A DNA stretch of 64,000 bases from Alkalidesulfovibrio alkalitolerans DSM 16529 (GTDB lineage Bacteria > Desulfobacterota > Desulfovibrionia > Desulfovibrionales > Desulfovibrionaceae), in assembly GCF_000422245.1 (NCBI RefSeq), contig NZ_ATHI01000001.1, forward strand, positions 124,001 to 188,000. Direction: 5' to 3'. The stretch's first letter is position 1. The number at the start of each line of letters is the position of its first letter. Shown piece after piece: positions 1 to 64,000 of the stretch. A program made the position numbers and the translations under genes. A model generated the notes under the pieces. It saw only the letters and a program-made list of their open reading frames with translations. It searched no databases and was not told the DNA's origin.

Positions 1-51
1 GCTGGGGGCGACCACGATGCAGCCCGGCCGGGGCGATACGCTCAGCTCCAT
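1..51 (-). CDS. 5' end of a minus-strand gene leaving the window, possibly a STAS-type anti-sigma factor antagonist
   Basis: An ATG at 51 preceded by a GGGAG ribosome-binding site opens a minus-strand frame that runs off the left edge. Only the first 17 residues (MELSVSPRPGCIVVAPS) are visible. The alternating hydrophobic start resembles the first beta strands of STAS-domain anti-sigma antagonists. Such a protein would fit with the RsbW-like kinase and RsbU-like phosphatase encoded upstream on the same strand (4359-5931). This is an inference from very little sequence; any other protein beginning with a beta hairpin would look alike. Confidence 0.35.
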   Translation of the reverse strand, partial: MELSVSPRPGCIVVAPS

Positions 52-151
52 GGATTCTCCCTCGCGGCGAGGCGCGAAGCTCTTCACTCAATATGAAAAC
101 ATAGCACGCATCACATCCGGGCGCCATGGAAAAAGCAACGAAGCGGCGAAT

Positions 152-1012
152 CTACATCTCCAGATGCGCCTTGAAGGCGGCGAGGGTGTTTTGCATGAGC
201 ATGGCGATGGTCATGGGGCCCACGCCGCCAGGCACGGGCGTGATGGCCGCGACCTTGCCCCACAGGCCCTCGAAGTCGCAGTCGCCCTGAAGACCCGATT
301 CGGTGCGGTTGATGCCCACGTCCACCACCACGGCCCCGTCCTTGACCATCTCGGCGGTGATGAAGCGTGGTTTGCCGATGGCGGCGAAAACGAAGTCCGC
401 GCGCCTGACCTCGGCCGCAAGATCGGCCGTGCGCGAGTGGCAGACCGTGACCGTGGCGTCGGCGTATTCGCCGGACTGCATGAGCATCATGGCGAGCGGC
501 TTGCCCACGATGTTGGAGCGGCCCACGACAACGGCCCGCTTGCCGCGCGTGGGCAGGTTGTGCCGCTTGAGCAGTTCGATGCAGCCCGCGGGCGTGCAGG
601 GCCGAAGACCGGGCAGCCCGGCCGCGAGACGGCCGATGTTGACCGGGTGGAAACCGTCCACGTCCTTGCAGGGGTCGATGAGATCGAGGATGCTCTGGCT
701 TTCCAGGCCCAGCGGCAGCGGAAGCTGCACCAGGATGCCGTCGATGTCGGGATCGGCGTTCAGCTCCAGAATCAGGGCTTCGAGGTCGACCTGCTTGATG
801 TTCTCGGGCGGGGTCAGCTTGCGCGAGACGATGCCGGTCTCCTCGCAGGCCTTGACCTTGTTGCGCACGTAGACCTCGGAGGCGGGGTCCTGTCCCACGA
901 GGACCACGGCTAGGCCCGGCGCGCGGCCGCGCATGGCCTTTTGGCGGGCGACCTCGTCCCTGACTTCGGCGCGGATGGCGGCGGCGGTCGTCTTTCCGTC
1001 GAGCAGGATCAT
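152..1012 (-). CDS. folD: FolD bifunctional methylenetetrahydrofolate dehydrogenase/cyclohydrolase
   Basis: This 286-aa cytosolic enzyme interconverts 5,10-methylene-, methenyl- and 10-formyl-tetrahydrofolate in one-carbon metabolism, using NADP(H). The family landmarks are all present: the YVRNK motif at 48-52 with the active-site lysine, the DVDGFHP motif near 117-123, the dinucleotide-binding [12 protein letters not shown] at 161-172, and the C-terminal [10 protein letters not shown] signature. Length is normal. I chose the ATG at 1012 because an AAGGAGG ribosome-binding site lies just upstream and the protein then starts with the usual MILLDG; the frame stays open 24 codons further up without a better start. 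It is the distal gene of a minus-strand series after two glycosyltransferase genes, from which it is separated by about 160 bp. Confidence 0.96.
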
Positions 1013-1173
1013 GGGGCCTCCTTGGCGTCGTGGCTGTTTCGCGGGCAATGCGGCGCAGGGGGTCGGGGCGCGGCGCAGGGACATCTTTGGGAGAGATTGC
1101 GGCCCGCGTCAAGCACAGAACGACCTGCGGGGGCATACGAGCGTACCGCTGTCTGCCAGTACGATCGCCAGGC

Positions 1174-2601
1174 TCAACGGTGGAGAAGAAAAGAAAGACA
1201 GGCCTCGGCGTCCGAAAGCGCCTTGCGCCGTGCCTTCGCCGAGAAGTCGTCGTTGGCCAGGGCCATGTGCAGCCAGCTCGCCAGGGGGCGCAGGAACGGA
1301 ATCTGCGCCCGCCAGAAATCGTCGGGCATGGTTCCCCGAAGCCCCTGCCCCAGGTTTCGCGCGAAGCGCGGCATGGCCCGGCCGAGCACCTCGGCGAGAT
1401 GCGGCGCATCCTCGCGCAGCCGCGTGGCCGCAGCAAGCGCCGGGGCCTCGTCCCACAGGCCAAGGCGGGCTCCGAAATAGGCCTGCCAGAATTCGCCGCT
1501 CAGGTCGCGGGCAAAGACCGCGCGGCCCGTCTCTCGCGTGGCCGGGGAGAGCGCATACAGACCAAGGGGGCTCTTGCCGGTGCGCAAGAGCCGCGCTCCG
1601 GGCGTGCGCAGCCGCGCGGTCCTGGCGGACGGCGCGGCCGTGAGGTGGTCGGCCAGAAGCGCTACCCGGCGTGGGCTGGCGGCCGCGTGGCAGAGATGGC
1701 TTTCGCGCTCGCAGGACCAGCAGCCCGAGCAGGAGACCGAGGAGCGCAGGACGTGGTGTCCGGGCTGATACGGCCCGGTCTCCCAGGGGTGCACGTTGCC
1801 CAGGGAAAGGTTCAGGCAGGAAAGGCCGGTCCAGGCCGCGAGATGCATGGGGCCGGTGTCCGGCGTCACGAGCAGGGCCATGGTCTGGCCCACGGCGATG
1901 AATTCCTTCAGGGAGAGCTTGCCCGCCAGATTCAGGATGCGCACGGGCCCGCGCGCCCGCTCTCTGGCCGTCCGCATGGCCTCGGCGGCCAGATCCTTTT
2001 CGCCGGGGCCGCCCAGGAGCACGGGCCGCAGCCCCCGTTTGAGACACTCCACGGCGAGTTGCCCGAAGAAGGCCGGGGCGGGCCGCTTGGCCGCTTCGGA
2101 CGCGCCCACGAACAGCCCCACGGTCCGCTTCTCCGGCGGCAGGCGGCGGGGCGGATCGGGCCGCGTGGCCGCGATCAGGGACAGCGGCACGAGGTCCAGG
2201 GCGTTCAATTCGGCCCAGTGGAAGCGGTTGTGGCGGTTGCAGCCGGTGAGCGAGGCCCGGTAGAGTTGGAAATCTCCCCGGATGCGGCGCACGGCGTTCT
2301 TGTCCAGGTAGGGGCCGATCACGGTTTCCGTGTCCAGGCTCCCGGCCAGGATCGCGGCCTCGTCGCGGTGGCTCAGGTTGACGACCGCCTCGAAGCGCCG
2401 GGTTTTCAGGCGAGGGGCCGCGCTCCAGGGGAAAAATACGGCCTGGGGCGAGACGTGGTAGATGGCCGAGAAGAAGCTCTCCTCGCCCACGACCCAGATC
2501 TCGCGGCCGGGGTAGAGGCGGTGCAGCCACAGGATGAGCGGAAAGGTCAGGACGAGGTCGCCCATGCGCTGCATTTGCAGGATGCAGATGGGATTCTTCA
2601 C
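1174..2601 (-). CDS. Glycosyltransferase family 9 (heptosyltransferase-like)
   Basis: This 475-aa protein has the hallmarks of family 9 glycosyltransferases (ADP-heptose:LPS heptosyltransferases). The N-terminal ILQMQRMGDLVLTFPLI strand-loop-helix is typical, as is a C-terminal donor-site segment with TPDTGPMHLAAWTG followed by NLSLGNVHPWETGPY. A Cys-rich stretch (SCSGCWSCERESHLC, about residues 290-305) and a roughly 150-residue C-terminal extension go beyond the usual 330-350 aa. It probably adds a sugar to lipopolysaccharide or to another surface glycan. Its close linkage with the CgeB-like gene upstream (26 bp gap) suggests one glycosylation operon, possibly for surface or flagellar modification; the acceptor cannot be told from sequence. 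Confidence 0.85.
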   Translation of the reverse strand: MKNPICILQMQRMGDLVLTFPLILWLHRLYPGREIWVVGEESFFSAIYHVSPQAVFFPWSAAPRLKTRRFEAVVNLSHRDEAAILAGSLDTETVIGPYLDKNAVRRIRGDFQLYRASLTGCNRHNRFHWAELNALDLVPLSLIAATRPDPPRRLPPEKRTVGLFVGASEAAKRPAPAFFGQLAVECLKRGLRPVLLGGPGEKDLAAEAMRTARERARGPVRILNLAGKLSLKEFIAVGQTMALLVTPDTGPMHLAAWTGLSCLNLSLGNVHPWETGPYQPGHHVLRSSVSCSGCWSCERESHLCHAAASPRRVALLADHLTAAPSARTARLRTPGARLLRTGKSPLGLYALSPATRETGRAVFARDLSGEFWQAYFGARLGLWDEAPALAAATRLREDAPHLAEVLGRAMPRFARNLGQGLRGTMPDDFWRAQIPFLRPLASWLHMALANDDFSAKARRKALSDAEACLSFLLHR

Positions 2602-2627
2602 GGCCCGTGGTCCCCGTTCATACCCGG

Positions 2628-4358
<1,731 letters not shown>

Positions 4359-4799
4359 TCAGCAGGTGGATGAGCGGCCCGCGATCCAATGGCCGGGGCC
4401 GACGTTCTTGCCGATGGAGAGGATCGTCGTTCCGTTTTCGCGCACAAGGCGCATGCGGTCCATGAGCCGCTCGATGATGATCAGGCCCCGGCCGCCTTCC
4501 TCCCCTGGGCCGGGCGGCGGCGCGCTGCCGAAATCTTCGGGCGGCCCCTGGCCGTGGTCGATGACCAGCGCCTCCACGGCCTCTTCTGGGAAGAGGCGTA
4601 GCACAATTTGCAGCGTGCCGGGCGCGCCGGGTCTGTAGGCGTGCCGCACAGCGTTGGCGCAGGCCTCGGTCAGCGCCAGATCGAAGTCATGCACGATCTC
4701 GCAGTCGGCCAGGGAGTCGGCCAGGATGGCCACGGCGGCCTTGGCCAGGCGGCAGGCGGCAGGGGCCGTGGCCAGGGTTTCGAGGCGGAACTCAAGCAT
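4359..4799 (-). CDS. RsbW-like anti-sigma regulatory factor (Ser/Thr kinase, HATPase_c_2)
   Basis: This 146-aa protein has a GHKL ATP-binding fold of the RsbW/SpoIIAB type. It shows the N box LTEACANAVRHAY, a G1 box DHGQGPPEDF and a G2 box GGRGLIIIERLMD. RsbW proteins phosphorylate a STAS antagonist and bind a sigma factor or other effector. The gene overlaps the 3' end of the RsbU-type phosphatase gene by 8 bp (4792-4799), so the two are translationally coupled and form the kinase/phosphatase half of a partner-switching pathway. The phosphorylated antagonist is not certain; the partial gene at 1-51 is a candidate. Confidence 0.88.
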   Translation of the reverse strand: MLEFRLETLATAPAACRLAKAAVAILADSLADCEIVHDFDLALTEACANAVRHAYRPGAPGTLQIVLRLFPEEAVEALVIDHGQGPPEDFGSAPPPGPGEEGGRGLIIIERLMDRMRLVRENGTTILSIGKNVGPGHWIAGRSSTC

Positions 4800-5931
4800 G
4801 GGGACTCCGCGAAAGCCATAGGGCGGTCAGGTCGTCTCTTTCCGCAGTATCGCCCTTGGAAAGCGCGTCCAAACTCTCGGCCAGGGGGGCCAGGAAGGGG
4901 CCGGAAAATGTCAGGCGCTCACCGACCAGATCGAGGAAGCGCGGCAGGCCGAAGACGCCACCCGACTCGTCGCGCCATTCGAAGAGGCCGTCGGTGAAGG
5001 CAAAGAGGCCGAAGCGCTCGGTCAATTCGGCATGGCCCAGCGAGGCATTGCAATCCATGACTCCGAGCAGGGGCATGGTCGCTTCGAGGAGCAGCGGCTC
5101 CTCGCCTTCGCGGGCGAGCAGCGCGGGCGGGTGGCCGCAGTTCACGTAGGTCAGGAGGCGGTTCGCGCAGTCCAGGTCGGCGGCGAAGAGGGTGGCGAAG
5201 TCGCCGTCGCCGCGCAGGTCCAGAAGATGCCGATTGATGCGTCCGGCCAGGACGTCCAGAGCCAGTCCGTCGGCCCAGGCGGCGTGGAACAGGGTGCGCA
5301 CCACGGCCATGAGGAAGGCTGCGCGCGCGCCGTGGCCCGAAACGTCGGCCACGATGCAGCGCACGCGGTCCTCGCCGAGCGGGACGCAGTCGAAATAGTC
5401 GCCGCTGGCCAAGGCCGAGGCGCGGTGCAGGACTTCGCTCGAAAGCCCCCCCGGCAGCCTTGGCGGCGTTTCGGGCAGCATGCGCCGCTGTAAGGCGGCG
5501 ATGCGCGACAGTTCCAGGGCGGTACGCTCGTGCGCGGCCCGCAATTCGCGCATCAGCAGCACTTGGCGCGCGGCCGCGCCCACGCGGGCCAGGAGTTCGC
5601 CCTTGTGGAAGGGCTTGGTCAGGAAATCGTTGGCCCCCAGGTTCAGGGCCTCGGCCTTGAGCGCCTGGTCGTCCGAGGCTGTGAGCATGATGACCACGGC
5701 CTCGTCCTCGCCGCGCCGCCTCAGTTCGCTCACCACCTCAAGACCCGAGAGGCCAGGCATGTTCACGTCGAGGATGACGATCTCGGGACGGTTGCGGGCG
5801 AAGGCCGAAAGCGCGGTTTCGCCGTCCGGCGCGGTATGCACCGCATAATCCTCTTCAAGGATGCGGCGCAGAAGATTCCTGATGGGCGTGGTGTCGTCCA
5901 CCACGAGGACGGTGACGGGTTCGGCGTTCAT
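4792..5931 (-). CDS. Response regulator with PP2C (SpoIIE/RsbU-type) phosphatase domain
   Basis: About 379 aa. An N-terminal CheY-like receiver (VLVVDD at the start, phospho-acceptor Asp in LDVNMPG, TAS and KPF motifs) is followed by a short coiled linker and a SpoIIE-type PP2C phosphatase domain (SGDYFDCVPL, VADVSGHGARAAFLMA, NCGHPPALL, FTDGLFEW). It is expected to dephosphorylate a STAS anti-sigma antagonist when its receiver is phosphorylated, opposing the RsbW-like kinase of the adjacent coupled gene. I favour the ATG at 5931, which puts the receiver at the N terminus. An upstream in-frame GTG at 6006 would add 25 residues without family similarity. No dedicated histidine kinase is encoded nearby. 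Confidence 0.9.
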   Translation of the reverse strand: MNAEPVTVLVVDDTTPIRNLLRRILEEDYAVHTAPDGETALSAFARNRPEIVILDVNMPGLSGLEVVSELRRRGEDEAVVIMLTASDDQALKAEALNLGANDFLTKPFHKGELLARVGAAARQVLLMRELRAAHERTALELSRIAALQRRMLPETPPRLPGGLSSEVLHRASALASGDYFDCVPLGEDRVRCIVADVSGHGARAAFLMAVVRTLFHAAWADGLALDVLAGRINRHLLDLRGDGDFATLFAADLDCANRLLTYVNCGHPPALLAREGEEPLLLEATMPLLGVMDCNASLGHAELTERFGLFAFTDGLFEWRDESGGVFGLPRFLDLVGERLTFSGPFLAPLAESLDALSKGDTAERDDLTALWLSRSPHA

Positions 5932-6016
5932 CGCGGGCGGGCGTTCCTTGGGCGCGGCATGCGAGGCATGGTAGGCCAAGGCGGGATTTTGGTAAAGTCG
6001 CCGCACCCGGGCACCG

Positions 6017-6481
6017 TCACATCCCCGCGTCGTCGAGAAGGATCGTGACCGGGCCGTGGTTGGTCAGTTCCACGTCCATGTGCGCGCCGAAAACTCCGGC
6101 CGCGATCCGGCCGGGCAGCCGTGCGTTCAGATCCGCGAGCAGCCGCTCGTAGAGGACTTGCGCGACGTCCGGGGGCGCGGCGAGGTGAAACGAGGGTCGG
6201 AGCCCCTTGGCGCAGTCGGCGTAGAGCGTGAACTGCGACACGGCCAGGACGGAGCCGCCGATGTCGGCTACGGAAAGGTTGATCTTGCCGTCCTTGTCGG
6301 CGAAGACGCGAAGCCCGCAGAGCTTGTCGAGCATCTTGGACCAGCGCGGCAGGGTCGGCAGATCGGGGCCATCCTCGCGGCCGAAGCCCACTAGGCACAG
6401 CAGGCCGGGACCGATTTCGCCGACCACCGCGCCGTCCACGCGCACGCGGGCGTTTCTCACGCGCTGCGCGAGGATCCTCAT
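6017..6481 (-). CDS. dtd: D-aminoacyl-tRNA deacylase (DTD)
   Basis: A 154-aa protein that hydrolyses D-aminoacyl-tRNA and mischarged glycyl-tRNA, a translation quality-control step. It begins with the family signature MRILAQRVRNARVRVDG. It carries the catalytic SQFTLYAD motif at 82-89 and a cross-subunit Gly-cisPro motif as NHGPVT at 141-146, where NxGPVT is usual. The ATG at 6481 overlaps the queD stop codon (ATGA) and has a GGAGGA ribosome-binding site, so it is translationally coupled to queD. Confidence 0.95.
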   Translation of the reverse strand: MRILAQRVRNARVRVDGAVVGEIGPGLLCLVGFGREDGPDLPTLPRWSKMLDKLCGLRVFADKDGKINLSVADIGGSVLAVSQFTLYADCAKGLRPSFHLAAPPDVAQVLYERLLADLNARLPGRIAAGVFGAHMDVELTNHGPVTILLDDAGM

Positions 6482-6867
6482 GGCTCGTCCTCCAGGTACA
6501 CGGCCCACTGGCCGGGTTTTTCAGCCACCTGCACCCTCTTCAGCCGCACGGGATAGGGAGAGAGGCGCTCGGCAAGCAGCCGGAAGACGTGGCGCGCGAT
6601 GTGCTCGCTCGACGGGTTGACGTCGCGAAAGGGCGGCGTGTCGTTCAGGTGCGCGTGGTCCAGGGTTTCGAGCACGGCCTTGGTCTCGGTCTTGAGTATC
6701 TTGAAATCGAGCACCAGCCCCGTGGCCGGGTCGGGGTCGCGGCCCTCCACCTCCACCGTGACCGAGAAGTTGTGGCCGTGCAGGGCCTCGCATTTACCGC
6801 CGTAGTTGCGCAGGCAGTGCGAGGCAGAGAAATCAAGGGTCACACCGATCAGCCAGCGTCCCGGCAT
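6478..6867 (-). CDS. queD: QueD / 6-pyruvoyl-tetrahydropterin synthase family (6-carboxytetrahydropterin synthase)
   Basis: A 129-aa protein of the PTPS fold. Zinc-binding histidines are visible in SASHCL and HGHN, the catalytic cysteine in GGKCEALHGHN, and a LDHAHLND motif and a PSSEHIARHVF segment follow. QueD makes 6-carboxy-5,6,7,8-tetrahydropterin from 7,8-dihydroneopterin triphosphate in queuosine biosynthesis; other PTPS-family roles are possible, and no other queuosine gene is in the window. The ATG at 6867 is preferred because AAGGAG lies 7-8 bp upstream; a longer frame extends into the palindromic repeat at 6885. The stop overlaps the dtd start. Confidence 0.9.
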   Translation of the reverse strand: MPGRWLIGVTLDFSASHCLRNYGGKCEALHGHNFSVTVEVEGRDPDPATGLVLDFKILKTETKAVLETLDHAHLNDTPPFRDVNPSSEHIARHVFRLLAERLSPYPVRLKRVQVAEKPGQWAVYLEDEP

Positions 6868-6884
6868 GGCGAATCTCCTTTTGG

Positions 6885-7003
6885 GCCGCGGAAAAAGTCC
6901 CATCTGCCGCGTTGCTGTGAAACGTTCAAACCCTCGCGATTGTTATGCGCGTCGGCCTTGAATGTTTTGTGCGCCTTGCATCTGAGCCTTATTGAGCAGC
7001 CTG
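6885..7003. repeat. Dispersed palindromic element, copy 1
   Basis: About 119 bp whose ends and several internal blocks match the other copies: AAAAAGTCCCATCTGC near one end, GCGTCGGCCTTGA in the middle, GCGCCTTGCATCTG near the other, closing with GAGCAGCCTG. The two halves are imperfect inverted repeats. It lies between dnaE and queD, which point the same way, so it forms the dnaE terminator region and the leader of queD. Confidence 0.8.
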
Positions 7004-7025
7004 AAAACAGGGTTTGTCAACATTC

Positions 7026-10000
7026 TCAGGCCGCGTCGGAGGCGGCCAGGGTTTTCATCCAGGCGTCGATGTCCTTCTGGAACTGCGGCCCCGGCGAGAC
7101 GCGAAAACGTGTGTCGAGTTTCAGGTGGCACGAGACCTCGGGCAGCACAAGGGTCACGTGGATCTCGGCCAGGCCCGGGTGGCGGGCCAGGATGTCCTTA
7201 AGCTCCGCGAGCGCGTCGAGCCGTTCCTCCGGGATGGAGAGCACGAGGCGGCAGGGCTCCTCGGCCCCGGCCTGGACCTCGGAGAGGAGTTGGGCCTTTT
7301 CCGCGAAGAGCTTGGCCTTCTTGGGCGCGTCCTCGGCCGCGTCCTCCTCGGCCGGGGCGATCCTGGCCGTGATCTTCAGCGGCTGGTCCGTGTCCAGAAG
7401 CTCGCGCATGGTCTCGAAGGCCCGGGGAAAGACCAGCATCTCGCACGAGCCGGTCAGGTCCTCCACCTGACAGATGGCCATTTTGTCGCCCTTCTTGGTG
7501 AAGCGCTCCTGCTTGCCCGCGATGACCACGGCCGTCTCGACCTCTGTTTCGGCCCCCATTTCCGCGCATTCGGCCAAGGTGGCCAGGCGCAGCCGCCTGA
7601 TCTCGTTTCGCCAGGCGAGCAGCGGGTGCGAGGAGAGGTAGAGTCCGAGCGCGTCCTTCTCGAAGCGCAGCTTCTCCTCGTCCTCCCATTCGGCCAGGGT
7701 CTGCTCCTCGCAGGAAAGGCCGAGGCCCGGCAGGCAGGCGGGCTTCTCGCTCAAGAGTCCCATTAGCGACATCTGGCCGGATTCCTTGTCCTTCTGGCGC
7801 TTGTTGCCCTGGCCGTGGACCCGTTCGAGTCCCGCGAACATGGCCGCGCGTGTGGCCCCGAAGCAGTCCAGCGCGCCGGACTTGACGAGGTGTTCGAGCA
7901 CTCGCTTGGTGGTCTTGCGCAGGTTCGCGCGGCTGCACAGGTCGAGCATGGAGGTGAAGGGGCCGTCCGCCTCCCGGTGCTCGATGATGTCGCGGATGGC
8001 CTCCTGACCCACGTTCTTCACGCCGCCAAGGCCGTAGCGCACGGCCGCGCCGCCCTCGGGCAGCGTCTCCACGCCGAAGGCGTACAGGCTCTTGTTGATG
8101 TCGGGGCCGAGCACGCGGATGTCCATGTCGCGGCAGGCGTTGATGTACTTGAGGATCTTGTCCTGATCCTCGATTTCCGAGGTCATCAGGGCGGCCATGA
8201 ACTCGCGCGGGTAGTGCGCCTTGAGCCAGGCCGTGTGGTAGGAGATGAGGGCGTAGGCCGCGGAGTGCGACTTGTTGAAGCCGTATTCCGCGAACTTCTC
8301 CATGAGGTCGAATATTTCGTTGGCCGTGGCCTCGGAGATTTCGTTCTCGCGCGCGCCAGAAAGGAAGCGCTCGCGCTGCGCGGCCATCTCTTCGGCGATC
8401 TTTTTGCCCATGGCCCGGCGCAAGAGGTCGCCCTCGCCCAGGGAGTAGTTGGCGATGACCTGGGCGGTCTTCATGACCTGCTCCTGGTAGACCATGACGC
8501 CGTAGGTGGGGCGAAGCGTTTCCTCCAGGGAGGGGTGCGGGTATTCGACCGGGATGCGGCCGTGCTTGCGGTCGATGAACTGGTCCACCATGCCCGAGCC
8601 GAGCGGACCCGGCCGGTACAGGGCGAGCATGGCGATGAGGTCTTCGAAGCAGGTCGGGCGCAGCTTCATCAAGTATTTGCGCATGCCCTGCGACTCCACC
8701 TGGAAGACGCCGTCCGTGTCGCCGCGCGCATACAGTTCGTAGGTCGCGGGGTCGTCCAGGGGCAGGGTGTCCAGGTCGGGCGGGGCCTTTCCCTGGCGCG
8801 CGATGTTGTCCAGGGTGTCCTGGATCACGGTCATGGTCCGAAGGCCCAAAAAGTCGAATTTGACCAGGCCGACCTTCTCCACCTTCTTCATGTCGAACTG
8901 GGTGACGATTTCCCCGTTCTTTCCCGTGTACAGCGGCAGGTACTCGACCATGGGCTTGTCCGAGATGACCACGCCCGCCGCGTGCACCGAGGCGTGGCGG
9001 CAAAGCCCCTCCAGGCGGCGCGAGACGTCCAGGAGCTCGTGCACACGCTCGTCCGTCTCGTAGAGCGTCTTCAGCTCCGGTTCCTTGTCCAGGGCCTTGT
9101 CGATGGTCATCTTCAGCTCTTCGGGGATGAGCTTGGCGATGCGGTTGGCCTCGGCGAAGGAGAAGCCCATGGCCCGGGCCACGTCGCGCACCGCCGCCTT
9201 GGCCTTCATCTTTCCGAAGGTCGTGATCTGGGCCACGGAATCGTCGCCGTACTTCTTGCAGACGTAGTCGCGGATGACCTCCAGGCGGCGGCGTTCGCAG
9301 AAGTCGATGTCGATGTCCGGCATGGAGACGCGCTCCACGTTCAGGAAGCGTTCGAAGAGCAGGTTGTAGGGCAAGGGGTCGATGTTGGTGATGCGCAGGG
9401 CGTAGGCCACCAGGCTTCCGGCGGCCGAGCCGCGCCCCGGCCCCACGGGGATGCCGTTGTCCTTGGCCCAGTTGATGAAGTCCTGCACGATCAGAAAGTA
9501 GGCCGGGAACTGCATCTCGCAGATGACGTCGAGTTCGTGTTTGAGCCTGGCCCAATACTCCTCGTGGCGCTCGGCCGGGATCAGGGCCAGCCGCTTCTTC
9601 AGCCCTTCCTCGGAGAGGCGGCGGAATTCGGCCTCCAGGGTCATGCCCTCGGGCAGGTCGTAGACCGGGAAGTGCAGGCTCTTCAGGTCCAGTTCCACCT
9701 CGCACTGCTCGGCGATGCGCACGGTGTTGGCCACGGCCTCGGGGCAGTGGGCGAACTCCTTCTCCATCTCCTCGGGCGGCCGGAAATACAGGTCGTTGGT
9801 GCCAAAGCGCATGCGCTTTGGGTCGTCCACCTGGGCCGCGGTCTGGATGCACAGGAGCACGTCGTGGGCGTTCACGTCGTCGGCGTTCAGGTAGTGGCAA
9901 TCGTTGGTCGCCACCAGCGGCAGCGAGAGGCCCTCGGCCAGTTCCAGGAGCCGGTCGTTGACCGTGTGCTGCTCGGCGATGCCGTTGGACTGAAGCTCCA

Positions 10001-10517
10001 GGTAGAAGCGGCCAGGGAAGAGCGAGGCATAGAGTTCTGTCAGGCGGCGGGCCTCGTCCATGCCGCTGCCGATGATGGCCCTGGGGATCTCGCCCGCGAG
10101 GCAGGCGGAGAGCGCGATGAGGCCCTCGTTGTGCGCGGCCAGAAGCTCGTGGTCCACGCGCGGCTTGTAGTGGAAGCCCTCGCGGTAGCCCGAGGTCACG
10201 AGCTTGAGCAGGTTCTTGTAGCCGCTCAGGTTCTGGGCCAGCAGCACGAGGTGAAAGCCCGCCTCGCGCTGCGACGCAGCCTTCTTCTCGAAGCGCGAGC
10301 CGTTGGCCACGTAGACCTCGCAGCCCAGGATGGGTTTGAGCCCATACTTCTTGGCCGTGAGGTAGAAGTCGAGCGCGCCGTGCATGTTGCCGTGGTCGGT
10401 GATGGCGCAGGCGGGCATGCCGTAGTCGATGGCGCGGGCGCAGAGGTCGCCGACGCGGATCGCCCCGTCGAGGAGCGAATACTCGGTGTGGCAGTGCAGA
10501 TGGACAAACGTGGACAT
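7026..10517 (-). CDS. dnaE: DNA polymerase III alpha subunit
   Basis: A 1163-aa replicative polymerase, matching the usual DnaE length. The N-terminal PHP domain begins at HLHCHTEYSLLDGA with its metal-binding histidines intact. The palm carries the catalytic aspartates in MPDIDIDF near residue 400 and KFDFLGLRTM near 555. A helix-hairpin-helix region (VRYGLGGVKNVGQEAI) and a C-terminal OB fold (TKKGDKMAICQVEDLTGSCEML) follow. The ATG at 10517 gives a canonical start; the ribosome-binding site is weak. It is the first gene of the minus-strand block. About 420 bp without a gene lie upstream, with an abrupt compositional change inside that gap. Confidence 0.98.
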   Translation of the reverse strand: MSTFVHLHCHTEYSLLDGAIRVGDLCARAIDYGMPACAITDHGNMHGALDFYLTAKKYGLKPILGCEVYVANGSRFEKKAASQREAGFHLVLLAQNLSGYKNLLKLVTSGYREGFHYKPRVDHELLAAHNEGLIALSACLAGEIPRAIIGSGMDEARRLTELYASLFPGRFYLELQSNGIAEQHTVNDRLLELAEGLSLPLVATNDCHYLNADDVNAHDVLLCIQTAAQVDDPKRMRFGTNDLYFRPPEEMEKEFAHCPEAVANTVRIAEQCEVELDLKSLHFPVYDLPEGMTLEAEFRRLSEEGLKKRLALIPAERHEEYWARLKHELDVICEMQFPAYFLIVQDFINWAKDNGIPVGPGRGSAAGSLVAYALRITNIDPLPYNLLFERFLNVERVSMPDIDIDFCERRRLEVIRDYVCKKYGDDSVAQITTFGKMKAKAAVRDVARAMGFSFAEANRIAKLIPEELKMTIDKALDKEPELKTLYETDERVHELLDVSRRLEGLCRHASVHAAGVVISDKPMVEYLPLYTGKNGEIVTQFDMKKVEKVGLVKFDFLGLRTMTVIQDTLDNIARQGKAPPDLDTLPLDDPATYELYARGDTDGVFQVESQGMRKYLMKLRPTCFEDLIAMLALYRPGPLGSGMVDQFIDRKHGRIPVEYPHPSLEETLRPTYGVMVYQEQVMKTAQVIANYSLGEGDLLRRAMGKKIAEEMAAQRERFLSGARENEISEATANEIFDLMEKFAEYGFNKSHSAAYALISYHTAWLKAHYPREFMAALMTSEIEDQDKILKYINACRDMDIRVLGPDINKSLYAFGVETLPEGGAAVRYGLGGVKNVGQEAIRDIIEHREADGPFTSMLDLCSRANLRKTTKRVLEHLVKSGALDCFGATRAAMFAGLERVHGQGNKRQKDKESGQMSLMGLLSEKPACLPGLGLSCEEQTLAEWEDEEKLRFEKDALGLYLSSHPLLAWRNEIRRLRLATLAECAEMGAETEVETAVVIAGKQERFTKKGDKMAICQVEDLTGSCEMLVFPRAFETMRELLDTDQPLKITARIAPAEEDAAEDAPKKAKLFAEKAQLLSEVQAGAEEPCRLVLSIPEERLDALAELKDILARHPGLAEIHVTLVLPEVSCHLKLDTRFRVSPGPQFQKDIDAWMKTLAASDAA

Positions 10518-10938
10518 TCGGTCAACCTGTGGGAATGATTCGTTTTCGAGGCCAGATGGGATGGCCTCGTGGCGGACACGCTACCCCATCCGGAGGCGAA
10601 GGGGAAGCCTGCCGGGAGATGCCCCTGGCGGCCATGGAAGACCTGCCCCGGAGCCCGGGCCGCAAGTCGTCATCCGCGTCTGCGAAAGCGCCGGACCCGC
10701 CGTCCATTGGAGCGGGGCTATGGTGGGTCAGGCAAGATGAGAACTAAGGAATCCGGGGAGCGCGTGAGGCTTGATATGAGCCAGATGCGCGACTGACGCT
10801 GGTTTGCGGGCACGCACGAAAATGAATAGGCACGAATGCCAACTTGAGAATTTTAGCTAAAAATCTACGTTTTTTGCAGCCAACATGAGAAAATGTTTTC
10901 ACGAGAACGCGCGTCCAGCTAGTCTAGTATTTATTATT
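10518..10938. other. Intergenic region at the edge of an AT-rich accessory patch
   Basis: I see no gene here. The first 280 bp are GC-rich like the core. From about 10800 the sequence turns AT-rich, with a perfect 12-bp palindrome TTTTAGCTAAAA at 10851-10862 and a GAAAATGTTTTC inverted motif near 10889. This is the left edge of the accessory patch. No tRNA or integrase is visible. Confidence 0.5.
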
Positions 10939-11868
10939 TTACTCTTTCGTGTCGCCAAATGGAAGCCTTATCTGGCGAGCAGCAGGGATGTGGTCTTTGA
11001 TCTTCAAGATAGTGCGCTCTGTCTTCAGGCCCTTGTCAGTGTGGTATTGGCGTTCCAAAACCTCGGCAACAAGAATGTCGTTTTTTGCAAAAGCTAATTG
11101 GTTTTCATCGATCTTTCTCAAGAAATTTTGGTCAGCGATGCTGGCTGAATACTCAGAGGCACCATCGTAAAATTCCCACTTGTTTCCCTCCTTGAACTTG
11201 ATACTCTTAAGTTGAAGATTTGTTGTCCTGATATCCTCGGAAAGCAAGACATCCTCTTGCACAGGAAACTTAAAGTGATGAGCCTCCTCTTTGCTCACAA
11301 AAACAGACTCAGTCCCTGGCGTCGCCCGTGCTGCGAATAGCTCCACACCGTTGCGTTCAAGGGGCTTGCTGATTGAATTTTCAAGTCCTTTGCGCACTCT
11401 TACATCTTGGTAGAGCTTGAGTAACGTCCTTGAGATGACTGTACTTTCATCTTCGATGATGATCTTGACGTTTCCATCCTGGAGTGGCTCAACCTTTGTG
11501 ATCCGACGCCCTCGGACCCACTTAATGAATCCGATTAGTCCGTCCTTGAATAAGGCATAAACGCCTCCCAATAATCCCAGTACCTCTAAAAGCGTTTTTG
11601 CGGTCACAACATCCGATGAAGACAGCAATCCCCCTAGACTACCCCATATGCTTTGTACTGTGCTAAGTTCAATGCCAAATGAACCCCGCTCGAAGGAGGC
11701 ACGGACACTGACGCTGATGGACGCCCGGTCGCCATTGAGCACTTCGTTCGCACCTTCCAGAACATCTGAAAGCGCCAAGAGGGCCGGGGCAAGGTCTCGG
11801 ACATCCATTTCGTGATTGGCCAAGGCTGGGCCATCATAGAGTACATAAAAATTCGCTTTACTACTCAT
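10939..11868 (-). CDS. Unrecognised 309-aa protein with a central hydrophobic segment
   Basis: I do not recognise a named family. The N-terminal third looks like an alpha/beta domain (FYVLYDGPALANHEMDVRDL start; ISVSVRASFERGSFGIEL strands). A hydrophobic stretch at about residues 85-120 (LEVLGLLGGVYALFKDGLIGFI) could be one or two membrane-associated helices. The C-terminal half is rich in beta strands and charged residues. Base composition and codon use are clearly more AT-rich than the flanking core genes, which suggests recent transfer. It is a single gene without an operon partner; the ribosome-binding site is weak (GAGACG). It may belong to a family carried on mobile islands, but I infer this from context only. 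Confidence 0.7.
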   Translation of the reverse strand: MSSKANFYVLYDGPALANHEMDVRDLAPALLALSDVLEGANEVLNGDRASISVSVRASFERGSFGIELSTVQSIWGSLGGLLSSSDVVTAKTLLEVLGLLGGVYALFKDGLIGFIKWVRGRRITKVEPLQDGNVKIIIEDESTVISRTLLKLYQDVRVRKGLENSISKPLERNGVELFAARATPGTESVFVSKEEAHHFKFPVQEDVLLSEDIRTTNLQLKSIKFKEGNKWEFYDGASEYSASIADQNFLRKIDENQLAFAKNDILVAEVLERQYHTDKGLKTERTILKIKDHIPAARQIRLPFGDTKE

Positions 11869-12115
11869 CTACGTCTCTTTTAAGCGATGGTTCCTCAACG
11901 CTTGCAGTTTTACTAAAACAACCACCGTTCAATTTTCCCAAGGCAAATAGTCTCGTTGATGAATCATTTTGAAGGCACTATTCTCTCTAGTCCTGGTCGC
12001 TACATAATCTATATCTTAGTATTCAGCGAGCCCAAATGTACGAGTGTAACGCGCGAAACATCTCTTGGAATATAAATTTTCACCGCCATTACACACGGTT
12101 ACCATCCTTATTTTT

Positions 12116-12413
12116 CTAGCGCAGTTCCCTTCCCACCCAGATCACATGGCCGATTATCCTGACGCCGTCGCCGAGGTCGCCCTTGGCGTCGATTTCTATG
12201 GGGGTAGGCCGGGTTGAAGCTCTTTAGCAACAGCTTTCCAGACAGTGTGTCTATTATTTTTAGATAGACGAGATCCTCGACACCGACGGCGAAGACTTGG
12301 CCGTGGCCTAGCTGCCTCTGGCTTTGATCTATCAGGACGACGTCAGCATTCTTGATCTCTGGCTCCATGCTATCGCCCATGACTCGCATGAGGACCATCT
12401 CGCGCGGGCTATT
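12116..12413 (-). pseudogene. C-terminal remnant of an S24/LexA-like phage repressor, frameshifted
   Basis: The minus strand encodes SPREMVLMRVMGDSMEP, then GQVFAVGVEDLVYLKII and KSFNPAYP, the C-terminal peptidase S24 half of a CI-type repressor with both the catalytic Ser (GDSMEP) and Lys (YLKI) present. In a run of five C residues near 12210 the frame shifts. Removing one base restores PIEIDAKGDLGDG and a normal ending (HVIWVGREL) with a TAG at 12116-12118. The helix-turn-helix N-terminal half is missing. The remnant begins within about 15 bp of the stop codon of the AlkD-like gene, so a deletion or insertion joined the two. It is surely non-functional as a repressor. Confidence 0.8.
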
Positions 12414-13068
12414 TCCCCTTCACGATTTTCCGTTTGGCTTCCTTGCCCACGGACGCGGCGTGCTTGTCCGCCGAGGCGGCGAGCTCGTCGGCCAGGGCCA
12501 GGGCGGCTTGGCGCAGGTCGTCCGAACGCTGCCCGACGTTCTTCAGCGCCCAGGCCACGGCCTTGCGCACGATGCGGCGCTCGTCCCCGGCGGCGCGGCG
12601 GATGAGGGGCAAAAAGGAGAGGAACTGGGCGGGCAGGGCGTCGTGCTCCTTCCTGGCCAGGACGGCCTGGGTGACGAAGGCGGCGCGGCGCACGAACTCT
12701 TCGGGCCGGTCGGTCCACTCCTCGGCCTTGGTCCAGGCGTAGCGGGTGCGCCAGACGAGGTTCTGGCAGAACTGGTCGCAGAGGTCCCAGGAGTCGATGT
12801 CCGCGGCCCAGGCCTCCAGGAGCGGGTCGGCGGTCCGGGCCGGATCGGCGATGACCGTGGCCAGGATGCGGGCCTCGTGCAGGCCGGTCTTCCAGAGATC
12901 CTGGGCCAGGGCGTGGTCGCGGTGCACCTGCATGGCCAGGCCGCGGATGACCCGCACGGGCACGCCGCAGGCGCGGGCGGTGTTGATGCCGTACCGGGCC
13001 ATGCCCTCACGGTTCTTCTCGTCGCCCAGGCTGCGCAGTCTGGCGACGATCTCTTCGGCGCGGTTCAC
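12409..13068 (-). CDS. AlkD-like DNA alkylation repair protein (HEAT-repeat glycosylase family)
   Basis: A 219-aa all-helical protein similar to the AlkC/AlkD superfamily. It shows helices such as SWDLCDQFCQNLVWRT and RRIVRKAVAWALKNVG, with the WDLCD segment corresponding to the family's conserved Trp/Asp region. AlkD homologues excise positively charged alkylated bases such as N3-methyladenine and N7-methylguanine. Short paralogues of unknown activity are also common. The start is a GTG at 13068 with an AAGGAG site 7 bp upstream. The gene is GC-rich although its neighbours on both sides are AT-rich, and its 3' end abuts the broken S24 repressor, so it may have arrived separately or be an older resident. 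Confidence 0.85.
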   Translation of the reverse strand: MNRAEEIVARLRSLGDEKNREGMARYGINTARACGVPVRVIRGLAMQVHRDHALAQDLWKTGLHEARILATVIADPARTADPLLEAWAADIDSWDLCDQFCQNLVWRTRYAWTKAEEWTDRPEEFVRRAAFVTQAVLARKEHDALPAQFLSFLPLIRRAAGDERRIVRKAVAWALKNVGQRSDDLRQAALALADELAASADKHAASVGKEAKRKIVKGK

Positions 13069-13249
13069 GGATAATCTCCTTGGTGAAGAGTCTATCGGGA
13101 TTGCGTGGTATTGCCAATAAAGCCGTGGTCCTTAATCAAGCAGGACTGAATTGCAATGTCTTGTTATAATATCTGGCGAATGACAAAGAATAACTATAAG
13201 GTTAGCCATGTAGGTTATGGCATAATAGAAAAATTATTGGGGGTGTTCC

Positions 13250-14458
13250 ATGCCAACGCCTGAAGCGCGAAAACTCACCGATTTTATTAATAAAAAAGAG
13301 CTGGAAGGGTTTGATGGGTATTCTATTTTGATAGTAGTCGATGGTGAACCAAATGTGAAGCCCATCTCTCCTATGTTTAATGCTGGCAGAATAGGCAAAT
13401 TGTATAACGTAGATGGATTTAAAGGAAAAAAAATTGCATATATTAAGAATCCATTTCCAGAAGAAGTGCGATTGGTCCCTACTGTTATGCTAGATTCAAA
13501 TCTTGTTTCATATTTGCAACAATTTGTTGAGAAAACTCTACATAAAGATTTTTACTATTCTATTTTTCTCTTTATAAAAGAGGTACACGTTAATTTAAAT
13601 TATGACTTTAGTCCAGTATTTTATTTTTATGAGAGCTTTCATAAGCAAGAAGTAAAAGATTTTAAACAATTTGCTCTAAAATCTTATATGGCGTTGCTCA
13701 AAATTCAAGTTATGGACAAAGAAAAGTTTGTTAGCGATTATGAAATTCAAGAAGACCCGCGACTTGTTGCGGAGTTATGCAAAAATAAGATGTGCTCCTC
13801 GCTAGAGCAAGTTGCGAAAAATTATATTGATAATTTCGCTGATGCGCAACAGCATGAGATGAGCATAATGCCCAATGTTACGTATCTTGTATTGTTAAAA
13901 ATGGTTCTCATAAAATATGATCGTAGGATAGAAGACAGCGGAAAGATTCAGGCAGTCTATGAATTCATGATAGAAGAATTTGGCTTGTTGTTTGCGCGGG
14001 AGATTGTGTTGTCCGCTCTGTATTTTTCATCAAGGACAGGACGATCAATAAAATATTTTGACAAAAATATTAACATTATAAATCTCAAGCATAATCTTCA
14101 AGCAACAGCATGGGATATCTTGCTTGCTAGAATGCCAGAGATGTTGCTAACATTTTCATCCCCTGATGAGGTCACGGTGGCAACTATTTGCACAGGAGAA
14201 GAATTTATTAAAGAAATTTGCGAAATGGTAAGCTATGAGCGTATTGATGTGTGTAAAAAAAAGAATTTTATCCAGCCGCAATTTTTGTTTAACAACTCTT
14301 TAATGATGGAGAAATTGGATAAAGTTTATTATGATTCTATAGTGCAAATAATTGATACTCATGTTCCTGTCCGGACGCGCAAATCGTTGACAAAAGAATA
14401 TTTAGATGGATTAGAAGATAAGCTCTTAAAAGAATGTTCCTTTCACAAGGGCTGTTAG
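13250..14458 (+). CDS. AT-rich accessory protein, possibly PIN-like nuclease family
   Basis: A 402-aa protein I cannot assign firmly. A beta-strand plus acidic motif VPTVMLDSNLVSYL (Asp82, Asn84) resembles the first active-site strand of PIN-domain RNases. A later helix TAWDILLARMPEML (Asp289) and a strand VTVATICTGEEFIKEI (Glu317/318) could supply the other acidic positions. The middle is helical. The N-terminal 75 residues form a separate beta-rich segment. The coding sequence is strongly AT-rich and lies alone, with a GGGGGTG ribosome-binding site and no antitoxin-like partner. It ends 2 bp before the 3' end of the racemase gene on the other strand. Likely a horizontally acquired orphan, perhaps a defence or toxin gene; the PIN suggestion is an inference from motif spacing. 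Confidence 0.7.
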   Translation: MPTPEARKLTDFINKKELEGFDGYSILIVVDGEPNVKPISPMFNAGRIGKLYNVDGFKGKKIAYIKNPFPEEVRLVPTVMLDSNLVSYLQQFVEKTLHKDFYYSIFLFIKEVHVNLNYDFSPVFYFYESFHKQEVKDFKQFALKSYMALLKIQVMDKEKFVSDYEIQEDPRLVAELCKNKMCSSLEQVAKNYIDNFADAQQHEMSIMPNVTYLVLLKMVLIKYDRRIEDSGKIQAVYEFMIEEFGLLFAREIVLSALYFSSRTGRSIKYFDKNINIINLKHNLQATAWDILLARMPEMLLTFSSPDEVTVATICTGEEFIKEICEMVSYERIDVCKKKNFIQPQFLFNNSLMMEKLDKVYYDSIVQIIDTHVPVRTRKSLTKEYLDGLEDKLLKECSFHKGC

Positions 14459-14459
14459 G

Positions 14460-15152
14460 TCAGGACAGCATCCAGTCCACGGCCATGTCGCAGTGCAGGG
14501 CAGTGGTGTCGAACAGGGGCATGGCCGCGTCGTCCGGGCCGATGAGCAGCGGGATCTCGGTGCAGCCGAGGATCACGCCCTCGGCCCCGGCCTCGGCCAG
14601 CCGCGCCATGATCTCGCGAAAACGCGCCCGTGTCGAGTCCGCGAAGACGCCGCGCACGAGTTCGCCGAAGATGGCCTCGTGCACGAAGGCCCGGTCCGGC
14701 TCATCCGGGATCAGGGTGGAGAGGCCGAAATCGGCCTTCAGGACGTCGGCGTACACGCCCGTCTCCATGGTGAAGCGGGTGCCAAGGAGCCCCACGCGCG
14801 AACACCCGGCCCGGCGCGCGGCCGCGCCCGTGGCCTTGGCGATGTGCAGCACGGGCAGGCCCGAGACGCGGGCCACCTCGTCGGCCACGAGGTGCATGGT
14901 GTTGGTGGCGATGACCATGCCCTGCGCCCCGGCTCGCGCCAGGTTCAGCGCTGCCTGGCCGAGCGTCTCGCCCAGGGCGTCCCATCGCTCCGCCTCCAGC
15001 AGGGCCGCGATCCCGGCGAAGTCGAAGGAGTGGATGAGCAGGGGGGCCGAGTGCAGGCCGCCCATGCGCGCGGCCACGTCGCGGTTCAGGCGGCGGTAGT
15101 ATTCGAGGGTGGATTCGTGGCTCATGCCGCCGAGAATGCCCAGGGTGCGCAT
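14460..15152 (-). CDS. Aspartate/glutamate racemase family protein
   Basis: A 230-aa member of the Asp/Glu/hydantoin racemase family. It starts MRTLGILGGMSHEST and has an ATNTMH motif in the first active-site position (Thr instead of Cys) and GCTEIPLLI with the second catalytic Cys. This Thr/Cys pair is as described for E. coli YgeA/EcL-DER, which acts preferentially on L-Asp and L-Glu. It may provide D-amino acids or recycle them. ATG at 15152 with an AGGAG site is clearly the start. It is the last gene of a minus-strand set with panB and a membrane protein, separated from the latter by 14 bp. Confidence 0.9.
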   Translation of the reverse strand: MRTLGILGGMSHESTLEYYRRLNRDVAARMGGLHSAPLLIHSFDFAGIAALLEAERWDALGETLGQAALNLARAGAQGMVIATNTMHLVADEVARVSGLPVLHIAKATGAAARRAGCSRVGLLGTRFTMETGVYADVLKADFGLSTLIPDEPDRAFVHEAIFGELVRGVFADSTRARFREIMARLAEAGAEGVILGCTEIPLLIGPDDAAMPLFDTTALHCDMAVDWMLS

Positions 15153-15166
15153 GCGATGCTCCTTTT

Positions 15167-16123
15167 TCAGAAGGCCCACAGCCAGTAGCCGTAGGTCACG
15201 ACGATCATGCCGCCCACGCGCAGGGCCTGGTTGTAGACGATGAGGCGAAGGGCCAGGGCCGGGGAGAAGATGCCCGCGTAGGACGGAAACTGGTGGCGGA
15301 AGGCGCGCATGGGCGAGGAGAGGATGTTGCCCACGAGCAAGGCCAGGATGACGAAGCGCGGTTCGAGTCCGCCCGTGGTGATGAGCGCGCCGGCGGCGGC
15401 CAGCCCGGCCGTGAATTCCGATGCCATCTGGAAGATGACGATGGGCAGGGCCGAGGCGGGCAGCCAGGACAACTCGCCCACGTTTTGCGCCATGAACTGC
15501 TCCAGGCGCGCGAACAGGCCGTGGCGGGCGGCGAAGTGGATGGCCACGTAGATGGGCACGGTGATGTAGAGGATTTTGGGCAGCCGGGTACGGAAGCGCT
15601 TGAGCGCGAGCCGAAAGGCGGCCCGAAAGCCCTTGAAGCCGTTCTCTTGCAGGCGGCAGACCACGCAGCCCTCGGGAATGGGCGGCAGGGTCAGGCGGCC
15701 GAGCGCGATGATGAACAGGGTGCGCAACGCGGCCGCGAGCAGGGAGAGCCCCACGTACACTGCGGCCGCGTCGCCGATATAGGGCACGGTAAGGAAGTAG
15801 ACGGTGGGAAGATGCAAAAGATAGGTGGGCAGCGCGTTGAAAAGGTTCGCCAGAACCAGTTCGCGGCGGCTCATCTCGCCCTTGTCGTGGGCTTCGGCGA
15901 GCATGGTGTTGGCCGTGATGCTGGAAAAGAAGGCCATGGAGAAGCTCGCGCCGGAGACGTCCTTGAGTCTGGCCATGCGGATGAGCGGCGAGGCCAGGCG
16001 GGCCATGGTATGGGTCCAGTTGAGCGCCTCGATGAGGTTGCCCACGATGAGCCCCATGGAGATGGCCAGTGTCAGGCGCAGCAGTGGCAGGACCAGCGCG
16101 GACCACAGAAGATCGATGTCCAT
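15167..16123 (-). CDS. Nucleoside-recognition (gate) domain membrane protein
   Basis: A 318-aa polytopic inner-membrane protein with about eight hydrophobic segments. It begins MDIDLLWSALVLPLLRL and contains the gate-domain pattern seen in spore-maturation and nucleoside-transporter relatives (VSGASFSMAFFSSITANTMLAEAHDKGEMSRRE, then FNALPTYLLHLPTVYF). A CVVC motif lies in a loop (EGCVVCRLQENGF). Its substrate is unknown; nucleoside transport has been suggested for the family only by similarity. The ATG at 16123 is 10 bp after the panB stop, suggesting co-transcription; its ribosome-binding site is poor. Confidence 0.82.
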   Translation of the reverse strand: MDIDLLWSALVLPLLRLTLAISMGLIVGNLIEALNWTHTMARLASPLIRMARLKDVSGASFSMAFFSSITANTMLAEAHDKGEMSRRELVLANLFNALPTYLLHLPTVYFLTVPYIGDAAAVYVGLSLLAAALRTLFIIALGRLTLPPIPEGCVVCRLQENGFKGFRAAFRLALKRFRTRLPKILYITVPIYVAIHFAARHGLFARLEQFMAQNVGELSWLPASALPIVIFQMASEFTAGLAAAGALITTGGLEPRFVILALLVGNILSSPMRAFRHQFPSYAGIFSPALALRLIVYNQALRVGGMIVVTYGYWLWAF

Positions 16124-16133
16124 CGGGCCTTGA

Positions 16134-17000
16134 TCAGTCCTCGTCGCGGGCGAGCGTTTCCTCGAGCAGGCGGTCGAGGTCGTCCTCACTCAGGCCGCCG
16201 GGCAGGCCGTAGCCATGCTCGGGCGCGGGGAATGTCCCGGCGCGGACCTCCCCGGAGTAGGCCGCAAGCGCTGCCGCGGCCTCGCGGGCCAGGGAGGCGT
16301 AGCGTTTGACGAAACGCGGCGCGAGGCGTTCCTGAAGCCCGAGCACGTCGTAGGAAACGAGAACCTGGCCGTCGCAGTCCGGCCCGGCACCGATGCCGAT
16401 GGTGGGCGCGGACACGGCGCGCGTGACGCGCGCGGCCAGGGGCGAGGGCAGGCATTCGAGGACCACGGAGAAGCACCCGGCCTTGGCCAGGGCCTTGGCC
16501 TCGGACAGGATGGCGGCCGCGGCCGGAACACTCTTGCCTTGGACCGTGAAGCTGCCGATCTCGGCCAGGCGCTGCGGCGTGAGGCCCACGTGGCCCATGA
16601 CCGGCACTCCGGCGTCGATGATCGCGCGCACGGCCTCCATGTGGCGTGCGCCCTCGATCTTCACGGCCCGCGCGCCGCCCTCCGAGACGAAGCGCACGGC
16701 GTTTCGCACGGCCTGGACCGGGGATTCCTGGTAGGAGCCGAAGGGCATGTCCGCGACCACCAGGGCGCGTGCTGCCGTACGCGTCACGGCTTTCACATGG
16801 TGCAACATCTCTTCCATGGTTATGGAAAGGGTATCCTCGTGGCCGAGCACGACCATGGCCAGGGAGTCGCCGACGAGCACGACGTCCGCGCCACCCTCCT
16901 CGGCGAGGCGGGTCGTGGGGGCGTCGTGGGCCGTGAGCACCACGATGCGCTGTCTGCCCTTCATGGCGCGGATGTCGGGAGCGGTGAGGGGTTTGGTCAT
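16134..17000 (-). CDS. panB: 3-methyl-2-oxobutanoate hydroxymethyltransferase (ketopantoate hydroxymethyltransferase)
   Basis: A 288-aa enzyme catalysing the first committed step of pantothenate synthesis: it transfers a hydroxymethyl group from 5,10-methylene-tetrahydrofolate to alpha-ketoisovalerate. Family motifs seen are TAHDAPTTRLAEEGGADVVLVGDS, the metal-binding Asp region VADMPFGSY, KIEGA, and VMGHVGLTPQ, with IGIGAGPDCDGQVLV near the C-terminal third. Length is normal. The ATG at 17000 has a GGAGGACCAC leader. panC and panD are not in the window. It heads a three-gene minus-strand cluster. Confidence 0.96.
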   Translation of the reverse strand: MTKPLTAPDIRAMKGRQRIVVLTAHDAPTTRLAEEGGADVVLVGDSLAMVVLGHEDTLSITMEEMLHHVKAVTRTAARALVVADMPFGSYQESPVQAVRNAVRFVSEGGARAVKIEGARHMEAVRAIIDAGVPVMGHVGLTPQRLAEIGSFTVQGKSVPAAAAILSEAKALAKAGCFSVVLECLPSPLAARVTRAVSAPTIGIGAGPDCDGQVLVSYDVLGLQERLAPRFVKRYASLAREAAAALAAYSGEVRAGTFPAPEHGYGLPGGLSEDDLDRLLEETLARDED

Positions 17001-17068
17001 GTGGTCCTCCTTGCCGGGGTAAGGCATGGGATCATAGCGTAGGACATGGCGCAAGAAAAGACGCGGCC

Positions 17069-17193
17069 CAGGCTGCTGAAAAAGTCCCATCTACTGTGCT
17101 GCCGCGAAAAGTTCAGCCCCTCGCGCAGGTCAAACTACGCTTCGGCCTTGAGCTTTTCTAGCGCCTTGCATCTGGGTCTTTTTGAGCAGCCTG
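17069..17193. repeat. Dispersed palindromic element, copy 2
   Basis: 125 bp starting CAGGCTGCTGAAAAAG and ending TTTGAGCAGCCTG, with the shared internal blocks AGTCCCATCT, TTCGGCCTTGAG and GCGCCTTGCATCTG. It lies upstream of panB and downstream of the repressor gene at 17276, all on the minus strand. Confidence 0.88.
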
Positions 17194-17216
17194 GATGCAG
17201 GAGTTCGAAAGCAGCC

Positions 17217-17251
17217 ACGGCCGCGAACCCCTGACAGGGGCTCGCGGCCGT
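17217..17251. terminator. Strong hairpin downstream of the repressor gene
   Basis: A 16-bp inverted repeat with one mismatch (ACGGCCGCGA...CCCCT / AGGGG...TCGCGGCCGT) around a GAC loop lies about 25 bp after the minus-strand repressor stop codon. It lacks a long U tract, so termination efficiency is uncertain. Confidence 0.55.
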
Positions 17252-17275
17252 AGATCGCGCGCGTCGTGGAAGGTT

Positions 17276-17959
17276 CTAGAATTCCTGGAGCAGCCAGACC
17301 ACGCGGCCGACAATCTTGTCCTCGGCGGTGGAGGTGGGCACGGACTGTTCCGGATGCTCGGGGTTTTCGCTGCGCAAAAGGAAGCGGTCGTTGTCCGCGT
17401 CGAAGAAGACGCGCTTGAGCACGAGCCCCTCGTGGGGCACGTGGATGCCGTAAATCTCGCCCGAACGTACGCGGGTGCGGTCGCTGTCCAGTCCCACGTA
17501 AGCGCCCCGGCGGATGAGCGGCTCCATGCCCGCGCCGTCCACGCGCACCACCAGGATGGAGGGCTTGTGCAGCGTCTCGGGGATGGAGAGCTGGCTCACG
17601 AAGTCGGGCTGCCAGCCGCCCTGGTCCGTGACGAGTCCGGCCATGGAGGAGACGTTGACCACGCGGCTGCGAGAGGGGGTCTTGCCGTAGGCCGCCGAGG
17701 CCTCGGCAGCGCCCTGGAAGTTGGCCGAGGATTCGGCCATGCCGGGCTTGAGATACATGGGCTCGATGCCGTCGGAAAGCCAGTCCGGATTCAGGCCGTG
17801 GCTGCGGTAGAGCTTCAGGTACCAGTCCGCCGGCACGGAATTGCGGCGCTTGGCGTCGGAAATGGAAGACTGCCTGATGGAAAGGATGCTGGCCAGTTCC
17901 ACCTGCGTACGTGCGCCGGTGGCCTTCTTGATGCGTTCGAGGACGTTGTCGAAGTTCAT
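17276..17959 (-). CDS. Phage CI-type repressor with S24-like domain (degenerate protease), copy A
   Basis: A 227-aa regulator with an N-terminal CI-repressor helix-turn-helix (TQVELASILSIRQSSISDAKRR, about 18-39), a linker and a C-terminal S24-like domain. The nucleophile motif is DGAGMEP: Gly144 stands where Ser is expected. The Lys is kept (Lys182 in LVLKRVF). Self-cleavage is therefore unlikely. A GAGGTGA ribosome-binding site supports the ATG. Upstream is a good promoter (TTGCAT, 16 bp, TATAAT) overlapped by GTTGACT half-sites, consistent with autoregulation. It lies in a cluster of four phage-like regulators with no phage structural genes adjacent. Confidence 0.9.
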   Translation of the reverse strand: MNFDNVLERIKKATGARTQVELASILSIRQSSISDAKRRNSVPADWYLKLYRSHGLNPDWLSDGIEPMYLKPGMAESSANFQGAAEASAAYGKTPSRSRVVNVSSMAGLVTDQGGWQPDFVSQLSIPETLHKPSILVVRVDGAGMEPLIRRGAYVGLDSDRTRVRSGEIYGIHVPHEGLVLKRVFFDADNDRFLLRSENPEHPEQSVPTSTAEDKIVGRVVWLLQEF

Positions 17960-17983
17960 ATGTCACCTCGCGTATGGCGTAAA

Positions 17984-18051
17984 ATTATAATCACGTTGAC
18001 TAAAAATGCAACGGTTTCGTGGGGCTACGCCTGATGACTAAAAAAGTCAAC
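17984..18051 (-). promoter_or_regulatory. Promoter and operator-like repeats of repressor copy A
   Basis: On the minus strand a perfect -10 TATAAT (17984-17989) and a -35-like TTGCAT (18006-18011) are 16 bp apart. The motif GTTGACT occurs at 17995-18001 between them and again inverted at 18045-18051, where with TGACT at 18035-18039 it forms a palindrome TGACTAAAAAAGTCA. This arrangement looks like an autoregulated repressor promoter. Confidence 0.6.
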
Positions 18052-18339
18052 CCATTATCCCCGAGTCGGTCCTCCCATGTGTCATCCCATTGCGGCTCCA
18101 TTGCGGCTGTTTGCATTCAGCGAGCAGAGGGGTTTGCGCGCGTTCGTGCCGCCCTGAAGGATGGTTATGAGGGTCAATAATCATTCTGTACGCCCGGAAT
18201 ATGAACGTGGCAACGGATAATTTGCGCGACAATGGTTGCAAAGGGGCGATGCCCTCTGGTGGGCCGGATATGTGTTTGCAAATGAGAAAAAAGTCGATAT
18301 GCAGGTATCGAATAAATCGAGATGGCGCCTGGAGGGAAG

Positions 18340-18600
18340 ATGCCGCGACGAGAAGGCAGGGCGCGTGAGCCTGAACGCAGGGTCAGGCTGCTCAAGGAAT
18401 GGATGGCTGCCAAGGGGTTCAGCCAAAGGGTTCTGGCCGAGGAGATCGGCGTGCATCCGTCCATGATCACCCGCATCTTTCAAGGGCAGCGCGCCCCGGC
18501 GCGGCGCATCGAGCAGTTGCGTGACATCGGCGTGCCCGCGCGCCTTCTGCCCGCGCCAAGTGTCCGTCCCCCCGGAAGGCCGCGCAAGCGCCGGAAGTAG
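18340..18600 (+). CDS. Small XRE-type helix-turn-helix protein
   Basis: An 86-aa basic protein with one Cro/CI-type helix-turn-helix (FSQRVLAEEIGVHPSMITRIFQGQRAP, about residues 27-53) and a Pro/Arg-rich tail. GGAGGGAAG precedes the ATG at 18340; an upstream in-frame ATG at 18322 has no ribosome-binding site. It stands between two divergent S24-type repressors (copies A and B, both minus strand) and could act as a Cro-like counter-regulator. It ends 11 bp before the 3' end of copy B. Confidence 0.8.
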   Translation: MPRREGRAREPERRVRLLKEWMAAKGFSQRVLAEEIGVHPSMITRIFQGQRAPARRIEQLRDIGVPARLLPAPSVRPPGRPRKRRK

Positions 18601-18611
18601 CCGTGCACCGG

Positions 18612-19289
18612 CTATATTTCTTGCATGGTCCAGGCCACGCGGCCCACGAGTCGTTCGTCCTTTCTGTCCAACGGCAAATGCAGGTCGAAGACGCCCTTGC
18701 CCTCGCCCTGGAGCCGAAGCGCCCCGCGTCCGATATCCACGAAGACCCGCCGGAAAACGAGTCCCACCTCGGGCAGGAGCACGGCGTGAACGTCGCCCTC
18801 GGCGATGTTCCTGCGCCGCGTTTCGACGCCGACGTAAGCACCCCGCCTGATGACCGGAGACAGACTGTCGTCCGTGGCTGTGAAAACGAGCAGGCCGGGG
18901 CGGCGATAGCTGGACGGGATGCAGATGCGATCCGTTTCCGGCGCGGTCCACGCTCCGTTGGCACCGCGTGATGGCGTCGGAGCGTTGACAGCCACGATGG
19001 TCAACCCCTCGGAGGAGTCCAGAGCGTCGCCCGCGTCCGGGGCTGTCAGGCGTCGGGGAGGCTCTCCGGACAGGAGCCAGCGCGGATTGTAGCCCGCCTC
19101 CAGGCACAGCGAGAGAATCCAGGAAGCAGGTACGCGCTTCTTTTTCTTGGCGTCGGAGACGCTGGATTGACGAATTCCCAGGCGTTCCGCCAGATCCTGT
19201 TGGGTCTGGGCTCCGGCAGCCTCGAGAACGCGAAGGTATATATCATTGAACTCTTCGGCGTCTCGCAACGCGCTCCCTGCCTGATTCAT
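18612..19289 (-). CDS. Phage CI-type repressor with S24-like domain (degenerate protease), copy B
   Basis: A 225-aa paralogue of copy A. The helix-turn-helix (TQQDLAERLGIRQSSVSDAKKKKRVP, about 29-54) is followed by a linker and an S24-like domain. The nucleophile position is kept (Ser142 in TDDSLSP) but the general-base Lys is replaced: LVFRRVF has Arg180 where copy A has Lys182. So this protein keeps the half that copy A lacks. GGAGATAATAG precedes the ATG. A 220-bp divergent intergenic region separates it from copy C on the other strand, suggesting shared control. Confidence 0.9.
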   Translation of the reverse strand: MNQAGSALRDAEEFNDIYLRVLEAAGAQTQQDLAERLGIRQSSVSDAKKKKRVPASWILSLCLEAGYNPRWLLSGEPPRRLTAPDAGDALDSSEGLTIVAVNAPTPSRGANGAWTAPETDRICIPSSYRRPGLLVFTATDDSLSPVIRRGAYVGVETRRRNIAEGDVHAVLLPEVGLVFRRVFVDIGRGALRLQGEGKGVFDLHLPLDRKDERLVGRVAWTMQEI

Positions 19290-19437
19290 CTATTATCTCC
19301 TACCGTTAAAGGCTTAAATCGGTCAATTCAATCTACGCCACCGGACACGGCAAAGCAATACGAAATTGCAAGGTCTTCATGGATTCTGGCAGGATGAGGC
19401 GAAGGACCAAGGACAGGTTTGGCTTATGCAATATATG

Positions 19438-19443
19438 TTGACA
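19438..19443 (+). promoter_or_regulatory. Possible -35 element for repressor copy C
   Basis: A consensus TTGACA lies in the AT-rich divergent region between repressors B and C. At the proper distance only a poor -10 is present (TAACCT), so the promoter would need help or is weak. The 19290-19509 region otherwise holds no gene. Confidence 0.35.
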
Positions 19444-19509
19444 CGAATGCAAAATAAATTAACCTATTGCGCATTCTGTGCGCTGACTGATATTGAAAAG
19501 GGGAAGTGA

Positions 19510-20334
19510 ATGGCGCGGCATGACATCGGATTCGGGGCCGTATCCCTGGAGGAACCTTTTTTCCCGTATGGCGAGATGGGCGACGAACTGTTCGCGGAAC
19601 GATTCCAGCGTCTGATGCAGGCCGTGGAGGCCGGGTCGGCGGCGGAACTGGCCAAGACCCTGGGTATCAAACACCAGGCGGTGTCGGCCGCGCGCAAGCG
19701 CCGTCAGGTGCCGCTCAATTGGCTGCTTCTGGTCTCGGAGGGGCGAGGCGTGTCGCTGGATTGGCTGTTCTATGGCCTGGGCGAGATGCGGCTGCCCGAC
19801 GAGAAGAGCCCTCCGCCGCCGACGATCGTCAGTCTGGATGGATATGCGCGGCCGCTCGGTGAGAGGACTGCCAGCCGCGAGCCTCCGGCCGACGACGGCT
19901 TCGCGCCGAAAGCGGTATACGAGGCGGGCCAACTCGTGGTGTTGCCGCGCGTTTTGCCCCGTCTGCATCCTGGCTCGGCGCTCCTCGAAAAGGATGAAAG
20001 CCAGCCCGGCGTGGCTTTTCAGCATTTCTGGCTTACGGCCAGGGGGCAGGTGCGCGGCATGGTGGTCATGGAGATGCAAGGGACGCACATGGAGCCAACC
20101 ATCGCCCACAAGAGCCTGCTTCTCCTCGACCGCTCGCGGACCGAGGTCGTGCCCGGCGGTATCTATGCCCTGGCCATCGGCGCGGAAGTCGTGATCAAGC
20201 GCCTCGATCGCCTGCCCGGCAGTCTGGTCCTGGCTTCGGACAATCCGTCCGTGCCTCCGCGCGAGGTGCCCTGGCCCGCCGCAGAGCCGATGGTGCTGGC
20301 GCGGGTGCTGTGGGCCGCGCGTGACCTGGGCTGA
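19510..20334 (+). CDS. Phage CI-type repressor with S24-like domain (degenerate protease), copy C
   Basis: A 274-aa regulator, longer than copies A and B because of an extended N terminus and a Pro-rich linker. The N-terminal helix-turn-helix is SAAELAKTLGIKHQAVSAARKRR (about 43-65). The S24-like domain has GTHMEPTI: His193 replaces the nucleophilic Ser, while Lys230 (VVIKRL) is kept. Self-cleavage is not expected. A GGGGAAG ribosome-binding site precedes the ATG. It is followed 89 bp later by rnc on the same strand; co-transcription is possible but not evident. Confidence 0.88.
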   Translation: MARHDIGFGAVSLEEPFFPYGEMGDELFAERFQRLMQAVEAGSAAELAKTLGIKHQAVSAARKRRQVPLNWLLLVSEGRGVSLDWLFYGLGEMRLPDEKSPPPPTIVSLDGYARPLGERTASREPPADDGFAPKAVYEAGQLVVLPRVLPRLHPGSALLEKDESQPGVAFQHFWLTARGQVRGMVVMEMQGTHMEPTIAHKSLLLLDRSRTEVVPGGIYALAIGAEVVIKRLDRLPGSLVLASDNPSVPPREVPWPAAEPMVLARVLWAARDLG

Positions 20335-20423
20335 GAAGCGCGTGAAGTCGTCGACAACCGCCGGGATTGTTGCCAGAAGGGGAAAAATCGGCGACAAGGC
20401 TGTGGCTTCACGAGGTGAGCCCC

Positions 20424-21161
20424 ATGTCCGAGACAGCCGAACAGACACAGCGCCCCCAAACGTCCCTCAGCACGCTCGAAAGCGTTCTGGGACACTCATT
20501 CGCCCGGCGCGAGCTTCTCGTGCTCGCCCTGACCCACTCCTCCCACGTCAACGAGAACGGCGGCCAGGCCGAGAGCAATGAGCGCCTTGAATTTCTGGGC
20601 GACGCGGTGGTGGAACTGGTCGTTTCCGACGAGTTGTTCAGGCGCTTCCCCGTGGAGCGCGAGGGCGAACTGACGCGGCTGCGGGCGCGAATGGTGCGCG
20701 AGCAGAGTCTGGCCGAGGTGGCACGCGAACTGGGATTGCCCGCGCATATCCTGCTCGGCAGGGGAGAAGAGGCGCAAGGGGGCAGGCAGCGCGACGCGCT
20801 CTTGGCCGACGCCCTGGAGGCAGTCATCGGCGCCGTCTACATGGACGGCGGGTTCGCCGCCGCGATGCGCTGCGTGCATCGCATAATGGCCGAGCACTGG
20901 CCCGAAAGCCCCGACCTGCCGAAAGTCAAGGATCCCAAGACCCGCCTGCAGGAAGTCACGCAACAACTCTTCAAGGCCCGCCCCGAGTACGCGCCGGCCG
21001 GGATGCACGGCCCCGACCACGCCAAGATCTACGAGATTGTCGTCCGGCTGCCCGACGGCCGCGAGTTCCGAGCCCAGGGCGCGAGCAAGAAAAAGGCGGA
21101 GCAAGGCGCCGCCGAACAGGCGCTTGACGCCCTCGTCCCCGCGAACAACGATCGATCCTGA
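20424..21161 (+). CDS. rnc: Ribonuclease III
   Basis: A 245-aa double-strand-specific endoribonuclease that processes rRNA and mRNAs. The signature NERLEFLGDAV is at 52-62 and the second acidic cluster in DALEAVIGAVYMDGG; the C-terminal double-stranded-RNA-binding domain starts at KTRLQEVTQQLFKARPEY and ends with ASKKKAEQGAAEQALDAL. The ATG at 20424 follows GAGGTGAG; an upstream in-frame ATG at 20367 would add 19 residues without family similarity. No era or recO follows; a palindromic repeat separates it from the convergent flagellin gene. Confidence 0.96.
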   Translation: MSETAEQTQRPQTSLSTLESVLGHSFARRELLVLALTHSSHVNENGGQAESNERLEFLGDAVVELVVSDELFRRFPVEREGELTRLRARMVREQSLAEVARELGLPAHILLGRGEEAQGGRQRDALLADALEAVIGAVYMDGGFAAAMRCVHRIMAEHWPESPDLPKVKDPKTRLQEVTQQLFKARPEYAPAGMHGPDHAKIYEIVVRLPDGREFRAQGASKKKAEQGAAEQALDALVPANNDRS

Positions 21162-21243
21162 AAAGCGAAAAGACTGCTCGCGCAACGCGGCAAAGGACAC
21201 GTTTCCCCAATCTTGCTGCGTGGGATTTTCATGCCTCGCCCCG

Positions 21244-21368
21244 CAGGCCGCTCAAAAGGTGGTAGATGCAAGGCGCAAGAAAACGCCGGGCCCGACGTGT
21301 ATAAAGATATACACGAGGGGTCGGCGCTTTCGCGGCAACGCGGCAGATGGCGTCTTTTAAGCGGCCTG
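21244..21368. repeat. Dispersed palindromic element, copy 3
   Basis: 125 bp in the orientation opposite to copies 1, 2 and 4, starting CAGGCCGCTCAAAAGG and ending GCGGCCTG. Shared blocks include AGATGCAAGGCGCAAGAAAA, CGCGGCAACGCGGCAGATGG. It lies between convergent rnc and flagellin genes. Confidence 0.88.
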
Positions 21369-21460
21369 AAAAGGCCGGACCGCCTCGCTTGAGAACGGCC
21401 CGGCCGCGTGATGGCGCGTCCCCCGGGGATGAGGTTGTCGCCTCTCGTCGCCGTGCATGG

Positions 21461-21484
21461 AGGAGGCTCCGCGCGGAGCCTCCT
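21461..21484. terminator. Perfect 24-bp palindrome downstream of flagellin
   Basis: A perfect inverted repeat of AGGAGGCTCCGC with no loop bases lies 26 bp after the flagellin stop codon (minus strand). It has no U tract but is placed as a transcript-end hairpin would be. Confidence 0.5.
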
Positions 21485-21509
21485 GAAATGCATCTCCTTA
21501 AGCGCCGGT

Positions 21510-22412
21510 CTAGCCGCCGCCGATGAGCTGCATGGCCATCCTGGGCAGGCTGTTGGCCTGCGCGAGCATGGCCACGGCCGCCTGCGAAAGGATCTGCTGG
21601 CGCACGAATTCGGTCATCTCGGTGGCCACGTCCACGTCGGAGATGCGCGATTCCGAGGCTTGCAGGTTCTCGGCCTGGATCTGCAGGTTGGTGATGGTGT
21701 TCTCCAGCCGGTTCTGCATGGAGCCGAGGTTGGCGCGGATCTTGTCCTTGGAGATGATGGCCTGCTGGATCTGGGCCAGGGCCTGCTGGGCCATCGCCTG
21801 CGTGGAGATGGACCGGCCCGCGCCGTTCGCGCCGCCGCCGGACATGAGGCCGACGCCCAGGGCCGAGGCGGTCGAGTTGCCGATCTGGATGTAGTAGTAG
21901 TCCGAGGACGAGTCGTTGCCGGTGCCGAAGTGGATCTTGATCTTGCCGGTGGAAACGAGGCCGGTGCCGTCGTGCTCCTCGGCGCTCAACTGTCCGTTCA
22001 GCAGATAGATGCCGTTGAAGTCCGTGGCGTTGGCGATGCGCTGGATTTCCGAGGCCATGGCCTGGTACTCGGAGTCGATGATGAGACGCTGATCCGAGTT
22101 GTAGGTGCCCGTGGCCGCCTGCTCTGCGAGCTCCTTCATGCGGATCAGTTTTTCGTCGATGACGCCGAGCGCGCCGTCCGCGGTCTGGATCATGGAAATC
22201 GCGTCCATGGCGTTGCGCACGCCCTGGTTGATGGTGGCGATGTCCGCGCGCATGAGTTCGCGGATCGCAAGGCCAGCCGCGTCGTCGGCCGCCGTGCCGA
22301 TGCGCAGGCCCGAAGACAGCCGCCTGACCGAGACGCCGAGGTTGCCGTACGCCGAGTTCAGGTTTCGGGCAGCGTTCATGGACATTAAGTTATGGTTGAT
22401 GACGAGAGACAT
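21510..22412 (-). CDS. fliC: Flagellin
   Basis: A 300-aa flagellar filament protein. The conserved D0/D1 ends are intact: MSLVINHNLMSMNAARNLN and the SSGLRIGTAADDAAGLAI block at the N terminus, and VATEMTEFVRQQILSQAAVAMLAQAN plus a hydrophobic end at the C terminus. The variable centre is short, as in small flagellins. The ATG at 22412 has an AAGGAGG site. A sigma-54-type promoter lies about 55-70 bp upstream of the start codon. flaG is divergent across the 324-bp intergenic region. The symbol follows the usual name; paralogues may exist elsewhere. Confidence 0.96.
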   Translation of the reverse strand: MSLVINHNLMSMNAARNLNSAYGNLGVSVRRLSSGLRIGTAADDAAGLAIRELMRADIATINQGVRNAMDAISMIQTADGALGVIDEKLIRMKELAEQAATGTYNSDQRLIIDSEYQAMASEIQRIANATDFNGIYLLNGQLSAEEHDGTGLVSTGKIKIHFGTGNDSSSDYYYIQIGNSTASALGVGLMSGGGANGAGRSISTQAMAQQALAQIQQAIISKDKIRANLGSMQNRLENTITNLQIQAENLQASESRISDVDVATEMTEFVRQQILSQAAVAMLAQANSLPRMAMQLIGGG

Positions 22413-22466
22413 TGTAGAAACCTCCTTGTCTACATCCTGCCGTTCCTTGGGGTTTGCCGAGCGCAA

Positions 22467-22483
22467 AGCAACCACGGTGCCAA
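22467..22483 (-). promoter_or_regulatory. Sigma-54 promoter of the flagellin gene
   Basis: Read on the minus strand the sequence is TTGGCACCGTGGTTGCT, i.e. TGGCAC-N5-TTGC with the invariant GG and GC at -24 and -12. Transcription should start near 22455, giving a leader of about 45 nt that contains the AAGGAGG site. An RpoN-dependent activator of the FlrC/FlgR type would be required. Confidence 0.8.
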
Positions 22484-22621
22484 ATGTTTTTTTTCAAAGC
22501 ATGTCGGCGGGATATGTTTTCAAAAAAGGTTCTGCGGCATTTTTTTCCCGGCTAAAGGAGCCCTCGGTGCGAGGCTGGTCAGGCTTTTGACCGGCCCTGA
22601 GGCGGAAAAAATGGGGCGGCC

Positions 22622-22649
22622 TAAAGTCCGGGAGGCGGTTGACCGATAT
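22622..22649 (+). promoter_or_regulatory. Possible sigma-28 promoter for flaG
   Basis: TAAAG at 22622 and ACCGATAT at 22642-22649 are separated by about 16 bp after TAAA, close to the FliA consensus TAAA-N15-GCCGATAA (6 of 8 bases in the -10). It points towards flaG, about 80 bp downstream. Confidence 0.55.
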
Positions 22650-22736
22650 CAATGACGGAAGGGGTGAAAAGTGGCCGGCAAGGGGGCGCCAGACTGCTGA
22701 CGAACTCCGTTTTCGAGGGACTCCATGGAGGGAGCC

Positions 22737-23111
22737 ATGCACATCGAACACATCACCACGCAGCTCGCGTCGCTCGCCGAGGGACGCGTTCGCAAGGACA
22801 CCGGTGGCGCGCGTCAAGGGGGCGGTGAGCCGGTCGATCTGGTTGAGCGAGCATTTGAGCGCAAAACCGACGACAGCCTGCGCAAGGACAAGGAAATTCT
22901 GGACGCGGCCGGAAAGAAGCTCGAAGAGGCGCTGGCCGAGCGCGGCCTGAAGCTCAAATATCACGTGGACGAGGCGTCGGACACCGTGCAGGTGGAGATT
23001 GTGGATCCCGAATCGGGCAAGGTCGTCCGCAAGCTGCCGCCCGACGATATCCTGAAGTTGGCGCGTTCCGTGCGCGAGATGGCCAGGGGCTTTCTCGACA
23101 AAATGTCCTGA
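22737..23111 (+). CDS. flaG: FlaG family protein
   Basis: A 124-aa protein whose C-terminal half matches FlaG (LKLKYHVDEASDTVQVEIVDPESGKVVRKLPPDDIL); the N-terminal half is charged and probably disordered. FlaG is thought to influence flagellar filament length or cap assembly; its mechanism is unsettled. I take the ATG at 22737 because GGAGGG lies just upstream; another ATG 12 bp earlier lacks a site. It is divergent from flagellin, as expected of a linked flagellar locus. Confidence 0.9.
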   Translation: MHIEHITTQLASLAEGRVRKDTGGARQGGGEPVDLVERAFERKTDDSLRKDKEILDAAGKKLEEALAERGLKLKYHVDEASDTVQVEIVDPESGKVVRKLPPDDILKLARSVREMARGFLDKMS

Positions 23112-23235
23112 CAGGCCGCTGAAAAGGCGGCATCTGCGGCGTTGCTTCGAGCCGGTCAAACCCTCGCGTATCGGGAATACGCGTCGGCCTTGACCGGCTC
23201 TCGCGCCTTGCGTCTGCCACCTTTTCAGCGGCCTG
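23112..23235. repeat. Dispersed palindromic element, copy 4
   Basis: 124 bp beginning one base after the flaG stop codon, CAGGCCGCTGAAAAGG, and ending TTTTCAGCGGCCTG. The outer 14-16 bp are near-perfect inverted repeats, and the inner pair GAGCCGGTCAA / TTGACCGGCTC is perfect. It lies between convergent flaG and tmk. Confidence 0.9.
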
Positions 23236-23356
23236 TGGCATGAAGCGTAAGCGGTCTGCAAGATCGAGTTCGCCGCCTGTCCGGGGCTAAGCGTGCTGCG
23301 CGCCGCGCGGTCAGGCGCGTGGTGAAGGGAAACGGGAGCCTCTCGGCCGCCTTGGC

Positions 23357-24016
23357 TTACATTCTCAGCCCGGGCTGTTCTTTTTCGTCCAGGGCCGCAG
23401 CCACGAGTTCGCGCACCCGCGCATGCACCACTTCCGGACTCGCCGAGGCGTCCACCACCCGGAAGCGCTCCGGGTGCAGCGCGGCCCAGGTCAGATAGCC
23501 CTCGCGCACCCGGGCGTGAAACTCCATATGCTCCGCCTCGAACCGGCCCTCGGATGCGTGCGTGCCCTCGGCGATGTTGCGCGCCAGGGCGCGGCGGAGC
23601 CCCTCCTCCGGCTCGATGTCCAAGAGGATCGTCAGGTCCGGCCATAGTCCGTCCACGGCCACCTCGTTCAGGCCGTGCAACGTCTTCGGATCGAGCCCCC
23701 GACCGTATCCCTGATAGACAACCGTCGAGTCGGCGAAACGGTCGCTGAGCACGTCGTGTCCGGCCAAAAGGGCCGGGCGGATGACCGTGGCCACATGCTG
23801 GGCGCGGTCGGCCAGGTAGAGGAACAACTCGGCCTGGCCAGTCAGGTCGCTGCTCTCCATGGAGAGCAGGATGCGGCGAAGCTCCCTGCCCAGGCGCGAG
23901 CCGCCCGGCTCGCGGGTGATCTCGGTGGCGCGCCCCTGTTCGCGCAGCCAGGCGTCGAGCAGCCCGATCTGCGTGGACTTGCCCGTGCCTTCTATGCCTT
24001 CAAAGGTAACAAACAT
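23357..24016 (-). CDS. tmk: Thymidylate kinase
   Basis: A 219-aa enzyme phosphorylating dTMP to dTDP. The P-loop [11 protein letters not shown] is at 4-14, the [16 protein letters not shown] motif carries the substrate-binding Asp-Arg, and TREPGG is present. The ATG at 24016 lies inside the 3' end of the upstream exoribonuclease gene (25-bp overlap), so the two are coupled. The C terminus ([11 protein letters not shown]) is normal. Confidence 0.95.
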
Positions 24017-25014
24017 TGGGCTGGTCCTTTCTCCGCGTTGGCGGCTTGCGGCTTGGGCGTGGGCCTGGGCCGGTAGAGGGGGCGTTCCAGGGAGCGCACG
24101 AAGGGCGACCAAGTGCCTTCCTCGGCCTCGGCGTCGAAGGCGGAGCACACCGTGCCGAGCTTTGAGTCCATCTGGTCGGCGAAGTGCAGCACCAGCGCCT
24201 CGGCGGTCTTGGGCCGCTTGGGCGAACCGTAGGCCAACTCCCCGTGGTGCGAGAGGATCATGTGCTTCAGGTGCAGGGCGAGTTTGGGCTCGAGCCTGGC
24301 CTTGCGCACGAAGGGCTCGACGACTTCCAGGCCCAGGTGGATGTGTCCGAGCAGCCTGCCCTCGTCCGTGAAGTCGCGAGCCAGGCCGGAAGAAAGTTCC
24401 CAGGCCTTGCCCAGGTCGTGGAAGGCCGCGGCCACGAGCAGGGCCTCGGCATCCAGCGCGGGATACTGCTCGGCCATGGAGCGGCAGATGCGGCACACGG
24501 CCAGGGTATGTTCCAGAAGGCCGCCCTGGTAGGCGTGGTGGATGGTCTTGGCGCCGGGCGCGGCCAGGATGCGTTCGCGGTTCGCGTCGTCGCCGAAGAC
24601 CAGCGAGCAGAGCTTGCGCCAGGGCTTGTGGCGCAGGTTGTCGCGCAAAAGCTCCTCCAACTGGCGCAAAAGCTCTTCGGGCGGGACGCTTGAGATGGGC
24701 AAAAGCGCGGCCATGGCCGCGTGGTCGAGGTCGCTGTCCACGAGCGAAAGGTCGCGGACCACCAACTGCGGCGTGTCGCGGTAGCTTTCCACCTGGGCCG
24801 AGACGCGCGCCACCTGCCCGGCCGCGAGGCTTGGCAGGCTCTGGGCCAGCGGGCTCCAGACCTTGGCGTCGATACGGCCGCTGCGGTCCGAGAGGGAAAG
24901 GCTCCAATACGGCCCGTTGCGCGAGGTTCCCTGTTTGGCCTCGGCGATGACGAAGATGTCGGCGACGGCCTGGCCCACTGCCAGATCCTGGACATAGACG
25001 GTCTTTGCGGTCAT
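23992..25014 (-). CDS. YhaM-like 3'-5' exoribonuclease with OB fold and HD domain
   Basis: A 340-aa protein with an N-terminal OB-fold nucleic-acid-binding domain ([23 protein letters not shown] through [15 protein letters not shown]) and an HD phosphohydrolase domain. Metal-binding residues are visible in [27 protein letters not shown] and the [10 protein letters not shown] segment. B. subtilis YhaM of this architecture degrades single-stranded RNA and DNA. The last 20 residues are low-complexity and overlap the tmk start. The ATG at 25014 is preferred since residues beyond it do not fit the family. Confidence 0.88.
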
Positions 25015-25333
25015 TCGCTTGCGAAACTCCGGCGGCTGCCCTATTACCCGGAGCAGAAAATATGCAATATTTTCGTGCGCCGGGTTGCCAGTACGGCCCG
25101 CCAAGGGCGGACTGAAGCGGCGAAGCCGCGGGAGTGCAAAGTAAAAACTTTGCGCTCCCAGTAGTAATGAAGATGGTTCGCGCTGTTTGGCGCGTCACCG
25201 TGAAGTGCCTCGACCAGCGGGGATTGTCAAACCTCGAATCGCCGCGTAGGGCTGCTTCACGGCCCGCCGCATGCGGCGGGTACATGGAAGCCGGGGCCCG
25301 AAAGGGGGAAACGGCTCCAGCCAAGGACGGATC
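25015..25333. other. Hairpin-rich divergent intergenic region between the exoribonuclease and surE
   Basis: No gene is seen. Three inverted repeats are present: GCGGC-GAA-GCCGC at 25117-25129; a 13-bp stem with one mismatch around AAAA at 25130-25142/25147-25159; and a perfect 18-bp palindrome (CCCGCCGCATGCGGCGGG) at 25263-25280. Promoters for both flanking genes should lie here. Confidence 0.6.
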
Positions 25334-26095
25334 ATGCGCATTCTCTTGACCAACGACGACGGCATCCAGGCCGTGGGGCTGCGCGCCCTGTACAAGGCGT
25401 TCGCCGCCGCCGGGCACGAGGTCGTCTGCGTGGCGCCCATCTCCGAGATGTCGGCCGTGGGGCACGCCGTGACCCTTTCAAGCCCCCTGCGGGTGAAAAA
25501 CTTCAAGGAAAACGGCTTTCGCGGCTACGGCATCTCCGGCACCCCGGCCGACTGCGTGAAGATCGGCCTGAGCGCCATCATGGACGCTGTGCCCGACCTC
25601 GTGGTCTCGGGCATCAACGCGGGCGGCAACTGCGGGGTGGACATCCTGTACTCGGGCACGGTCTCGGCCGCCACCGAGGGCGCGCTGACCGGCATCCCCT
25701 CCATGGCCGTGTCCTACGACAACTTCAACCCCTTCGACCTCTCGGCCCAGGCCGCCTGGGTGGCGGATTTCGCCGCCGAGTTGGACTGGGATCGCGTGCG
25801 CCGGGGCTGCGTCCTGAACCTCAACTTCCCGGCCTGCCCCCTGGCCGAGGCCAAGGGCCTGCGCATCTGCCGCCACACGCGGGCGGCCTACCGGGACTTC
25901 TACGACCGCCGCACCGACCCGCGCGGCCGGGAATACTTCTGGCTCGACGGAGTCATCCCGCCCGAGCAGCTTTCGGCCGACACGGACCGGGCGCTGCTCA
26001 GCGAGGGCTACATCACCCTAACTCCCCTGCGCTTCGACTTCACGGACTACGAGGTACTGGACGCGCTCAAGGATGCCGCTGGGGACGACTCGTGA
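25334..26095 (+). CDS. surE: 5'/3'-nucleotidase SurE
   Basis: A 253-aa survival-protein-E phosphatase that dephosphorylates nucleoside monophosphates (and short polyphosphate in some species). Metal-binding residues are in [15 protein letters not shown] (Asp8, Asp9), the Ser of [11 protein letters not shown] and Asn in [16 protein letters not shown] precedes the ATG; upstream in-frame codons are not conserved. The stop overlaps a possible GTG of the following lipoprotein gene, and the two are likely one operon. Confidence 0.95.
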
Positions 26096-26103
26096 GGAAT
26101 CAT

Positions 26104-26652
26104 ATGCGCACATTGGCGATGCTTATCGTTTGTCTGGCCGCCTTCGGCCTTGCCGCCTGCACCGAGTCCGCGCCGCGCGTGGGCGTGGTGGACGCGGAGA
26201 TCGTGCTTTCCGAGTGCCAGGCAGGCAAGGACGGCATGGATTACCTGCGCTCCCTGAGCGAGGAACTGGGCGAGAAGTTGAAGAAGCTCGACGCCGAGTT
26301 GGACGAGAACGCGGCTCAGGACAAGCTGGAGGCCTACCAGCAGGTGCTGGCCCAGGCGCGCATGCAGCTCAACACCGAGCAGGGCCGCATCATGGGCCTG
26401 ATCCAGACCGGCTTCGACGAGGCCGTGGAGGAATACCGCGCCAAGAACAAGCTCGACGTGGTGCTTTTGCGCGAGCAGACCCTGGCCATCTCCCCGGCCG
26501 TGGACGGCACCAAGGCCGTGCTCGCGCTGCTTGACGCCAAGAAGATCGTGGTGGCTCCGGCCGCGCCTGAGGTTCCGGCTGCGCCCGAGGCTCCGGCCGA
26601 GACTCCGGCCGTCCCGGCTCCGGGCGAGACGCCCGCGCCCCCGGCGCAGTAA
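26104..26652 (+). CDS. OmpH/Skp-like lipoprotein
   Basis: A 182-aa protein with a signal peptide and lipobox (LAAFGLAAC, Cys19), followed by VGVVDAEIVLSECQAG, a typical Skp/OmpH start, a long coiled-coil of about 100 residues and a C-terminal Pro/Ala-rich tail. Skp is a periplasmic chaperone for outer-membrane proteins. This lipid-anchored version could tether a similar function to a membrane. The ATG at 26104 follows GAGGA. It lies 8 bp after surE. Confidence 0.85.
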   Translation: MRTLAMLIVCLAAFGLAACTESAPRVGVVDAEIVLSECQAGKDGMDYLRSLSEELGEKLKKLDAELDENAAQDKLEAYQQVLAQARMQLNTEQGRIMGLIQTGFDEAVEEYRAKNKLDVVLLREQTLAISPAVDGTKAVLALLDAKKIVVAPAAPEVPAAPEAPAETPAVPAPGETPAPPAQ

Positions 26653-26655
26653 GCG

Positions 26656-26781
26656 CAGACCGCCCCAAAACGCCACCCGTGGCGTTGTTTCGAGAGCCGG
26701 TCAAATCCTCACGCCGCAGTATGCGCGAGGGTTTGATCGGCTCTCGCGCGTTGCGTCCGGCGCGTTGCGAACGGCCTTCTG
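26656..26781. repeat. Dispersed palindromic element, copy 5 (divergent)
   Basis: About 126 bp sharing GGCGTTGTTTCGAGAGCCGGTCAA, GCGAGGGTTTGATCGGCTCTCGCGC and the general layout with the others, but with more differences at its ends. An adjacent small palindrome CTGAACGGTCCGTTCAG follows at 26779-26795. It lies between two convergent lipoprotein genes. Confidence 0.7.
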
Positions 26782-26804
26782 AACGGTCCGTTCAGGCCGG
26801 GCTG

Positions 26805-27050
26805 CTAGTCGGCGCGTTCCTGGATGACCTGCACGTCCTCGCGCTTGATGGTCACCTTGCGGCCGTCGAGATCCTTGTAGGTGTAAGTCTGCGAGGTCTC
26901 GTCGAAGCGCGGCTCGCCCACGGCGTCGCGGGTCGTGCCGTCCGTGGTGGTGATGGTGTAGTGGCGGGAGCCGCAGGCCGTGAGGGTCAGGGCGGCAAGG
27001 CACAGGACGACGAGCGCGACGCGGTGAAGCCCAGAAAGCATGGAACGCAT
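26805..27050 (-). CDS. Small lipoprotein of the YgdI/YgdR (DUF903) type
   Basis: An 81-aa protein with a signal peptide and lipobox (LAALTLTAC, Cys26) and a short SH3-like domain, HYTITTTDGTTRDAVGEPRFDETSQTY then YKDLDGRKVTIKREDVQVIQER, as in the YgdI/YgdR family. Function is unknown; these are small periplasm-facing lipoproteins. The ATG at 27050 has a TAAGGAG site. Its promoter region lies before the prophage start. Confidence 0.85.
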   Translation of the reverse strand: MRSMLSGLHRVALVVLCLAALTLTACGSRHYTITTTDGTTRDAVGEPRFDETSQTYTYKDLDGRKVTIKREDVQVIQERAD

Positions 27051-27546
27051 GGCGGACTCCTTATAACGATTTTCTTTGCCCAATAGCACCACCCGACAGG
27101 TCGCGGCAAGGCGTGCGGCGCGAAGGGTGGCGGAGTTTTCATGGCCTGCGGGGGATTTTTTTCCGGCCCTTGGCCGTGCCGCGTCGTCTCCTATTTTGTC
27201 CATCATCCTGAAATAACGTCAATTCTATTTTCAGGCGGCAGGCCACCTGACAGGCCGCGTCGCCAATCCGCCGGAATGACGGGCGATCGGACGCGGGCGT
27301 CGGACTGCTCGCGTTGACGAGTTTTTCGCCCTGCATCTGTCTATCATCACTGCATTTTTTACTTCCGCCGCGCCGGACGCCAAAGGCGTCAACAGCTCAT
27401 TCGCGCCCTGACGCGAACCGGACGCGCCCGGCCGCGCCCGCGCGAAAAACCATCCCCTAGACTCCGCCTCGAACACGGAAACGGCCCCCTGCCCGACGCA
27501 TCCGCGCGGCCGCACGGGAGCCGCAAACCCGCACGAGGAGCGGAGC
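27051..27546. other. Intergenic region at the left edge of the phage module
   Basis: About 500 bp without a recognisable gene. It must hold the promoter of the small lipoprotein (minus) and that of the phage structural operon (plus). A TTGACG at 27314 is a possible -35 but no good -10 is at the right spacing. I see no integrase, tRNA or clear attachment core. Confidence 0.45.
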
Positions 27547-28035
27547 ATGGACCCAATCACCATCATCGCGGGCGTGGCCTCGGTCGTGCCGACCATCGCC
27601 CGCTGGATCGGCGGCGACAAGTCGAAGACCGCCGAAGTGGCGCAAAAGGCCGCCGACGTGGCCATGCGCGTCACCGGCGCGAGCGACCCGGCCACGGCCA
27701 TCGAGCAGCTCAAGATCAACAAGAAGTTCGCCCTGGAGTTCGAGAAGCTCTGGGCGGGCGTGGACATGGGGCTGCAGGAGAGCCTGACCCGCCGCCACGA
27801 GGCGGACATGTCCTCGGACTCCTGGCTCTCCAAGAACGTGCGGCCCCTGTGCCTGCTGGGCCTCACGGCCGCGGTCGTCGGCGGGGTCTTCACGTCCGTG
27901 GACGAGGGCAAGCTGCGCGCCCTGACCGAGCTCGGGCTCTACGTCTTCGGCTACTACTTCATCGGCCGCAGTGCCTTCGACAAGGGCGCGGTGCGCCTCG
28001 ACCTCTCGCGCGAGGGCGGGGGGGCCGTCCGATGA
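27547..28035 (+). CDS. Phage holin (three-transmembrane, GTA-holin-like)
   Basis: A 162-aa protein with an N-terminal hydrophobic helix (PITIIAGVASVVPTIARWIGG), an amphipathic middle and two C-terminal membrane helices (LCLLGLTAAVVGGVFT and LYVFGYYFIGRSAFD), the layout of the 3TM holins associated with gene-transfer-agent release. A GAGGAGCGGAGC leader precedes the ATG. It heads the plus-strand phage operon, and its stop overlaps the next start (ATGA). Confidence 0.8.
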   Translation: MDPITIIAGVASVVPTIARWIGGDKSKTAEVAQKAADVAMRVTGASDPATAIEQLKINKKFALEFEKLWAGVDMGLQESLTRRHEADMSSDSWLSKNVRPLCLLGLTAAVVGGVFTSVDEGKLRALTELGLYVFGYYFIGRSAFDKGAVRLDLSREGGGAVR

Positions 28036-28316
28036 GCGGCGAAGACATCCGCGAACTGTGGGAGGCCATCGAGGGCCTTCGGCGCGGCCAGGGCGACATC
28101 CTGGTCGGCCTCTCCGAGGTCAAGGCCGCGCTGAACGAGCGCTGCCGCGAGCGCGCCCGCCGCATGGACGCCCAGGGCCAGGCCATCGAGGGCGCGGGGT
28201 TGCGCATCGCCGCCCTGGAGCGCGGCCAGGCGCGGCTCTTCGCCTGGGCCTCGCTCGCTGGCGGCGCGGCCGCCCTGGCCGGGCACTGGCTGCTCAAGAC
28301 GCTGGGGGGAAGCTAG
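28032..28316 (+). CDS. XhlA-like small phage protein (coiled coil plus C-terminal membrane helix)
   Basis: A 94-aa protein with an N-terminal coiled-coil (IRELWEAIEGLRRGQGDI through RIAALERGQ) and one C-terminal transmembrane helix (LFAWASLAGGAAALAGHWLL). This resembles haemolysin XhlA-type proteins that accompany holins. It overlaps the holin gene by 4 bp and is followed 1 bp later by the terminase small subunit. No endolysin is encoded next to them. Confidence 0.65.
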   Translation: MSGEDIRELWEAIEGLRRGQGDILVGLSEVKAALNERCRERARRMDAQGQAIEGAGLRIAALERGQARLFAWASLAGGAAALAGHWLLKTLGGS

Positions 28317-28317
28317 G

Positions 28318-28782
28318 ATGGCCCGCTGGCTCACTGACTACGCCCGCATGGCCGAGGTGGCCGCGCGCAAGGGATTTGCCGAGCGCGACCTGGCCGAGCT
28401 CTTCGGCCTCTCCATCGACGAATGGCGCGCCTGGGTTGCCAAGCGCCCGGACCTGGCCAAGGCCCTGGCGCGCGGCCGGGGCGACGCCGACACCCGCGCC
28501 GAGCGCATGCTGCTCGCCCGCGCCCTGGGCCTGACCTGCACCGAGACGACCATCAAGACCGCGCCCGTGCGCGGCGAGGACGGGGCCGTGACCGAGGAGG
28601 TGCGCGAGCGCCGCGTGGTGAGAAAGCGCCTGCCGCCCGATTTTCAGGCCCTCAAGCTCTGGCTCTCGCGCCGCCGTCCCGATCTGTGGGGCGACGGCGG
28701 GGACGACGACCCCATGAACGCGCTCTCCGAGGAGGACATCGATGCCCGCATCCGCGAGCTCGAACACCAGCTTGGCGGCTAA
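28318..28782 (+). CDS. Terminase small subunit
   Basis: A 154-aa DNA-packaging protein with an N-terminal helix-turn-helix (LTDYARMAEVAARKGFAERDLAELFGLSIDEWRAW) followed by a helical middle and an acidic C terminus (LSEEDIDARIRELEHQLGG). Its place just before the terminase ATPase gene, overlapping it by 41 bp, supports the call; sequence alone is weaker. Confidence 0.82.
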   Translation: MARWLTDYARMAEVAARKGFAERDLAELFGLSIDEWRAWVAKRPDLAKALARGRGDADTRAERMLLARALGLTCTETTIKTAPVRGEDGAVTEEVRERRVVRKRLPPDFQALKLWLSRRRPDLWGDGGDDDPMNALSEEDIDARIRELEHQLGG

Positions 28783-29479
28783 GCGCGAGAAGCTGCGCGC
28801 GCTCTCGGCCAAGGCCAGGCTGCGCGCGGAGAACGCCATCGCCGCCTACTACCCGGACGAGGGGCCGCTGGCCCGCGTGTTGTACCCGCGCCACCTGGAG
28901 TTCTTCCGCGCCGGGGCCGCGTGCCGCCAGCGGCTGATGCTGGCCGCCAACCGCGTGGGCAAGACCGAGGGCGTGGGCGGCTACGAGCTGACCCTGCACC
29001 TGACCGGGCTCTACCCCCATTGGTGGGAGGGCCGCCGTTTCACGCGGCCGGTGCGGGCCTGGGCCTGCGGCGACACGACCGAGTCCGTGCGCGAGATCCT
29101 GCAACGAAAGCTCCTCGGGCCGCCCGAGGCCCCTGGTGCCGGGCTCATCCCCAGGCGCGCGATCCGCGAGGTGGCTAGGCGCGGCAGCGGCGTGGCCGAC
29201 GCCGTGGAGCGCGTGGCCGTGGCTCATGCAACGGGCGGGCTCTCCTGGCTCAAATTCAAGTCCTACGACCAGAAGCGCCGCGCCTTTCAGGGCACGGAGC
29301 AGGACGTGATCTGGCTGGACGAGGAGCCGCCCATGGACGTCTACGCCGAGTGCCTGATGCGCACCATGACCACGGGCGGGCTGCTCATGCTGACCTTCAC
29401 GCCGTTGCTCGGGCTGTCCGAGGTGGTGCTTTCCTTCCTGCCTGGCGGCAAGCTGCCCCAGGCCGAGGAGGTGGCCTGA
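28742..29479 (+). CDS. Terminase large subunit, ATPase half (split gene)
   Basis: A 245-aa protein that holds only the ATPase domain of a phage large terminase: Walker A AANRVGKT at 68-75, Walker B VIWLDEE with Asp193/Glu194, and a coupling motif MLTFTPL near 225. It then stops at TGA in the linker, and the nuclease half starts in the next ORF with TGATG overlap (29477-29481). GAGGAGG precedes its ATG. All motor residues look intact, so the split may be functional with two coupled subunits, or it may be a recent mutation. Confidence 0.88.
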   Translation: MPASASSNTSLAAKREKLRALSAKARLRAENAIAAYYPDEGPLARVLYPRHLEFFRAGAACRQRLMLAANRVGKTEGVGGYELTLHLTGLYPHWWEGRRFTRPVRAWACGDTTESVREILQRKLLGPPEAPGAGLIPRRAIREVARRGSGVADAVERVAVAHATGGLSWLKFKSYDQKRRAFQGTEQDVIWLDEEPPMDVYAECLMRTMTTGGLLMLTFTPLLGLSEVVLSFLPGGKLPQAEEVA

Positions 29480-30234
29480 TGCCCCAGGTCGCGCCCGGCA
29501 AATACCTCGTCACCGCCACCTGGGACGACGTGCCGCACCTCTCCAAGGCCCAAAAACGCGAGCTGTGGGCCCAGATCCCGCCGCACCAGCGCGACGCCCG
29601 CGCCAAGGGCGTGCCGCAGCTCGGGGCCGGGGCCGTCTATCCCGTGCCCGAGGACGAGATCGTGGTCTCGCCCTTCGAAATCCCGGCGCACTGGCCGCGC
29701 GCCTACGGCCTGGACGTGGGCTGGAACCGCACGGCCGCCGTGTGGGGGGCCTTCGACCGCTCCGGCGGGGTGCTGCACCTGTATGCCGAGCACTACCGGG
29801 GCCAGGCCGAGGCCGAGGTCCACGCGGCCGCCGTCAAGGCGCGCGGCGAGTGGATTCCCGGCGTCATCGACCCGGCCGCGCGCGGCCGCTCGCAGATCGA
29901 CGGCACGAGCCTGCTGGCCATCTACCAGTCCCTCGGGCTCGACCTCTCGTGCGCGGACAACGCCGTGGAGGCGGGAATTTATCGCGTCTGGAGCCTCCTT
30001 TCCACGGGCCGGATCAAGGTTTTCGCCACACTCTCCAACTGGCTGGCCGAATACCGGCTCTACCGCCGCGACGCCAACGGCAGGGTGGTCAAGGAGCGCG
30101 ACCACCTCATGGATGCAACCCGCTACCTCGTGGCCTCCGGGCTCGACGCGGCCCGCGCCGTGCCGCCCGGGCGAGACGCCCTGCGCGCCAGGCCCGGCGA
30201 GGCGGCCAACCACGACTACGAGATGTTCGCATGA
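29479..30234 (+). CDS. Terminase large subunit, nuclease half (split gene)
   Basis: A 251-aa protein carrying the C-terminal RNase H-like headful nuclease. The acidic triad is visible as YGLDVGW (Asp79), VIDPAARG (Asp131) and MDATRYLVA (Asp212). Its N-terminal 20 residues (KYLVTATWDDVPHLS) match the region that follows the ATPase in unsplit terminases. The ATG shares one base with the stop of the ATPase half. There is no separate Shine-Dalgarno sequence beyond GAGGAGGTGG about 8 bp upstream, suggesting translational coupling. It ends with an ATGA overlap with the GNAT gene. Confidence 0.88.
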   Translation: MPQVAPGKYLVTATWDDVPHLSKAQKRELWAQIPPHQRDARAKGVPQLGAGAVYPVPEDEIVVSPFEIPAHWPRAYGLDVGWNRTAAVWGAFDRSGGVLHLYAEHYRGQAEAEVHAAAVKARGEWIPGVIDPAARGRSQIDGTSLLAIYQSLGLDLSCADNAVEAGIYRVWSLLSTGRIKVFATLSNWLAEYRLYRRDANGRVVKERDHLMDATRYLVASGLDAARAVPPGRDALRARPGEAANHDYEMFA

Positions 30235-30779
30235 ACCACGCCATCTATCTGATCTCTCCCGGCACCGACGCCATGTCGCCGGACCTGGCCCGCGAGACGC
30301 TTGACCAGCTCTGGGACATGCTTTGGGACGACGGCCTCGTCTCCACGGTCTTCTACGAGGGCCGCGTGACAAACGCCGCAGCCTTCGCCGCGCTCATGCT
30401 CTCGCCGCTCACGGCCTGCTACGCGGCCTTCGGGACGGGCTCGCGGCCCGCTGGCCTGGCCTGGCTGAACGCGCAGGAGGGCAAGGCCGCGCGCCTGCAC
30501 TTCTGTTTCTTCCGCCACGCCAGGCGACACGCCCTTTCCCTGGGGCGGCTCTTCACCCGTTTCCTGCTCACCGCCCGCGATGAAGGGGGCGAATCCTACC
30601 TGGAGACGCTCTACGCGGGCGTTCCCCAATCCAACCGGCCGGCGCTGTCGTTGGCGCGAAAGCTCGGGTTCAGGACCATGGGGGTCCTGCCCGGCGCGGC
30701 CTACATCGCGGAAGCGGATCGCCTCGAAGGGCTGGTCCTCTCCCGCCTGACCCGAGAGGAGATAGACAATGATCAATAA
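30231..30779 (+). CDS. GNAT-like phage protein, 3' end altered by cassette insertion
   Basis: A 182-aa protein with a GNAT-like C-terminal part (QSNRPALSLARKLGFRTMGVLP is a typical acetyl-CoA-fold helix-strand). Small GNAT-like proteins are common in T7- and BPP-1-like structural operons. The last six residues (EIDNDQ) and stop come from an inserted cassette. The original 3' end, giving ..TREEVLAHG, survives after the cassette at 31350-31507. The protein therefore ends almost normally despite the insertion. Confidence 0.75.
   Translation: MNHAIYLISPGTDAMSPDLARETLDQLWDMLWDDGLVSTVFYEGRVTNAAAFAALMLSPLTACYAAFGTGSRPAGLAWLNAQEGKAARLHFCFFRHARRHALSLGRLFTRFLLTARDEGGESYLETLYAGVPQSNRPALSLARKLGFRTMGVLPGAAYIAEADRLEGLVLSRLTREEIDNDQ
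30622..30761 (+). repeat. Left copy of perfect 140-bp direct repeat flanking the WYL cassette
   Basis: This 140-bp segment, the 3' part of the GNAT gene, recurs without a mismatch at 31350-31489. The first mismatches are at 30621/31349 on one side and 30762/31490 on the other. Confidence 0.95.
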
Positions 30780-30972
30780 TAAGATGCCTAGTGCTGTTGT
30801 TTTGAATCGATATGGTGAGGATGATCATTGTTTCAAGCATTGCAATGGGCAGAAAGTGCGCCCATGGCCATGCAAAAAATGCAAAAAAAGAACATTCCAC
30901 ACGTCAGATTGTGGAGTTTTTAGTTCTCCTGCGTTTGAGAATGTGGAGTGTACGTGTGGTCTCAGATCATAG
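30769..30972 (+). CDS. Small Cys-rich ORF in the cassette, unrecognised
   Basis: A 67-aa frame whose ATG overlaps the end of the GNAT gene and uses the GAGGAG of that gene as ribosome-binding site. It contains KHC, CKKC, SDCG and ECTC motifs that could bind a metal (six to seven Cys), e.g. WPCKKCKKRTFH. The ORF ends 11 bp inside the 3' end of the convergent WYL gene. It may be a real small zinc-ribbon protein or chance; composition is that of the AT-rich insert. Confidence 0.4.
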   Translation: MINNKMPSAVVLNRYGEDDHCFKHCNGQKVRPWPCKKCKKRTFHTSDCGVFSSPAFENVECTCGLRS

Positions 30973-31258
30973 CTATAACATTTGGTATGTGTGCATCCCT
31001 CTCTGGATTGTATCCATCCCTTGGGGAGTCAAAGTGCTGACCAGTTCTTCTAATATTTTCAATCTTCTCAATACGCATAAGTCGCCAGGGCGGTTGTCTT
31101 CCAGAGTTGCTGAATCCGGCGACTTGGTAGCAACGAAGAAGCTCTTGGCCATCCTTGCCATAACCACAGCAATGAGGCTCGACGGTACGTTCACCGCCGT
31201 CATAATAAAATTCAAGAACAGCTTTGTCTCTTATTGCTTCGGCTATCAGATTGAGCAT
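30962..31258 (-). CDS. Stand-alone WYL-domain protein
   Basis: A 98-aa protein consisting only of a WYL-like domain: LIAEAIRDKAVLEFYYDGGERTVEPH, then GYGKDGQELLRCYQVAG and PPWRLMRIEKIENIR. WYL domains sense ligands, often nucleic acids or nucleotides, in regulators of phage defence and DNA damage; free-standing WYL proteins of this size are known but uncharacterised. It has no DNA-binding domain. GGAGGGA precedes the ATG at 31258 by 8 bp; a TTG at 31264 is a less likely start. It runs against the phage operon inside an AT-rich insert, like a moron gene. Confidence 0.8.
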   Translation of the reverse strand: MLNLIAEAIRDKAVLEFYYDGGERTVEPHCCGYGKDGQELLRCYQVAGFSNSGRQPPWRLMRIEKIENIRRTGQHFDSPRDGYNPERDAHIPNVIAMI

Positions 31259-31349
31259 CGACAATCCCTCCCGAGGAAAATAGGTTACAGGTTTGAATTA
31301 GCATTGACTATAGCAACAAATGTTAATCCAGGCAAGTTTGTCTCAATTA

Positions 31350-31489
31350 TTCCCCAATCCAACCGGCCGGCGCTGTCGTTGGCGCGAAAGCTCGGGTTCA
31401 GGACCATGGGGGTCCTGCCCGGCGCGGCCTACATCGCGGAAGCGGATCGCCTCGAAGGGCTGGTCCTCTCCCGCCTGACCCGAGAGGAG
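31350..31489 (+). repeat. Right copy of the 140-bp direct repeat
   Basis: Identical to 30622-30761. It carries the original 3' end of the GNAT gene, which continues to a stop at 31505-31507, and the GAGGAGG ribosome-binding site of the following gene at its end. Confidence 0.95.
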
Positions 31490-31499
31490 GTTCTTGCCC

Positions 31500-31730
31500 A
31501 TGGGTAGCCTGTTTTCCCCGCCCAGAGCCCCGTCCGCGCCCCCGCCGCCCCCGCCCGCACCGGCCCCGGTCATGCCCGAGGAACTGGACGCGGCCGAGAC
31601 CAGGGCCATGAAGGAGGCGCGCGAGAAGCAGAAGAAGGCCGCGCTCCTGGCTGCCGGACGTTCCGGCACGGTGCTCGCCGAGCGCGGCACGCCTGCGCCC
31701 ACGGCCCAGAAAACCCTGCTCGGCCAATAG
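31500..31730 (+). CDS. Small Pro-rich phage structural-operon protein
   Basis: A 76-aa protein with a Pro/Ala-rich N terminus (PPPPPPAPAPV) and a charged helix (EELDAAETRAMKEAREKQKKAALLA), ending in a Gly/Thr-rich tail (TPAPTAQKTLLGQ). Small proteins of this kind precede the portal gene in BPP-1-like phages; function unknown. GAGAGGAGG precedes the ATG. Portal follows after 10 bp. Confidence 0.7.
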   Translation: MGSLFSPPRAPSAPPPPPPAPAPVMPEELDAAETRAMKEAREKQKKAALLAAGRSGTVLAERGTPAPTAQKTLLGQ

Positions 31731-31740
31731 GAGGCGCGCG

Positions 31741-33441
31741 ATGAGCGAATCACGACTGAGACAGGCCCGCGAGCGGGCGCAAGCCCTGTGGGATCGCCGC
31801 CGTTCCTGGGACGAGCACCTGCGCGAGGTGGCCGAATACGTGCTGCCCGACAAGGGGCGCTTCGCCGGACACGAGCAGGGCCGCGAGGGCGGCAAGCGCA
31901 TGGGCCGCATCATCGACTCCACGGCCACGCGCGCCGTGCAGATCATGGCCGCCGGGCTCATGGGCGGCCTGACCAGCCCGGCCCGGCCCTGGTTCCGGCT
32001 CGGCCTGGCGGACAAGGAACTGCGCGAGTGGGGGCCGGTGCGCCACTGGCTGGAGGCGGCCGAGCGGGCCATGTACGGCATGTACGCCCGCTCCAACTTC
32101 TACCAGAGCGTGCACGGGCTCTACCTGGAACTGGGGGCCTTCGGCACGGGCTGCATGTTCTGCGAGGCCGATCCCGAGCGCGGCGCGCGCTTTACGACCT
32201 TGACCTTCGGCGAGTACGCCCTGGCCTGCGACGCCTCGGGCACGCCGGACACCGTGGCCGTGCGCCGCACGTGGCCCGCGCGAAGGCTCGCCGAGCGCTT
32301 CGGCGAGGACAACCTCTCGGAGGGCGCGCGGCGCATGCTCACGGCCGCGCGCGGCGACGGCCGGGTGGAGGTGACGCAGCTCATCGTCCCGCGCGCCGAA
32401 GGAGGCGAGGCGCGGCTTTCGGCCAGGGCCAAGCCCTTCGCCTCGCTCATCTTCGAGAGCGCGGCCGCTGCGCGTTCGGGCGGCGGGCTGTTGCACGAGG
32501 GCGGCTACGACCGCTTCCCCTGCCTGTGCCCGCGCTGGGACGTGACCGGCGGCGAGGAATACGGCCGGGGGCCGGGCATGACCGTGCTGCCGGACGTGAA
32601 GATGCTCCAGGAGATGGCCAAGGGGCGGCTTCAGGCCGTGCATCTGGGGCTTCGTCCGCCCATGCGCGTGCCCTCCAAGTTCGCCAAGCGGCTGAACCTG
32701 GTGCCCGGCGGCCAGAACTACGTGAACCCCCAGCAGGCCGAGGGGCTGGCCCCGCTCTACGAGTCGCGGGTCTCCATCGCCGAGGTCACGGCCGTGATCG
32801 AGGACGTGCGCCGCCAGGTGCGCGAGGGCTTCTTCAACGACCTCTTCCTGATGATCTCCTCCATGGACCGTTCCAACGTCACGGCCACGGAGATCATGGA
32901 GAAGCAGGCCGAGAAGCTGCTCATGCTCGGCCCCATCGTGGAGCGGCTGCACTCCGAGCTGCTCGATCCCCTGACCCTGCGCTGCTTCGAGCTTCTGGAC
33001 GCGGCCGGAGCCCTGCCGCCCGCGCCGCCCGAGGTGCTGCACTACGCGGCCGCCGGGGGCGAGCTCAAGATCGAGTACGTCTCCATGCTCTCCCAGGCCC
33101 AGAAGCTCTCGGGCTCGCAGTCCATCATGCAACTGCTGGAAGTGGCCGGGCGCATGGCCGCCGGACGGCCCGAGGTTCTGGACAAGATCGACTTCGAACA
33201 GGCCCTGGACGAGCTCTCGCTGGTCACGGGCGTGCCCTCGGGGGTGGTCAGGCCCGACGACGAGGTGGCCGAGCTGCGCGCCAGGCGCGCGGCCCTGGCC
33301 GAAGGGATGCCGCTTGGCGCGGGCATGGGGCCGGGCGAGGGGCCGGGCGAGGGCGGCGCGCCGCCCGCGGCCGCCCTTCCCATTCCGCCTGCCGCGCTCA
33401 GGCCTGGTGCGGCCGGTCCCCACGCGGAGGTCAGGCCGTGA
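31741..33441 (+). CDS. Portal protein (head-tail connector, T7 gp8/BPP-1 type)
   Basis: A 566-aa protein matching the podoviral head-to-tail connector family. It has an N-terminal helical start (RRSWDEHLREVAEYVLPD), a RIIDSTATRAVQIMAAGLMGGLTSPARPWFRL signature, and a QKLSGSQSIMQLLEVAGRMA segment in the C-terminal third; it ends in a Gly/Pro-rich tail. It forms the dodecameric ring through which DNA is packaged. AGGAGG precedes the ATG. Its stop overlaps the GTG start of the next gene. Confidence 0.93.
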   Translation: MSESRLRQARERAQALWDRRRSWDEHLREVAEYVLPDKGRFAGHEQGREGGKRMGRIIDSTATRAVQIMAAGLMGGLTSPARPWFRLGLADKELREWGPVRHWLEAAERAMYGMYARSNFYQSVHGLYLELGAFGTGCMFCEADPERGARFTTLTFGEYALACDASGTPDTVAVRRTWPARRLAERFGEDNLSEGARRMLTAARGDGRVEVTQLIVPRAEGGEARLSARAKPFASLIFESAAAARSGGGLLHEGGYDRFPCLCPRWDVTGGEEYGRGPGMTVLPDVKMLQEMAKGRLQAVHLGLRPPMRVPSKFAKRLNLVPGGQNYVNPQQAEGLAPLYESRVSIAEVTAVIEDVRRQVREGFFNDLFLMISSMDRSNVTATEIMEKQAEKLLMLGPIVERLHSELLDPLTLRCFELLDAAGALPPAPPEVLHYAAAGGELKIEYVSMLSQAQKLSGSQSIMQLLEVAGRMAAGRPEVLDKIDFEQALDELSLVTGVPSGVVRPDDEVAELRARRAALAEGMPLGAGMGPGEGPGEGGAPPAAALPIPPAALRPGAAGPHAEVRP

Positions 33442-33872
33442 CCCGGCTGCACGTGCCCGAACCCGATCCGGAGTTCGCGCTCTACGCCCAGGCCGGGTTC
33501 GAGGCCGCGCTCGGCGGGGCTGCCGACGATCCGGTCGGCGAAGACCTTTGCGGCGGCCCGGCGCACGGCCCGGCGCACGGCCCCGAGGCCGAGCGTCTGG
33601 CGCGCCTTCTGGCCGACTGCCGCGAGGTCATGTGCCTGCCCTCGGGCGCGGGGCTTCGGCTGCTGTGGCACTGGCGCGAGCAGGCCCTGGCCTTCGGCCA
33701 GGTCTTCGTGCCCGGCGCGGCCGTGTACGCCAACGCCGCGCTCATGGACTACGCCCGCGAGCGCGAGGCCGAGATGGCCATGGCCCACCCGCGCAAATAC
33801 CTGGAACTCATGACCCTGGCCGCCCGCGCCCACGCCCGGGAGGCGGCGGCCGCAACCGCACGGAGGAGATGA
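33438..33872 (+). CDS. Bbp19-like phage protein
   Basis: A 144-aa protein starting at a GTG that overlaps the portal stop (GTGA). The central part, LADCREVMCLPSGAGLRLLWHWREQALAFGQVFVPG and HPRKYLELM, resembles the small Bbp19-type proteins found after portal genes in BPP-1-like phages. Function is unknown. It overlaps the region before the scaffold start. Confidence 0.65.
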   Translation: MTRLHVPEPDPEFALYAQAGFEAALGGAADDPVGEDLCGGPAHGPAHGPEAERLARLLADCREVMCLPSGAGLRLLWHWREQALAFGQVFVPGAAVYANAALMDYAREREAEMAMAHPRKYLELMTLAARAHAREAAAATARRR

Positions 33873-33874
33873 TC

Positions 33875-34633
33875 ATGCCCCACGAGATCACGGACCACGC
33901 CGGAATCATGGACAGCGCCGCGCCGCAGGACGCACCCGGACGCGCGGACACCCAGGACACCGGATGGGATACCCCGGCCACGGCCCATGCGCCCGGCCGG
34001 GAAGAGGCAAGGGACAAGGAGAAGGGCGGGGCGGACCTGCCGCGCGTGAAAAACCTCCTGCTCGACCCCGTGGACGCACCCGATGGCGCGGACCACGAGG
34101 CCGGGGAGGTGGAGCGCGCCCTGCACGACAAGGCCAGGAAGGCCAAGGTGGCCGCGTCCTACGCGCCCGAGGACTACGCCTTCGAGTTCCCGGACGGGTT
34201 CTCCCCGGACGAGGCGCTCGTGACGGCCTTTCGGGACTTCGCGGCCGACGAGGGCATCGCGCCCGACCTGGCGGGCAGGCTGGCCGCCTTTCAGGTGCGC
34301 ATGGTCATGACGGCCCAGACCGACATGGCCGAGCGCTGCGAGGAGGCGCTGCGCGCCGAGTGGGGCCGCGACTTCGGCCGCAACATGCGCGAGGTCAAGT
34401 CCGCGCTTTCCTACGTGGACGCGCACCTGCCCGGCTTCAAGGACTGGGTGGGCACCCTGGGATCGTGGGCGGGCGGCTCGCCCGAGTTCGTCCGCTTCAT
34501 GCACTGGCTCGGCCGCCATGTGGCCGAGGACCGGCTCATGGACGGCGGCGGGCCCGCGCCCCGCTCCGAGGAGATGACCACCCTGGAGTACATCACCGAC
34601 GCGTTCAAACGCGCAGAACGAGGAGACTACTAG
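33875..34633 (+). CDS. Capsid assembly scaffolding protein
   Basis: A 252-aa acidic, largely helical protein with a disordered N terminus and the EDYAFEFPDGFSPDEALVTAFRDFAADEGI motif found in many phage scaffold proteins. It lies immediately before the major capsid gene. The ATG at 33875 is preferred to that at 33869 because GGAGGAG sits 6 bp upstream of it. The capsid gene starts on the next base after its stop. Confidence 0.82.
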   Translation: MPHEITDHAGIMDSAAPQDAPGRADTQDTGWDTPATAHAPGREEARDKEKGGADLPRVKNLLLDPVDAPDGADHEAGEVERALHDKARKAKVAASYAPEDYAFEFPDGFSPDEALVTAFRDFAADEGIAPDLAGRLAAFQVRMVMTAQTDMAERCEEALRAEWGRDFGRNMREVKSALSYVDAHLPGFKDWVGTLGSWAGGSPEFVRFMHWLGRHVAEDRLMDGGGPAPRSEEMTTLEYITDAFKRAERGDY

Positions 34634-35560
34634 ATGAGCATGAGCACCCTGAAGGAACTGGCCGTTCAGTACGCCACCAAGCAGCCCAAGCAGGTGGACG
34701 CCCTGACCGAGAAGGCCCCGATCCTGGACGCGCTGCCCTTCGACGAGGCCAGCCACGGGCTTTGGAACGCCTACGAGGATCTCTCGAACATCCAGGGCGC
34801 GGGCTTCGTGGAGATGAACGCGCCGCTGCCGGTCATCGCGGCCGACGCGGACCTGAAGAAGGTCGATCTGGCCATCATGGGCGGCGAGATCGAGGTGCCC
34901 GAGGACAAGGCCCGCATGTTCGGCGGCAAGGAGCAGTACTTCTCCAAGAAGATGGACGCCATCCTGCGCGCCTCGGGCATGGCCGCCGAGAAGAAGATCA
35001 TCTACGACAACTTCCGGGCCTTCGCCCTGGACCACGGCGCGGCGCTCTCGGCCGGGGCCGAGACCGACGCCTGCTACTCCATCCTGGCCGTGCGCTTCGA
35101 GCCCGGCGTGACCTGCGGCCTGTACAGCCCCGAGGGCTTCAAGCGCGGCTCGCTGCTCGACTCGCTGCCCATCAACGGCGGCGCGCTCTACAAGAACGCC
35201 CAGGGCGTGCTGGTCTTCGGCATGCGCGTCAAGGGCTACTTCGGCATCCAGATCGCGGACCCGCGCACCGTGGCCGCCATCGTCAACATCAACGCCGACA
35301 ACGTGCCCACGGCCGCCCAGGTGGACGACCTGCTGGCCATGGTCCGGGCCGACTCCGCCGACACCAAGCTGTTCATGCACATGCGCTGCAAGAACATGCT
35401 CAACCGCTACAAGGCCGGCGACGGCCAGGGCGGCGGCAGCCTGCAGACCCTGCCCGCGACCAAGGATCTGAACCGGACCTTCGAGGCCTGGAACGGCATC
35501 CCCATCGTCGCTTCCTACAACTTCCTCGAAGGGGCCGAGACGGCCGTGGCCCTCGACTAA
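34634..35560 (+). CDS. Major capsid protein (BPP-1/P22-like podovirus family)
   Basis: A 308-aa HK97-fold-type capsid protein. Recognisable segments are TLKELAVQYATKQPKQVDALTEKAPILDALPF at the N terminus, FGGKEQYFSKKMDAILRASGMAAEKKIIYDNF in the middle and NGIPIVASYNFL near the C terminus. It follows the scaffold directly and precedes the cement gene, the order usual in BPP-1-like phages. GAGGAGACTACTAG leads the ATG. Confidence 0.92.
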   Translation: MSMSTLKELAVQYATKQPKQVDALTEKAPILDALPFDEASHGLWNAYEDLSNIQGAGFVEMNAPLPVIAADADLKKVDLAIMGGEIEVPEDKARMFGGKEQYFSKKMDAILRASGMAAEKKIIYDNFRAFALDHGAALSAGAETDACYSILAVRFEPGVTCGLYSPEGFKRGSLLDSLPINGGALYKNAQGVLVFGMRVKGYFGIQIADPRTVAAIVNINADNVPTAAQVDDLLAMVRADSADTKLFMHMRCKNMLNRYKAGDGQGGGSLQTLPATKDLNRTFEAWNGIPIVASYNFLEGAETAVALD

Positions 35561-35585
35561 CCGCAACGATCCAAAGGAGAAACGC

Positions 35586-35987
35586 ATGTACAAGCAGACC
35601 CTCAAGTCCGCTGACGACTATCTGGCCAAGGGCCAGAGCCTGCCCCAGAACGCCTCGGCCCTGGGCAACCAGGGCGCGCGCGACTTCTGCAACACCCAGG
35701 GCGCCCTGGAGGTCGTGGTCGCGGCCCGCGAGGACGTGGAGGTGGCCCAGGGCCATAGCCTGACCATCGGCCTGGTCCACGCCGAGGACGGCGAGGACTT
35801 CGCCCCGGCGGGCGGGGCCTTCACGGCCGAGGCCACGGACGCGGCCCTGACCTGGCGCGCCGGGCAGATCGTCTGCCGCCTGGCCGTGCCCTCCACGCTC
35901 AAGCGCCGCGCCGCGCTGCAACTGGCCACCACGGACCCGGCCGCCTCTGGCGCCCTGGACGGCTGGCTCGCCTACCTGGCCCGCTAG
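35586..35987 (+). CDS. Bbp16-like capsid cement protein
   Basis: A 133-aa beta-rich protein starting MYKQTLKSADDYLAKGQ, with AREDVEVAQGHSLTIGLVH in the middle. In BPP-1 the equivalent protein (Bbp16) decorates and stabilises the capsid. AAAGGAG precedes the ATG; 25 bp after the capsid gene. A truncated host-type palindromic repeat follows its stop. Confidence 0.85.
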   Translation: MYKQTLKSADDYLAKGQSLPQNASALGNQGARDFCNTQGALEVVVAAREDVEVAQGHSLTIGLVHAEDGEDFAPAGGAFTAEATDAALTWRAGQIVCRLAVPSTLKRRAALQLATTDPAASGALDGWLAYLAR

Positions 35988-36045
35988 CGGACCGTCCTAA
36001 GAACGCCATCTGCCGCCGTGCATCCGGCGCTTTTTGAACGGCCTG
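35988..36045. repeat. Dispersed palindromic element, copy 6 (internally deleted)
   Basis: 58 bp with both ends of the element (CGGACCGTCCTAAGAACGCC, ATCTGCCGCCG at one side; GGCGCTTTTTGAACGGCCTG at the other) but lacking the middle. It lies inside the phage structural operon, between the cement protein and tail tubular A genes. Confidence 0.75.
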
Positions 36046-36122
36046 CGAGTCAGGCCGAAAACCTCGACCGGGCCGTCCCGCGAACGCGCTTCGCGGGGCG
36101 GTCCGCATCCCGGAGCGAACCG

Positions 36123-36695
36123 ATGACCGCCGACATCGCCATCTGCAACATGGCCCTGACCGCGCTCGGCCATGAGACCATCGCCGCGCCGCACGAGCGC
36201 ACCAAGGCCGCCGGATTGTGCCGCCTGCACTACCACGGGGCGCGGCGCGAGCTTTTGGAGGCCCACCACTGGGCCTTCGCCACGGGCGCGGCCGACCTGG
36301 CCCTGGTGCACGGCGTGGCCGAAACGGCCACGGCCAGGGCGCTTGGCTACGCCTTCGCCTTCATGCGCCCCGCGGACTGCCTGAAGGCCCGCCGCCTGAC
36401 CGACGACGCGCCCTTCGAGCCCGCCGGGCGGCTGATCCTGTGCAACGTGGACAAGGCGCGGCTCATCTACACCCGTGACCTGACCGAATCGGCCGTGTTC
36501 CCGGCCGCCTTCACGCGCGCCCTGAGCTTTCTCCTGGCCTCGCTCCTGGCCGTGCCGCTGATGCAAAGCCAGAAGCTCGAACGCTCCATGCTCGAAAAGT
36601 ACCTGAGCCTGGTCGAGGCCGCGCGCGAGACCGACGCGGACCAGGGCGCGCCCGCGGGCGAGCCGAGCGTGGCCTGGATCGAGGCGAGGAGGTAG
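36123..36695 (+). CDS. Tail tubular protein A-like (T7 gp11-type)
   Basis: A 190-aa protein with the start pattern typical of tail tubular A proteins (IAICNMALTALGHETI), followed by YHGARRELLEAHHWAFA and FMRPADCLKARRL. It is expected to form the upper ring of the short tail below the portal. GGAG lies upstream of the ATG. Its stop is 2 bp before the next gene. Confidence 0.82.
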   Translation: MTADIAICNMALTALGHETIAAPHERTKAAGLCRLHYHGARRELLEAHHWAFATGAADLALVHGVAETATARALGYAFAFMRPADCLKARRLTDDAPFEPAGRLILCNVDKARLIYTRDLTESAVFPAAFTRALSFLLASLLAVPLMQSQKLERSMLEKYLSLVEAARETDADQGAPAGEPSVAWIEARR

Positions 36696-36697
36696 CC

Positions 36698-39112
36698 ATG
36701 GGCAAGAGCATCATCCTGCAGACCAGCTTCAACGGCGGCGAGCTTTCGCCCCTGCTCCAGGGCCGCGTGGATCAGGAACGCTACGCCTCGGGCTGCGAGC
36801 GGCTCGTCAACTTCTGCCTGTGGCCGCACGGCGCGGCCCATCGGCGGCCGGGCACGCGCTTCGTGGCCGCCTGCGGCAACGAGGACTCGGCCTCGCGCCT
36901 GATTCCCTTCGAGGTGGCCTCGGACACGGCCTACGTGCTCGAATTCTTCGCCGACGCCGAAGGAGGCGGCCGGATGCGCGTTTTTGCGGGCGGCATGATC
37001 GGCGGCGGGCCGGTCCTGGACGGGGAGGAGGTCTGCGAGATCGCCACGCCCTACGGCTCGGCCCAGACCATCCGCGCGCTGCGCTACTGCCAGAGCGCGG
37101 ACGTGATGTACCTGGCCCATCCGGACCACCCGCCGCACAAGCTGGCCCGCCACGGCCACACGGACTGGCGGCTGACCGAGGTGGACTTCAGGCCCGGCAT
37201 CGCCGCCCCGGCGACGCTTTCGGCCGCGCGCCAGGGCCAGGCGGGGCAAACCGAGTACGCCTACGTGGTCACGGCCGTGCGCGACGAGATCGGCGAGGAG
37301 TCGCTGCCCTCGCCCGAGGCCGTGGTCGCGGACGGCAACGCCACGCTCTCGGCCGCCAACCACGTGCGGCTCGACTGGGAAGCCGTGGAGGGGGCCAGGG
37401 AGTTCAACGTCTATCGCAAGGTCAACGGCGTCTTCGGCTGGATCGGCAAGGCCGAGGGCACGCGCTTCGAGGACAAGGGCGAGACCAAGCCCGACGTGGG
37501 CGACACGCCGCCCAAAGCGCGCAATCCCTTCGACGGCCCCGGCAAGTATCCCTCCTGCGTACAGTTCTTCGAGCAGCGGCTGTTCTTCGCGGCCTCGCGC
37601 GACGAACCGCAGAAGCTGTGGGGTTCGCAGAGCGCCAACTACGAGAACTTCAACATCTCCACGCCGCTCAAGGACGACGACGCCGTGACCTACGGCGTGG
37701 CCGCCGACCGGATCAACGCCGTGGTCTGGATGCTGCCCGCGCAAAAGAAGCTGCTCTTCGGCACCGTGGGCGGCGAATGGACGCTTGGCGGCGCGGGCGG
37801 CGATCCGCTCTCGCCCCTGTCCGTGGAGACCGCGCGCGAGACGGCCCACGGCTCCGCGCCGATCCCGCCCGTGACCATCGGCAGCACCGTGCTCTTCGTG
37901 CAGCGGCCGGGCAACGTGGTGCGCGAGTTCGCCTACTCCCTGGACGTGGACGGCTACGCGGCCACGGACGTCTCCATCCTCTCCGAGCACATCCTGGGCG
38001 AGCGCGCCATCGTGGACTGGGCCTACCAGCAGGCCCCGTGCTCCACGGTATGGGCCGTGCGCGACGACGGAGAGCTTTTGGCCCTCACATATCTGCGCGA
38101 GCACAAGGTCGTGGGCTGGTCGCGCCACGAGACGCAGGGGGCCGTGGAGTCCGTGGCCGTGATCCCCGGCGCGGTGGAGGACGAAGTCTGGCTCGCGGTG
38201 CGCCGCACGGACGCGCAAGGCCAGACGCGGCGCTTCGTGGAGCGGCTGGCCCCGGTCTTTCGCGGCGAACATGCCGAGCAGGCCTTTTTCGTGGACGCCG
38301 GGCTCTCGTGCTCGGCCTGGAACGAGGATCAAGCGCGCACCCTGACCCTTTCGGCCGCCGACTGGACGCCGGGAGGCGAGGCCGTGCTCTTGGCCGTGGG
38401 CCACGCGCCGTTCTCGGTCCAGGACGAGGGGCGGCGGTTTAGGCTGCGCGCGGCGCTGCCGGGCGGCGGCATGGATCGGAGCGCGGTCTGCGAGGTGCGC
38501 GTGACCTGCGTGCAGGACGAGTCCAGCGCCTCGGTCCGGCTGCTTACGGCCGTGCCCACGGCGCTTCGCCAGGCCGCGACCATGCACCACGCCCGGCTCT
38601 CGTCCTTTATCTCGGGCCTTGAGCATCTGCAGGGCACGACCGTGCAGGTGTTGGCCGACGGCATGGTCCAGCCCGAGGTGCGCGTGGGCGACGCCTCGTC
38701 CGCCTCGTGGGCCAGCCGCGAGTGGGGGCCGGGCGAGATCGAGTTGCAGCGTCCGGCGGCCGTGGTGCACGCGGGGCTTGGCTACGTCTCGGATCTCGCG
38801 CCCATGCGGCCCGAGGCCCCGGACCAGGCGGGCACGAGCCAGGGCCGTACGCGGCGCGTGGGGCTCGTCTGGGTGCGGCTGCACAATTCGCTTGGCTGCA
38901 AGGTGGGCGCGTCGGCCAATGCCCTGCACGAGATCATGTTCCGCACCTCGGAGCACAAGATGGGCGCGGCCGTGCCGCTCTTTTCGGGCGACAGGCGCGT
39001 GGCCCTGCCCGGCGGCTACGACGCCTCGGCGGGCGTGCTCGTGCGCCAGGATCTGCCGCTGCCGCTGACCGTCCTGGCCCTGGTCACGGAACTGGAGGTC
39101 ATGGAGCGATGA
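36698..39112 (+). CDS. Tail tubular protein B-like (T7 gp12-type) tail nozzle protein
   Basis: An 804-aa protein opening with ILQTSFNGGELSPLLQGRVDQERYASGCERLVNF and PHGAAHRRPGTRFVAA, a strong signature of the podoviral tail nozzle family. Around residues 170-250 a fibronectin-like repeat is visible (YAYVVTAVRDEIGEESLPSPEA, then EFNVYRKVNG). The second half contains FEQRLFFAASRDEPQKLWGSQ. GAGGAGGTAGCC leads the ATG; the stop overlaps the next start (ATGA). Confidence 0.9.
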   Translation: MGKSIILQTSFNGGELSPLLQGRVDQERYASGCERLVNFCLWPHGAAHRRPGTRFVAACGNEDSASRLIPFEVASDTAYVLEFFADAEGGGRMRVFAGGMIGGGPVLDGEEVCEIATPYGSAQTIRALRYCQSADVMYLAHPDHPPHKLARHGHTDWRLTEVDFRPGIAAPATLSAARQGQAGQTEYAYVVTAVRDEIGEESLPSPEAVVADGNATLSAANHVRLDWEAVEGAREFNVYRKVNGVFGWIGKAEGTRFEDKGETKPDVGDTPPKARNPFDGPGKYPSCVQFFEQRLFFAASRDEPQKLWGSQSANYENFNISTPLKDDDAVTYGVAADRINAVVWMLPAQKKLLFGTVGGEWTLGGAGGDPLSPLSVETARETAHGSAPIPPVTIGSTVLFVQRPGNVVREFAYSLDVDGYAATDVSILSEHILGERAIVDWAYQQAPCSTVWAVRDDGELLALTYLREHKVVGWSRHETQGAVESVAVIPGAVEDEVWLAVRRTDAQGQTRRFVERLAPVFRGEHAEQAFFVDAGLSCSAWNEDQARTLTLSAADWTPGGEAVLLAVGHAPFSVQDEGRRFRLRAALPGGGMDRSAVCEVRVTCVQDESSASVRLLTAVPTALRQAATMHHARLSSFISGLEHLQGTTVQVLADGMVQPEVRVGDASSASWASREWGPGEIELQRPAAVVHAGLGYVSDLAPMRPEAPDQAGTSQGRTRRVGLVWVRLHNSLGCKVGASANALHEIMFRTSEHKMGAAVPLFSGDRRVALPGGYDASAGVLVRQDLPLPLTVLALVTELEVMER

Positions 39113-39639
39113 GGCACGACATCGAACGCCGCGCCGCGCGGCGGCCGGACGCGGATTCGCGGCCCCGGCTGGTCCCGTTTGCGCCCGCGCACCTGGCCGC
39201 GCTTTCGCCGCGCGCCTTTGAGCGCCTGACCTTCGGGCTTCAGGGCGGCCACGACCGCGAGACGGCCGCGCGCCTGGCCGCACTCGGCCCGGCCTTCAGC
39301 CTGCTGCGCGGGCGTGAGGTGGTGGCCTGCGCCGGGATCATGCTCGGGCCGGTGCGGCCCGACGGCACGCGCGCGGGCGATGCCTGGGCGCTCACGGGCG
39401 AGGCCGTGGAGCGCTTTCCCCTGGCCTTTCACCGCGCGGTGCGGCGCACGCTTGGCGCGCTCGTGGCGGGGCACGGCCTTTCGCGGGTCCAGGCCTTGTG
39501 CCTGGCCGGACACGCGCGCTCGCGGCGCTGGCTGAACCGACTTGGATTTCGGCGCGAGACCCTGGAGCCGGGCATGGCCTGCATGCTGCCGGGCGCGCGC
39601 CTGCACCTGTACGCACTCACACGGGAGGACGGATCATGA
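39109..39639 (+). CDS. GNAT-like internal virion protein (T7 gp13-type position)
   Basis: A 176-aa protein with a GNAT-like pattern (FSLLRGREVVACAGIML, then LCLAGHARSRRWLNRLGFRRE). T7-like phages carry a comparable small protein after the tail tubular B gene. Catalytic activity is not implied. It is coupled by ATGA overlaps to both neighbours. Confidence 0.7.
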   Translation: MRHDIERRAARRPDADSRPRLVPFAPAHLAALSPRAFERLTFGLQGGHDRETAARLAALGPAFSLLRGREVVACAGIMLGPVRPDGTRAGDAWALTGEAVERFPLAFHRAVRRTLGALVAGHGLSRVQALCLAGHARSRRWLNRLGFRRETLEPGMACMLPGARLHLYALTREDGS

Positions 39640-40184
39640 GCGGAATCGAACCCTGGATTCTGGCGAGCTCCATCGCCACCACGGGCGTGGGGATGATCTC
39701 GGGCCAGGCCCAGGCCCAGGCGCAGGCCCAGGCGGCGCGCCAGGCCGCCGAATACCAGCGCCAGATGGCCGAGAACAACGCCCTGGCGGCCGAGCAGCAG
39801 GCCGATCTGGAGAAGAAGATGGCCGAGAAGCGGCTTGCGGCCATCCGCCAGGAGGGCGCGGGCCAGAGCGGCGCGCTTCGGGCGCGCATGGCGCGAAGCG
39901 GTGTGAGCCTGCTGGACGAGGACGGCTCGGCCATGGACGTGCTGGGCCAGGTGGCGGCGGACTACGCGGGCCACGCCGAGGCCGAGAAGTGGAAGAGCGA
40001 CTATGCCGTGCAGAATCTCCTGCACCGCGCCGAGACGTACCGGCACGGCGGGCTGCTCGCGGACATGGAGGGCGCGGCCAGGGCCGGGGCCATCCGGAGC
40101 TCGTCCATGAGTTCGCTCACCCAGGGCCTGCTCGGCCTCACGCACAACACCCTGGCTTCCGGCCACAAATACAATTGGTGGTAG
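39636..40184 (+). CDS. Internal virion protein (T7 gp14-type position)
   Basis: A 182-aa protein with an N-terminal hydrophobic helix (PWILASSIATTGVGMISG), a Gln/Ala-rich coiled coil (QAQAQAQAQAARQAAEYQRQ and following) and a C-terminal part with SLLDEDGSAMDVLGQVAADY. This is the layout of small internal core proteins that are ejected into the host envelope. It overlaps the upstream gene by 4 bp. A terminator follows 30 bp later, where the phage operon is interrupted by AT-rich DNA. Confidence 0.75.
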   Translation: MSGIEPWILASSIATTGVGMISGQAQAQAQAQAARQAAEYQRQMAENNALAAEQQADLEKKMAEKRLAAIRQEGAGQSGALRARMARSGVSLLDEDGSAMDVLGQVAADYAGHAEAEKWKSDYAVQNLLHRAETYRHGGLLADMEGAARAGAIRSSSMSSLTQGLLGLTHNTLASGHKYNWW

Positions 40185-40214
40185 CGGACCGCTAAAGTGA
40201 CGACAGACGATGAA

Positions 40215-40244
40215 GGGCGGCTCCGTGCGGAGCCGCCCTGTTTT
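40215..40244 (+). terminator. Rho-independent terminator after the internal virion protein gene
   Basis: A perfect 10-bp stem GGGCGGCTCC / GGAGCCGCCC around GTGC is followed by TGTTTT. It would end the phage structural transcript just before the AT-rich insert. Confidence 0.8.
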
Positions 40245-40515
40245 GTGGAAGTAGGAAAACGAGGGTCATACTTGGAATCGTAACTCATTGACGATCTTAA
40301 GATGTGACCCGTCGGCACGTTTTTATGCGATATAATATATTGCCATTATAATGCTACTGCGAAATAAAATATCTAATGATTTCTAGCAAGAGAGGCGAAG
40401 GCTTTTTGTTGCAATCATACAGATGTAAATACATATTTACCCCCATTTACAATCGAATGATAGTTGGTGGTAATAATCATATTTCTCGTCATTCTTACTT
40501 AGCGAGGGGGGTAAA
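40245..40515. other. AT-rich intergenic region upstream of the lipoprotein gene
   Basis: No convincing gene; a short overlapping frame at 40376-40672 looks spurious. A near-palindrome GTAAATACATATTTAC occurs at 40425-40440 and may be an operator. The promoter of the lipoprotein gene should lie here. Confidence 0.45.
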
Positions 40516-41199
40516 ATGCGTATCACGTCGCTGTTCATTGTTATGTTGTCGCTATTTGTATCTGCCTGTAGCTATAAGGTCCCAACCGAAGTTTCTCCCG
40601 CAACAAACATCTACTCGACCTATGAGGACAAAATTCCAGGTAAATTCTACCTTGTGTCGGATTCTGGAATGAAAAATATCCATAGGGATATCAAACCATC
40701 ATCTTACGTTTGCAGCGCACATTCATATCCATTGACTGTTGATTCATCTGTATCGCAATCAGTTCGTGCGACTCTTCAAAATGTTTTTGAAAACATAGAA
40801 GAGATTGATCACATGCCAACAGTTGAGATGATGGGAAAAGATGGAGCTCAGGGTGTCGTTTTCGTTAAGATGAAGAGATTCGAGCCGAGCATACGATTCG
40901 CAATGGGCTTTTGGTCTGGGACTGGAATTGGCACATGCGATATGGTCATTGAAGTTGTTGTAAAGGATAAAAATAATCAAACTCTTGTCAATACGACAGT
41001 TGGCGGAAACAGAACGACGGAAGGCGATTCCGGAGCTGGATGCGGAGGAGGGGCAGAAGTCCTTTCTCGGGCTATATACGAGACGACAAGAGACACAATG
41101 GAAAGGTTGGCCGAGCGAGTAGCTAACTCAACCAAAGTGCGAGAGGCTGTTTCATCAGATATTGCAATGCAGACGAACCCTTCTGTGGCTGCCGATTAG
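40516..41199 (+). CDS. AT-rich lipoprotein, probable moron gene
   Basis: A 227-aa protein with a signal peptide and lipobox (LSLFVSAC, Cys18). The mature part has YLVSDSGMKNIH, a segment FVKMKRFEPSIRFAMGFWSGTG and CDMVIEVVVKDKNNQTLV, with repeated beta strands and a Gly-rich GAGCGGGAEVLSRAI. I do not recognise the family. AGGGGGG lies before the ATG. The gene is much more AT-rich than the phage genes around it and sits behind its own terminator-bounded promoter region, as lysogenic-conversion genes often do. Confidence 0.75.
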   Translation: MRITSLFIVMLSLFVSACSYKVPTEVSPATNIYSTYEDKIPGKFYLVSDSGMKNIHRDIKPSSYVCSAHSYPLTVDSSVSQSVRATLQNVFENIEEIDHMPTVEMMGKDGAQGVVFVKMKRFEPSIRFAMGFWSGTGIGTCDMVIEVVVKDKNNQTLVNTTVGGNRTTEGDSGAGCGGGAEVLSRAIYETTRDTMERLAERVANSTKVREAVSSDIAMQTNPSVAAD

Positions 41200-41295
41200 C
41201 ATGAGTTAGGCTGAAAAGCACCAGCGCTTCTGCATCTCACCCCTCTTTCCTGAGAATGGAAGGAGGGGTGCTGGCTTATCTATGACGGGGCTCCA

Positions 41296-43227
41296 GTGGC
41301 CAGGAGGCCGCCTGGCGCGGCGCGGCTGGCCGCATATCCCGAACTGGTGGAGCGTGAGCTGGACGAGGCCGTGCGCCATGCGGCGCTCTTCGGGCCGGAC
41401 GATGAGACGAAGCGGGGCGAGTACGTGCGCAGCCTGGCCTCGACTGTGCTCGGCAAGGCGGTGCAGACGCGCCTTGCCGACGATCCCGGCGCGGCGAGGG
41501 TTTTGCTCGATCGCTGGGGCGGGTTTTTCCACGATCCCGAGCGCGGCAGGCTGGACGCGGAGATCGGCGAGGCGCTGCGCGGCAGACGGATCGACCAGGC
41601 CTGGCAGGAGGTGGCCCCGGCCATCCGCCACGACGCGGATGCCGAAACGCTCGGCGCCGCGCTGCGCGATCCGGGTTTTGCCGCCCGCCACGGCCTGAGC
41701 CCGGACGACGCGGCGCATCTGGGCGACCGGCTGGCCGTGGCCTTTGCCGCCAGCCGCCGGAACCACGCCCGCGAGCAGGAGCAGGGGGCGCAGCGGGAAA
41801 CCGAGCGCTTCTGGGAACTGGCGCAGGACGACCCGGCCGGGGCGCTGGACCACCTGCGCCGGGCGAAGCACCTCTCCGGGGAACAGGCGCAGCGCTTCCG
41901 CGAGGCCTTGCTCGACCAGACACGGGACTGGCAGTCGCCGCCCGCCGCGCCCGGCGCGGAACATCCCGGCGTGACCGAACCCGTTGCCCCGGTCCCGGCT
42001 CCGGCTGCCCCTGGCGACCCCGCCGCCCAGGCTTCGGCTCCTGTCGCTCCGGCCCCCGCCGAGCCTGCCGCTCCTGCTTCGGACAGTCACGAGGACTGGC
42101 GGCTCAGACAACTGGGCGCGGATAAGCCGCAGGCGTTGCGGGAGAGGGACTACGACCACGATATCGTTCCCGACGTGGAGATCGTGCAGCAGGAGAACAT
42201 CCGGGCGCTCATCGACCAGATGGCGCGCTTGAAGTTTCCGGAAACCGGCGACCTCAACCGCGATGTCCATGCGCAGCGCGAGGAATACCGGCAGCAACTG
42301 CAACGCACGTTCGTCTCGGAGATGGTGCTGGGCCGGGATGCGCGCAAGGCGGTCTGGGCCGAGTTGGAGGGGGTCGAATCGCGGCGGCGGCCCGACCCGG
42401 CCCTGGTGAACGCCGCCCTCACTCCCCAGGCCGGGATTGACCCGCAGACATTGGCGAACGCCGTGTCCAACGACGAGAAGAGTCTGGGCCAGTACACGCG
42501 GGACCGGGGCCGGATGCAGGACGACATCCATGCGCTGTGGAACAAGAGGCGCAACAAGACGATCACGGACGAGGAGAACGACCGTCTCGAACGCCTCGAA
42601 CGGGATCTTCCGCCCGAGGTGAAGGCGAAGAACGCCATGGATTGGCTCATCACTGTGGCCAACGAGGAGTTCCAGGACAAGGCGGACAAGGCGGGGCGCG
42701 TCGCTGCTGCCGGGGGACTTGGTATAGTCGGCTCGGCGGCGGTGCAGCGGGAGTTCGAGACGTCTGCTGGCAAGTACTACAAAGAATTCAGCACGATGCG
42801 CGACAAAAACGGCGAGGCGATGCCCGAGGAGATGGCGCAGATCGGCGCGTTGCTCGGCGGACTCATGCACAGCGGACTGGAGGTGCTGGAATACGCGGGC
42901 CTGGGCGCGGTCCTTGGGTCGGGAGCCAAGGTCGGCGGCAAGGCGGCCGCGGCGGCGCTCAAGGAGGCGCTGAAAAAACCCGAGAACTTCAAGGTCATAG
43001 CCGAGGGAGCCGTCAAGGCGGGCAAAGCGCTCGGAATCTCCTCGCTCAAGAACCTAGGGGAGAGCACAATACAGCATTACTACAGCAAAGTTGTCGGAAA
43101 AGCTAGCAATCTCGTGGGAAAGACAGATTTTGAGGCAGAAGTAAAAAGTGATGATGTCATTGAAATTATAAACGACGCTGCCGGAAAAACATTCACTGGA
43201 GGGGCAAAACGTGCGCTTGTAAAATAA
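41296..43227 (+). CDS. Large internal virion protein, 5'-truncated, with AT-rich 3' end
   Basis: An open frame of 643 aa that resembles the C-terminal half of a large internal core protein: helical segments such as ERELDEAVRHAALF and AFAASRRNHAREQEQ, a Pro/Ala-rich linker near 220-260, and helices with Gly-rich membrane-like stretches near 480-560. Internal core proteins of T7-like phages are usually well over 700 aa, so the N-terminal part is probably missing; it begins at a GTG with no ribosome-binding site, just after the lipoprotein block. An in-frame stop lies 45 bp upstream. From about 43060 composition turns AT-rich (residues 590-643). Probably a remnant. Confidence 0.6.
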   Translation: MARRPPGAARLAAYPELVERELDEAVRHAALFGPDDETKRGEYVRSLASTVLGKAVQTRLADDPGAARVLLDRWGGFFHDPERGRLDAEIGEALRGRRIDQAWQEVAPAIRHDADAETLGAALRDPGFAARHGLSPDDAAHLGDRLAVAFAASRRNHAREQEQGAQRETERFWELAQDDPAGALDHLRRAKHLSGEQAQRFREALLDQTRDWQSPPAAPGAEHPGVTEPVAPVPAPAAPGDPAAQASAPVAPAPAEPAAPASDSHEDWRLRQLGADKPQALRERDYDHDIVPDVEIVQQENIRALIDQMARLKFPETGDLNRDVHAQREEYRQQLQRTFVSEMVLGRDARKAVWAELEGVESRRRPDPALVNAALTPQAGIDPQTLANAVSNDEKSLGQYTRDRGRMQDDIHALWNKRRNKTITDEENDRLERLERDLPPEVKAKNAMDWLITVANEEFQDKADKAGRVAAAGGLGIVGSAAVQREFETSAGKYYKEFSTMRDKNGEAMPEEMAQIGALLGGLMHSGLEVLEYAGLGAVLGSGAKVGGKAAAAALKEALKKPENFKVIAEGAVKAGKALGISSLKNLGESTIQHYYSKVVGKASNLVGKTDFEAEVKSDDVIEIINDAAGKTFTGGAKRALVK

Positions 43228-43725
43228 TCAATCCGTCTGGCCTGCCTTATTCCGTAGCAGGCCAGGCGAGGAGAAAGCAAAAATATATATTGTTGAAATT
43301 GATATAGATATCATGCACCCATAAATCATGCAAATTGATTTTGGAATATATAGAAAGAAAAAAACGAGTACGGCTATGTATTTAAAATGGATAATTTCAA
43401 AAAATGATAAAATCATAAACGTATTATAAATAATATTCAAAAAGGAGAGCACTGCGCCTACCAAGAAGCTTTTTCTTGGTGAAAGAAGTATCCCTGTGGC
43501 GAGAGAGAACAATAGGATGAAAATCGGTATGCTAAGGTCCTTTGCACATGTAGAGAGGGAGAGCTTATCTAAAATCGGCAAGGACAACTCGGTGAAAAAA
43601 GGCGGAGCGCCCATCAGCCAGATCAGGAGCAAGAACCACAAGAAGGGTTCGGGGAGAAGAGAGAAATAGAAAGAAGATACTTTCCGGTAGATTCTGACAA
43701 TGCCGCTTTCAGCCATGGGGTGCAT
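43228..43725 (-). CDS. AT-rich polytopic membrane protein, unrecognised
   Basis: A 165-aa hydrophobic protein with about four to five transmembrane segments (FLWFLLLIWLMGAPPFF, IFILLFSLATGILL, FLVGAVLSFLNIIYNTFMI, YIAVLVFFFLYIP). Its stop abuts the stop of the convergent internal virion gene (tail to tail). The ATG at 43725 or 43716 overlaps the end of the small upstream gene, implying coupling. Strong AT bias shows foreign origin. It might be a superinfection-exclusion or immunity-type membrane protein; this is a guess from context. Confidence 0.6.
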   Translation of the reverse strand: MHPMAESGIVRIYRKVSSFYFSLLPEPFLWFLLLIWLMGAPPFFTELSLPILDKLSLSTCAKDLSIPIFILLFSLATGILLSPRKSFLVGAVLSFLNIIYNTFMILSFFEIIHFKYIAVLVFFFLYIPKSICMIYGCMISISISTIYIFAFSSPGLLRNKAGQTD

Positions 43726-43858
43726 CCGTGCAGGCGAAAGCCGAGAGCGTTTGTCCTTCTTGCTGCACTACCATGCCGCGCACTAGGCCGGGCAGGCCAC
43801 GCCACCAGGCATAGGCCCGCATCAGGTCGTATTCGGCGATCCGCCGCGCGAAGTCCAT
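43709..43858 (-). CDS. Small 49-aa protein upstream of the membrane protein
   Basis: MDFARRIAEYDLMRAYAWWRG begins a 49-residue frame (RIAEYDLMRAYAWWRGLPGL is amphipathic and aromatic-rich), ending CTDAPHG. A GGGGTGA site precedes the ATG by 6 bp. It overlaps the start of the membrane-protein gene by 17 bp. It is GC-rich while the next gene is AT-rich. No family recognised. Confidence 0.5.
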   Translation of the reverse strand: MDFARRIAEYDLMRAYAWWRGLPGLVRGMVVQQEGQTLSAFACTDAPHG

Positions 43859-44247
43859 GAATCACCCCATCCTGCCGTGTCGCTCATGCTGGCCGGGCCT
43901 TGCCCGTCCGAACATCCCGCCTGCCTACGCCATGCCACTCCCGCTCCCGCCGTAGCCTCTCCCGCCTCAGCATATCTCACTTGGGCGACAAATCGCCTAG
44001 CACATACCGGCGTGGATGAAAACAGATGGGACGGGATGTCATCCCGGCCTGCCGCGTCTTTCCCGGTTTCGGTCCCTGCCCGGCTGCGGCTACTCCGGTT
44101 GCCCTGGCCCGGTTGCCCCGACTTCGGTCCGGGCATGGCGCGGAGCATCCCGGCTGGCCGAACTCGTTCCGGCTGCGCGGCCCCGCGCCCGACGGCTTCC
44201 CTTTTTCCGTGGGAGGCCGCCGGACGCGAGGCCGTTTGGGCAGCCTG
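43859..44247. other. GC-rich stretch without a recognisable gene at the right edge of the phage module
   Basis: About 390 bp between the small minus-strand gene and the AhpD-like gene. Open frames on both strands look like chance. This would be where tail-fibre or lysis genes could have been lost. No repeat matching the left edge was found by eye. Confidence 0.4.
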
Positions 44248-44766
44248 CTAGGACCGCACGAAGGTCTGGTAGACGTGCGTGTAGGCCAGCATATTGGCGG
44301 CCATGGTCACGGCGTCCAGGACGTCCGACTCGCGCCAGCCGAGGGCCAAGAGCGCCTCGACGTCGCCGCGCGCGATGCTTTGTGGCTCGTCGAGCGACTT
44401 GGTCACGAAGGCCAGCAGGGCGGCCTCGCTCTCTTCGAGCGGCGTTTCCGCTGGCTTGCAGGAGAGGCTGGCCATCTCGGCCTCGCTCATGCCCTGGGCG
44501 CGCAGCAGCTCGGCGTTGAACACGGCGCAGGGCGCGTAGCCCGTCTTTTGCGAGGCCACGTAGCGGATGGAGGCCAAAAGCGGCGGCGAAAGGCGCTCGT
44601 GCGCCCGGAAATAGCCGATGACGCCAGTTTGACGCTCCATGAGGGCCGGACTCGCGCTCATGAGTCGAAGCGGCACGGGGATGTCGATCTGCGGCGGGAT
44701 GTGGCCGTAAGCTGCGGCCACCACGCCCGTCGCGTCCTCGCGGGAAACGGTGTCGATCAGGTACAT
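44248..44766 (-). CDS. AhpD/carboxymuconolactone decarboxylase-like protein
   Basis: A 172-aa helical protein of the AhpD-like fold: PLRLMSASPALMERQTGVIGYF, then ERLSPPLLASIRYVASQKTGYAPCAVFN, MSEAEMASL, and a C-terminal ALGWRESDVLDAVTMAANMLAYTHVYQTF. The usual Cys-x-x-Cys is reduced to a single Cys in GYAPC, so classical AhpD disulfide reduction is unlikely. A TetR-type operator motif lies 75 bp upstream, identical in its core to one before the adjacent tetR gene. It is probably induced by the TetR regulator's ligand. Confidence 0.75.
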   Translation of the reverse strand: MYLIDTVSREDATGVVAAAYGHIPPQIDIPVPLRLMSASPALMERQTGVIGYFRAHERLSPPLLASIRYVASQKTGYAPCAVFNAELLRAQGMSEAEMASLSCKPAETPLEESEAALLAFVTKSLDEPQSIARGDVEALLALGWRESDVLDAVTMAANMLAYTHVYQTFVRS

Positions 44767-44840
44767 GGCATGCTCCTTGGGGTTAGAGGTGGTTGCGGTC
44801 GTCTCGGAGTCGCGGGCTCCAGATGTTGCGCCGCCAGTAG

Positions 44841-44855
44841 TAGACCGGTCGTCTT
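44841..44855 (-). promoter_or_regulatory. Predicted TetR operator upstream of the AhpD-like gene
   Basis: TAGACCGGTCGTCTT contains AGAC-N5-GTCT and shares TAGACCGGTCG with the site before tetR (45559). The motif resembles operators of NemR-type regulators. Confidence 0.65.
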
Positions 44856-44923
44856 GTCCCTTGCCGAAAGAAAACGCCGCAACGCGGCAGCCGGTTCTCC
44901 CGGCCTGCGCGGCGCGGCGGCTG

Positions 44924-45547
44924 TCAGCCTGTCGCGGTCTCCTGTTCCGTTTGCCCGCCGCACAGCGGAGCGTTCAGGACGCGGGCGAAGAGCAGCTTTT
45001 CGAAACGCAGCAGCGGCTCCACGCTCTTTTCGGCCTTCATGCGCAGGATCGCCCCTTCCCAGGCGTCCATGATGAAGGCCGCCGTCTCCTCCGGATCGAG
45101 GCCTTCTGGCAGATCGCCCTGCCGCGCGGCCTCGGCCAGCACCCGGCCGATGCTTTGCGAAAGGCCGTCCAGCGAGGCGCGCAGCGCCTCGCGCATGGCG
45201 GGCGAGAGGTCGGACAATTCCTGCGCCAGATTGCCGAACGGACAGCCCCGCTCGCAGCCCCAGTTCGCGAAGCGCTCCCGCGCCCCGGCCAGGAAGCGGG
45301 CCAGGCGTTTCAGGGGCGGCCGCGTCGGATCGCTCAGGATCTGCGCGATGATCGGGGCGCGGCTGTCGCGGAAATGGTCGATGAGCGCCAGGCCGAAGGC
45401 CTCTTTGCTGGGAAAGTAGAAATAGAACGAGCCCTTGGGCACCTGGGCCAGATCCAGGATCTCCTTGATGCCGGTGTTGTGGAAGCCCTTTTTGTGGACC
45501 AGTTCGGCCCCGGCTTCGAGGATGGCGAGTCGTGCGTCGCGCTTCAT
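44924..45547 (-). CDS. TetR/AcrR-family regulator, NemR-like
   Basis: A 207-aa regulator with a TetR helix-turn-helix at the N terminus (AILEAGAELVHKKGFHNTGIKEILDLAQVPKGSFYFYFPSKEAFG) and a ligand-binding domain with a cysteine pair in NWGCERGCPFGNLAQELSD. A similar Cys region in NemR senses electrophiles and hypochlorite. The site TAGACCGGTCGGCTA lies 12-26 bp upstream of its ATG, suggesting autorepression; the same core precedes the AhpD-like gene downstream, with 157 bp between the genes. A radical SAM gene is divergent. Confidence 0.88.
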   Translation of the reverse strand: MKRDARLAILEAGAELVHKKGFHNTGIKEILDLAQVPKGSFYFYFPSKEAFGLALIDHFRDSRAPIIAQILSDPTRPPLKRLARFLAGARERFANWGCERGCPFGNLAQELSDLSPAMREALRASLDGLSQSIGRVLAEAARQGDLPEGLDPEETAAFIMDAWEGAILRMKAEKSVEPLLRFEKLLFARVLNAPLCGGQTEQETATG

Positions 45548-45558
45548 GCGGCCTGAAA

Positions 45559-45573
45559 TAGACCGGTCGGCTA
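45559..45573. promoter_or_regulatory. Predicted TetR operator in the tetR/radical SAM divergent region
   Basis: TAGACCGGTCGGCTA lies 12 bp upstream of the tetR start codon and shares the first 11 bases with the site at 44841. It could affect both tetR and the divergent radical SAM gene. Confidence 0.65.
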
Positions 45574-45710
45574 GTTCGTGTCAAGGGGGTGTGCCGTCAA
45601 TCTCGTCCTGGTGCCAGCGGCCCAGACGGCGTGCGTCTCAGTCCTGGGCTCTTGACGCGGACCGGGCAGCAGGGGCAACGTGCATGGCATCCGATCCGCA
45701 AGGAGCCGCC

Positions 45711-46775
45711 GTGGCCGCGCCCATGCGTCTGTCCGTGGTCCAGCTCGAACCGAGCACCCACTGCACCCTGCGCTGCCCCACCTGCCCGCGCACGGCCTTT
45801 GCCGCGCATTGGGAGAACGCCCATTTCCCCTTCGAGCGCCTGGAGCCGCTCGTACCCGCGCTGGCCAGGTCCGAGCTCGTGGTGCTTCAGGGCTGGGGCG
45901 AGCCGCTGTGCAACCCGGAGCTGCCGCGCATGGTCGCGCGCCTTACGGAGGCCGGGGCGCGCTGCACCATAACCACCAACGGCTGCCTGCTGGACGAGCG
46001 CATGGCCCGCGAACTCCTGCGCGCCGGGCTGCCGCTGCTCACGGTCTCCATCAGCGGCGCGAAACCGGAGACCCATGCCCGGCTGCGCCCGCCCTCCGAT
46101 CTTTCGGCCCTGCTTGAACGCATCGCGCGCACGCGAGCCCTGGCGCGCGAGATGGGCGCGCCCGTGCGCCTGACCGTGAGTTTTCTGCAGCAGCCCGAGA
46201 ACATCGAGGAACTGCCCGAGGTGGTGGCCCTGGCCAAGCGCCTGGGGCTGGACGATTGCCTGGCCGTGAACGCGACGTTTCTGCCGACCAAAGAGCACGA
46301 GCGCCACCTTTTGCGGCCAGGCGCCAGCGAGCGCTCGGCCGCGCGCCGCGCCTTGTGGGGGGCCATCTGGCGGCGGCAGGCCTTCACCCGCGTGGAGTGC
46401 AAGGCAGAGGAGAAGGCCGTCTGCGCCAACGATCCTACCCGCAACCTGACCATCGGCGCGAGCGGGGCCGTGAGCCCGTGCATCTTCCTGCAATTGCCCC
46501 TGAAATCCGAACCGCCAGAGCGCCCGCCGGAGATGATCTTCGGCAACGTCTTTGAGACGGACTTGGAGGATATCTGGAACCGGCCGGATTATGAGGCCTT
46601 TCGCGCGACCTTTGCGCGGCGCGACGCCTTTGCCGAGGCGACCTGGGGAAGCGTTGGCCGCGACGAGGAGGGGCGGCGCAGGCTGCGCGAGGCACCGGCG
46701 CGGCTTGCGGCCTTTTTTGCCGACAACCCCGCGCCTGCGCCTTGCCGAGCCTGCGTCAAGCTGCAAGGCTTGTGA
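45711..46775 (+). CDS. Radical SAM protein with SPASM-type C terminus
   Basis: About 354 aa. The radical SAM cluster is CTLRCPTCPRT (Cys18, Cys22, Cys25). It is followed by LVVLQGWGEPLCNPELPRM (GGEPL-like SAM motif), a TIM-barrel core and a C-terminal region with several Cys (VECKAEEKAVC, SPCIFL, PCRACVKLQGL) that would hold auxiliary iron-sulfur clusters. Such proteins modify peptides or act as SPASM maturases; no peptide substrate gene is obvious nearby. The GTG at 45711 follows AAGGAG; an ATG 27 bp earlier is an alternative. It is divergent from tetR. Confidence 0.85.
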   Translation: MAAPMRLSVVQLEPSTHCTLRCPTCPRTAFAAHWENAHFPFERLEPLVPALARSELVVLQGWGEPLCNPELPRMVARLTEAGARCTITTNGCLLDERMARELLRAGLPLLTVSISGAKPETHARLRPPSDLSALLERIARTRALAREMGAPVRLTVSFLQQPENIEELPEVVALAKRLGLDDCLAVNATFLPTKEHERHLLRPGASERSAARRALWGAIWRRQAFTRVECKAEEKAVCANDPTRNLTIGASGAVSPCIFLQLPLKSEPPERPPEMIFGNVFETDLEDIWNRPDYEAFRATFARRDAFAEATWGSVGRDEEGRRRLREAPARLAAFFADNPAPAPCRACVKLQGL

Positions 46776-46808
46776 TTCTTATGTGACTATTGACAAGCAG
46801 CGGTTTCG

Positions 46809-46933
46809 CAGGCCGTTCAAAAAGCTCCAGGTGCAAGGCGCAAGAAAACTCCGGGCCCGACGCGTATTACTGGTATGCGAGGGTTTGAACGTTTCGCGGC
46901 GACGCAGCAGATGGGACTTTTGGGGGCGGCCTG
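46809..46933. repeat. Dispersed palindromic element, copy 7
   Basis: 125 bp, same orientation as copy 3, beginning CAGGCCGTTCAAAAAG and ending GGGGGCGGCCTG, with GTGCAAGGCGCAAGAAAAC, CGAGGGTTTGAACGTTTCGC and GCAGATGGGACTTTT inside. It ends one base before the stop codon of the convergent PsiE-like gene. Confidence 0.9.
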
Positions 46934-47569
46934 CTATTCGTTTCGGTCCAGGCTGTGCGAAGCCTGGGACATCCGCTGCGCTTCCTCGGCCTGCCGGGCG
47001 CGGGCGCGCTTCTCGGCCCTGCGCCGCGACCACAGGCTGCCCTCGATGGGGCGGCAGAAGGGGTCGCCCCCGCCCTGCTTGCGGGCGATGAGCCAATAGG
47101 AAAGGCCCAGCGCCAGGATGATCGCGGCCAGGGCGAAGACGTGGGCGGAACTTGTCTGGTGGAAGTCGAGCACGATGGCTTTGCGCGCCGCGGCCATCAA
47201 CGCCGTGGCCAGCACGAGTCTGATGTGGATGATGTGGGCTTCGAGGTAGACCACGATGTTGGCGAAGATCTCGATGGCGATGAGCACCGCCATGAAGGCG
47301 CCGAACGTGGCCAGGATGTCGTTGATGTTCAGGAGCATGTAGGGCGGCGCGTTGAGCCGCTGCCACAGCACGTGGACCACGTCGAGCAGTCCCCAGACGA
47401 TGACCAGGGTCATGAGCAGGGCCAGGATGCGTACGCAATGGCGCAGGACGGATTGCAGCAGCGACACGAGCGGATCGGTCGATCCCTGGATGTGGCAATG
47501 CTCGAATCCCGGCTTCTCGCTGTCTTCCTTCATGGACGAGCCGCCTGATTTGGGGTTGCTGAGATCCAT
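46934..47569 (-). CDS. PsiE-like inner-membrane protein
   Basis: A 211-aa protein with about four transmembrane helices (LALLMTLVIVWGLLDVVHVLW, ATFGAFMAVLIAIEIFANIVVYL, VFALAAIILALGLSYWLIA) resembling the phosphate-starvation-inducible PsiE family (conserved helix-rich HIRLVLATALMAAARKAIVLDF segment). Function of PsiE is unknown. The C terminus is basic (RRRAEKRARARQAEEAQR). An AGGAG site lies before the ATG at 47569; an internal ATG at 47533 is an alternative. Confidence 0.8.
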   Translation of the reverse strand: MDLSNPKSGGSSMKEDSEKPGFEHCHIQGSTDPLVSLLQSVLRHCVRILALLMTLVIVWGLLDVVHVLWQRLNAPPYMLLNINDILATFGAFMAVLIAIEIFANIVVYLEAHIIHIRLVLATALMAAARKAIVLDFHQTSSAHVFALAAIILALGLSYWLIARKQGGGDPFCRPIEGSLWSRRRAEKRARARQAEEAQRMSQASHSLDRNE

Positions 47570-47626
47570 GACACTCCTATACACGGCCGTCCGCTGTTTG
47601 CAAAGACGTGAGAGTTGGGGCGCTTT

Positions 47627-48550
47627 TCAGGGCGACGTGGCGACCAATCCCCGGCCTTCGCGCCAGGCGAGCGTACCCCACGGCGCGGCGGGATCGCCCA
47701 GGAGAAGGCGCGGTCCCTGGCCGTCCGTCTCGTGCCAGGTGAAGCGTGGCGGCGTGCGGACGCCGAAGCGCAGCCGGGCTTCATGATCCGGGGAGTCCGA
47801 ATAGCGGCCGTCCTCGCGCTGCAGGTGCAGCCGGAAGACGATCCAGGCGCGGCCCGAGATGAAATCGGCCAGTGCCCCACCCGTGGAAACGGCATCGGCC
47901 AGAATGTCCACGAACAGGAGGTCCGGCCGACCGTCTCCGTTCACGTCGCGCACGCCCGCTCCGGGCGCGAGCGCGCCCTTGGCGGCCAACCGCCAGAACG
48001 GCCTGTCGGCGCAACCGTCGAGTTCCGGGCCGCAGCGATGATAGGCCAGCCGGGTGGCGCTGCGCAGCCCGAAAAGGCCGAAAGGCGACGGCTCCACGAC
48101 AAGCCGTCCCGGAATTCCGGTTTCGTCCAGGGGCAGGAAATCGCCCGAAAGCCACGACGAGCCGTATGTCGTCAGGGAGAGGTGCGGGGCGTCGGCGAAG
48201 CCGCCGCGTTGCAATCCGGGCCGTGCCTCGTGCAGGAAACCGCCGTGCGGGGCGTTGGAGATGACCACGAGCTCGGCTGGGATCTCGTCGCTGTGTTCCA
48301 GGAGCAGCACGCGGGTCTGCGCGTTGCTGGCGCGCCGCGCCAGCAGGGGATCGAGCGGGCCGGTGCGGCGCAACGGCTCCTGCCCGGCCGTGGGGCGATA
48401 GGGAGCCAGGAGCAGTGACGCGGCGGAGCGGTGCTGCACACTGACCTGCTCGCGCACGGAACCTAGGAAATCCTCGGCCTCCACGGCCCAGGACGCCGGA
48501 GGCGAGACGAGAGCGAGCCACAAAAGCGTGAACAGGCTCAGGGCCGCCAT
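47627..48550 (-). CDS. Exported FG-GAP/VCBS-like protein
   Basis: A 307-aa protein with a signal peptide (SLFTLLWLALVSPPASWA) and one clear FG-GAP/calcium-loop motif, VRDVNGDGRPDLLFVD; the rest is beta-rich. The gene overlaps the upstream FG-GAP gene by 13 bp and is the last of a four-gene operon behind the ABC transporter genes. Likely periplasmic or surface-exposed. Partner and ligand unknown. Confidence 0.75.
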   Translation of the reverse strand: MAALSLFTLLWLALVSPPASWAVEAEDFLGSVREQVSVQHRSAASLLLAPYRPTAGQEPLRRTGPLDPLLARRASNAQTRVLLLEHSDEIPAELVVISNAPHGGFLHEARPGLQRGGFADAPHLSLTTYGSSWLSGDFLPLDETGIPGRLVVEPSPFGLFGLRSATRLAYHRCGPELDGCADRPFWRLAAKGALAPGAGVRDVNGDGRPDLLFVDILADAVSTGGALADFISGRAWIVFRLHLQREDGRYSDSPDHEARLRFGVRTPPRFTWHETDGQGPRLLLGDPAAPWGTLAWREGRGLVATSP

Positions 48551-49938
48551 GCCAAGGCCTCCACGCGCCGCGCTCCGGGTTTGAGCACCAGCACCTCGCC
48601 TTGCCCGTCGCCGTTCACATCCGCCGCGCCTACGAGCGCCGCGCCAGGCCCTACCTTCACGCTGCGTTCGCCCTGGGGCGCTATCATGGTCAGAACGCCG
48701 TCCGCGTCCAGGCGTGCGAGGAGGGGATGCCCGGCCACGGCCGAGGTGAAGCCGCCGCGCATGGTCCTCGGGTTTGTGCCCAGGGAGAGGCGCACCTGGG
48801 CGACGCTCGTGTCATGGCGCGCGCCATGGCGGTCGAGCCTGGACGCGCGCAGGGTCATCCCGATGGTTCCCTCGGCGGCAAGGCGGGCCGTCTCGCCGGG
48901 CGTGGCGGGCAGGCGCGGGATGAGGGATATCCAATGCCAGCCGTCCGGGCTTTGGACGAGCGGCATGAAGCCGGGCAAAAAAGAGGATGAGAGCCGCAGA
49001 TGGGGCGTGTGCGCGGCGGCGGTCTGCGAGAGGGAGAAGAGTTCGAGCACGTAGGTCGGCGCGAGCGCGTCCTCCTCGCCTGGCAGGACAAGGCGCAAGC
49101 GCGCGGCCGCAAGGGCGCATCCGGCCTCGGGCGTGAGCAGGAAGGCGTCGCCGAGGGTTCCCAGGGAGGCGAGGTCCAGGGCGCGGACCAAGCTGAATCC
49201 CGCAAAATCCACGCCCAGGATATCGGCTCGCCGACCGTGCCCGTCCTCGCTCAGCACGACCAGTTCGCGGCGGCCGTCGCCCGTCAGGTCGTCGGCCCAG
49301 ATGCGGTGCTCCACGGATGAGCGCGATGAGAGTTCGTGGGCCACGCGCCTGGCGCTGACCCGCCAAAGCTCGCGCAGCCGCGGCGTGGGCGCGGCCGGGG
49401 GCGGCAGGTCGCGCGAAAGGAGCGCAAAGGAGCCGTCGGGTCGTTGCAGGGCCGCGTAAAGGCTCTGGCCGTTTGTGCCCCACAGGTCGGTCAAACCGTC
49501 GCCGTTCAGGTCCTCGGCCTGCCAGAGTACATCGCCGAGACCGTTTTCGGTCGTGTAGTCGAGGAAGTCCGGCACGGCCAGGGCGAGTGAGTCGAGGTCC
49601 ACGAACACGGCCGTTCCGATACCGCAGGCGGCCACGGCCGCACGTTCTCGAAAGACTGCGGGAAAGAGCGCTTCGGGCCTGAGCGGCAGGGAAACCACGT
49701 CCACGTCGCCTGGGAGGTTGCCGTCGGCCGCGAGATAGAAATCTGCTCCGGATGAGGCCGCAAGCCAGACACGCGCGGGACCACGCCCCTCGCCGGGCAG
49801 TGGGGCGCGAACACCGGCCGGAGCAAGGAGATCGATCGGCTGGGGCAGCTCCCAGACGATTGCGCGCGGCTCGCGGGCCAAGGCCGGGGCGCAGAGGACG
49901 AGCAGCGCCATGGCGAGCGCGAGGCGGACGCGGTTCAT
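48538..49938 (-). CDS. Exported FG-GAP/VCBS repeat protein
   Basis: A 466-aa protein with a signal peptide (MNRVRLALAMALLVLCAPALA) and several Asp-rich FG-GAP-type motifs: AEDLNGDGLTDLWG, ADDLTGDGRRELVVLSEDG and ADVNGDGQGEVLVLKPG. These form beta-propeller blades, often binding calcium. The start overlaps the permease stop (ATGA). With the following gene it is the exported part of the ABC operon. Confidence 0.82.
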   Translation of the reverse strand: MNRVRLALAMALLVLCAPALAREPRAIVWELPQPIDLLAPAGVRAPLPGEGRGPARVWLAASSGADFYLAADGNLPGDVDVVSLPLRPEALFPAVFRERAAVAACGIGTAVFVDLDSLALAVPDFLDYTTENGLGDVLWQAEDLNGDGLTDLWGTNGQSLYAALQRPDGSFALLSRDLPPPAAPTPRLRELWRVSARRVAHELSSRSSVEHRIWADDLTGDGRRELVVLSEDGHGRRADILGVDFAGFSLVRALDLASLGTLGDAFLLTPEAGCALAAARLRLVLPGEEDALAPTYVLELFSLSQTAAAHTPHLRLSSSFLPGFMPLVQSPDGWHWISLIPRLPATPGETARLAAEGTIGMTLRASRLDRHGARHDTSVAQVRLSLGTNPRTMRGGFTSAVAGHPLLARLDADGVLTMIAPQGERSVKVGPGAALVGAADVNGDGQGEVLVLKPGARRVEALAWRP

Positions 49939-50678
49939 GGCAGATTCGTCCGCCTGAAGGCGGCCAGGGCGAGGGCGAGCGGGGCGAGCGCCCAGGCCGT
50001 AAAGGCCAGCAGCGAAACGCCGGACAAGGGAGCGGGTGGCAGCCCGGCCAGGGCTTCCTGAGCCCGCTCGAAGGGCAGGCCCCAAAGCGTCGTGTGGGTG
50101 AAGTTCCCAAAGCCGACGGCGTTGCCCGCCGTGTCCAGCAGCAGGTGCAGCGAGAGCGCGGCCAGGGCGGCCTGGGCCGGGGAGCGCGCGAACACGGCGC
50201 AGGCCAGGCCGAGCGAGATCATGGGCGCGAGCGTCAGGGCCGAGAGTGCGGCTGTCGCTGCCAGCAGAAACGGGCGCTGGATGCCGCCCGTAAGCGTTGC
50301 GCCCAGGGCTGCGCCGGCGAAGAGCGCGGCCGCGCCTAGAACGAGATAGGCGATCAGGGCGAGGGCCTTGGCCGCCAGAAGCTGGGAGCGGGCCACGGGA
50401 CCGGATGCGAGCAGCGCCAGGAAACCGGATTGGCGCTCCTGAGCCAGGGACAGGGCTGCGGCCGTCAATGGCAGAAGCGGCCACAGCGTGGCCGTGAGCG
50501 CCTGGGCCGAACGCAAGGCCGCAAGATCGCCGCCGCCAGGCAGAATGGCGGCCGTGAGCATCGCGACGAGTCCCACGCAGGCGAGTGAAAGCCACACGCC
50601 AGCGCGCGTGGAACTGCGTCTGAATTCGGCCGCAAGCGCCCGGGCAAGGCCGCTTCTCGTGAGGAACGTCAGTTCCAT
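49935..50678 (-). CDS. ABC-2-type permease (NosY-like)
   Basis: A 247-aa inner-membrane protein with about six transmembrane helices and the NosY/ABC-2 motif SLAQERQSGFLALLASGPVARSQLLAAK in the first loop. It pairs with the ATPase encoded immediately upstream (10-bp overlap). A GGAGG site precedes the ATG. Substrate is unknown; the two exported FG-GAP proteins encoded downstream suggest envelope or surface biogenesis. Confidence 0.85.
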   Translation of the reverse strand: MELTFLTRSGLARALAAEFRRSSTRAGVWLSLACVGLVAMLTAAILPGGGDLAALRSAQALTATLWPLLPLTAAALSLAQERQSGFLALLASGPVARSQLLAAKALALIAYLVLGAAALFAGAALGATLTGGIQRPFLLAATAALSALTLAPMISLGLACAVFARSPAQAALAALSLHLLLDTAGNAVGFGNFTHTTLWGLPFERAQEALAGLPPAPLSGVSLLAFTAWALAPLALALAAFRRTNLP

Positions 50679-51391
50679 GCGGCCTCCACGAAAGTCTCGA
50701 TGCGTTCGACCGCGTCATGGCCGTCGATGCGGGCCGTGCCGTCACCGCCGCGCTCCAGGCGTCCGCTCCCGTTCAGTCGGCCCTCGTGCAGCACGGCGAA
50801 GGAGTCGATGAGCCCGATCGTCTCGCGTGGCCTTTGCCCGGCCAGGAGCACTGCCGCCCCGGCATCCGCAAGTTTTCGGATCAGGCCGAGCGCGGCGGAG
50901 AGGGAGGGCGGATCCAGGGCGTTCAAGGGGTCGTCCAGGAGCACACAGCCGGGGGTGCCCAGGCAGGCCAGGCAGAGCATGAGCTTTTGCCGCATGCCCT
51001 GCGACCAGCCCCCGACGTGTCCGGAAAGGCGCGGGGCAAGGCCCAGGGATTTTGCGGCCTCAAAAGCCGGGGCAGGATCGCGGGCAAAGAGCCGGGCCAC
51101 GAGGTCGATATGGGCCTTTCCGCTCAGGTGGGGCGTCACGGCCGGGGTTTCGGGCAGGTAGGCGAGGTGCGCCCTGGCCTCGGCCGCGCCGTCCGGATCG
51201 CGCCCGGCAACGAGTACTTCGCCGCGCTCACGCCGCACGAGCCCGGCCACGGTCCGAAGCAACGTGCTCTTGCCCGCGCCGTTGCCGCCGTAAAGGCCCA
51301 GGATTTCGCCGGGAGCAGCGGCAAGGGAGACGTCCCGAAGCACCTCGCGGCTGCCCAAACGCACGTGAAGTCCTGTAATGACGAGTCCCAT
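50669..51391 (-). CDS. ABC transporter ATP-binding protein (NosF-like) with altered catalytic residues
   Basis: About 240 aa. The Walker A is YGGNGAGKSTLL, the signature motif is WSQGMRQKL (instead of LSGGQ) and Walker B is VLLDDPLNALDP, where Asp replaces the catalytic Glu of LLDEP. The switch region is LLAGQRPRE, in which the usual His of the H-loop is Gln. Both changes should slow ATP hydrolysis. The start chosen is the ATG at 51391; the frame is open a little further upstream. First gene of the operon; a 15-bp perfect inverted repeat lies about 30 bp upstream. Confidence 0.88.
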   Translation of the reverse strand: MGLVITGLHVRLGSREVLRDVSLAAAPGEILGLYGGNGAGKSTLLRTVAGLVRRERGEVLVAGRDPDGAAEARAHLAYLPETPAVTPHLSGKAHIDLVARLFARDPAPAFEAAKSLGLAPRLSGHVGGWSQGMRQKLMLCLACLGTPGCVLLDDPLNALDPPSLSAALGLIRKLADAGAAVLLAGQRPRETIGLIDSFAVLHEGRLNGSGRLERGGDGTARIDGHDAVERIETFVEAAWN

Positions 51392-51419
51392 CGGGCTGCT
51401 TCTATCCCTGTTGTCCGGC

Positions 51420-51469
51420 CCCGGCAAGACCGCCCGGCCCCGCTCCCTGGCGCAGGCGGTCTTGCCGGG
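51420..51469. promoter_or_regulatory. 15-bp perfect inverted repeat with 20-bp spacer in the divergent region
   Basis: CCCGGCAAGACCGCC at 51420-51434 is exactly repeated in inverse orientation at 51455-51469, separated by 20 bp. The location between the ABC operon (minus) and the O-antigen-ligase gene (plus) suggests an operator or an mRNA hairpin in either leader. There is no poly-T next to it. Confidence 0.6.
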
Positions 51470-51603
51470 ATGCCCTGATGAAAGATGTCAAGGGAGGTGT
51501 GCGTTCGCTTGTGTTCCACCCCGTGTTCACGTATCGGGGCAACGGTCGAAGGTTTTCTTTGCATCAAGGGCTTTCAAACTATAATCGCGTGCTACGGAAG
51601 CAA

Positions 51604-52989
51604 ATGGTAGCGTTCAGCAATATGAGCCACGGCGAGCCTTCGGTCGACGCACACGCCCCTGCGTCCAGCCCGTTGCAAGACGACCCGCGCGAACCGGGCG
51701 TGATGCAGGCGGCGGCATGTCTGCTGTTTGGGGCGAGCCTGAACGCGACTTTCAATTTTACCGGAATCGGTCTTCCCGTGCGCGTCGGGGTTTCGGATTT
51801 TCTCGCCCCCTTGCTGGTGCTGATTGGGGCCTGGGCGTTATGGCGGAGGAATTGGGATTTTCGCCTGCACATGCAGTGGTTTGCGCCTGTCTGTCTTGGG
51901 TTCAGCGCCTGGCTTGCCTGCGGCCTGCTCATCGGCAGGGCGCATCTCGGCGAATGGACAAGTTGGGCCGTGGTCAACAGGGGAGCGGGTTGGGTCGTCG
52001 TCCTCGGCTACTTCTTCGTCGGGGCTTGGCTGGCCGCGAGCCAACGGCGGACAAAGACATTTCTCACAGGATTCTGGGGCATCGCGGCGCTCATCGCCGC
52101 TGGCAGCAGCCTCGCCTATTACCTGAATGCGCTCAAGATCATCGGCATCTCGTTTCCCCGCAACACGGGGTTGCTGAGCAATCCCAACTCGTTTGGTATT
52201 TTGATCGCAGTCTGTTTTTTCGTCTATTTGACCATGGGCGGCGTGGCGCGCGCGAACAAAAAATTGGATATTTCGATATGCCTGACTTTCGCCTTTGCGG
52301 AGCTGACCTCGTTTTCGCGCACAGGCTGGATCCTTTTTCTGCTGGTGCTCGCGGTGGCTCCCCTGTTGCGCTTGCTGTCGTGGCGGCGTGTGGCGCTCAT
52401 TGTGGTCATACCCGTGGTTTTGCATGTGACCATGGTCTCCAAGCCTGGAATCATTCCGTGGCCGAGCTTCGGGAACGACGCTGTGCAGGCGCAGAATGCA
52501 GCGGGTAAGCCCAAGAAAAAACCGAAAAAGGTGAAGCTCAGCACAACTGACGCTTTCGGCTACCATGTCGTGAGCGCGCAGTCTCTCGATTACAGAATCG
52601 AGTTGTTTCGCGAGTCTTTGAGCCATTGGCGCGACTCGCCGGCGACGGGAGCCGGAGTGGGAGTCGTCTACGCCAAGGAGGTGGAACGACGTGGTTCGGT
52701 ATACGCCTCGACTATTCACTCCTCTCCGATATGGCTCCTCACGGAGACGGGGGCCGTGGGATTCGCGTTCTTCGCTTGGCTGTATCTGGGCAGTCTCTGG
52801 GCGCTTTGGCGAACATGGCGACGAGACGGGGGACGTATGCAGCTACTCGGCCTTGGAACCCTGCTTCTGCTCGGGCTTGCTTCCTTGCCCACCGATGTCA
52901 TGTTCCAGCGATATTTGTGGGTCATATGGGGCATGGCTCTGGGGGCGGGCGCGGCGTTGTCGGCTCCCGGAGTCGGCGGACGCTCGTGA
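51604..52989 (+). CDS. O-antigen ligase/Wzy-like membrane protein
   Basis: About 461 aa from the ATG at 51604 (an upstream ATG at 51478 and one at 51622 are alternatives; none has a strong ribosome-binding site). There are ten or more transmembrane helices and a large periplasmic loop (after VLHVTMVSKPG, with DYRIELFRESLSHWRDSPATGAGVGVVYAKE), the usual O-antigen ligase/polymerase pattern. It would transfer or polymerise a polysaccharide at the periplasmic face. A glycosyltransferase and flippase follow on the same strand, indicating a surface polysaccharide locus. Confidence 0.82.
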   Translation: MVAFSNMSHGEPSVDAHAPASSPLQDDPREPGVMQAAACLLFGASLNATFNFTGIGLPVRVGVSDFLAPLLVLIGAWALWRRNWDFRLHMQWFAPVCLGFSAWLACGLLIGRAHLGEWTSWAVVNRGAGWVVVLGYFFVGAWLAASQRRTKTFLTGFWGIAALIAAGSSLAYYLNALKIIGISFPRNTGLLSNPNSFGILIAVCFFVYLTMGGVARANKKLDISICLTFAFAELTSFSRTGWILFLLVLAVAPLLRLLSWRRVALIVVIPVVLHVTMVSKPGIIPWPSFGNDAVQAQNAAGKPKKKPKKVKLSTTDAFGYHVVSAQSLDYRIELFRESLSHWRDSPATGAGVGVVYAKEVERRGSVYASTIHSSPIWLLTETGAVGFAFFAWLYLGSLWALWRTWRRDGGRMQLLGLGTLLLLGLASLPTDVMFQRYLWVIWGMALGAGAALSAPGVGGRS

Positions 52990-53141
52990 CTTCTGACCTC
53001 CTGCCCGCCGATCTGCGCAGGAGTAGCTTTTCCTGTCATTCGCAAACACGGTTTCTTTTTCCCGCAAAATTGATAAGTACGGTTTTCGGGTGCGTATGAA
53101 ACGTCATGAAACAAGCCCAAGGCAGTCTGGATAAATTTTCG

Positions 53142-54413
53142 ATGAAGATTCTGATCGTCTCCTGGTTCTTCCCGCCCACAAACGCCCCCGGGGCCATCCG
53201 GGTCGGAGCGCTGGTCAAGCACCTTTTGAGCACGGGTCACGAGGTCCGTGTTCTGGCTGGGCGCGATCCAGGCTGTCCGCAGACGTTGCCGGTCGATCTG
53301 CCCGAGGGGGTGGTCACGGAAGTGCCCTTGCCCTTCGCGACGCGTCTGCGCAAGGGACTCGCTCCCCTGGAGCGGCAGTACCGCAGCGGAACCATGCGCC
53401 ACGGCGACTGGCTGCGAATTCTCTACAAGTATTTCCAGACGCTGTTCTGTATCCCTGACCGCTACGTGGGCTGGTGCCTGCGCGCCATACCCGCGGGCAG
53501 GGAGATCGTGGGCGCCTGGAAGCCTGACATGATCTACGCCAGCGCCATGCCTGTCACCTCACTTCTGGTGGCCAAGGGGGTGGCGAAGTCGGCCCGCATC
53601 CCTTGGGTCGCAGAAATGCGCGACCTATGGGTGGATAGCCACTACTACGACATGCCCGCGCCGCGCCGCTGGATCGACGAACGCATCGAAGAGTCGCTCC
53701 TTGGCCACGCCGATGCCCTGGTCACGGTCTCCGAGCCCTTGGCTGACGCGCTTCGGAAGAGATATCGCAAGCCCGTGGCGACGATTCTCAACGGCATCGA
53801 CCTCGCCGACGTCCCGGCCGTCGAATCCGTTGCGCGACGGGCGGATGGGCCGGTCGAGATCATCTATACGGGCCTCGTATATCCCAAGCAGCGCGATCCG
53901 TCCCTGCTCTTCGAGGCATTGGGGAGTCTGGGCGAGGCGCGCTCGGATTTCAGGGTCGTTTTTTACGGCAACCTGATGCCCGAGGTATTGCAACTCGCCG
54001 AGCGCCACGGCGTTGCAGATGTCGTCGAGACGCACCCGCCCGTGTCGCACGCCGAGGCCCTGCGGCGCCAAGCCGAGGCGGACATCCTGCTTCTGCTTTT
54101 GTGGAACAACGACGGCGAGGCGGGCGTCTTTACCTCCAAGCTCTTTGAATACCTTGCCGCGCGCAGGCCCATCCTCTGCCTGGGGCGCGAGGAGGGGGTC
54201 GCGCCCGACGAGATCAGGCGGCGTGGAGCCGGAGCGGTCCTGAAGACGGAGGACGAGGTGCGTTCCTGGCTTCTGGCGATGCGTGATAAGAAGCGCGCCG
54301 AAGGGGGCATTCCGCCTCTGCCCGAGGCGGTAGGCGCGCACATCGGCCGCGCCGAGCAGTTCGAGAGGCTCGAGCGAGAGGTTTTATTGCCGCTTGGGCG
54401 GCCCAAGGCCTAG
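53142..54413 (+). CDS. Glycosyltransferase family 4-like (group 1)
   Basis: A 423-aa GT-B enzyme: MKILIVSWFFPPTNAPGAIRVGALVKHL at the N terminus, a middle AEMRDLWVDSHYYDMPAPRRWIDERIEE and LVTVSEPLADALRKRY, and the C-terminal donor-binding part with AEADILLLLLWNNDGEAGVFTSKLFEYLAARRPIL. It probably adds a sugar to the glycan handled by the flanking ligase and flippase. The ATG at 53142 gives the canonical start; a further ATG lies at 53106. No good ribosome-binding site is seen. Confidence 0.88.
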   Translation: MKILIVSWFFPPTNAPGAIRVGALVKHLLSTGHEVRVLAGRDPGCPQTLPVDLPEGVVTEVPLPFATRLRKGLAPLERQYRSGTMRHGDWLRILYKYFQTLFCIPDRYVGWCLRAIPAGREIVGAWKPDMIYASAMPVTSLLVAKGVAKSARIPWVAEMRDLWVDSHYYDMPAPRRWIDERIEESLLGHADALVTVSEPLADALRKRYRKPVATILNGIDLADVPAVESVARRADGPVEIIYTGLVYPKQRDPSLLFEALGSLGEARSDFRVVFYGNLMPEVLQLAERHGVADVVETHPPVSHAEALRRQAEADILLLLLWNNDGEAGVFTSKLFEYLAARRPILCLGREEGVAPDEIRRRGAGAVLKTEDEVRSWLLAMRDKKRAEGGIPPLPEAVGAHIGRAEQFERLEREVLLPLGRPKA

Positions 54414-54480
54414 AACCAGGCGGGACGCGTTTCGCGCTGGCGATTCCGCGTCGAACGTCTTTTCCGCCGTCGGGGAGAGT

Positions 54481-55920
54481 GTGCACTACACGCGAGCGGT
54501 GCTTTCAGTGGGCGCGCTGCGCATCCTGAGCGTCCTTCTGGCGGCCCTGTTTCTGGCCGGGGTCACGGCCGTGGTTCCGCCACAAGTCTACGGCCGCTAC
54601 ATACTTGTCTTATCCTGCGCCCAGGTGGTCGTGGGCGCGCTGCTCGCCTGGCCCAACCAAGGCTTTCTGCGCTACGGGCGCGAGGAATTCACCGCGAAGA
54701 GCGGAATCGGCGGATTTCTCGGCGCCCGCCTGGCCCTTCATGGCGGCCTGCTGGCGTTGCTCGTGCCCGCGGCCGTGCTCCTGGGTCCCGTCCTGGCCGA
54801 ATGGGCCGATGTGGGCGAAGGCGTCGCGGTTCTTTTCCTCGTGATGTCGTTTGCGATCATGCCGCTTTCAGACATGGGGGGGGTGGCCGCTCAGGCCACG
54901 GGCCGCTTCCTCGCCTTCGGAACGTCCGTCTTCGTGCAACGGCTGCTTCAGGTCGCAGTGATCGGGTTTATCTACGCTGGTCTGTCCGCCACCTGGGAGG
55001 CGCTCTACCTGGCGTCTCTCGCCGGATACGCCCTGGCCGCGATCCTCGCCTGGCTGCTCGTGCCCCGCGAGGCCTGGGCTGGCCTGCGCGTGAGGAGCGG
55101 CGACGTTCGCCGTCTCGTGGCCTACGGCAGGCTTCTGCCCGTCTCGATCATGGCCGCTTATCTCATCACCTGGATGGACGCTTGGTTCATCAAGTTCTTT
55201 CTCGACGCCGCGTACGTGGGACAGTACTCCTGGGCCTATTCCGTGACGCTCGTCGCGACCACGCTTCTCGTCCCGGTCGCGGCTGTTCTGGGGCCAAAGG
55301 CTGTGGACTTGCATCTTTCCGGCGAGAAGGGCCGCCAGCATGGTCTGTCGCAGGGGATTCGCTCCGCCTGTCTGCTCCTGGCCGCGCTCGTTCCCCTCGG
55401 CCTTGGGCTTGTCGCCCTGGCCTGCGCCGTGCTTCCCCTGGGCGACTACGGGCGTGCGTCGTCCGTGTTGCTCATCCTGTGTGCCGGTGTGGCCTTTCAG
55501 GCCGGGATGGCCTTGGTTGAGCCGCGCATTTATGCCGATGAACGTCTCGTACCGCGCGCGGTGGTCATCAGCGTGGCCATGGCGGGCCTCAACGCGCTTG
55601 GCAACCTGCTCCTGATCCCGAGGCTCGGCATCGAGGGTGCGGCGTTTGCGACCGCCGCAGCCTACGGCGCGGGCATGTTCATGCAGTGGACGCTGCTTGG
55701 GATGCCTCGGGCCGGACCGGTGCTCGCGGGTCTCGCAGGCGTCGGCGTCGCCGCGCTTTTCGCGGTCATGCCACCAGCCTGGAGCCTTTCCCTTGGCGGC
55801 GCGCTCACCGTCGCGGCCCTGGCTCTGGGCCGGGCCACGGGACGGTTTTCCGGGCTTTCGGGCGTGTTGCCCGCGTGGGCCGCCGTTCTTGTCGCGCCCG
55901 GCGTGCGGAAGTCTCCCTGA
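54481..55920 (+). CDS. Polysaccharide flippase (Wzx/MurJ-like, O-antigen transporter family)
   Basis: About 479 aa with 12-14 transmembrane helices and the MATE-like pattern of O-unit flippases (SVGALRILSVLLAALFLAGVTAVVPPQVYGRYILVLS at the start). The GTG at 54481 follows GGGGAGA; other in-frame starts upstream (54394) overlap the glycosyltransferase gene. Its linkage with the ligase and glycosyltransferase genes fits export of a lipid-linked glycan. Confidence 0.85.
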   Translation: MHYTRAVLSVGALRILSVLLAALFLAGVTAVVPPQVYGRYILVLSCAQVVVGALLAWPNQGFLRYGREEFTAKSGIGGFLGARLALHGGLLALLVPAAVLLGPVLAEWADVGEGVAVLFLVMSFAIMPLSDMGGVAAQATGRFLAFGTSVFVQRLLQVAVIGFIYAGLSATWEALYLASLAGYALAAILAWLLVPREAWAGLRVRSGDVRRLVAYGRLLPVSIMAAYLITWMDAWFIKFFLDAAYVGQYSWAYSVTLVATTLLVPVAAVLGPKAVDLHLSGEKGRQHGLSQGIRSACLLLAALVPLGLGLVALACAVLPLGDYGRASSVLLILCAGVAFQAGMALVEPRIYADERLVPRAVVISVAMAGLNALGNLLLIPRLGIEGAAFATAAAYGAGMFMQWTLLGMPRAGPVLAGLAGVGVAALFAVMPPAWSLSLGGALTVAALALGRATGRFSGLSGVLPAWAAVLVAPGVRKSP

Positions 55921-55953
55921 TTTCGGCTCGATCCGGGTGAATTGGCCGAGAGT

Positions 55954-56898
55954 TCACTCCCCCCACAAACGCCGCAGAAGCCTCGGCGAGAGGCCGCGCC
56001 GCTGATCCAGGCGAAGCCCCAGGCGCAGGGCCTCGGCCCGTGCCGCCTCGATCTCCTCGGACGAAGGGCGGGAGGCGAGCTCCGGGTAGTGTCCGGCTTG
56101 GCCGCAGGGATGGTACTGGGGCATGACGTTGACGTAGGTGCGCGGCGAGACCTCCTCGGCCAGGAAGCGCAGCCAGGCCAGGGCGTCACCCAGGCGGCCG
56201 GGCATGACCAGATGCCGCACCAGAAGCCCCCGCACGGCCAGCCCCGAGGCGTCCATGACGAGGTCGCCGACCTGGCGGTGCATCTCGCGGATGGCCTCGC
56301 GGGCGCGCTCGGGATAGTCCGGGGCGCGGCAGTAGGCGCGAGCCGCCTCCGGGTCCGTGAACTTGGCGTCGGGCATGTAGATGTCCACGACACCATCGAG
56401 CAGGCGCAGGGTGGAGAGGCTCTCGTAGCCGCCGCAGTTCCAGATGAGCGGCAGGCGAAGCCCCATGTCCACGGCCAGGGGCAGGGCTTCGAGAATCTGG
56501 GCCGCGACGTGGCTCGGCGTCACGAAATTTATGTTCGCCGCGCCTTTTTCCTGGAGCGCGACCATGGCCATGGCCAGATCGCGGGCCGATGATTCGGGCC
56601 ATGGCCCGCCCTGGGAGATGTCCCAGTTCTGGCAGAAGACGCAATCTAGGTTGCACTGGGCGAAGAAAATCGTGCCCGAGCCGCGCTCGCCCACGAGCGG
56701 GTCTTCCTCACCGAAGTGCAGATCGCCCGAGGTCGCCTGGGCCAGACGGCCGGTGCGGCAAAAGCCAAGTTCCCCGGCCGTGCGGTCGATGCCGCATTCG
56801 CGCGGGCACAGATCGCAGGCGGCGAGCCGGGCCAGGGCGGCCTCGCCGCGGCGGGAAAGCTCGCCAGAGGCGTGCAGCGTGAGATAGGAGGCGGTCAT
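55954..56898 (-). CDS. Radical SAM protein, PFL-activase-like (COG1313 type)
   Basis: A 314-aa protein with an N-terminal Cys cluster (CDLCPRECGIDRTAGELGFC, Cys28/31/35/47) that may bind an extra 4Fe-4S cluster, then the radical SAM motif CNLDCVFCQ (Cys82/86/89) and VTPSHVAAQILEAL. This architecture is that of the uncharacterised pyruvate-formate-lyase-activase-related family. No glycyl radical enzyme is encoded nearby, so the substrate is unknown. It is convergent with the flippase gene. Confidence 0.85.
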   Translation of the reverse strand: MTASYLTLHASGELSRRGEAALARLAACDLCPRECGIDRTAGELGFCRTGRLAQATSGDLHFGEEDPLVGERGSGTIFFAQCNLDCVFCQNWDISQGGPWPESSARDLAMAMVALQEKGAANINFVTPSHVAAQILEALPLAVDMGLRLPLIWNCGGYESLSTLRLLDGVVDIYMPDAKFTDPEAARAYCRAPDYPERAREAIREMHRQVGDLVMDASGLAVRGLLVRHLVMPGRLGDALAWLRFLAEEVSPRTYVNVMPQYHPCGQAGHYPELASRPSSEEIEAARAEALRLGLRLDQRRGLSPRLLRRLWGE

Positions 56899-57002
56899 GC
56901 CGCCTTCATAGCGCGAAACGCCATCGCGGGAAAGCGTCTGGCCGCGTCTGCGCGAAGTGTGCGGCTCGCGGCCCCGTTGGCCTCTCGCGGCCTTTCGGGC
57001 TT

Positions 57003-58991
57003 TCAGCGCACGGCGTGCAAGAAATGCAGGTGCTTCTCGTACTGATCCACCACGTCAGTGATGATTTGCTCCATGGTCCACCCCATAACGTCGTAGTCCT
57101 GGCCTCCTTCGCTCAGGTGCACCTCGGCCCGGTAGAACTTTAGTTCCTCGCCACGCCGTTTCTGCGTGTCGCGCATGGCGAATACCGGCGCGACGGAAAC
57201 CGCGGGCCTCACCGAATAGAAGAAGTCGATCTCCTCGCCGTGCAGGACGTCGAGCCAGACCCGACCATCTTCGCCTTGCTTGACCCTGGCCCGCAGGCCG
57301 CGTTTGGCGAGTTCCTCGGCCACGTCGTCGAGCGCTGGTCTGATCACCTCGTGGATGAATTCATGCACCTCGGCCTTTGTTGGATGGTGCAAGAGCGCGT
57401 TCAGCCGTGCGCGCCAGGGCGTGGGTGCGTGTCCGACCTGTGGCATGAGCACTGCCGTGCGCAGGCTCGTGCGCTTGATCCCTTCGAGCCGCAATGCCTG
57501 GAGAAGCCCCCAACACATCAGGAGCATGACCACAGTGAAGGGCAGAGCGCTGGCGATGGAGGCGGTCTGCAGCGCGCCGAGTCCGCCGGCAAGCAGCAGC
57601 GCGGCTGCCACCAGCCCTTCGCTCAGGGCCCAAAAGATGCGTTGCCACACGGGGGCGTCGTCGTCCCCGCCAGAGGCCAACATGTCGATGACCAGCGAGC
57701 CCGAGTCGGAAGACGTGACGAAGAAGGTGACCACCAGGGTCGTGGCGAGGAGCGAGGTGATGCCCGACAGCGGAAGATGTTCGAAAAACTCGAAAAGCGC
57801 CATGGTTGTGTCGCGCGACACTGCCTCGCCGAGGCTGGCGATGCCCTGGACCATGATCATGTGCAGCGCGGTGTTCCCGAAGAAGGTCATCCACATGAAC
57901 GTGAAGCCCACTGGCACGAGCAAAACTCCCAGAACGAACTCCCGAATGGTGCGGCCGCGCGAGACGCGGGCGATAAACATGCCAACGAAAGGCGCCCAGG
58001 CGATCCACCAGCCCCAGTAGAAGAGGGTCCAGCCGCCGATCCACCCTGTGGGCTCATAGGCGTAGAGGTTGAAGGTCGTGGCCACGATGTCCGAGATGTA
58101 TGATCCGATGTTCTGCGTCAGGGTCTGGAGCAAATAGACCGTGGGGCCGGCCGCGAGCACGAAGAGCAAAAGGAGCACCGCCAGGATCATGTTCAGTTCC
58201 GAGAGCCTGCGGATGCCGCCATCCAGTCCCAGGACCACGGAGATCGTGGCCACGAGGGTGATGACGGCGATGAGGAGTATCTGCACGGTGATGGAGATGG
58301 GAGCGCCGAAGAGGTAGTTCAGGCCGGAGTTGACCTGCATGGCCCCGAATCCGAGTGACGTGGCCACGCCGAACATGGTTCCCAGGATCGCGAAGGTGTC
58401 CACGGCGTGCCCGATGGGGCCGTGGATGCGTTCGCCGATCAGGGGGTACAATGAAGAACGGATGGTCAAGGGCAGATCGTGGCGGTAGGAGAAGTAGGCC
58501 AAGGAGATGGCGATGACGGCGTAGATGGCCCAGGCATGAACACCCCAGTGAAAGAAGGTGATCTTCATGGCCTCTCGCGCGGCGTGCACGGTCTGGGCGT
58601 CGCCAATGGGCGGCGACATGTAGTGCATCACCGGTTCGGCCACGCCGAAGAACATGAGGCCAATACCCATACCCGCCGAGAAGAGCATGGCAAACCAGGA
58701 GACGTAGCCGTAATCCGGCTCGCTGTGGTCGGGGCCGAGCTTGATGCGACCAAAACCCGACAAGGCCAGGAGTACCACGAAGACGAGAAACGAGGCTACG
58801 GCCAGGATGTAGAACCAGTCCACGGAGTGAACTATCCAGGCCTGTACGCTGCCGAAGACCGATTCGGCGAGCCTTGGGGTGAGCATGGCGAAGAGCACGA
58901 AACAGACGATGAGTCCCGCCGAGCCGAAAAAAACCGGCGGGTTGATTCTCGCGCGTGGGCGTCTGGACCCGGTTTCTGGCTGATCGCTCAT
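57003..58991 (-). CDS. BCCT-family transporter (betaine/choline/carnitine type)
   Basis: About 662 aa with twelve transmembrane helices, including the family signature GWTLFYWGWWIAWAPFVGMFIARVSRGR in the middle and MFFGVAEPVMHY near residue 125. A cytoplasmic C-terminal tail of about 150 residues (FIHEVIRPALDDVAEELAKRGLRA and later) is similar to that of BetT-type choline transporters, where it senses osmotic stress. It imports a quaternary ammonium compound for osmoprotection or as a carbon source. AAGGAG precedes the ATG at 58991. Confidence 0.92.
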   Translation of the reverse strand: MSDQPETGSRRPRARINPPVFFGSAGLIVCFVLFAMLTPRLAESVFGSVQAWIVHSVDWFYILAVASFLVFVVLLALSGFGRIKLGPDHSEPDYGYVSWFAMLFSAGMGIGLMFFGVAEPVMHYMSPPIGDAQTVHAAREAMKITFFHWGVHAWAIYAVIAISLAYFSYRHDLPLTIRSSLYPLIGERIHGPIGHAVDTFAILGTMFGVATSLGFGAMQVNSGLNYLFGAPISITVQILLIAVITLVATISVVLGLDGGIRRLSELNMILAVLLLLFVLAAGPTVYLLQTLTQNIGSYISDIVATTFNLYAYEPTGWIGGWTLFYWGWWIAWAPFVGMFIARVSRGRTIREFVLGVLLVPVGFTFMWMTFFGNTALHMIMVQGIASLGEAVSRDTTMALFEFFEHLPLSGITSLLATTLVVTFFVTSSDSGSLVIDMLASGGDDDAPVWQRIFWALSEGLVAAALLLAGGLGALQTASIASALPFTVVMLLMCWGLLQALRLEGIKRTSLRTAVLMPQVGHAPTPWRARLNALLHHPTKAEVHEFIHEVIRPALDDVAEELAKRGLRARVKQGEDGRVWLDVLHGEEIDFFYSVRPAVSVAPVFAMRDTQKRRGEELKFYRAEVHLSEGGQDYDVMGWTMEQIITDVVDQYEKHLHFLHAVR

Positions 58992-59111
58992 CTGGCGGCT
59001 CCTTGGGGGCTGAAGTGCCATGGACAAACGATGACTTATGAGGTGTACAACGATGGCGCATAGGCGTCCAGGAATGAGTTTCTCAACAGCCTCCCACGGC
59101 CGCGAAAAGGC

Positions 59112-62100
59112 TCAGTAATCGTAGCGCCAGTTCAGGCCGATGCCCCCCTGCGACTCTCGGCCCATCTGGCTCTCCAGGCCAAGCTGGGGGCTGATTTCGA
59201 TCTCCACGCCAACGGTATCGTCGCGCGGGTCCAGCCCCTTGCCGCCTTTGAGGTAGACGTTGTCCGTGACGTATTTGCCCGCCTGCACCGTGGTCCCGCC
59301 GGTGGCCGCGCCCTCGCCGGTGGAAAGATCGTCCAGCCCCACGCCTCGGGCGATGGTGCGGGTGATATCGGGCCCGGACGAGCCGCCCCGCGCGAGTTGG
59401 TCCACTGCCCGCGCCAGACGCAGGGCTTGCATGGGAGTGAGGCTGTCCAGGGAGCGACCGAAGAGCACGGCCGCGAGGATTTCGTTCTCGGGCACGGCGG
59501 GGTCCGAATCTAGCGTGATCTTGAGGTTTTGCGGCGTTCCCGCGAGGATGACCTTGGCCAGGATCGCGGCCGCGTTCGTGGTCGCCACGACGCGCAGGTC
59601 GGGCGTGGGCGGCGTTGCGCCGCTGAATTGGATCAGGCCCTCGTCGATGCGGAAGACCCGGTCCAGGAAGTCGAAGGTGCCGCGCTCCACCTGCAATCCT
59701 CCGATGATGCGCGGCTCCTCGGCCGTGCCCGTGATGTCCAGGTTGCCGCGCCACACCGAATCGAGCCCGTGTCCGCGCACGCGGATGCGCGGTGGCAGGG
59801 TCACGCCGATGTCCAGGGTCAGCGGCAGGGGTTTCGCCCGCTCCCGCGCTTGGGGCGTCTCGGCCTCGTCCCCCCGTTCGTCCACGTAGGTCACGTCGAT
59901 GTCCACCACGTCGGGCGGCAGTCCTCGCGGCAGGTCCACCTCGGCCCTGTCCACGGTCAGCCGCCCAGCGAGCTTCGCACCCTCCACGCTGTCGCCCGCA
60001 AGGTTCAGGTCGCCGCTCACCGTGCCGCGCATGATCTCGTTGTTCACTGGTTCGAATCTGTCGAAGCCCAGCCGGACCGCAAAGGGCATGGGGCCGTCGC
60101 CCTCGGCCAGGGTCAGGCTGCCGTCGCCCTCGATGCGGCCGTTCGCGCCATCCCTGGCAGAAAGACGCGTGAGGGTGAACATCCGCCCCCGGGCGTTGGC
60201 CGCCATCTGGATGTCGCGCAGAACCGAGCCGAAGCGCAGGTTCTCGTAACGGCCTTCGCTCAGGCTCAGGTCGCCTTCAAGCAGGGGGTCGTCGAGGCTG
60301 CCGCGCGCGGCCAGGTCGAAGGCGAGCGCGCCGGAGAGAATCTGGTCGCTCAGGGCGGGCAGGTCGCGCAAGAGTCCGAGGTCGAGCGCACCCGTGGCAG
60401 TGGCCGTGATGGGAGCGCCCTGGTCCATGGAGAACGCGAAGGGTTCGAGGGCGAAGGCCAGGGGCAGGGATGCGTCGAGCGAGACCAGACGCGCGGTCTC
60501 GTGCCGCACCTCGGCCTGGGCGGCGAGGCGGCCGTCTGCGGCCAGCGCCGTGGCCGAAAGCGCGACGGGCGGCAAGTCCATGAGTCCCTGGTCAGGCGGC
60601 GCGGTGATGCCCGTGGCTTCGAGGCGAATCGTGGCGCGCGGTGCGGCCACGGGGCCTTGCACGTCGAGATCGAGATCGACCAAACCCGAGGGAACCGTGA
60701 GATCGAGCGCGGCCAGGGCGCGCAGCGGAAAGCCGCGCAGTGTCGCCCCGAAGTCAGCCGCGCGCGGGCCGTACTCACCTTGCGCGCGCAATTCGCCGCC
60801 GCCCACGTCCAGGGCCAGCCCCTGAAGACGCAGGCCCGAGGCGTCCGCCTCGATGCGGGCCGGGGCCAGGGAGCGCACCGGCAACCCGGCGTAGTTGGCC
60901 GCAAGGGATGAAAGCTCGGCTGCGAAGGTCTCGGCAAAGGGCTGGAGCTTGGCCGTGAGCGCAAGCGTGAAGGGTTTGCCGTCGGACGCCCCGCGCGCGG
61001 AAAGATCGAGTGTCGCGTCGGGGCCGGAGACGGTCGTGGCCAGATTGACGGTTTCGGCCGAAAAGCCTTCCATGCCGAGCCCGGCTGCCCGCAGATCGAG
61101 CCGGGCCGCGCCGCGCTCAGCCACAAGCGCGTGCAGGTCCGTGCTTGTGGCCTCAAGCGAGAGCGAGGCCAGCGACATTTCGTCGAGAACCAAGCTGCGG
61201 CCTGTGGCGGTAAGGTTCACGGCCTGCGCGCTCGCGCCGTCGGCAAGGTCGAGGCGCGCCTGAAGGCCGCCGGAAAGGTCGAGGCCCAGAAGCGGGGCCA
61301 GGGCGTCGAGGCGCGGGGCATCCAACTGAAGGCGGCCGCGCAAAAGGCCAGTGGCCAGAGCCAGGGCCAATTCTCCGTCGAGGCGCGCGCCCGGGGTTTC
61401 GATCGCGAGTTCAGGCAGACGCAGGTGGTCGTTGTCGAGAATATAGGCGGCCTGGGCGCGCAGTTCGATCTCCTGGGCGGCCAGGGAAAGGGCCAGGCGT
61501 TCCGGCGCGGGGTCGGGCGCAAGCGATATCCCCGAGGCGAGGCGAAGCGCCGGACTGGTCAGGCGTTGTCCGGCCATTTCCAGGCTTTTGGCCTGGGCGG
61601 CGAGGCTGATATCCAGGCGCTGGCCGAGAACGCCCTCGACCGTTATATCGATGGGCGAAAGGCCGCTTGGCCGAATGCCCAGCGCCTGTTCCACGAAAGC
61701 GGGGTCATCGGGCAGGGTCAGGCGGGCCGTGGTGCGAAGCGTGTCGTCGGCGAGGCCGAGGCGGCCCCTGGCATGAAGCGTGGTGCGGCTTGTAAGGTCG
61801 AGCCCATGCAGCGTGAGCGCGTCGTCGTCGAACTCGGCCTCTAAGAGCAGGACCGCGTGCTCGCCAATGAGCGCGGCCAGGGCCGGATCGAGGCCTTGAA
61901 TCCCGCTCGCATCGATGTCGGCCTCGATGCGGATGCCCTCGTCCAGGTCGCCGTGGGCCGTGGCGGAGAGATTCAGGGCGGCCTTTACTGGGCGCAGCCC
62001 GAAGAGGGTTCCGGCGTTCGGCAGCGCCGCCTTTGCGATGGCCGAGAGAAGCATTTCCGCGAGGTCGAGGCTGCCCGAGGCAAAAAGGGTGTTCTCTCCA

Positions 62101-63611
62101 CTCACGAGGGAGAACGCGTCGAGGCGAAGCCTGTCCTCGCCCTGAAGACTCGCGTCGAAGTCGATGCGCAAGGACTCGTCGAGCACGGTGTCCGGCGGCG
62201 GCGTAAGACCCCCCACGTCGGCCCTTCCTTTTGCGCGCACGGTGCGTGTGGGCGCATCGAGAGGCGAGCGGGCATCGATATCGGCCGCAAGGCGCACCAA
62301 AGATTTTGTAAGATCGGGCAGGACGAGGCTTCCGAGGTCGGCCTCCAGGCGTGCGAAAAGCTCGTCCTCGCCTCCGCGCAGGGCAAGGTCCAGGCGCGGC
62401 GAGCCGTCGAGAACCCCGCCCGTGAAGCGGCCTAGCAGCGCCGGGTCCAGGGCCTCGATGGCGGCCTCGGCGGTGAGCTTTCCCCTTGCGAGGATGCCGT
62501 TTGCGTGCAGGCGCAGCGCGGCCAGGGCCACGTCGAGCGCTTCGAGGCGCACTTCGTCGGCTGCGCGGGAGCCAAGCGGCACGACAAGGCGCGCCAGCAC
62601 CTCGGCCTCGCGGCCGAGAAGGTCGGCCGCGTCGTCGGGCACGAGGCCGAGCACGTCGGCGAGCACGGCCGCAAGTCCGATCTGAAGCGTCTCCACGCCT
62701 GGCCGCGCGCCCGCGCCGCGCCGCAAGGAGAGGTCGGCGTGCAGAAGCGAGAGGTCGTTCGCGTCCAGGGTCAGGATTCCGCCCCAGTCGTTCAGGGGGC
62801 CTGTCCCGGCCAGTCGCGCGCGCAGCGAGTCGACGTCCGCGCCCGTGGCCTCGGCCAAGGCCGGGCCGAGCAGGCCGTCCGGCCCTGCGTCGAGGCGGAC
62901 GTCCACGTGCAAAACGTCGTCGGCCCGGTGCCAGTCGATCCGCACGGACAGTGAGTCCGTTTCGCCGTTGGCCGCGCCCTCCGAGAGCTCGTCGAGATCG
63001 AGACGCACGGCGATGCTGTCGCGCAGCGGCAGGCTCTCACCCGAGAGAGTATAGACGCGCGCGGACGAACCTTCCTCTGCTTCGGTGAGGAGCCCGTCCG
63101 CGATCTCAATGGCCGCCACGCGCAGCAATCCCACGTGCGGCCAGGAGAAATCAGGAATATCGAAAGAGAGCGATGCGGGCTCTTGGACGGCTTGCGCCTC
63201 GGCCTGGGACGAAGCTTTGGGCAGGCGTGCGAGTGAAAGGCGCTCCAAGGTGAGGTGGGTCACAGTGGGGCGGTTTGCGAGCGTGGCCCAAAGATCGAGC
63301 CCCACGCGCAGGTCGTGGCCTGCAAGCCACACGCCCTGCGCGTCGGCCAAGGCGAAGGACGAAAGCCTCACGTCCCAGGGCATGGCGCTATCCAGGCTGT
63401 GCAGTTCAAGGCGGAAATCCTCGGACGCTGCCAGATTCTCGATGAGCCCGGCCAGGGCGTTGCGGCCCACCTGGGTGTTCAGGACGAGCAGGAGCGCCGC
63501 CAGGACGAGCGCGACGAATCCCGCGAGCCCGGCCGCAAGCCAGGCCGCGAGACGCGGGAAGGCCATGCGTCCGGCTGTGGGCGCGGAAGGTTTCGTTTCG
63601 TTCGTGGTCAT
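59112..63611 (-). CDS. tamB: TamB (DUF490), translocation and assembly module
   Basis: A 1499-aa inner-membrane-anchored protein with an N-terminal transmembrane helix (LAAWLAAGLAGFVALVLAALLLVLN), a long repetitive beta-helix periplasmic part and the conserved C-terminal DUF490 domain (LRVVATTNAAAILAKVILAGTPQNLKITLDSDP, ILAAVLFGRSLDSLTPMQALRLA, and a final GGIGLNWRYDY). TamB and the outer-membrane TamA form a conduit for lipids or outer-membrane proteins. The ATG at 63611 overlaps the TamA stop codon (TGATG), typical of a tamAB operon. It is longer than E. coli TamB (about 1260 aa). Confidence 0.95.
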   Translation of the reverse strand: MTTNETKPSAPTAGRMAFPRLAAWLAAGLAGFVALVLAALLLVLNTQVGRNALAGLIENLAASEDFRLELHSLDSAMPWDVRLSSFALADAQGVWLAGHDLRVGLDLWATLANRPTVTHLTLERLSLARLPKASSQAEAQAVQEPASLSFDIPDFSWPHVGLLRVAAIEIADGLLTEAEEGSSARVYTLSGESLPLRDSIAVRLDLDELSEGAANGETDSLSVRIDWHRADDVLHVDVRLDAGPDGLLGPALAEATGADVDSLRARLAGTGPLNDWGGILTLDANDLSLLHADLSLRRGAGARPGVETLQIGLAAVLADVLGLVPDDAADLLGREAEVLARLVVPLGSRAADEVRLEALDVALAALRLHANGILARGKLTAEAAIEALDPALLGRFTGGVLDGSPRLDLALRGGEDELFARLEADLGSLVLPDLTKSLVRLAADIDARSPLDAPTRTVRAKGRADVGGLTPPPDTVLDESLRIDFDASLQGEDRLRLDAFSLVSGENTLFASGSLDLAEMLLSAIAKAALPNAGTLFGLRPVKAALNLSATAHGDLDEGIRIEADIDASGIQGLDPALAALIGEHAVLLLEAEFDDDALTLHGLDLTSRTTLHARGRLGLADDTLRTTARLTLPDDPAFVEQALGIRPSGLSPIDITVEGVLGQRLDISLAAQAKSLEMAGQRLTSPALRLASGISLAPDPAPERLALSLAAQEIELRAQAAYILDNDHLRLPELAIETPGARLDGELALALATGLLRGRLQLDAPRLDALAPLLGLDLSGGLQARLDLADGASAQAVNLTATGRSLVLDEMSLASLSLEATSTDLHALVAERGAARLDLRAAGLGMEGFSAETVNLATTVSGPDATLDLSARGASDGKPFTLALTAKLQPFAETFAAELSSLAANYAGLPVRSLAPARIEADASGLRLQGLALDVGGGELRAQGEYGPRAADFGATLRGFPLRALAALDLTVPSGLVDLDLDVQGPVAAPRATIRLEATGITAPPDQGLMDLPPVALSATALAADGRLAAQAEVRHETARLVSLDASLPLAFALEPFAFSMDQGAPITATATGALDLGLLRDLPALSDQILSGALAFDLAARGSLDDPLLEGDLSLSEGRYENLRFGSVLRDIQMAANARGRMFTLTRLSARDGANGRIEGDGSLTLAEGDGPMPFAVRLGFDRFEPVNNEIMRGTVSGDLNLAGDSVEGAKLAGRLTVDRAEVDLPRGLPPDVVDIDVTYVDERGDEAETPQARERAKPLPLTLDIGVTLPPRIRVRGHGLDSVWRGNLDITGTAEEPRIIGGLQVERGTFDFLDRVFRIDEGLIQFSGATPPTPDLRVVATTNAAAILAKVILAGTPQNLKITLDSDPAVPENEILAAVLFGRSLDSLTPMQALRLARAVDQLARGGSSGPDITRTIARGVGLDDLSTGEGAATGGTTVQAGKYVTDNVYLKGGKGLDPRDDTVGVEIEISPQLGLESQMGRESQGGIGLNWRYDY

Positions 63612-64000
63612 CAAAAGGACTGTCCCAGGCTGACGTATACCTGGAAACGGTCGTCACGGCCGCGCCGCCTGTCAAGGGGAAAGGCGATGTCCACGCCGAT
63701 GGGGCCCACGAAACTGTAGTAACGCATGCCGAATCCAGCCCCCACGAAGAGCTTCCGCCCGAAATCGGGGTATTCCCGGGCAAAGGCGCGGCCCGCGTCC
63801 ACGAAGCCCACCAGACCAAATTCCTCGTGGAAACGCCAACGCACCTCGGCCGAGGTCTCGAAGACGGATCGGCCGCCCACGGGGTCGCCCGCGTCGTCGA
63901 GATCGCCCGCCATGCGGTAGGCGTAGCCGCGCACGGACGCGCCGCCGCCCGCATACAACCGCAGATCCTTGGGCACGTTCGAAAGCGCCGCGCCCGAGGT
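63611..64000 (-). CDS. tamA: TamA, Omp85-family outer-membrane protein, 3' end (continues past the window)
   Basis: The last 129 residues of an Omp85 beta barrel are visible: LRLYAGGGASVRGYAYRMAG with the conserved VRGY motif, GLVGFVDAGRAFAREYP, and GIDVAFPL-like segments (GPIGVDIAFPLDRRRG) ending in a C-terminal Phe (LGQSF), as expected for recognition by the Bam complex. The gene continues beyond 64000. With tamB it forms the translocation and assembly module. Confidence 0.92.
   Translation of the reverse strand, partial: TSGAALSNVPKDLRLYAGGGASVRGYAYRMAGDLDDAGDPVGGRSVFETSAEVRWRFHEEFGLVGFVDAGRAFAREYPDFGRKLFVGAGFGMRYYSFVGPIGVDIAFPLDRRRGRDDRFQVYVSLGQSF

Follow-up and report, generated by a model that had tools for sequence, protein, structure and literature searches.

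A convergent WYL/Cys gene pair flanked by a 140-bp duplication in a phage structural operon of Alkalidesulfovibrio alkalitolerans: a probable recent moron acquisition

A 588-bp AT-rich block that interrupts a phage structural operon of Alkalidesulfovibrio alkalitolerans DSM 16529 is, in the reading that we prefer and to which we give a probability of about two in three, a recently acquired phage moron, i.e., a two-gene module encoding a WYL-domain protein and a small cysteine-rich (Cys) protein that was joined into the operon by illegitimate recombination. The block lies within the 64-kb stretch of DNA analysed here (the window). It offers a fresh case of phages acquiring small gene modules, in which an empty site matched at more than 99% identity reveals both joints of the insertion, and sister insertions in other genomes suggest what is constant in such events (the ribosome-binding-site edge and the tail-to-tail gene pair) and what is variable (the overlap with the target). 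Autonomous mobility of the block is not supported, and the recurrence of the pair, tail to tail, in several other phages speaks for accessory genes and not for a new kind of jumping element. The convergent phage gene pair, a stand-alone WYL gene with a small Cys gene, is the more interesting result, the WYL family being tied to phage defence and to DNA-damage sensing.

The surroundings of the block are a phage structural cluster that encodes a holin-like protein, the small and large terminase subunits, a GNAT-like protein, the portal, the major head protein, tail proteins and internal virion proteins. The GNAT-like gene (30231 to 30779, + strand, 182 aa), whose protein has 60 and 65% identity to its counterparts in two genomes of the same genus (G001 and G002), carries a label that is weakly supported by its sequence: the protein has no Pfam match up to E 1, and weak profile matches to PHROG acetyltransferases (E about 0.06) and to RimI (E 0.003, far below cut-off). 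A first-pass annotation, made from the letters of the window, had described two identical 140-bp copies of the 3' end of this gene around an AT-rich block with a stand-alone WYL gene and a small Cys-rich ORF, and this description holds in full. By repeat search the copies (30622 to 30761 and 31350 to 31489, both + strand) are 100% identical at a spacing of 728 and form the sole direct repeat of at least 30 nt within the window (20-nt seed), and the block between them (30762 to 31349) has 43% GC. From gene to gene it has 44% GC against 70% in the 2-kb flanks; a base composition unlike that of the host phage is typical of morons.

The same annotation had held that the duplication keeps the GNAT-like frame nearly intact and re-creates a ribosome-binding site for the gene that follows; the reading of the two ends agrees. 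Where the block is absent the GNAT-like gene ends ...TREEVLAHG, overlapping the ATG of the next gene, as read from the sequence; with the block, the frame of copy 1 ends ...TREEIDNDQ, so that only the last five residues are changed. Copy 1 closes with the ribosome-binding site GAGAGGAG, 7 bases upstream of the ATG of the Cys gene (30769 to 30972, + strand, 67 aa; ORF list and motif alignment). Copy 2 returns the same site to the next phage gene (31500 to 31730, + strand, 76 aa; PHROG 831, of unassigned function in PHROG), whose ATG at 31500 it precedes and which directly adjoins the GNAT-like gene in the block-free arrangement; the head-to-tail connector (portal) gene stands beyond it (31741 to 33441, + strand; Pfam PF12236, E 5e-163). 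The WYL gene (30962 to 31261, - strand; 98 aa from its likely ATG at 31258; ORF list and predicted structure) is convergent with the Cys gene, their 3' ends overlapping by 11 bp, and a candidate promoter for it that matches the consensus (TTGCCT-17-TATAGT, with TG before the second hexamer) lies at 31307 to 31335 on the - strand. Neither of the two small ORFs matches a recombinase (ORF list, Pfam and PHROG), also as first annotated, and an Rfam search returned no RNA family. A perfect 10-nt inverted repeat (30766 to 30775 and 30822 to 30831), the only inverted pair of at least 10 nt, spans the start codon of the Cys gene and could form a hairpin that hides it.

The case for gain, rather than long residence, comes from relatives in which the GNAT-like junction was sought with and without the block. 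A search of viral contigs with the GNAT-like protein led to a contig (L072; whole contig L087) that is 99.2% identical to the window on the left and 99.6% on the right and that carries a single 140-bp copy without the block, i.e., an empty site. The block is likewise absent from G001 and G002 (about 75% identity at the site), where the window matches in two parts whose overlap has the length of one repeat copy and the next gene follows directly after the GNAT-like frame. All three relatives that cover the site (3/3) thus lack the block; as is usual for a moron, DNA that stands between two genes of one genome is missing from between those genes in close relatives. Given an empty site in a near-identical contig and in two same-genus genomes, the sequences indicate that the block is most likely a recent gain, and as such the gain is well supported. 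The proposal that perfect repeat identity means a recent event or ongoing recombination therefore stands in its first part, on the strength of the empty L072/L087 site, and not in its second, since identity only bounds the age of the copies and does not imply continuing exchange. Had the block been ancestral and had relatives lost it when the two 140-bp copies recombined, the outcome would be precisely the empty site of L072; this is very unlikely, because it must accommodate three of three relatives without the block, two of them at about 75% identity, and copies that stayed identical throughout.

The repeat could also have been made by the assembler, the genome being a draft in 32 contigs and assembler k-mer sizes being close to 140 bp, and we regard this as extremely improbable. 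Two viral contigs from one record set (L071 and L088) are 100% identical to the window and both break at the repeat, L071 stopping at 30761 and L088 starting 93 bp before base 30761. Nothing in a genome lacking the repeat would call for a contig break there, so these contigs count against an artefact; such breaks are what is expected if two continuations are real, with reads that are possibly not independent. The two genes of the block, moreover, recur as a pair elsewhere. Both of the outcomes that had been named at first annotation as fatal to an insertion, an assembly artefact and an ancestral tandem duplication, are accordingly disfavoured by the empty sites and by the contig breaks.

Sister insertions of the gene pair in two other genomes, G286 and G230, allow the joints to be compared, the empty-site references being L087 for the window, G293 for G286 and G231 for G230. 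In all three cases (3/3) the left joint falls right after the ribosome-binding site that serves the downstream gene, and the Cys gene is co-directional with the operon, using a ribosome-binding site that in relatives with the empty site belongs to the next gene. The left joint of the window follows GAGAGGAG and its right joint lies 140 bp upstream on the target. The left joint of G286 follows CATTCAGGAGG at the end of a terminase gene, and its right joint falls about nine codons inside a small GNAT-like gene, intact in relatives, with about 30 bp missing by the layout of G293 and more by that of G294; the relatives read out were six (L076-L079, L082 and L085) of the 33 other genomes with a match, and among the matches listed for 59 other genomes (up to five scored candidates per genome) none fell inside the block part of G286. 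The terminase stretch of the G286 cluster gives matches in 34 of 60 genomes, a count that includes G286 itself and one short chance-like match. The left joint of G230 follows CTAGGAGGA, and a second AGGAG stands before the displaced gene; five of six relatives have both flanking genes 40-120 bp apart by match ends and lack the pair, and the sixth has 241 bp between them that read, by eye, as a different short ORF.

The overlap with the target varies among these insertions: 140 bp are duplicated in the window, about one ribosome-binding site in G230, and about 30 bp are lost in G286. The last two values are approximate, as they come from alignment by eye to relatives of 71-82% identity and a run of N lies near the right edge of G230. 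No direct repeat of at least 18 nt spans the pairs of G286, G230 or G216 (a further pair-bearing genome), and no constant length of duplication emerges from the three cases, two of them approximate. On sequence comparison, then, the ribosome-binding-site edge appears constant and the overlap does not. The GC content of the insert departs from that of its 2-kb flanks in G286 (0.53 against 0.63) and G230 (0.47 against 0.68) as in the window (0.44 against 0.70), and is unchanged in G216 (0.59/0.58) and in two further loci, L063 (0.56/0.54) and L069 (0.52/0.51), where nothing marks a recent insertion; the G216 site has a match in four of 39 genomes, none with an empty site.

Differing overlaps combined with a ribosome-binding-site edge are what would be expected from two independent illegitimate joints filtered by selection for working neighbours, and the variation seems to accord with illegitimate acquisition of a moron more readily than with an element that makes a target-site duplication of fixed length. 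A discrete block, a neatly rebuilt target, a similar module in several phages and no recombinase of its own might together suggest a small autonomous element that is mobilised in trans and makes a long target-site duplication. We consider such an element very improbable, as a single 728-bp unit with the block is present in its genome, no inverted repeat of at least 10 nt joins the block ends, and the three cases share no overlap length. The first-pass suggestion of a cassette that inserts by homology or through a trans-acting recombinase is not supported either, given also the absence of a long flanking repeat in G286 and G230, and the search for other sites of the block, which it had recommended, gave that one genomic occurrence and no viral contig with an exact 26-mer of the block. 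The mycobacteriophage MPME elements, as presented in the relevant passages of PMC3029335, are similarly very small inserts in phage genomes (439 bp); they carry inverted repeats, whereas none joins the ends of the block, and 6 bp of added sequence.

The anatomy of the site is nevertheless of a known kind, judging from two precedents in the same passages (PMC3029335). In mycobacteriophage Island3, the 3' ends of gene 68 and of the gene before it have 60 bp in common, and Brujita has a single copy and lacks gene 68; the authors propose recombination between sequences of about 50 bp, as either loss or gain. Here, as there, a small insert stands behind a phage gene with a duplicated gene end and a close relative is empty; the Island3 copies are non-identical and the inserted gene is without homologues, whereas the window has 140 identical bp and a two-gene module that is found in other phages. 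The 1.35-kb insert of LRRHood is flanked by 29-bp direct repeats that are single in relatives, a further likeness, and counts among its genes a regulator for which action against other phages has been proposed; it differs in having four genes with homologues in other mycobacteriophages and a much shorter repeat. With phage morons as described there (PMC3029335) the block shares its place between genes that are adjacent in relatives, a promoter candidate and a differing base composition, and it departs from them in having two convergent genes, one of them behind the operon's ribosome-binding site, together with a gene-end duplication.

The Island3 precedent also bears on the main rival to our reading, in which a donor phage that already had the GNAT-like tail and the module, or a 728-bp circle, recombined with the operon through the shared 140 bp. 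An anatomy like that of the window, with 60-bp copies, has been attributed to recombination between about 50-bp sequences by deletion or intermolecular exchange (PMC3029335, same passages), and a 140-bp repeat could support exchange that carries the unit between sister phages. We nonetheless judge homologous exchange an unlikely source of this insertion: exchange would require exactly these 140 bp in the donor, a stretch that differs by about a quarter in G001 and G002, so that the donor must be a very close relative already bearing the structure. Exchange would in this way account for spread and not for origin, and the insertions of G286 and G230 have no flanking repeat of at least 18 nt.

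Illegitimate acquisition of a moron would proceed, in the course that we propose, by joining of the left end of the module at a ribosome-binding site, or by selection of a joint placed there, possibly through short AGGAG homology. The right end would have joined 140 bp farther upstream on the target, either on a second genome copy or across a staggered break that was filled in, and in so doing would have duplicated the 140 bp. The insertion would have survived because the GNAT-like gene remained almost whole, the Cys gene gained a ribosome-binding site and the displaced gene regained its own; the WYL gene probably has its own promoter within the module. The searches turned up no donor carrying identical DNA from which the original ends of the block could be read, so that the AGGAG homology is a plausible suggestion, and the position behind a ribosome-binding site could have come from selection on the Cys gene alone.

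The AlphaFold model of the WYL protein (nine sequences; pLDDT 92.3, pTM 0.85) has one helix and six strands over its 98 residues, which is the WYL fold of a helix with an Sm-like barrel. Foldseek places WYL proteins (DriD, PafBC) at ranks 1-9 with probability 1.00 (best E 0.008, none at E 0.001), and in VIA-align the first 14 ranks go to BrxR, DriD, PafBC and CapW (76-87 residues, Z 7.7-9.9, 16-22% identity), above Sm/Hfq rows at Z 7.4 and less. Over nearly its whole length the modelled chain resembles both BrxR (7qfz_A, Z 9.9, rmsd 3.0, 85 aligned) and DriD (9cu3_B, Z 9.8, rmsd 2.6, 81 aligned). Unlike BrxR, CapW, DriD and PafBC, which are DNA-binding regulators with chains of 193-642 residues, the window protein is a WYL domain alone. 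Transcription factors of the BrxR, CapW and DriD type carry an HTH DNA-binding domain in the same protein, and the window protein has none.

The Pfam WYL model matches the window protein at E 0.0037 (17.7 bits against a gathering score of 21.8), matches the G286 homologue above the gathering score (25.3 bits) and does not match those of G216 and G230 up to E 0.1; a generic CRISPR-associated WYL model in PADLOC matches the window protein at E 2e-5. NCBIfam gave no match for either protein of the block, and a PDB sequence search with the WYL alignment gave none at E 1. Pattern scans with the single sequence found no relatives in genome contigs or in viral contigs, and alignment-based scans found two viral and six genome loci; by tblastn, four of 50,697 phage records and 15 of 72,556 plasmid records matched, all at less than 60% identity. 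Among stand-alone WYL homologues elsewhere, an AAA ATPase adjoins in three loci (L048, L050 and L068), none is annotated directly beside the gene in six others, and one further locus is unannotated. The WYL gene of G286 (L051, 1564-1860) has a frame broken near its C-terminal end, with one stop inside. A moron has a promoter and a terminator of its own; by consensus scan, the interval from 30600 to 31520 has four promoter-like sites against a mean of 0.7 in shuffles and two terminator-like sites against 0.8 expected; the candidate WYL promoter matches at 9/12 with TG, and G230 has a candidate of its own (TTGACA-17-TAAAAG). The same scan upstream of WYL gave none in G216 and L063 and weak 7/12 matches in G286 and L069. 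The promoter-like sites of the window and G230 suggest that WYL may be expressed separately.

The Cys protein follows the pattern C..C..R.FH.SDC......PA.....C.CG, of which the end, SDC...PA...C.CG, is conserved, and it may bind metal; its AlphaFold model (pLDDT 43) is unusable. A UBR-box zinc finger was considered and rejected, one of four Cys proteins scanned matching zf-UBR at E 0.004 (17.6 bits against a cut-off of 25.2). A PDB sequence search with the Cys alignment reached at best E 0.054 with unrelated zinc and ribosomal proteins, tblastn found no phage record, and PADLOC had no match for the Cys proteins. Searched over 348 genomes of the class, the protein gave 20 hits at E 0.01, with G286, G216 and G230 next below its own genome; the 16 further loci (L032-L047) are missing the motif. 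A Cys profile over 395 phylum-sampled genomes, a sample that may omit G216, G230 and G286, found only the own genome at E 1e-4. A motif scan with three Cys proteins yielded 35 viral loci, several of them near-copies or near a contig end and one without an assigned ORF. The sequence SDCA..N.PALP.GPCDCG recurs, patch-like, at the end of or within many otherwise different phage ORFs (L117-L150); since many motif loci sit inside longer, differing ORFs, the motif is a wider phage feature.

The two genes form a unit, as the recurrence of their arrangement in sequence comparisons indicates. WYL matches occur in 10 of the 348 class genomes, four of which (the own genome, G216, G286 and G230) have a Cys partner. 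When stand-alone WYL loci are pooled from all searches (24 distinct loci, some of them near-copies), six have the partner, always convergent and adjoining: the four just named, a viral contig (L063) and an alphaproteobacterial MAG (L069), whose Cys protein is missing the first CxxC. A WYL ORF is present in three of the 35 viral motif loci, the other 32 having none in the DNA examined; one of the three is the L063 contig again, so the new pairs are L132 and L140, and the distinct tail-to-tail pairs number eight. Measured in seven pairs, the distance from the C.CG codons to the WYL stop beyond them is 1-7 nt in six and 29 nt in the seventh; G286, with its WYL frame broken at the end, was omitted. 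In a tree of the 24 WYL sequences the six pair members need three label changes, a value as low in four of 500 shuffles, and bootstrap support is unsettled; the tree is compatible with a single or a multiple origin of the pair. In 20 of 20 comparisons pN is below pS, with synonymous sites saturated, which would speak for constraint and no more. No description of such a pair was met in the literature listings searched, nor in what PMC5512222 and PMC4012209 say on WYL proteins and on phages.

As to function, the Cys gene would be transcribed with the phage operon and the WYL gene from the other strand, so that the two may be favoured in different phases. Some WYL regulators are described, in the passages covered, as binding single-stranded DNA or controlling defence systems, and by analogy with its structural relatives the likeliest signal for the WYL protein is single-stranded nucleic acid; any part in superinfection or damage sensing would be a guess. 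A bolder idea, which we offer tentatively and think rather unlikely to be right, is an undescribed, phage-borne switch: through the convergent overlap of their genes, a WYL sensor made in lysogeny and a Cys-finger protein made in the lytic phase would exclude each other, with the finger perhaps acting against WYL. Such a module would move from one phage to another, unrelated one through joints made at ribosome-binding sites, its SDC...PA...CDCG segment recurring as a patch within many phage proteins that differ elsewhere.

Several features of the wider window deserve mention in their own right. No integrase or replication gene occurs among the cluster proteins scanned (27547 to 43227), and the idea of a gene-transfer agent or domesticated cluster was dropped on finding that the left flanks differ in G001 and G002. 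Two ORFs that overlap at TGATG (29477 to 29481) encode the terminase large subunit, which is one 489-aa ORF in G001 and also looks split in G002. Between virion genes lies an AT-rich ORF (40516 to 41199, 45% GC) with a lipoprotein-like start by eye, for which there was no PHROG or Pfam match and no match in the G001 and G002 stretches compared, and which may be a second moron. Two other AT-rich ORFs are without Pfam matches (13250 to 14458, 402 aa, 34% GC; 10939 to 11868, 309 aa, 48% GC). Outside the structural cluster are two CI-like repressors (17276 to 17959 and 18612 to 19289) with S24 peptidase matches, one of them just below cut-off, and a 96-aa S24 ORF at 12108 to 12398.
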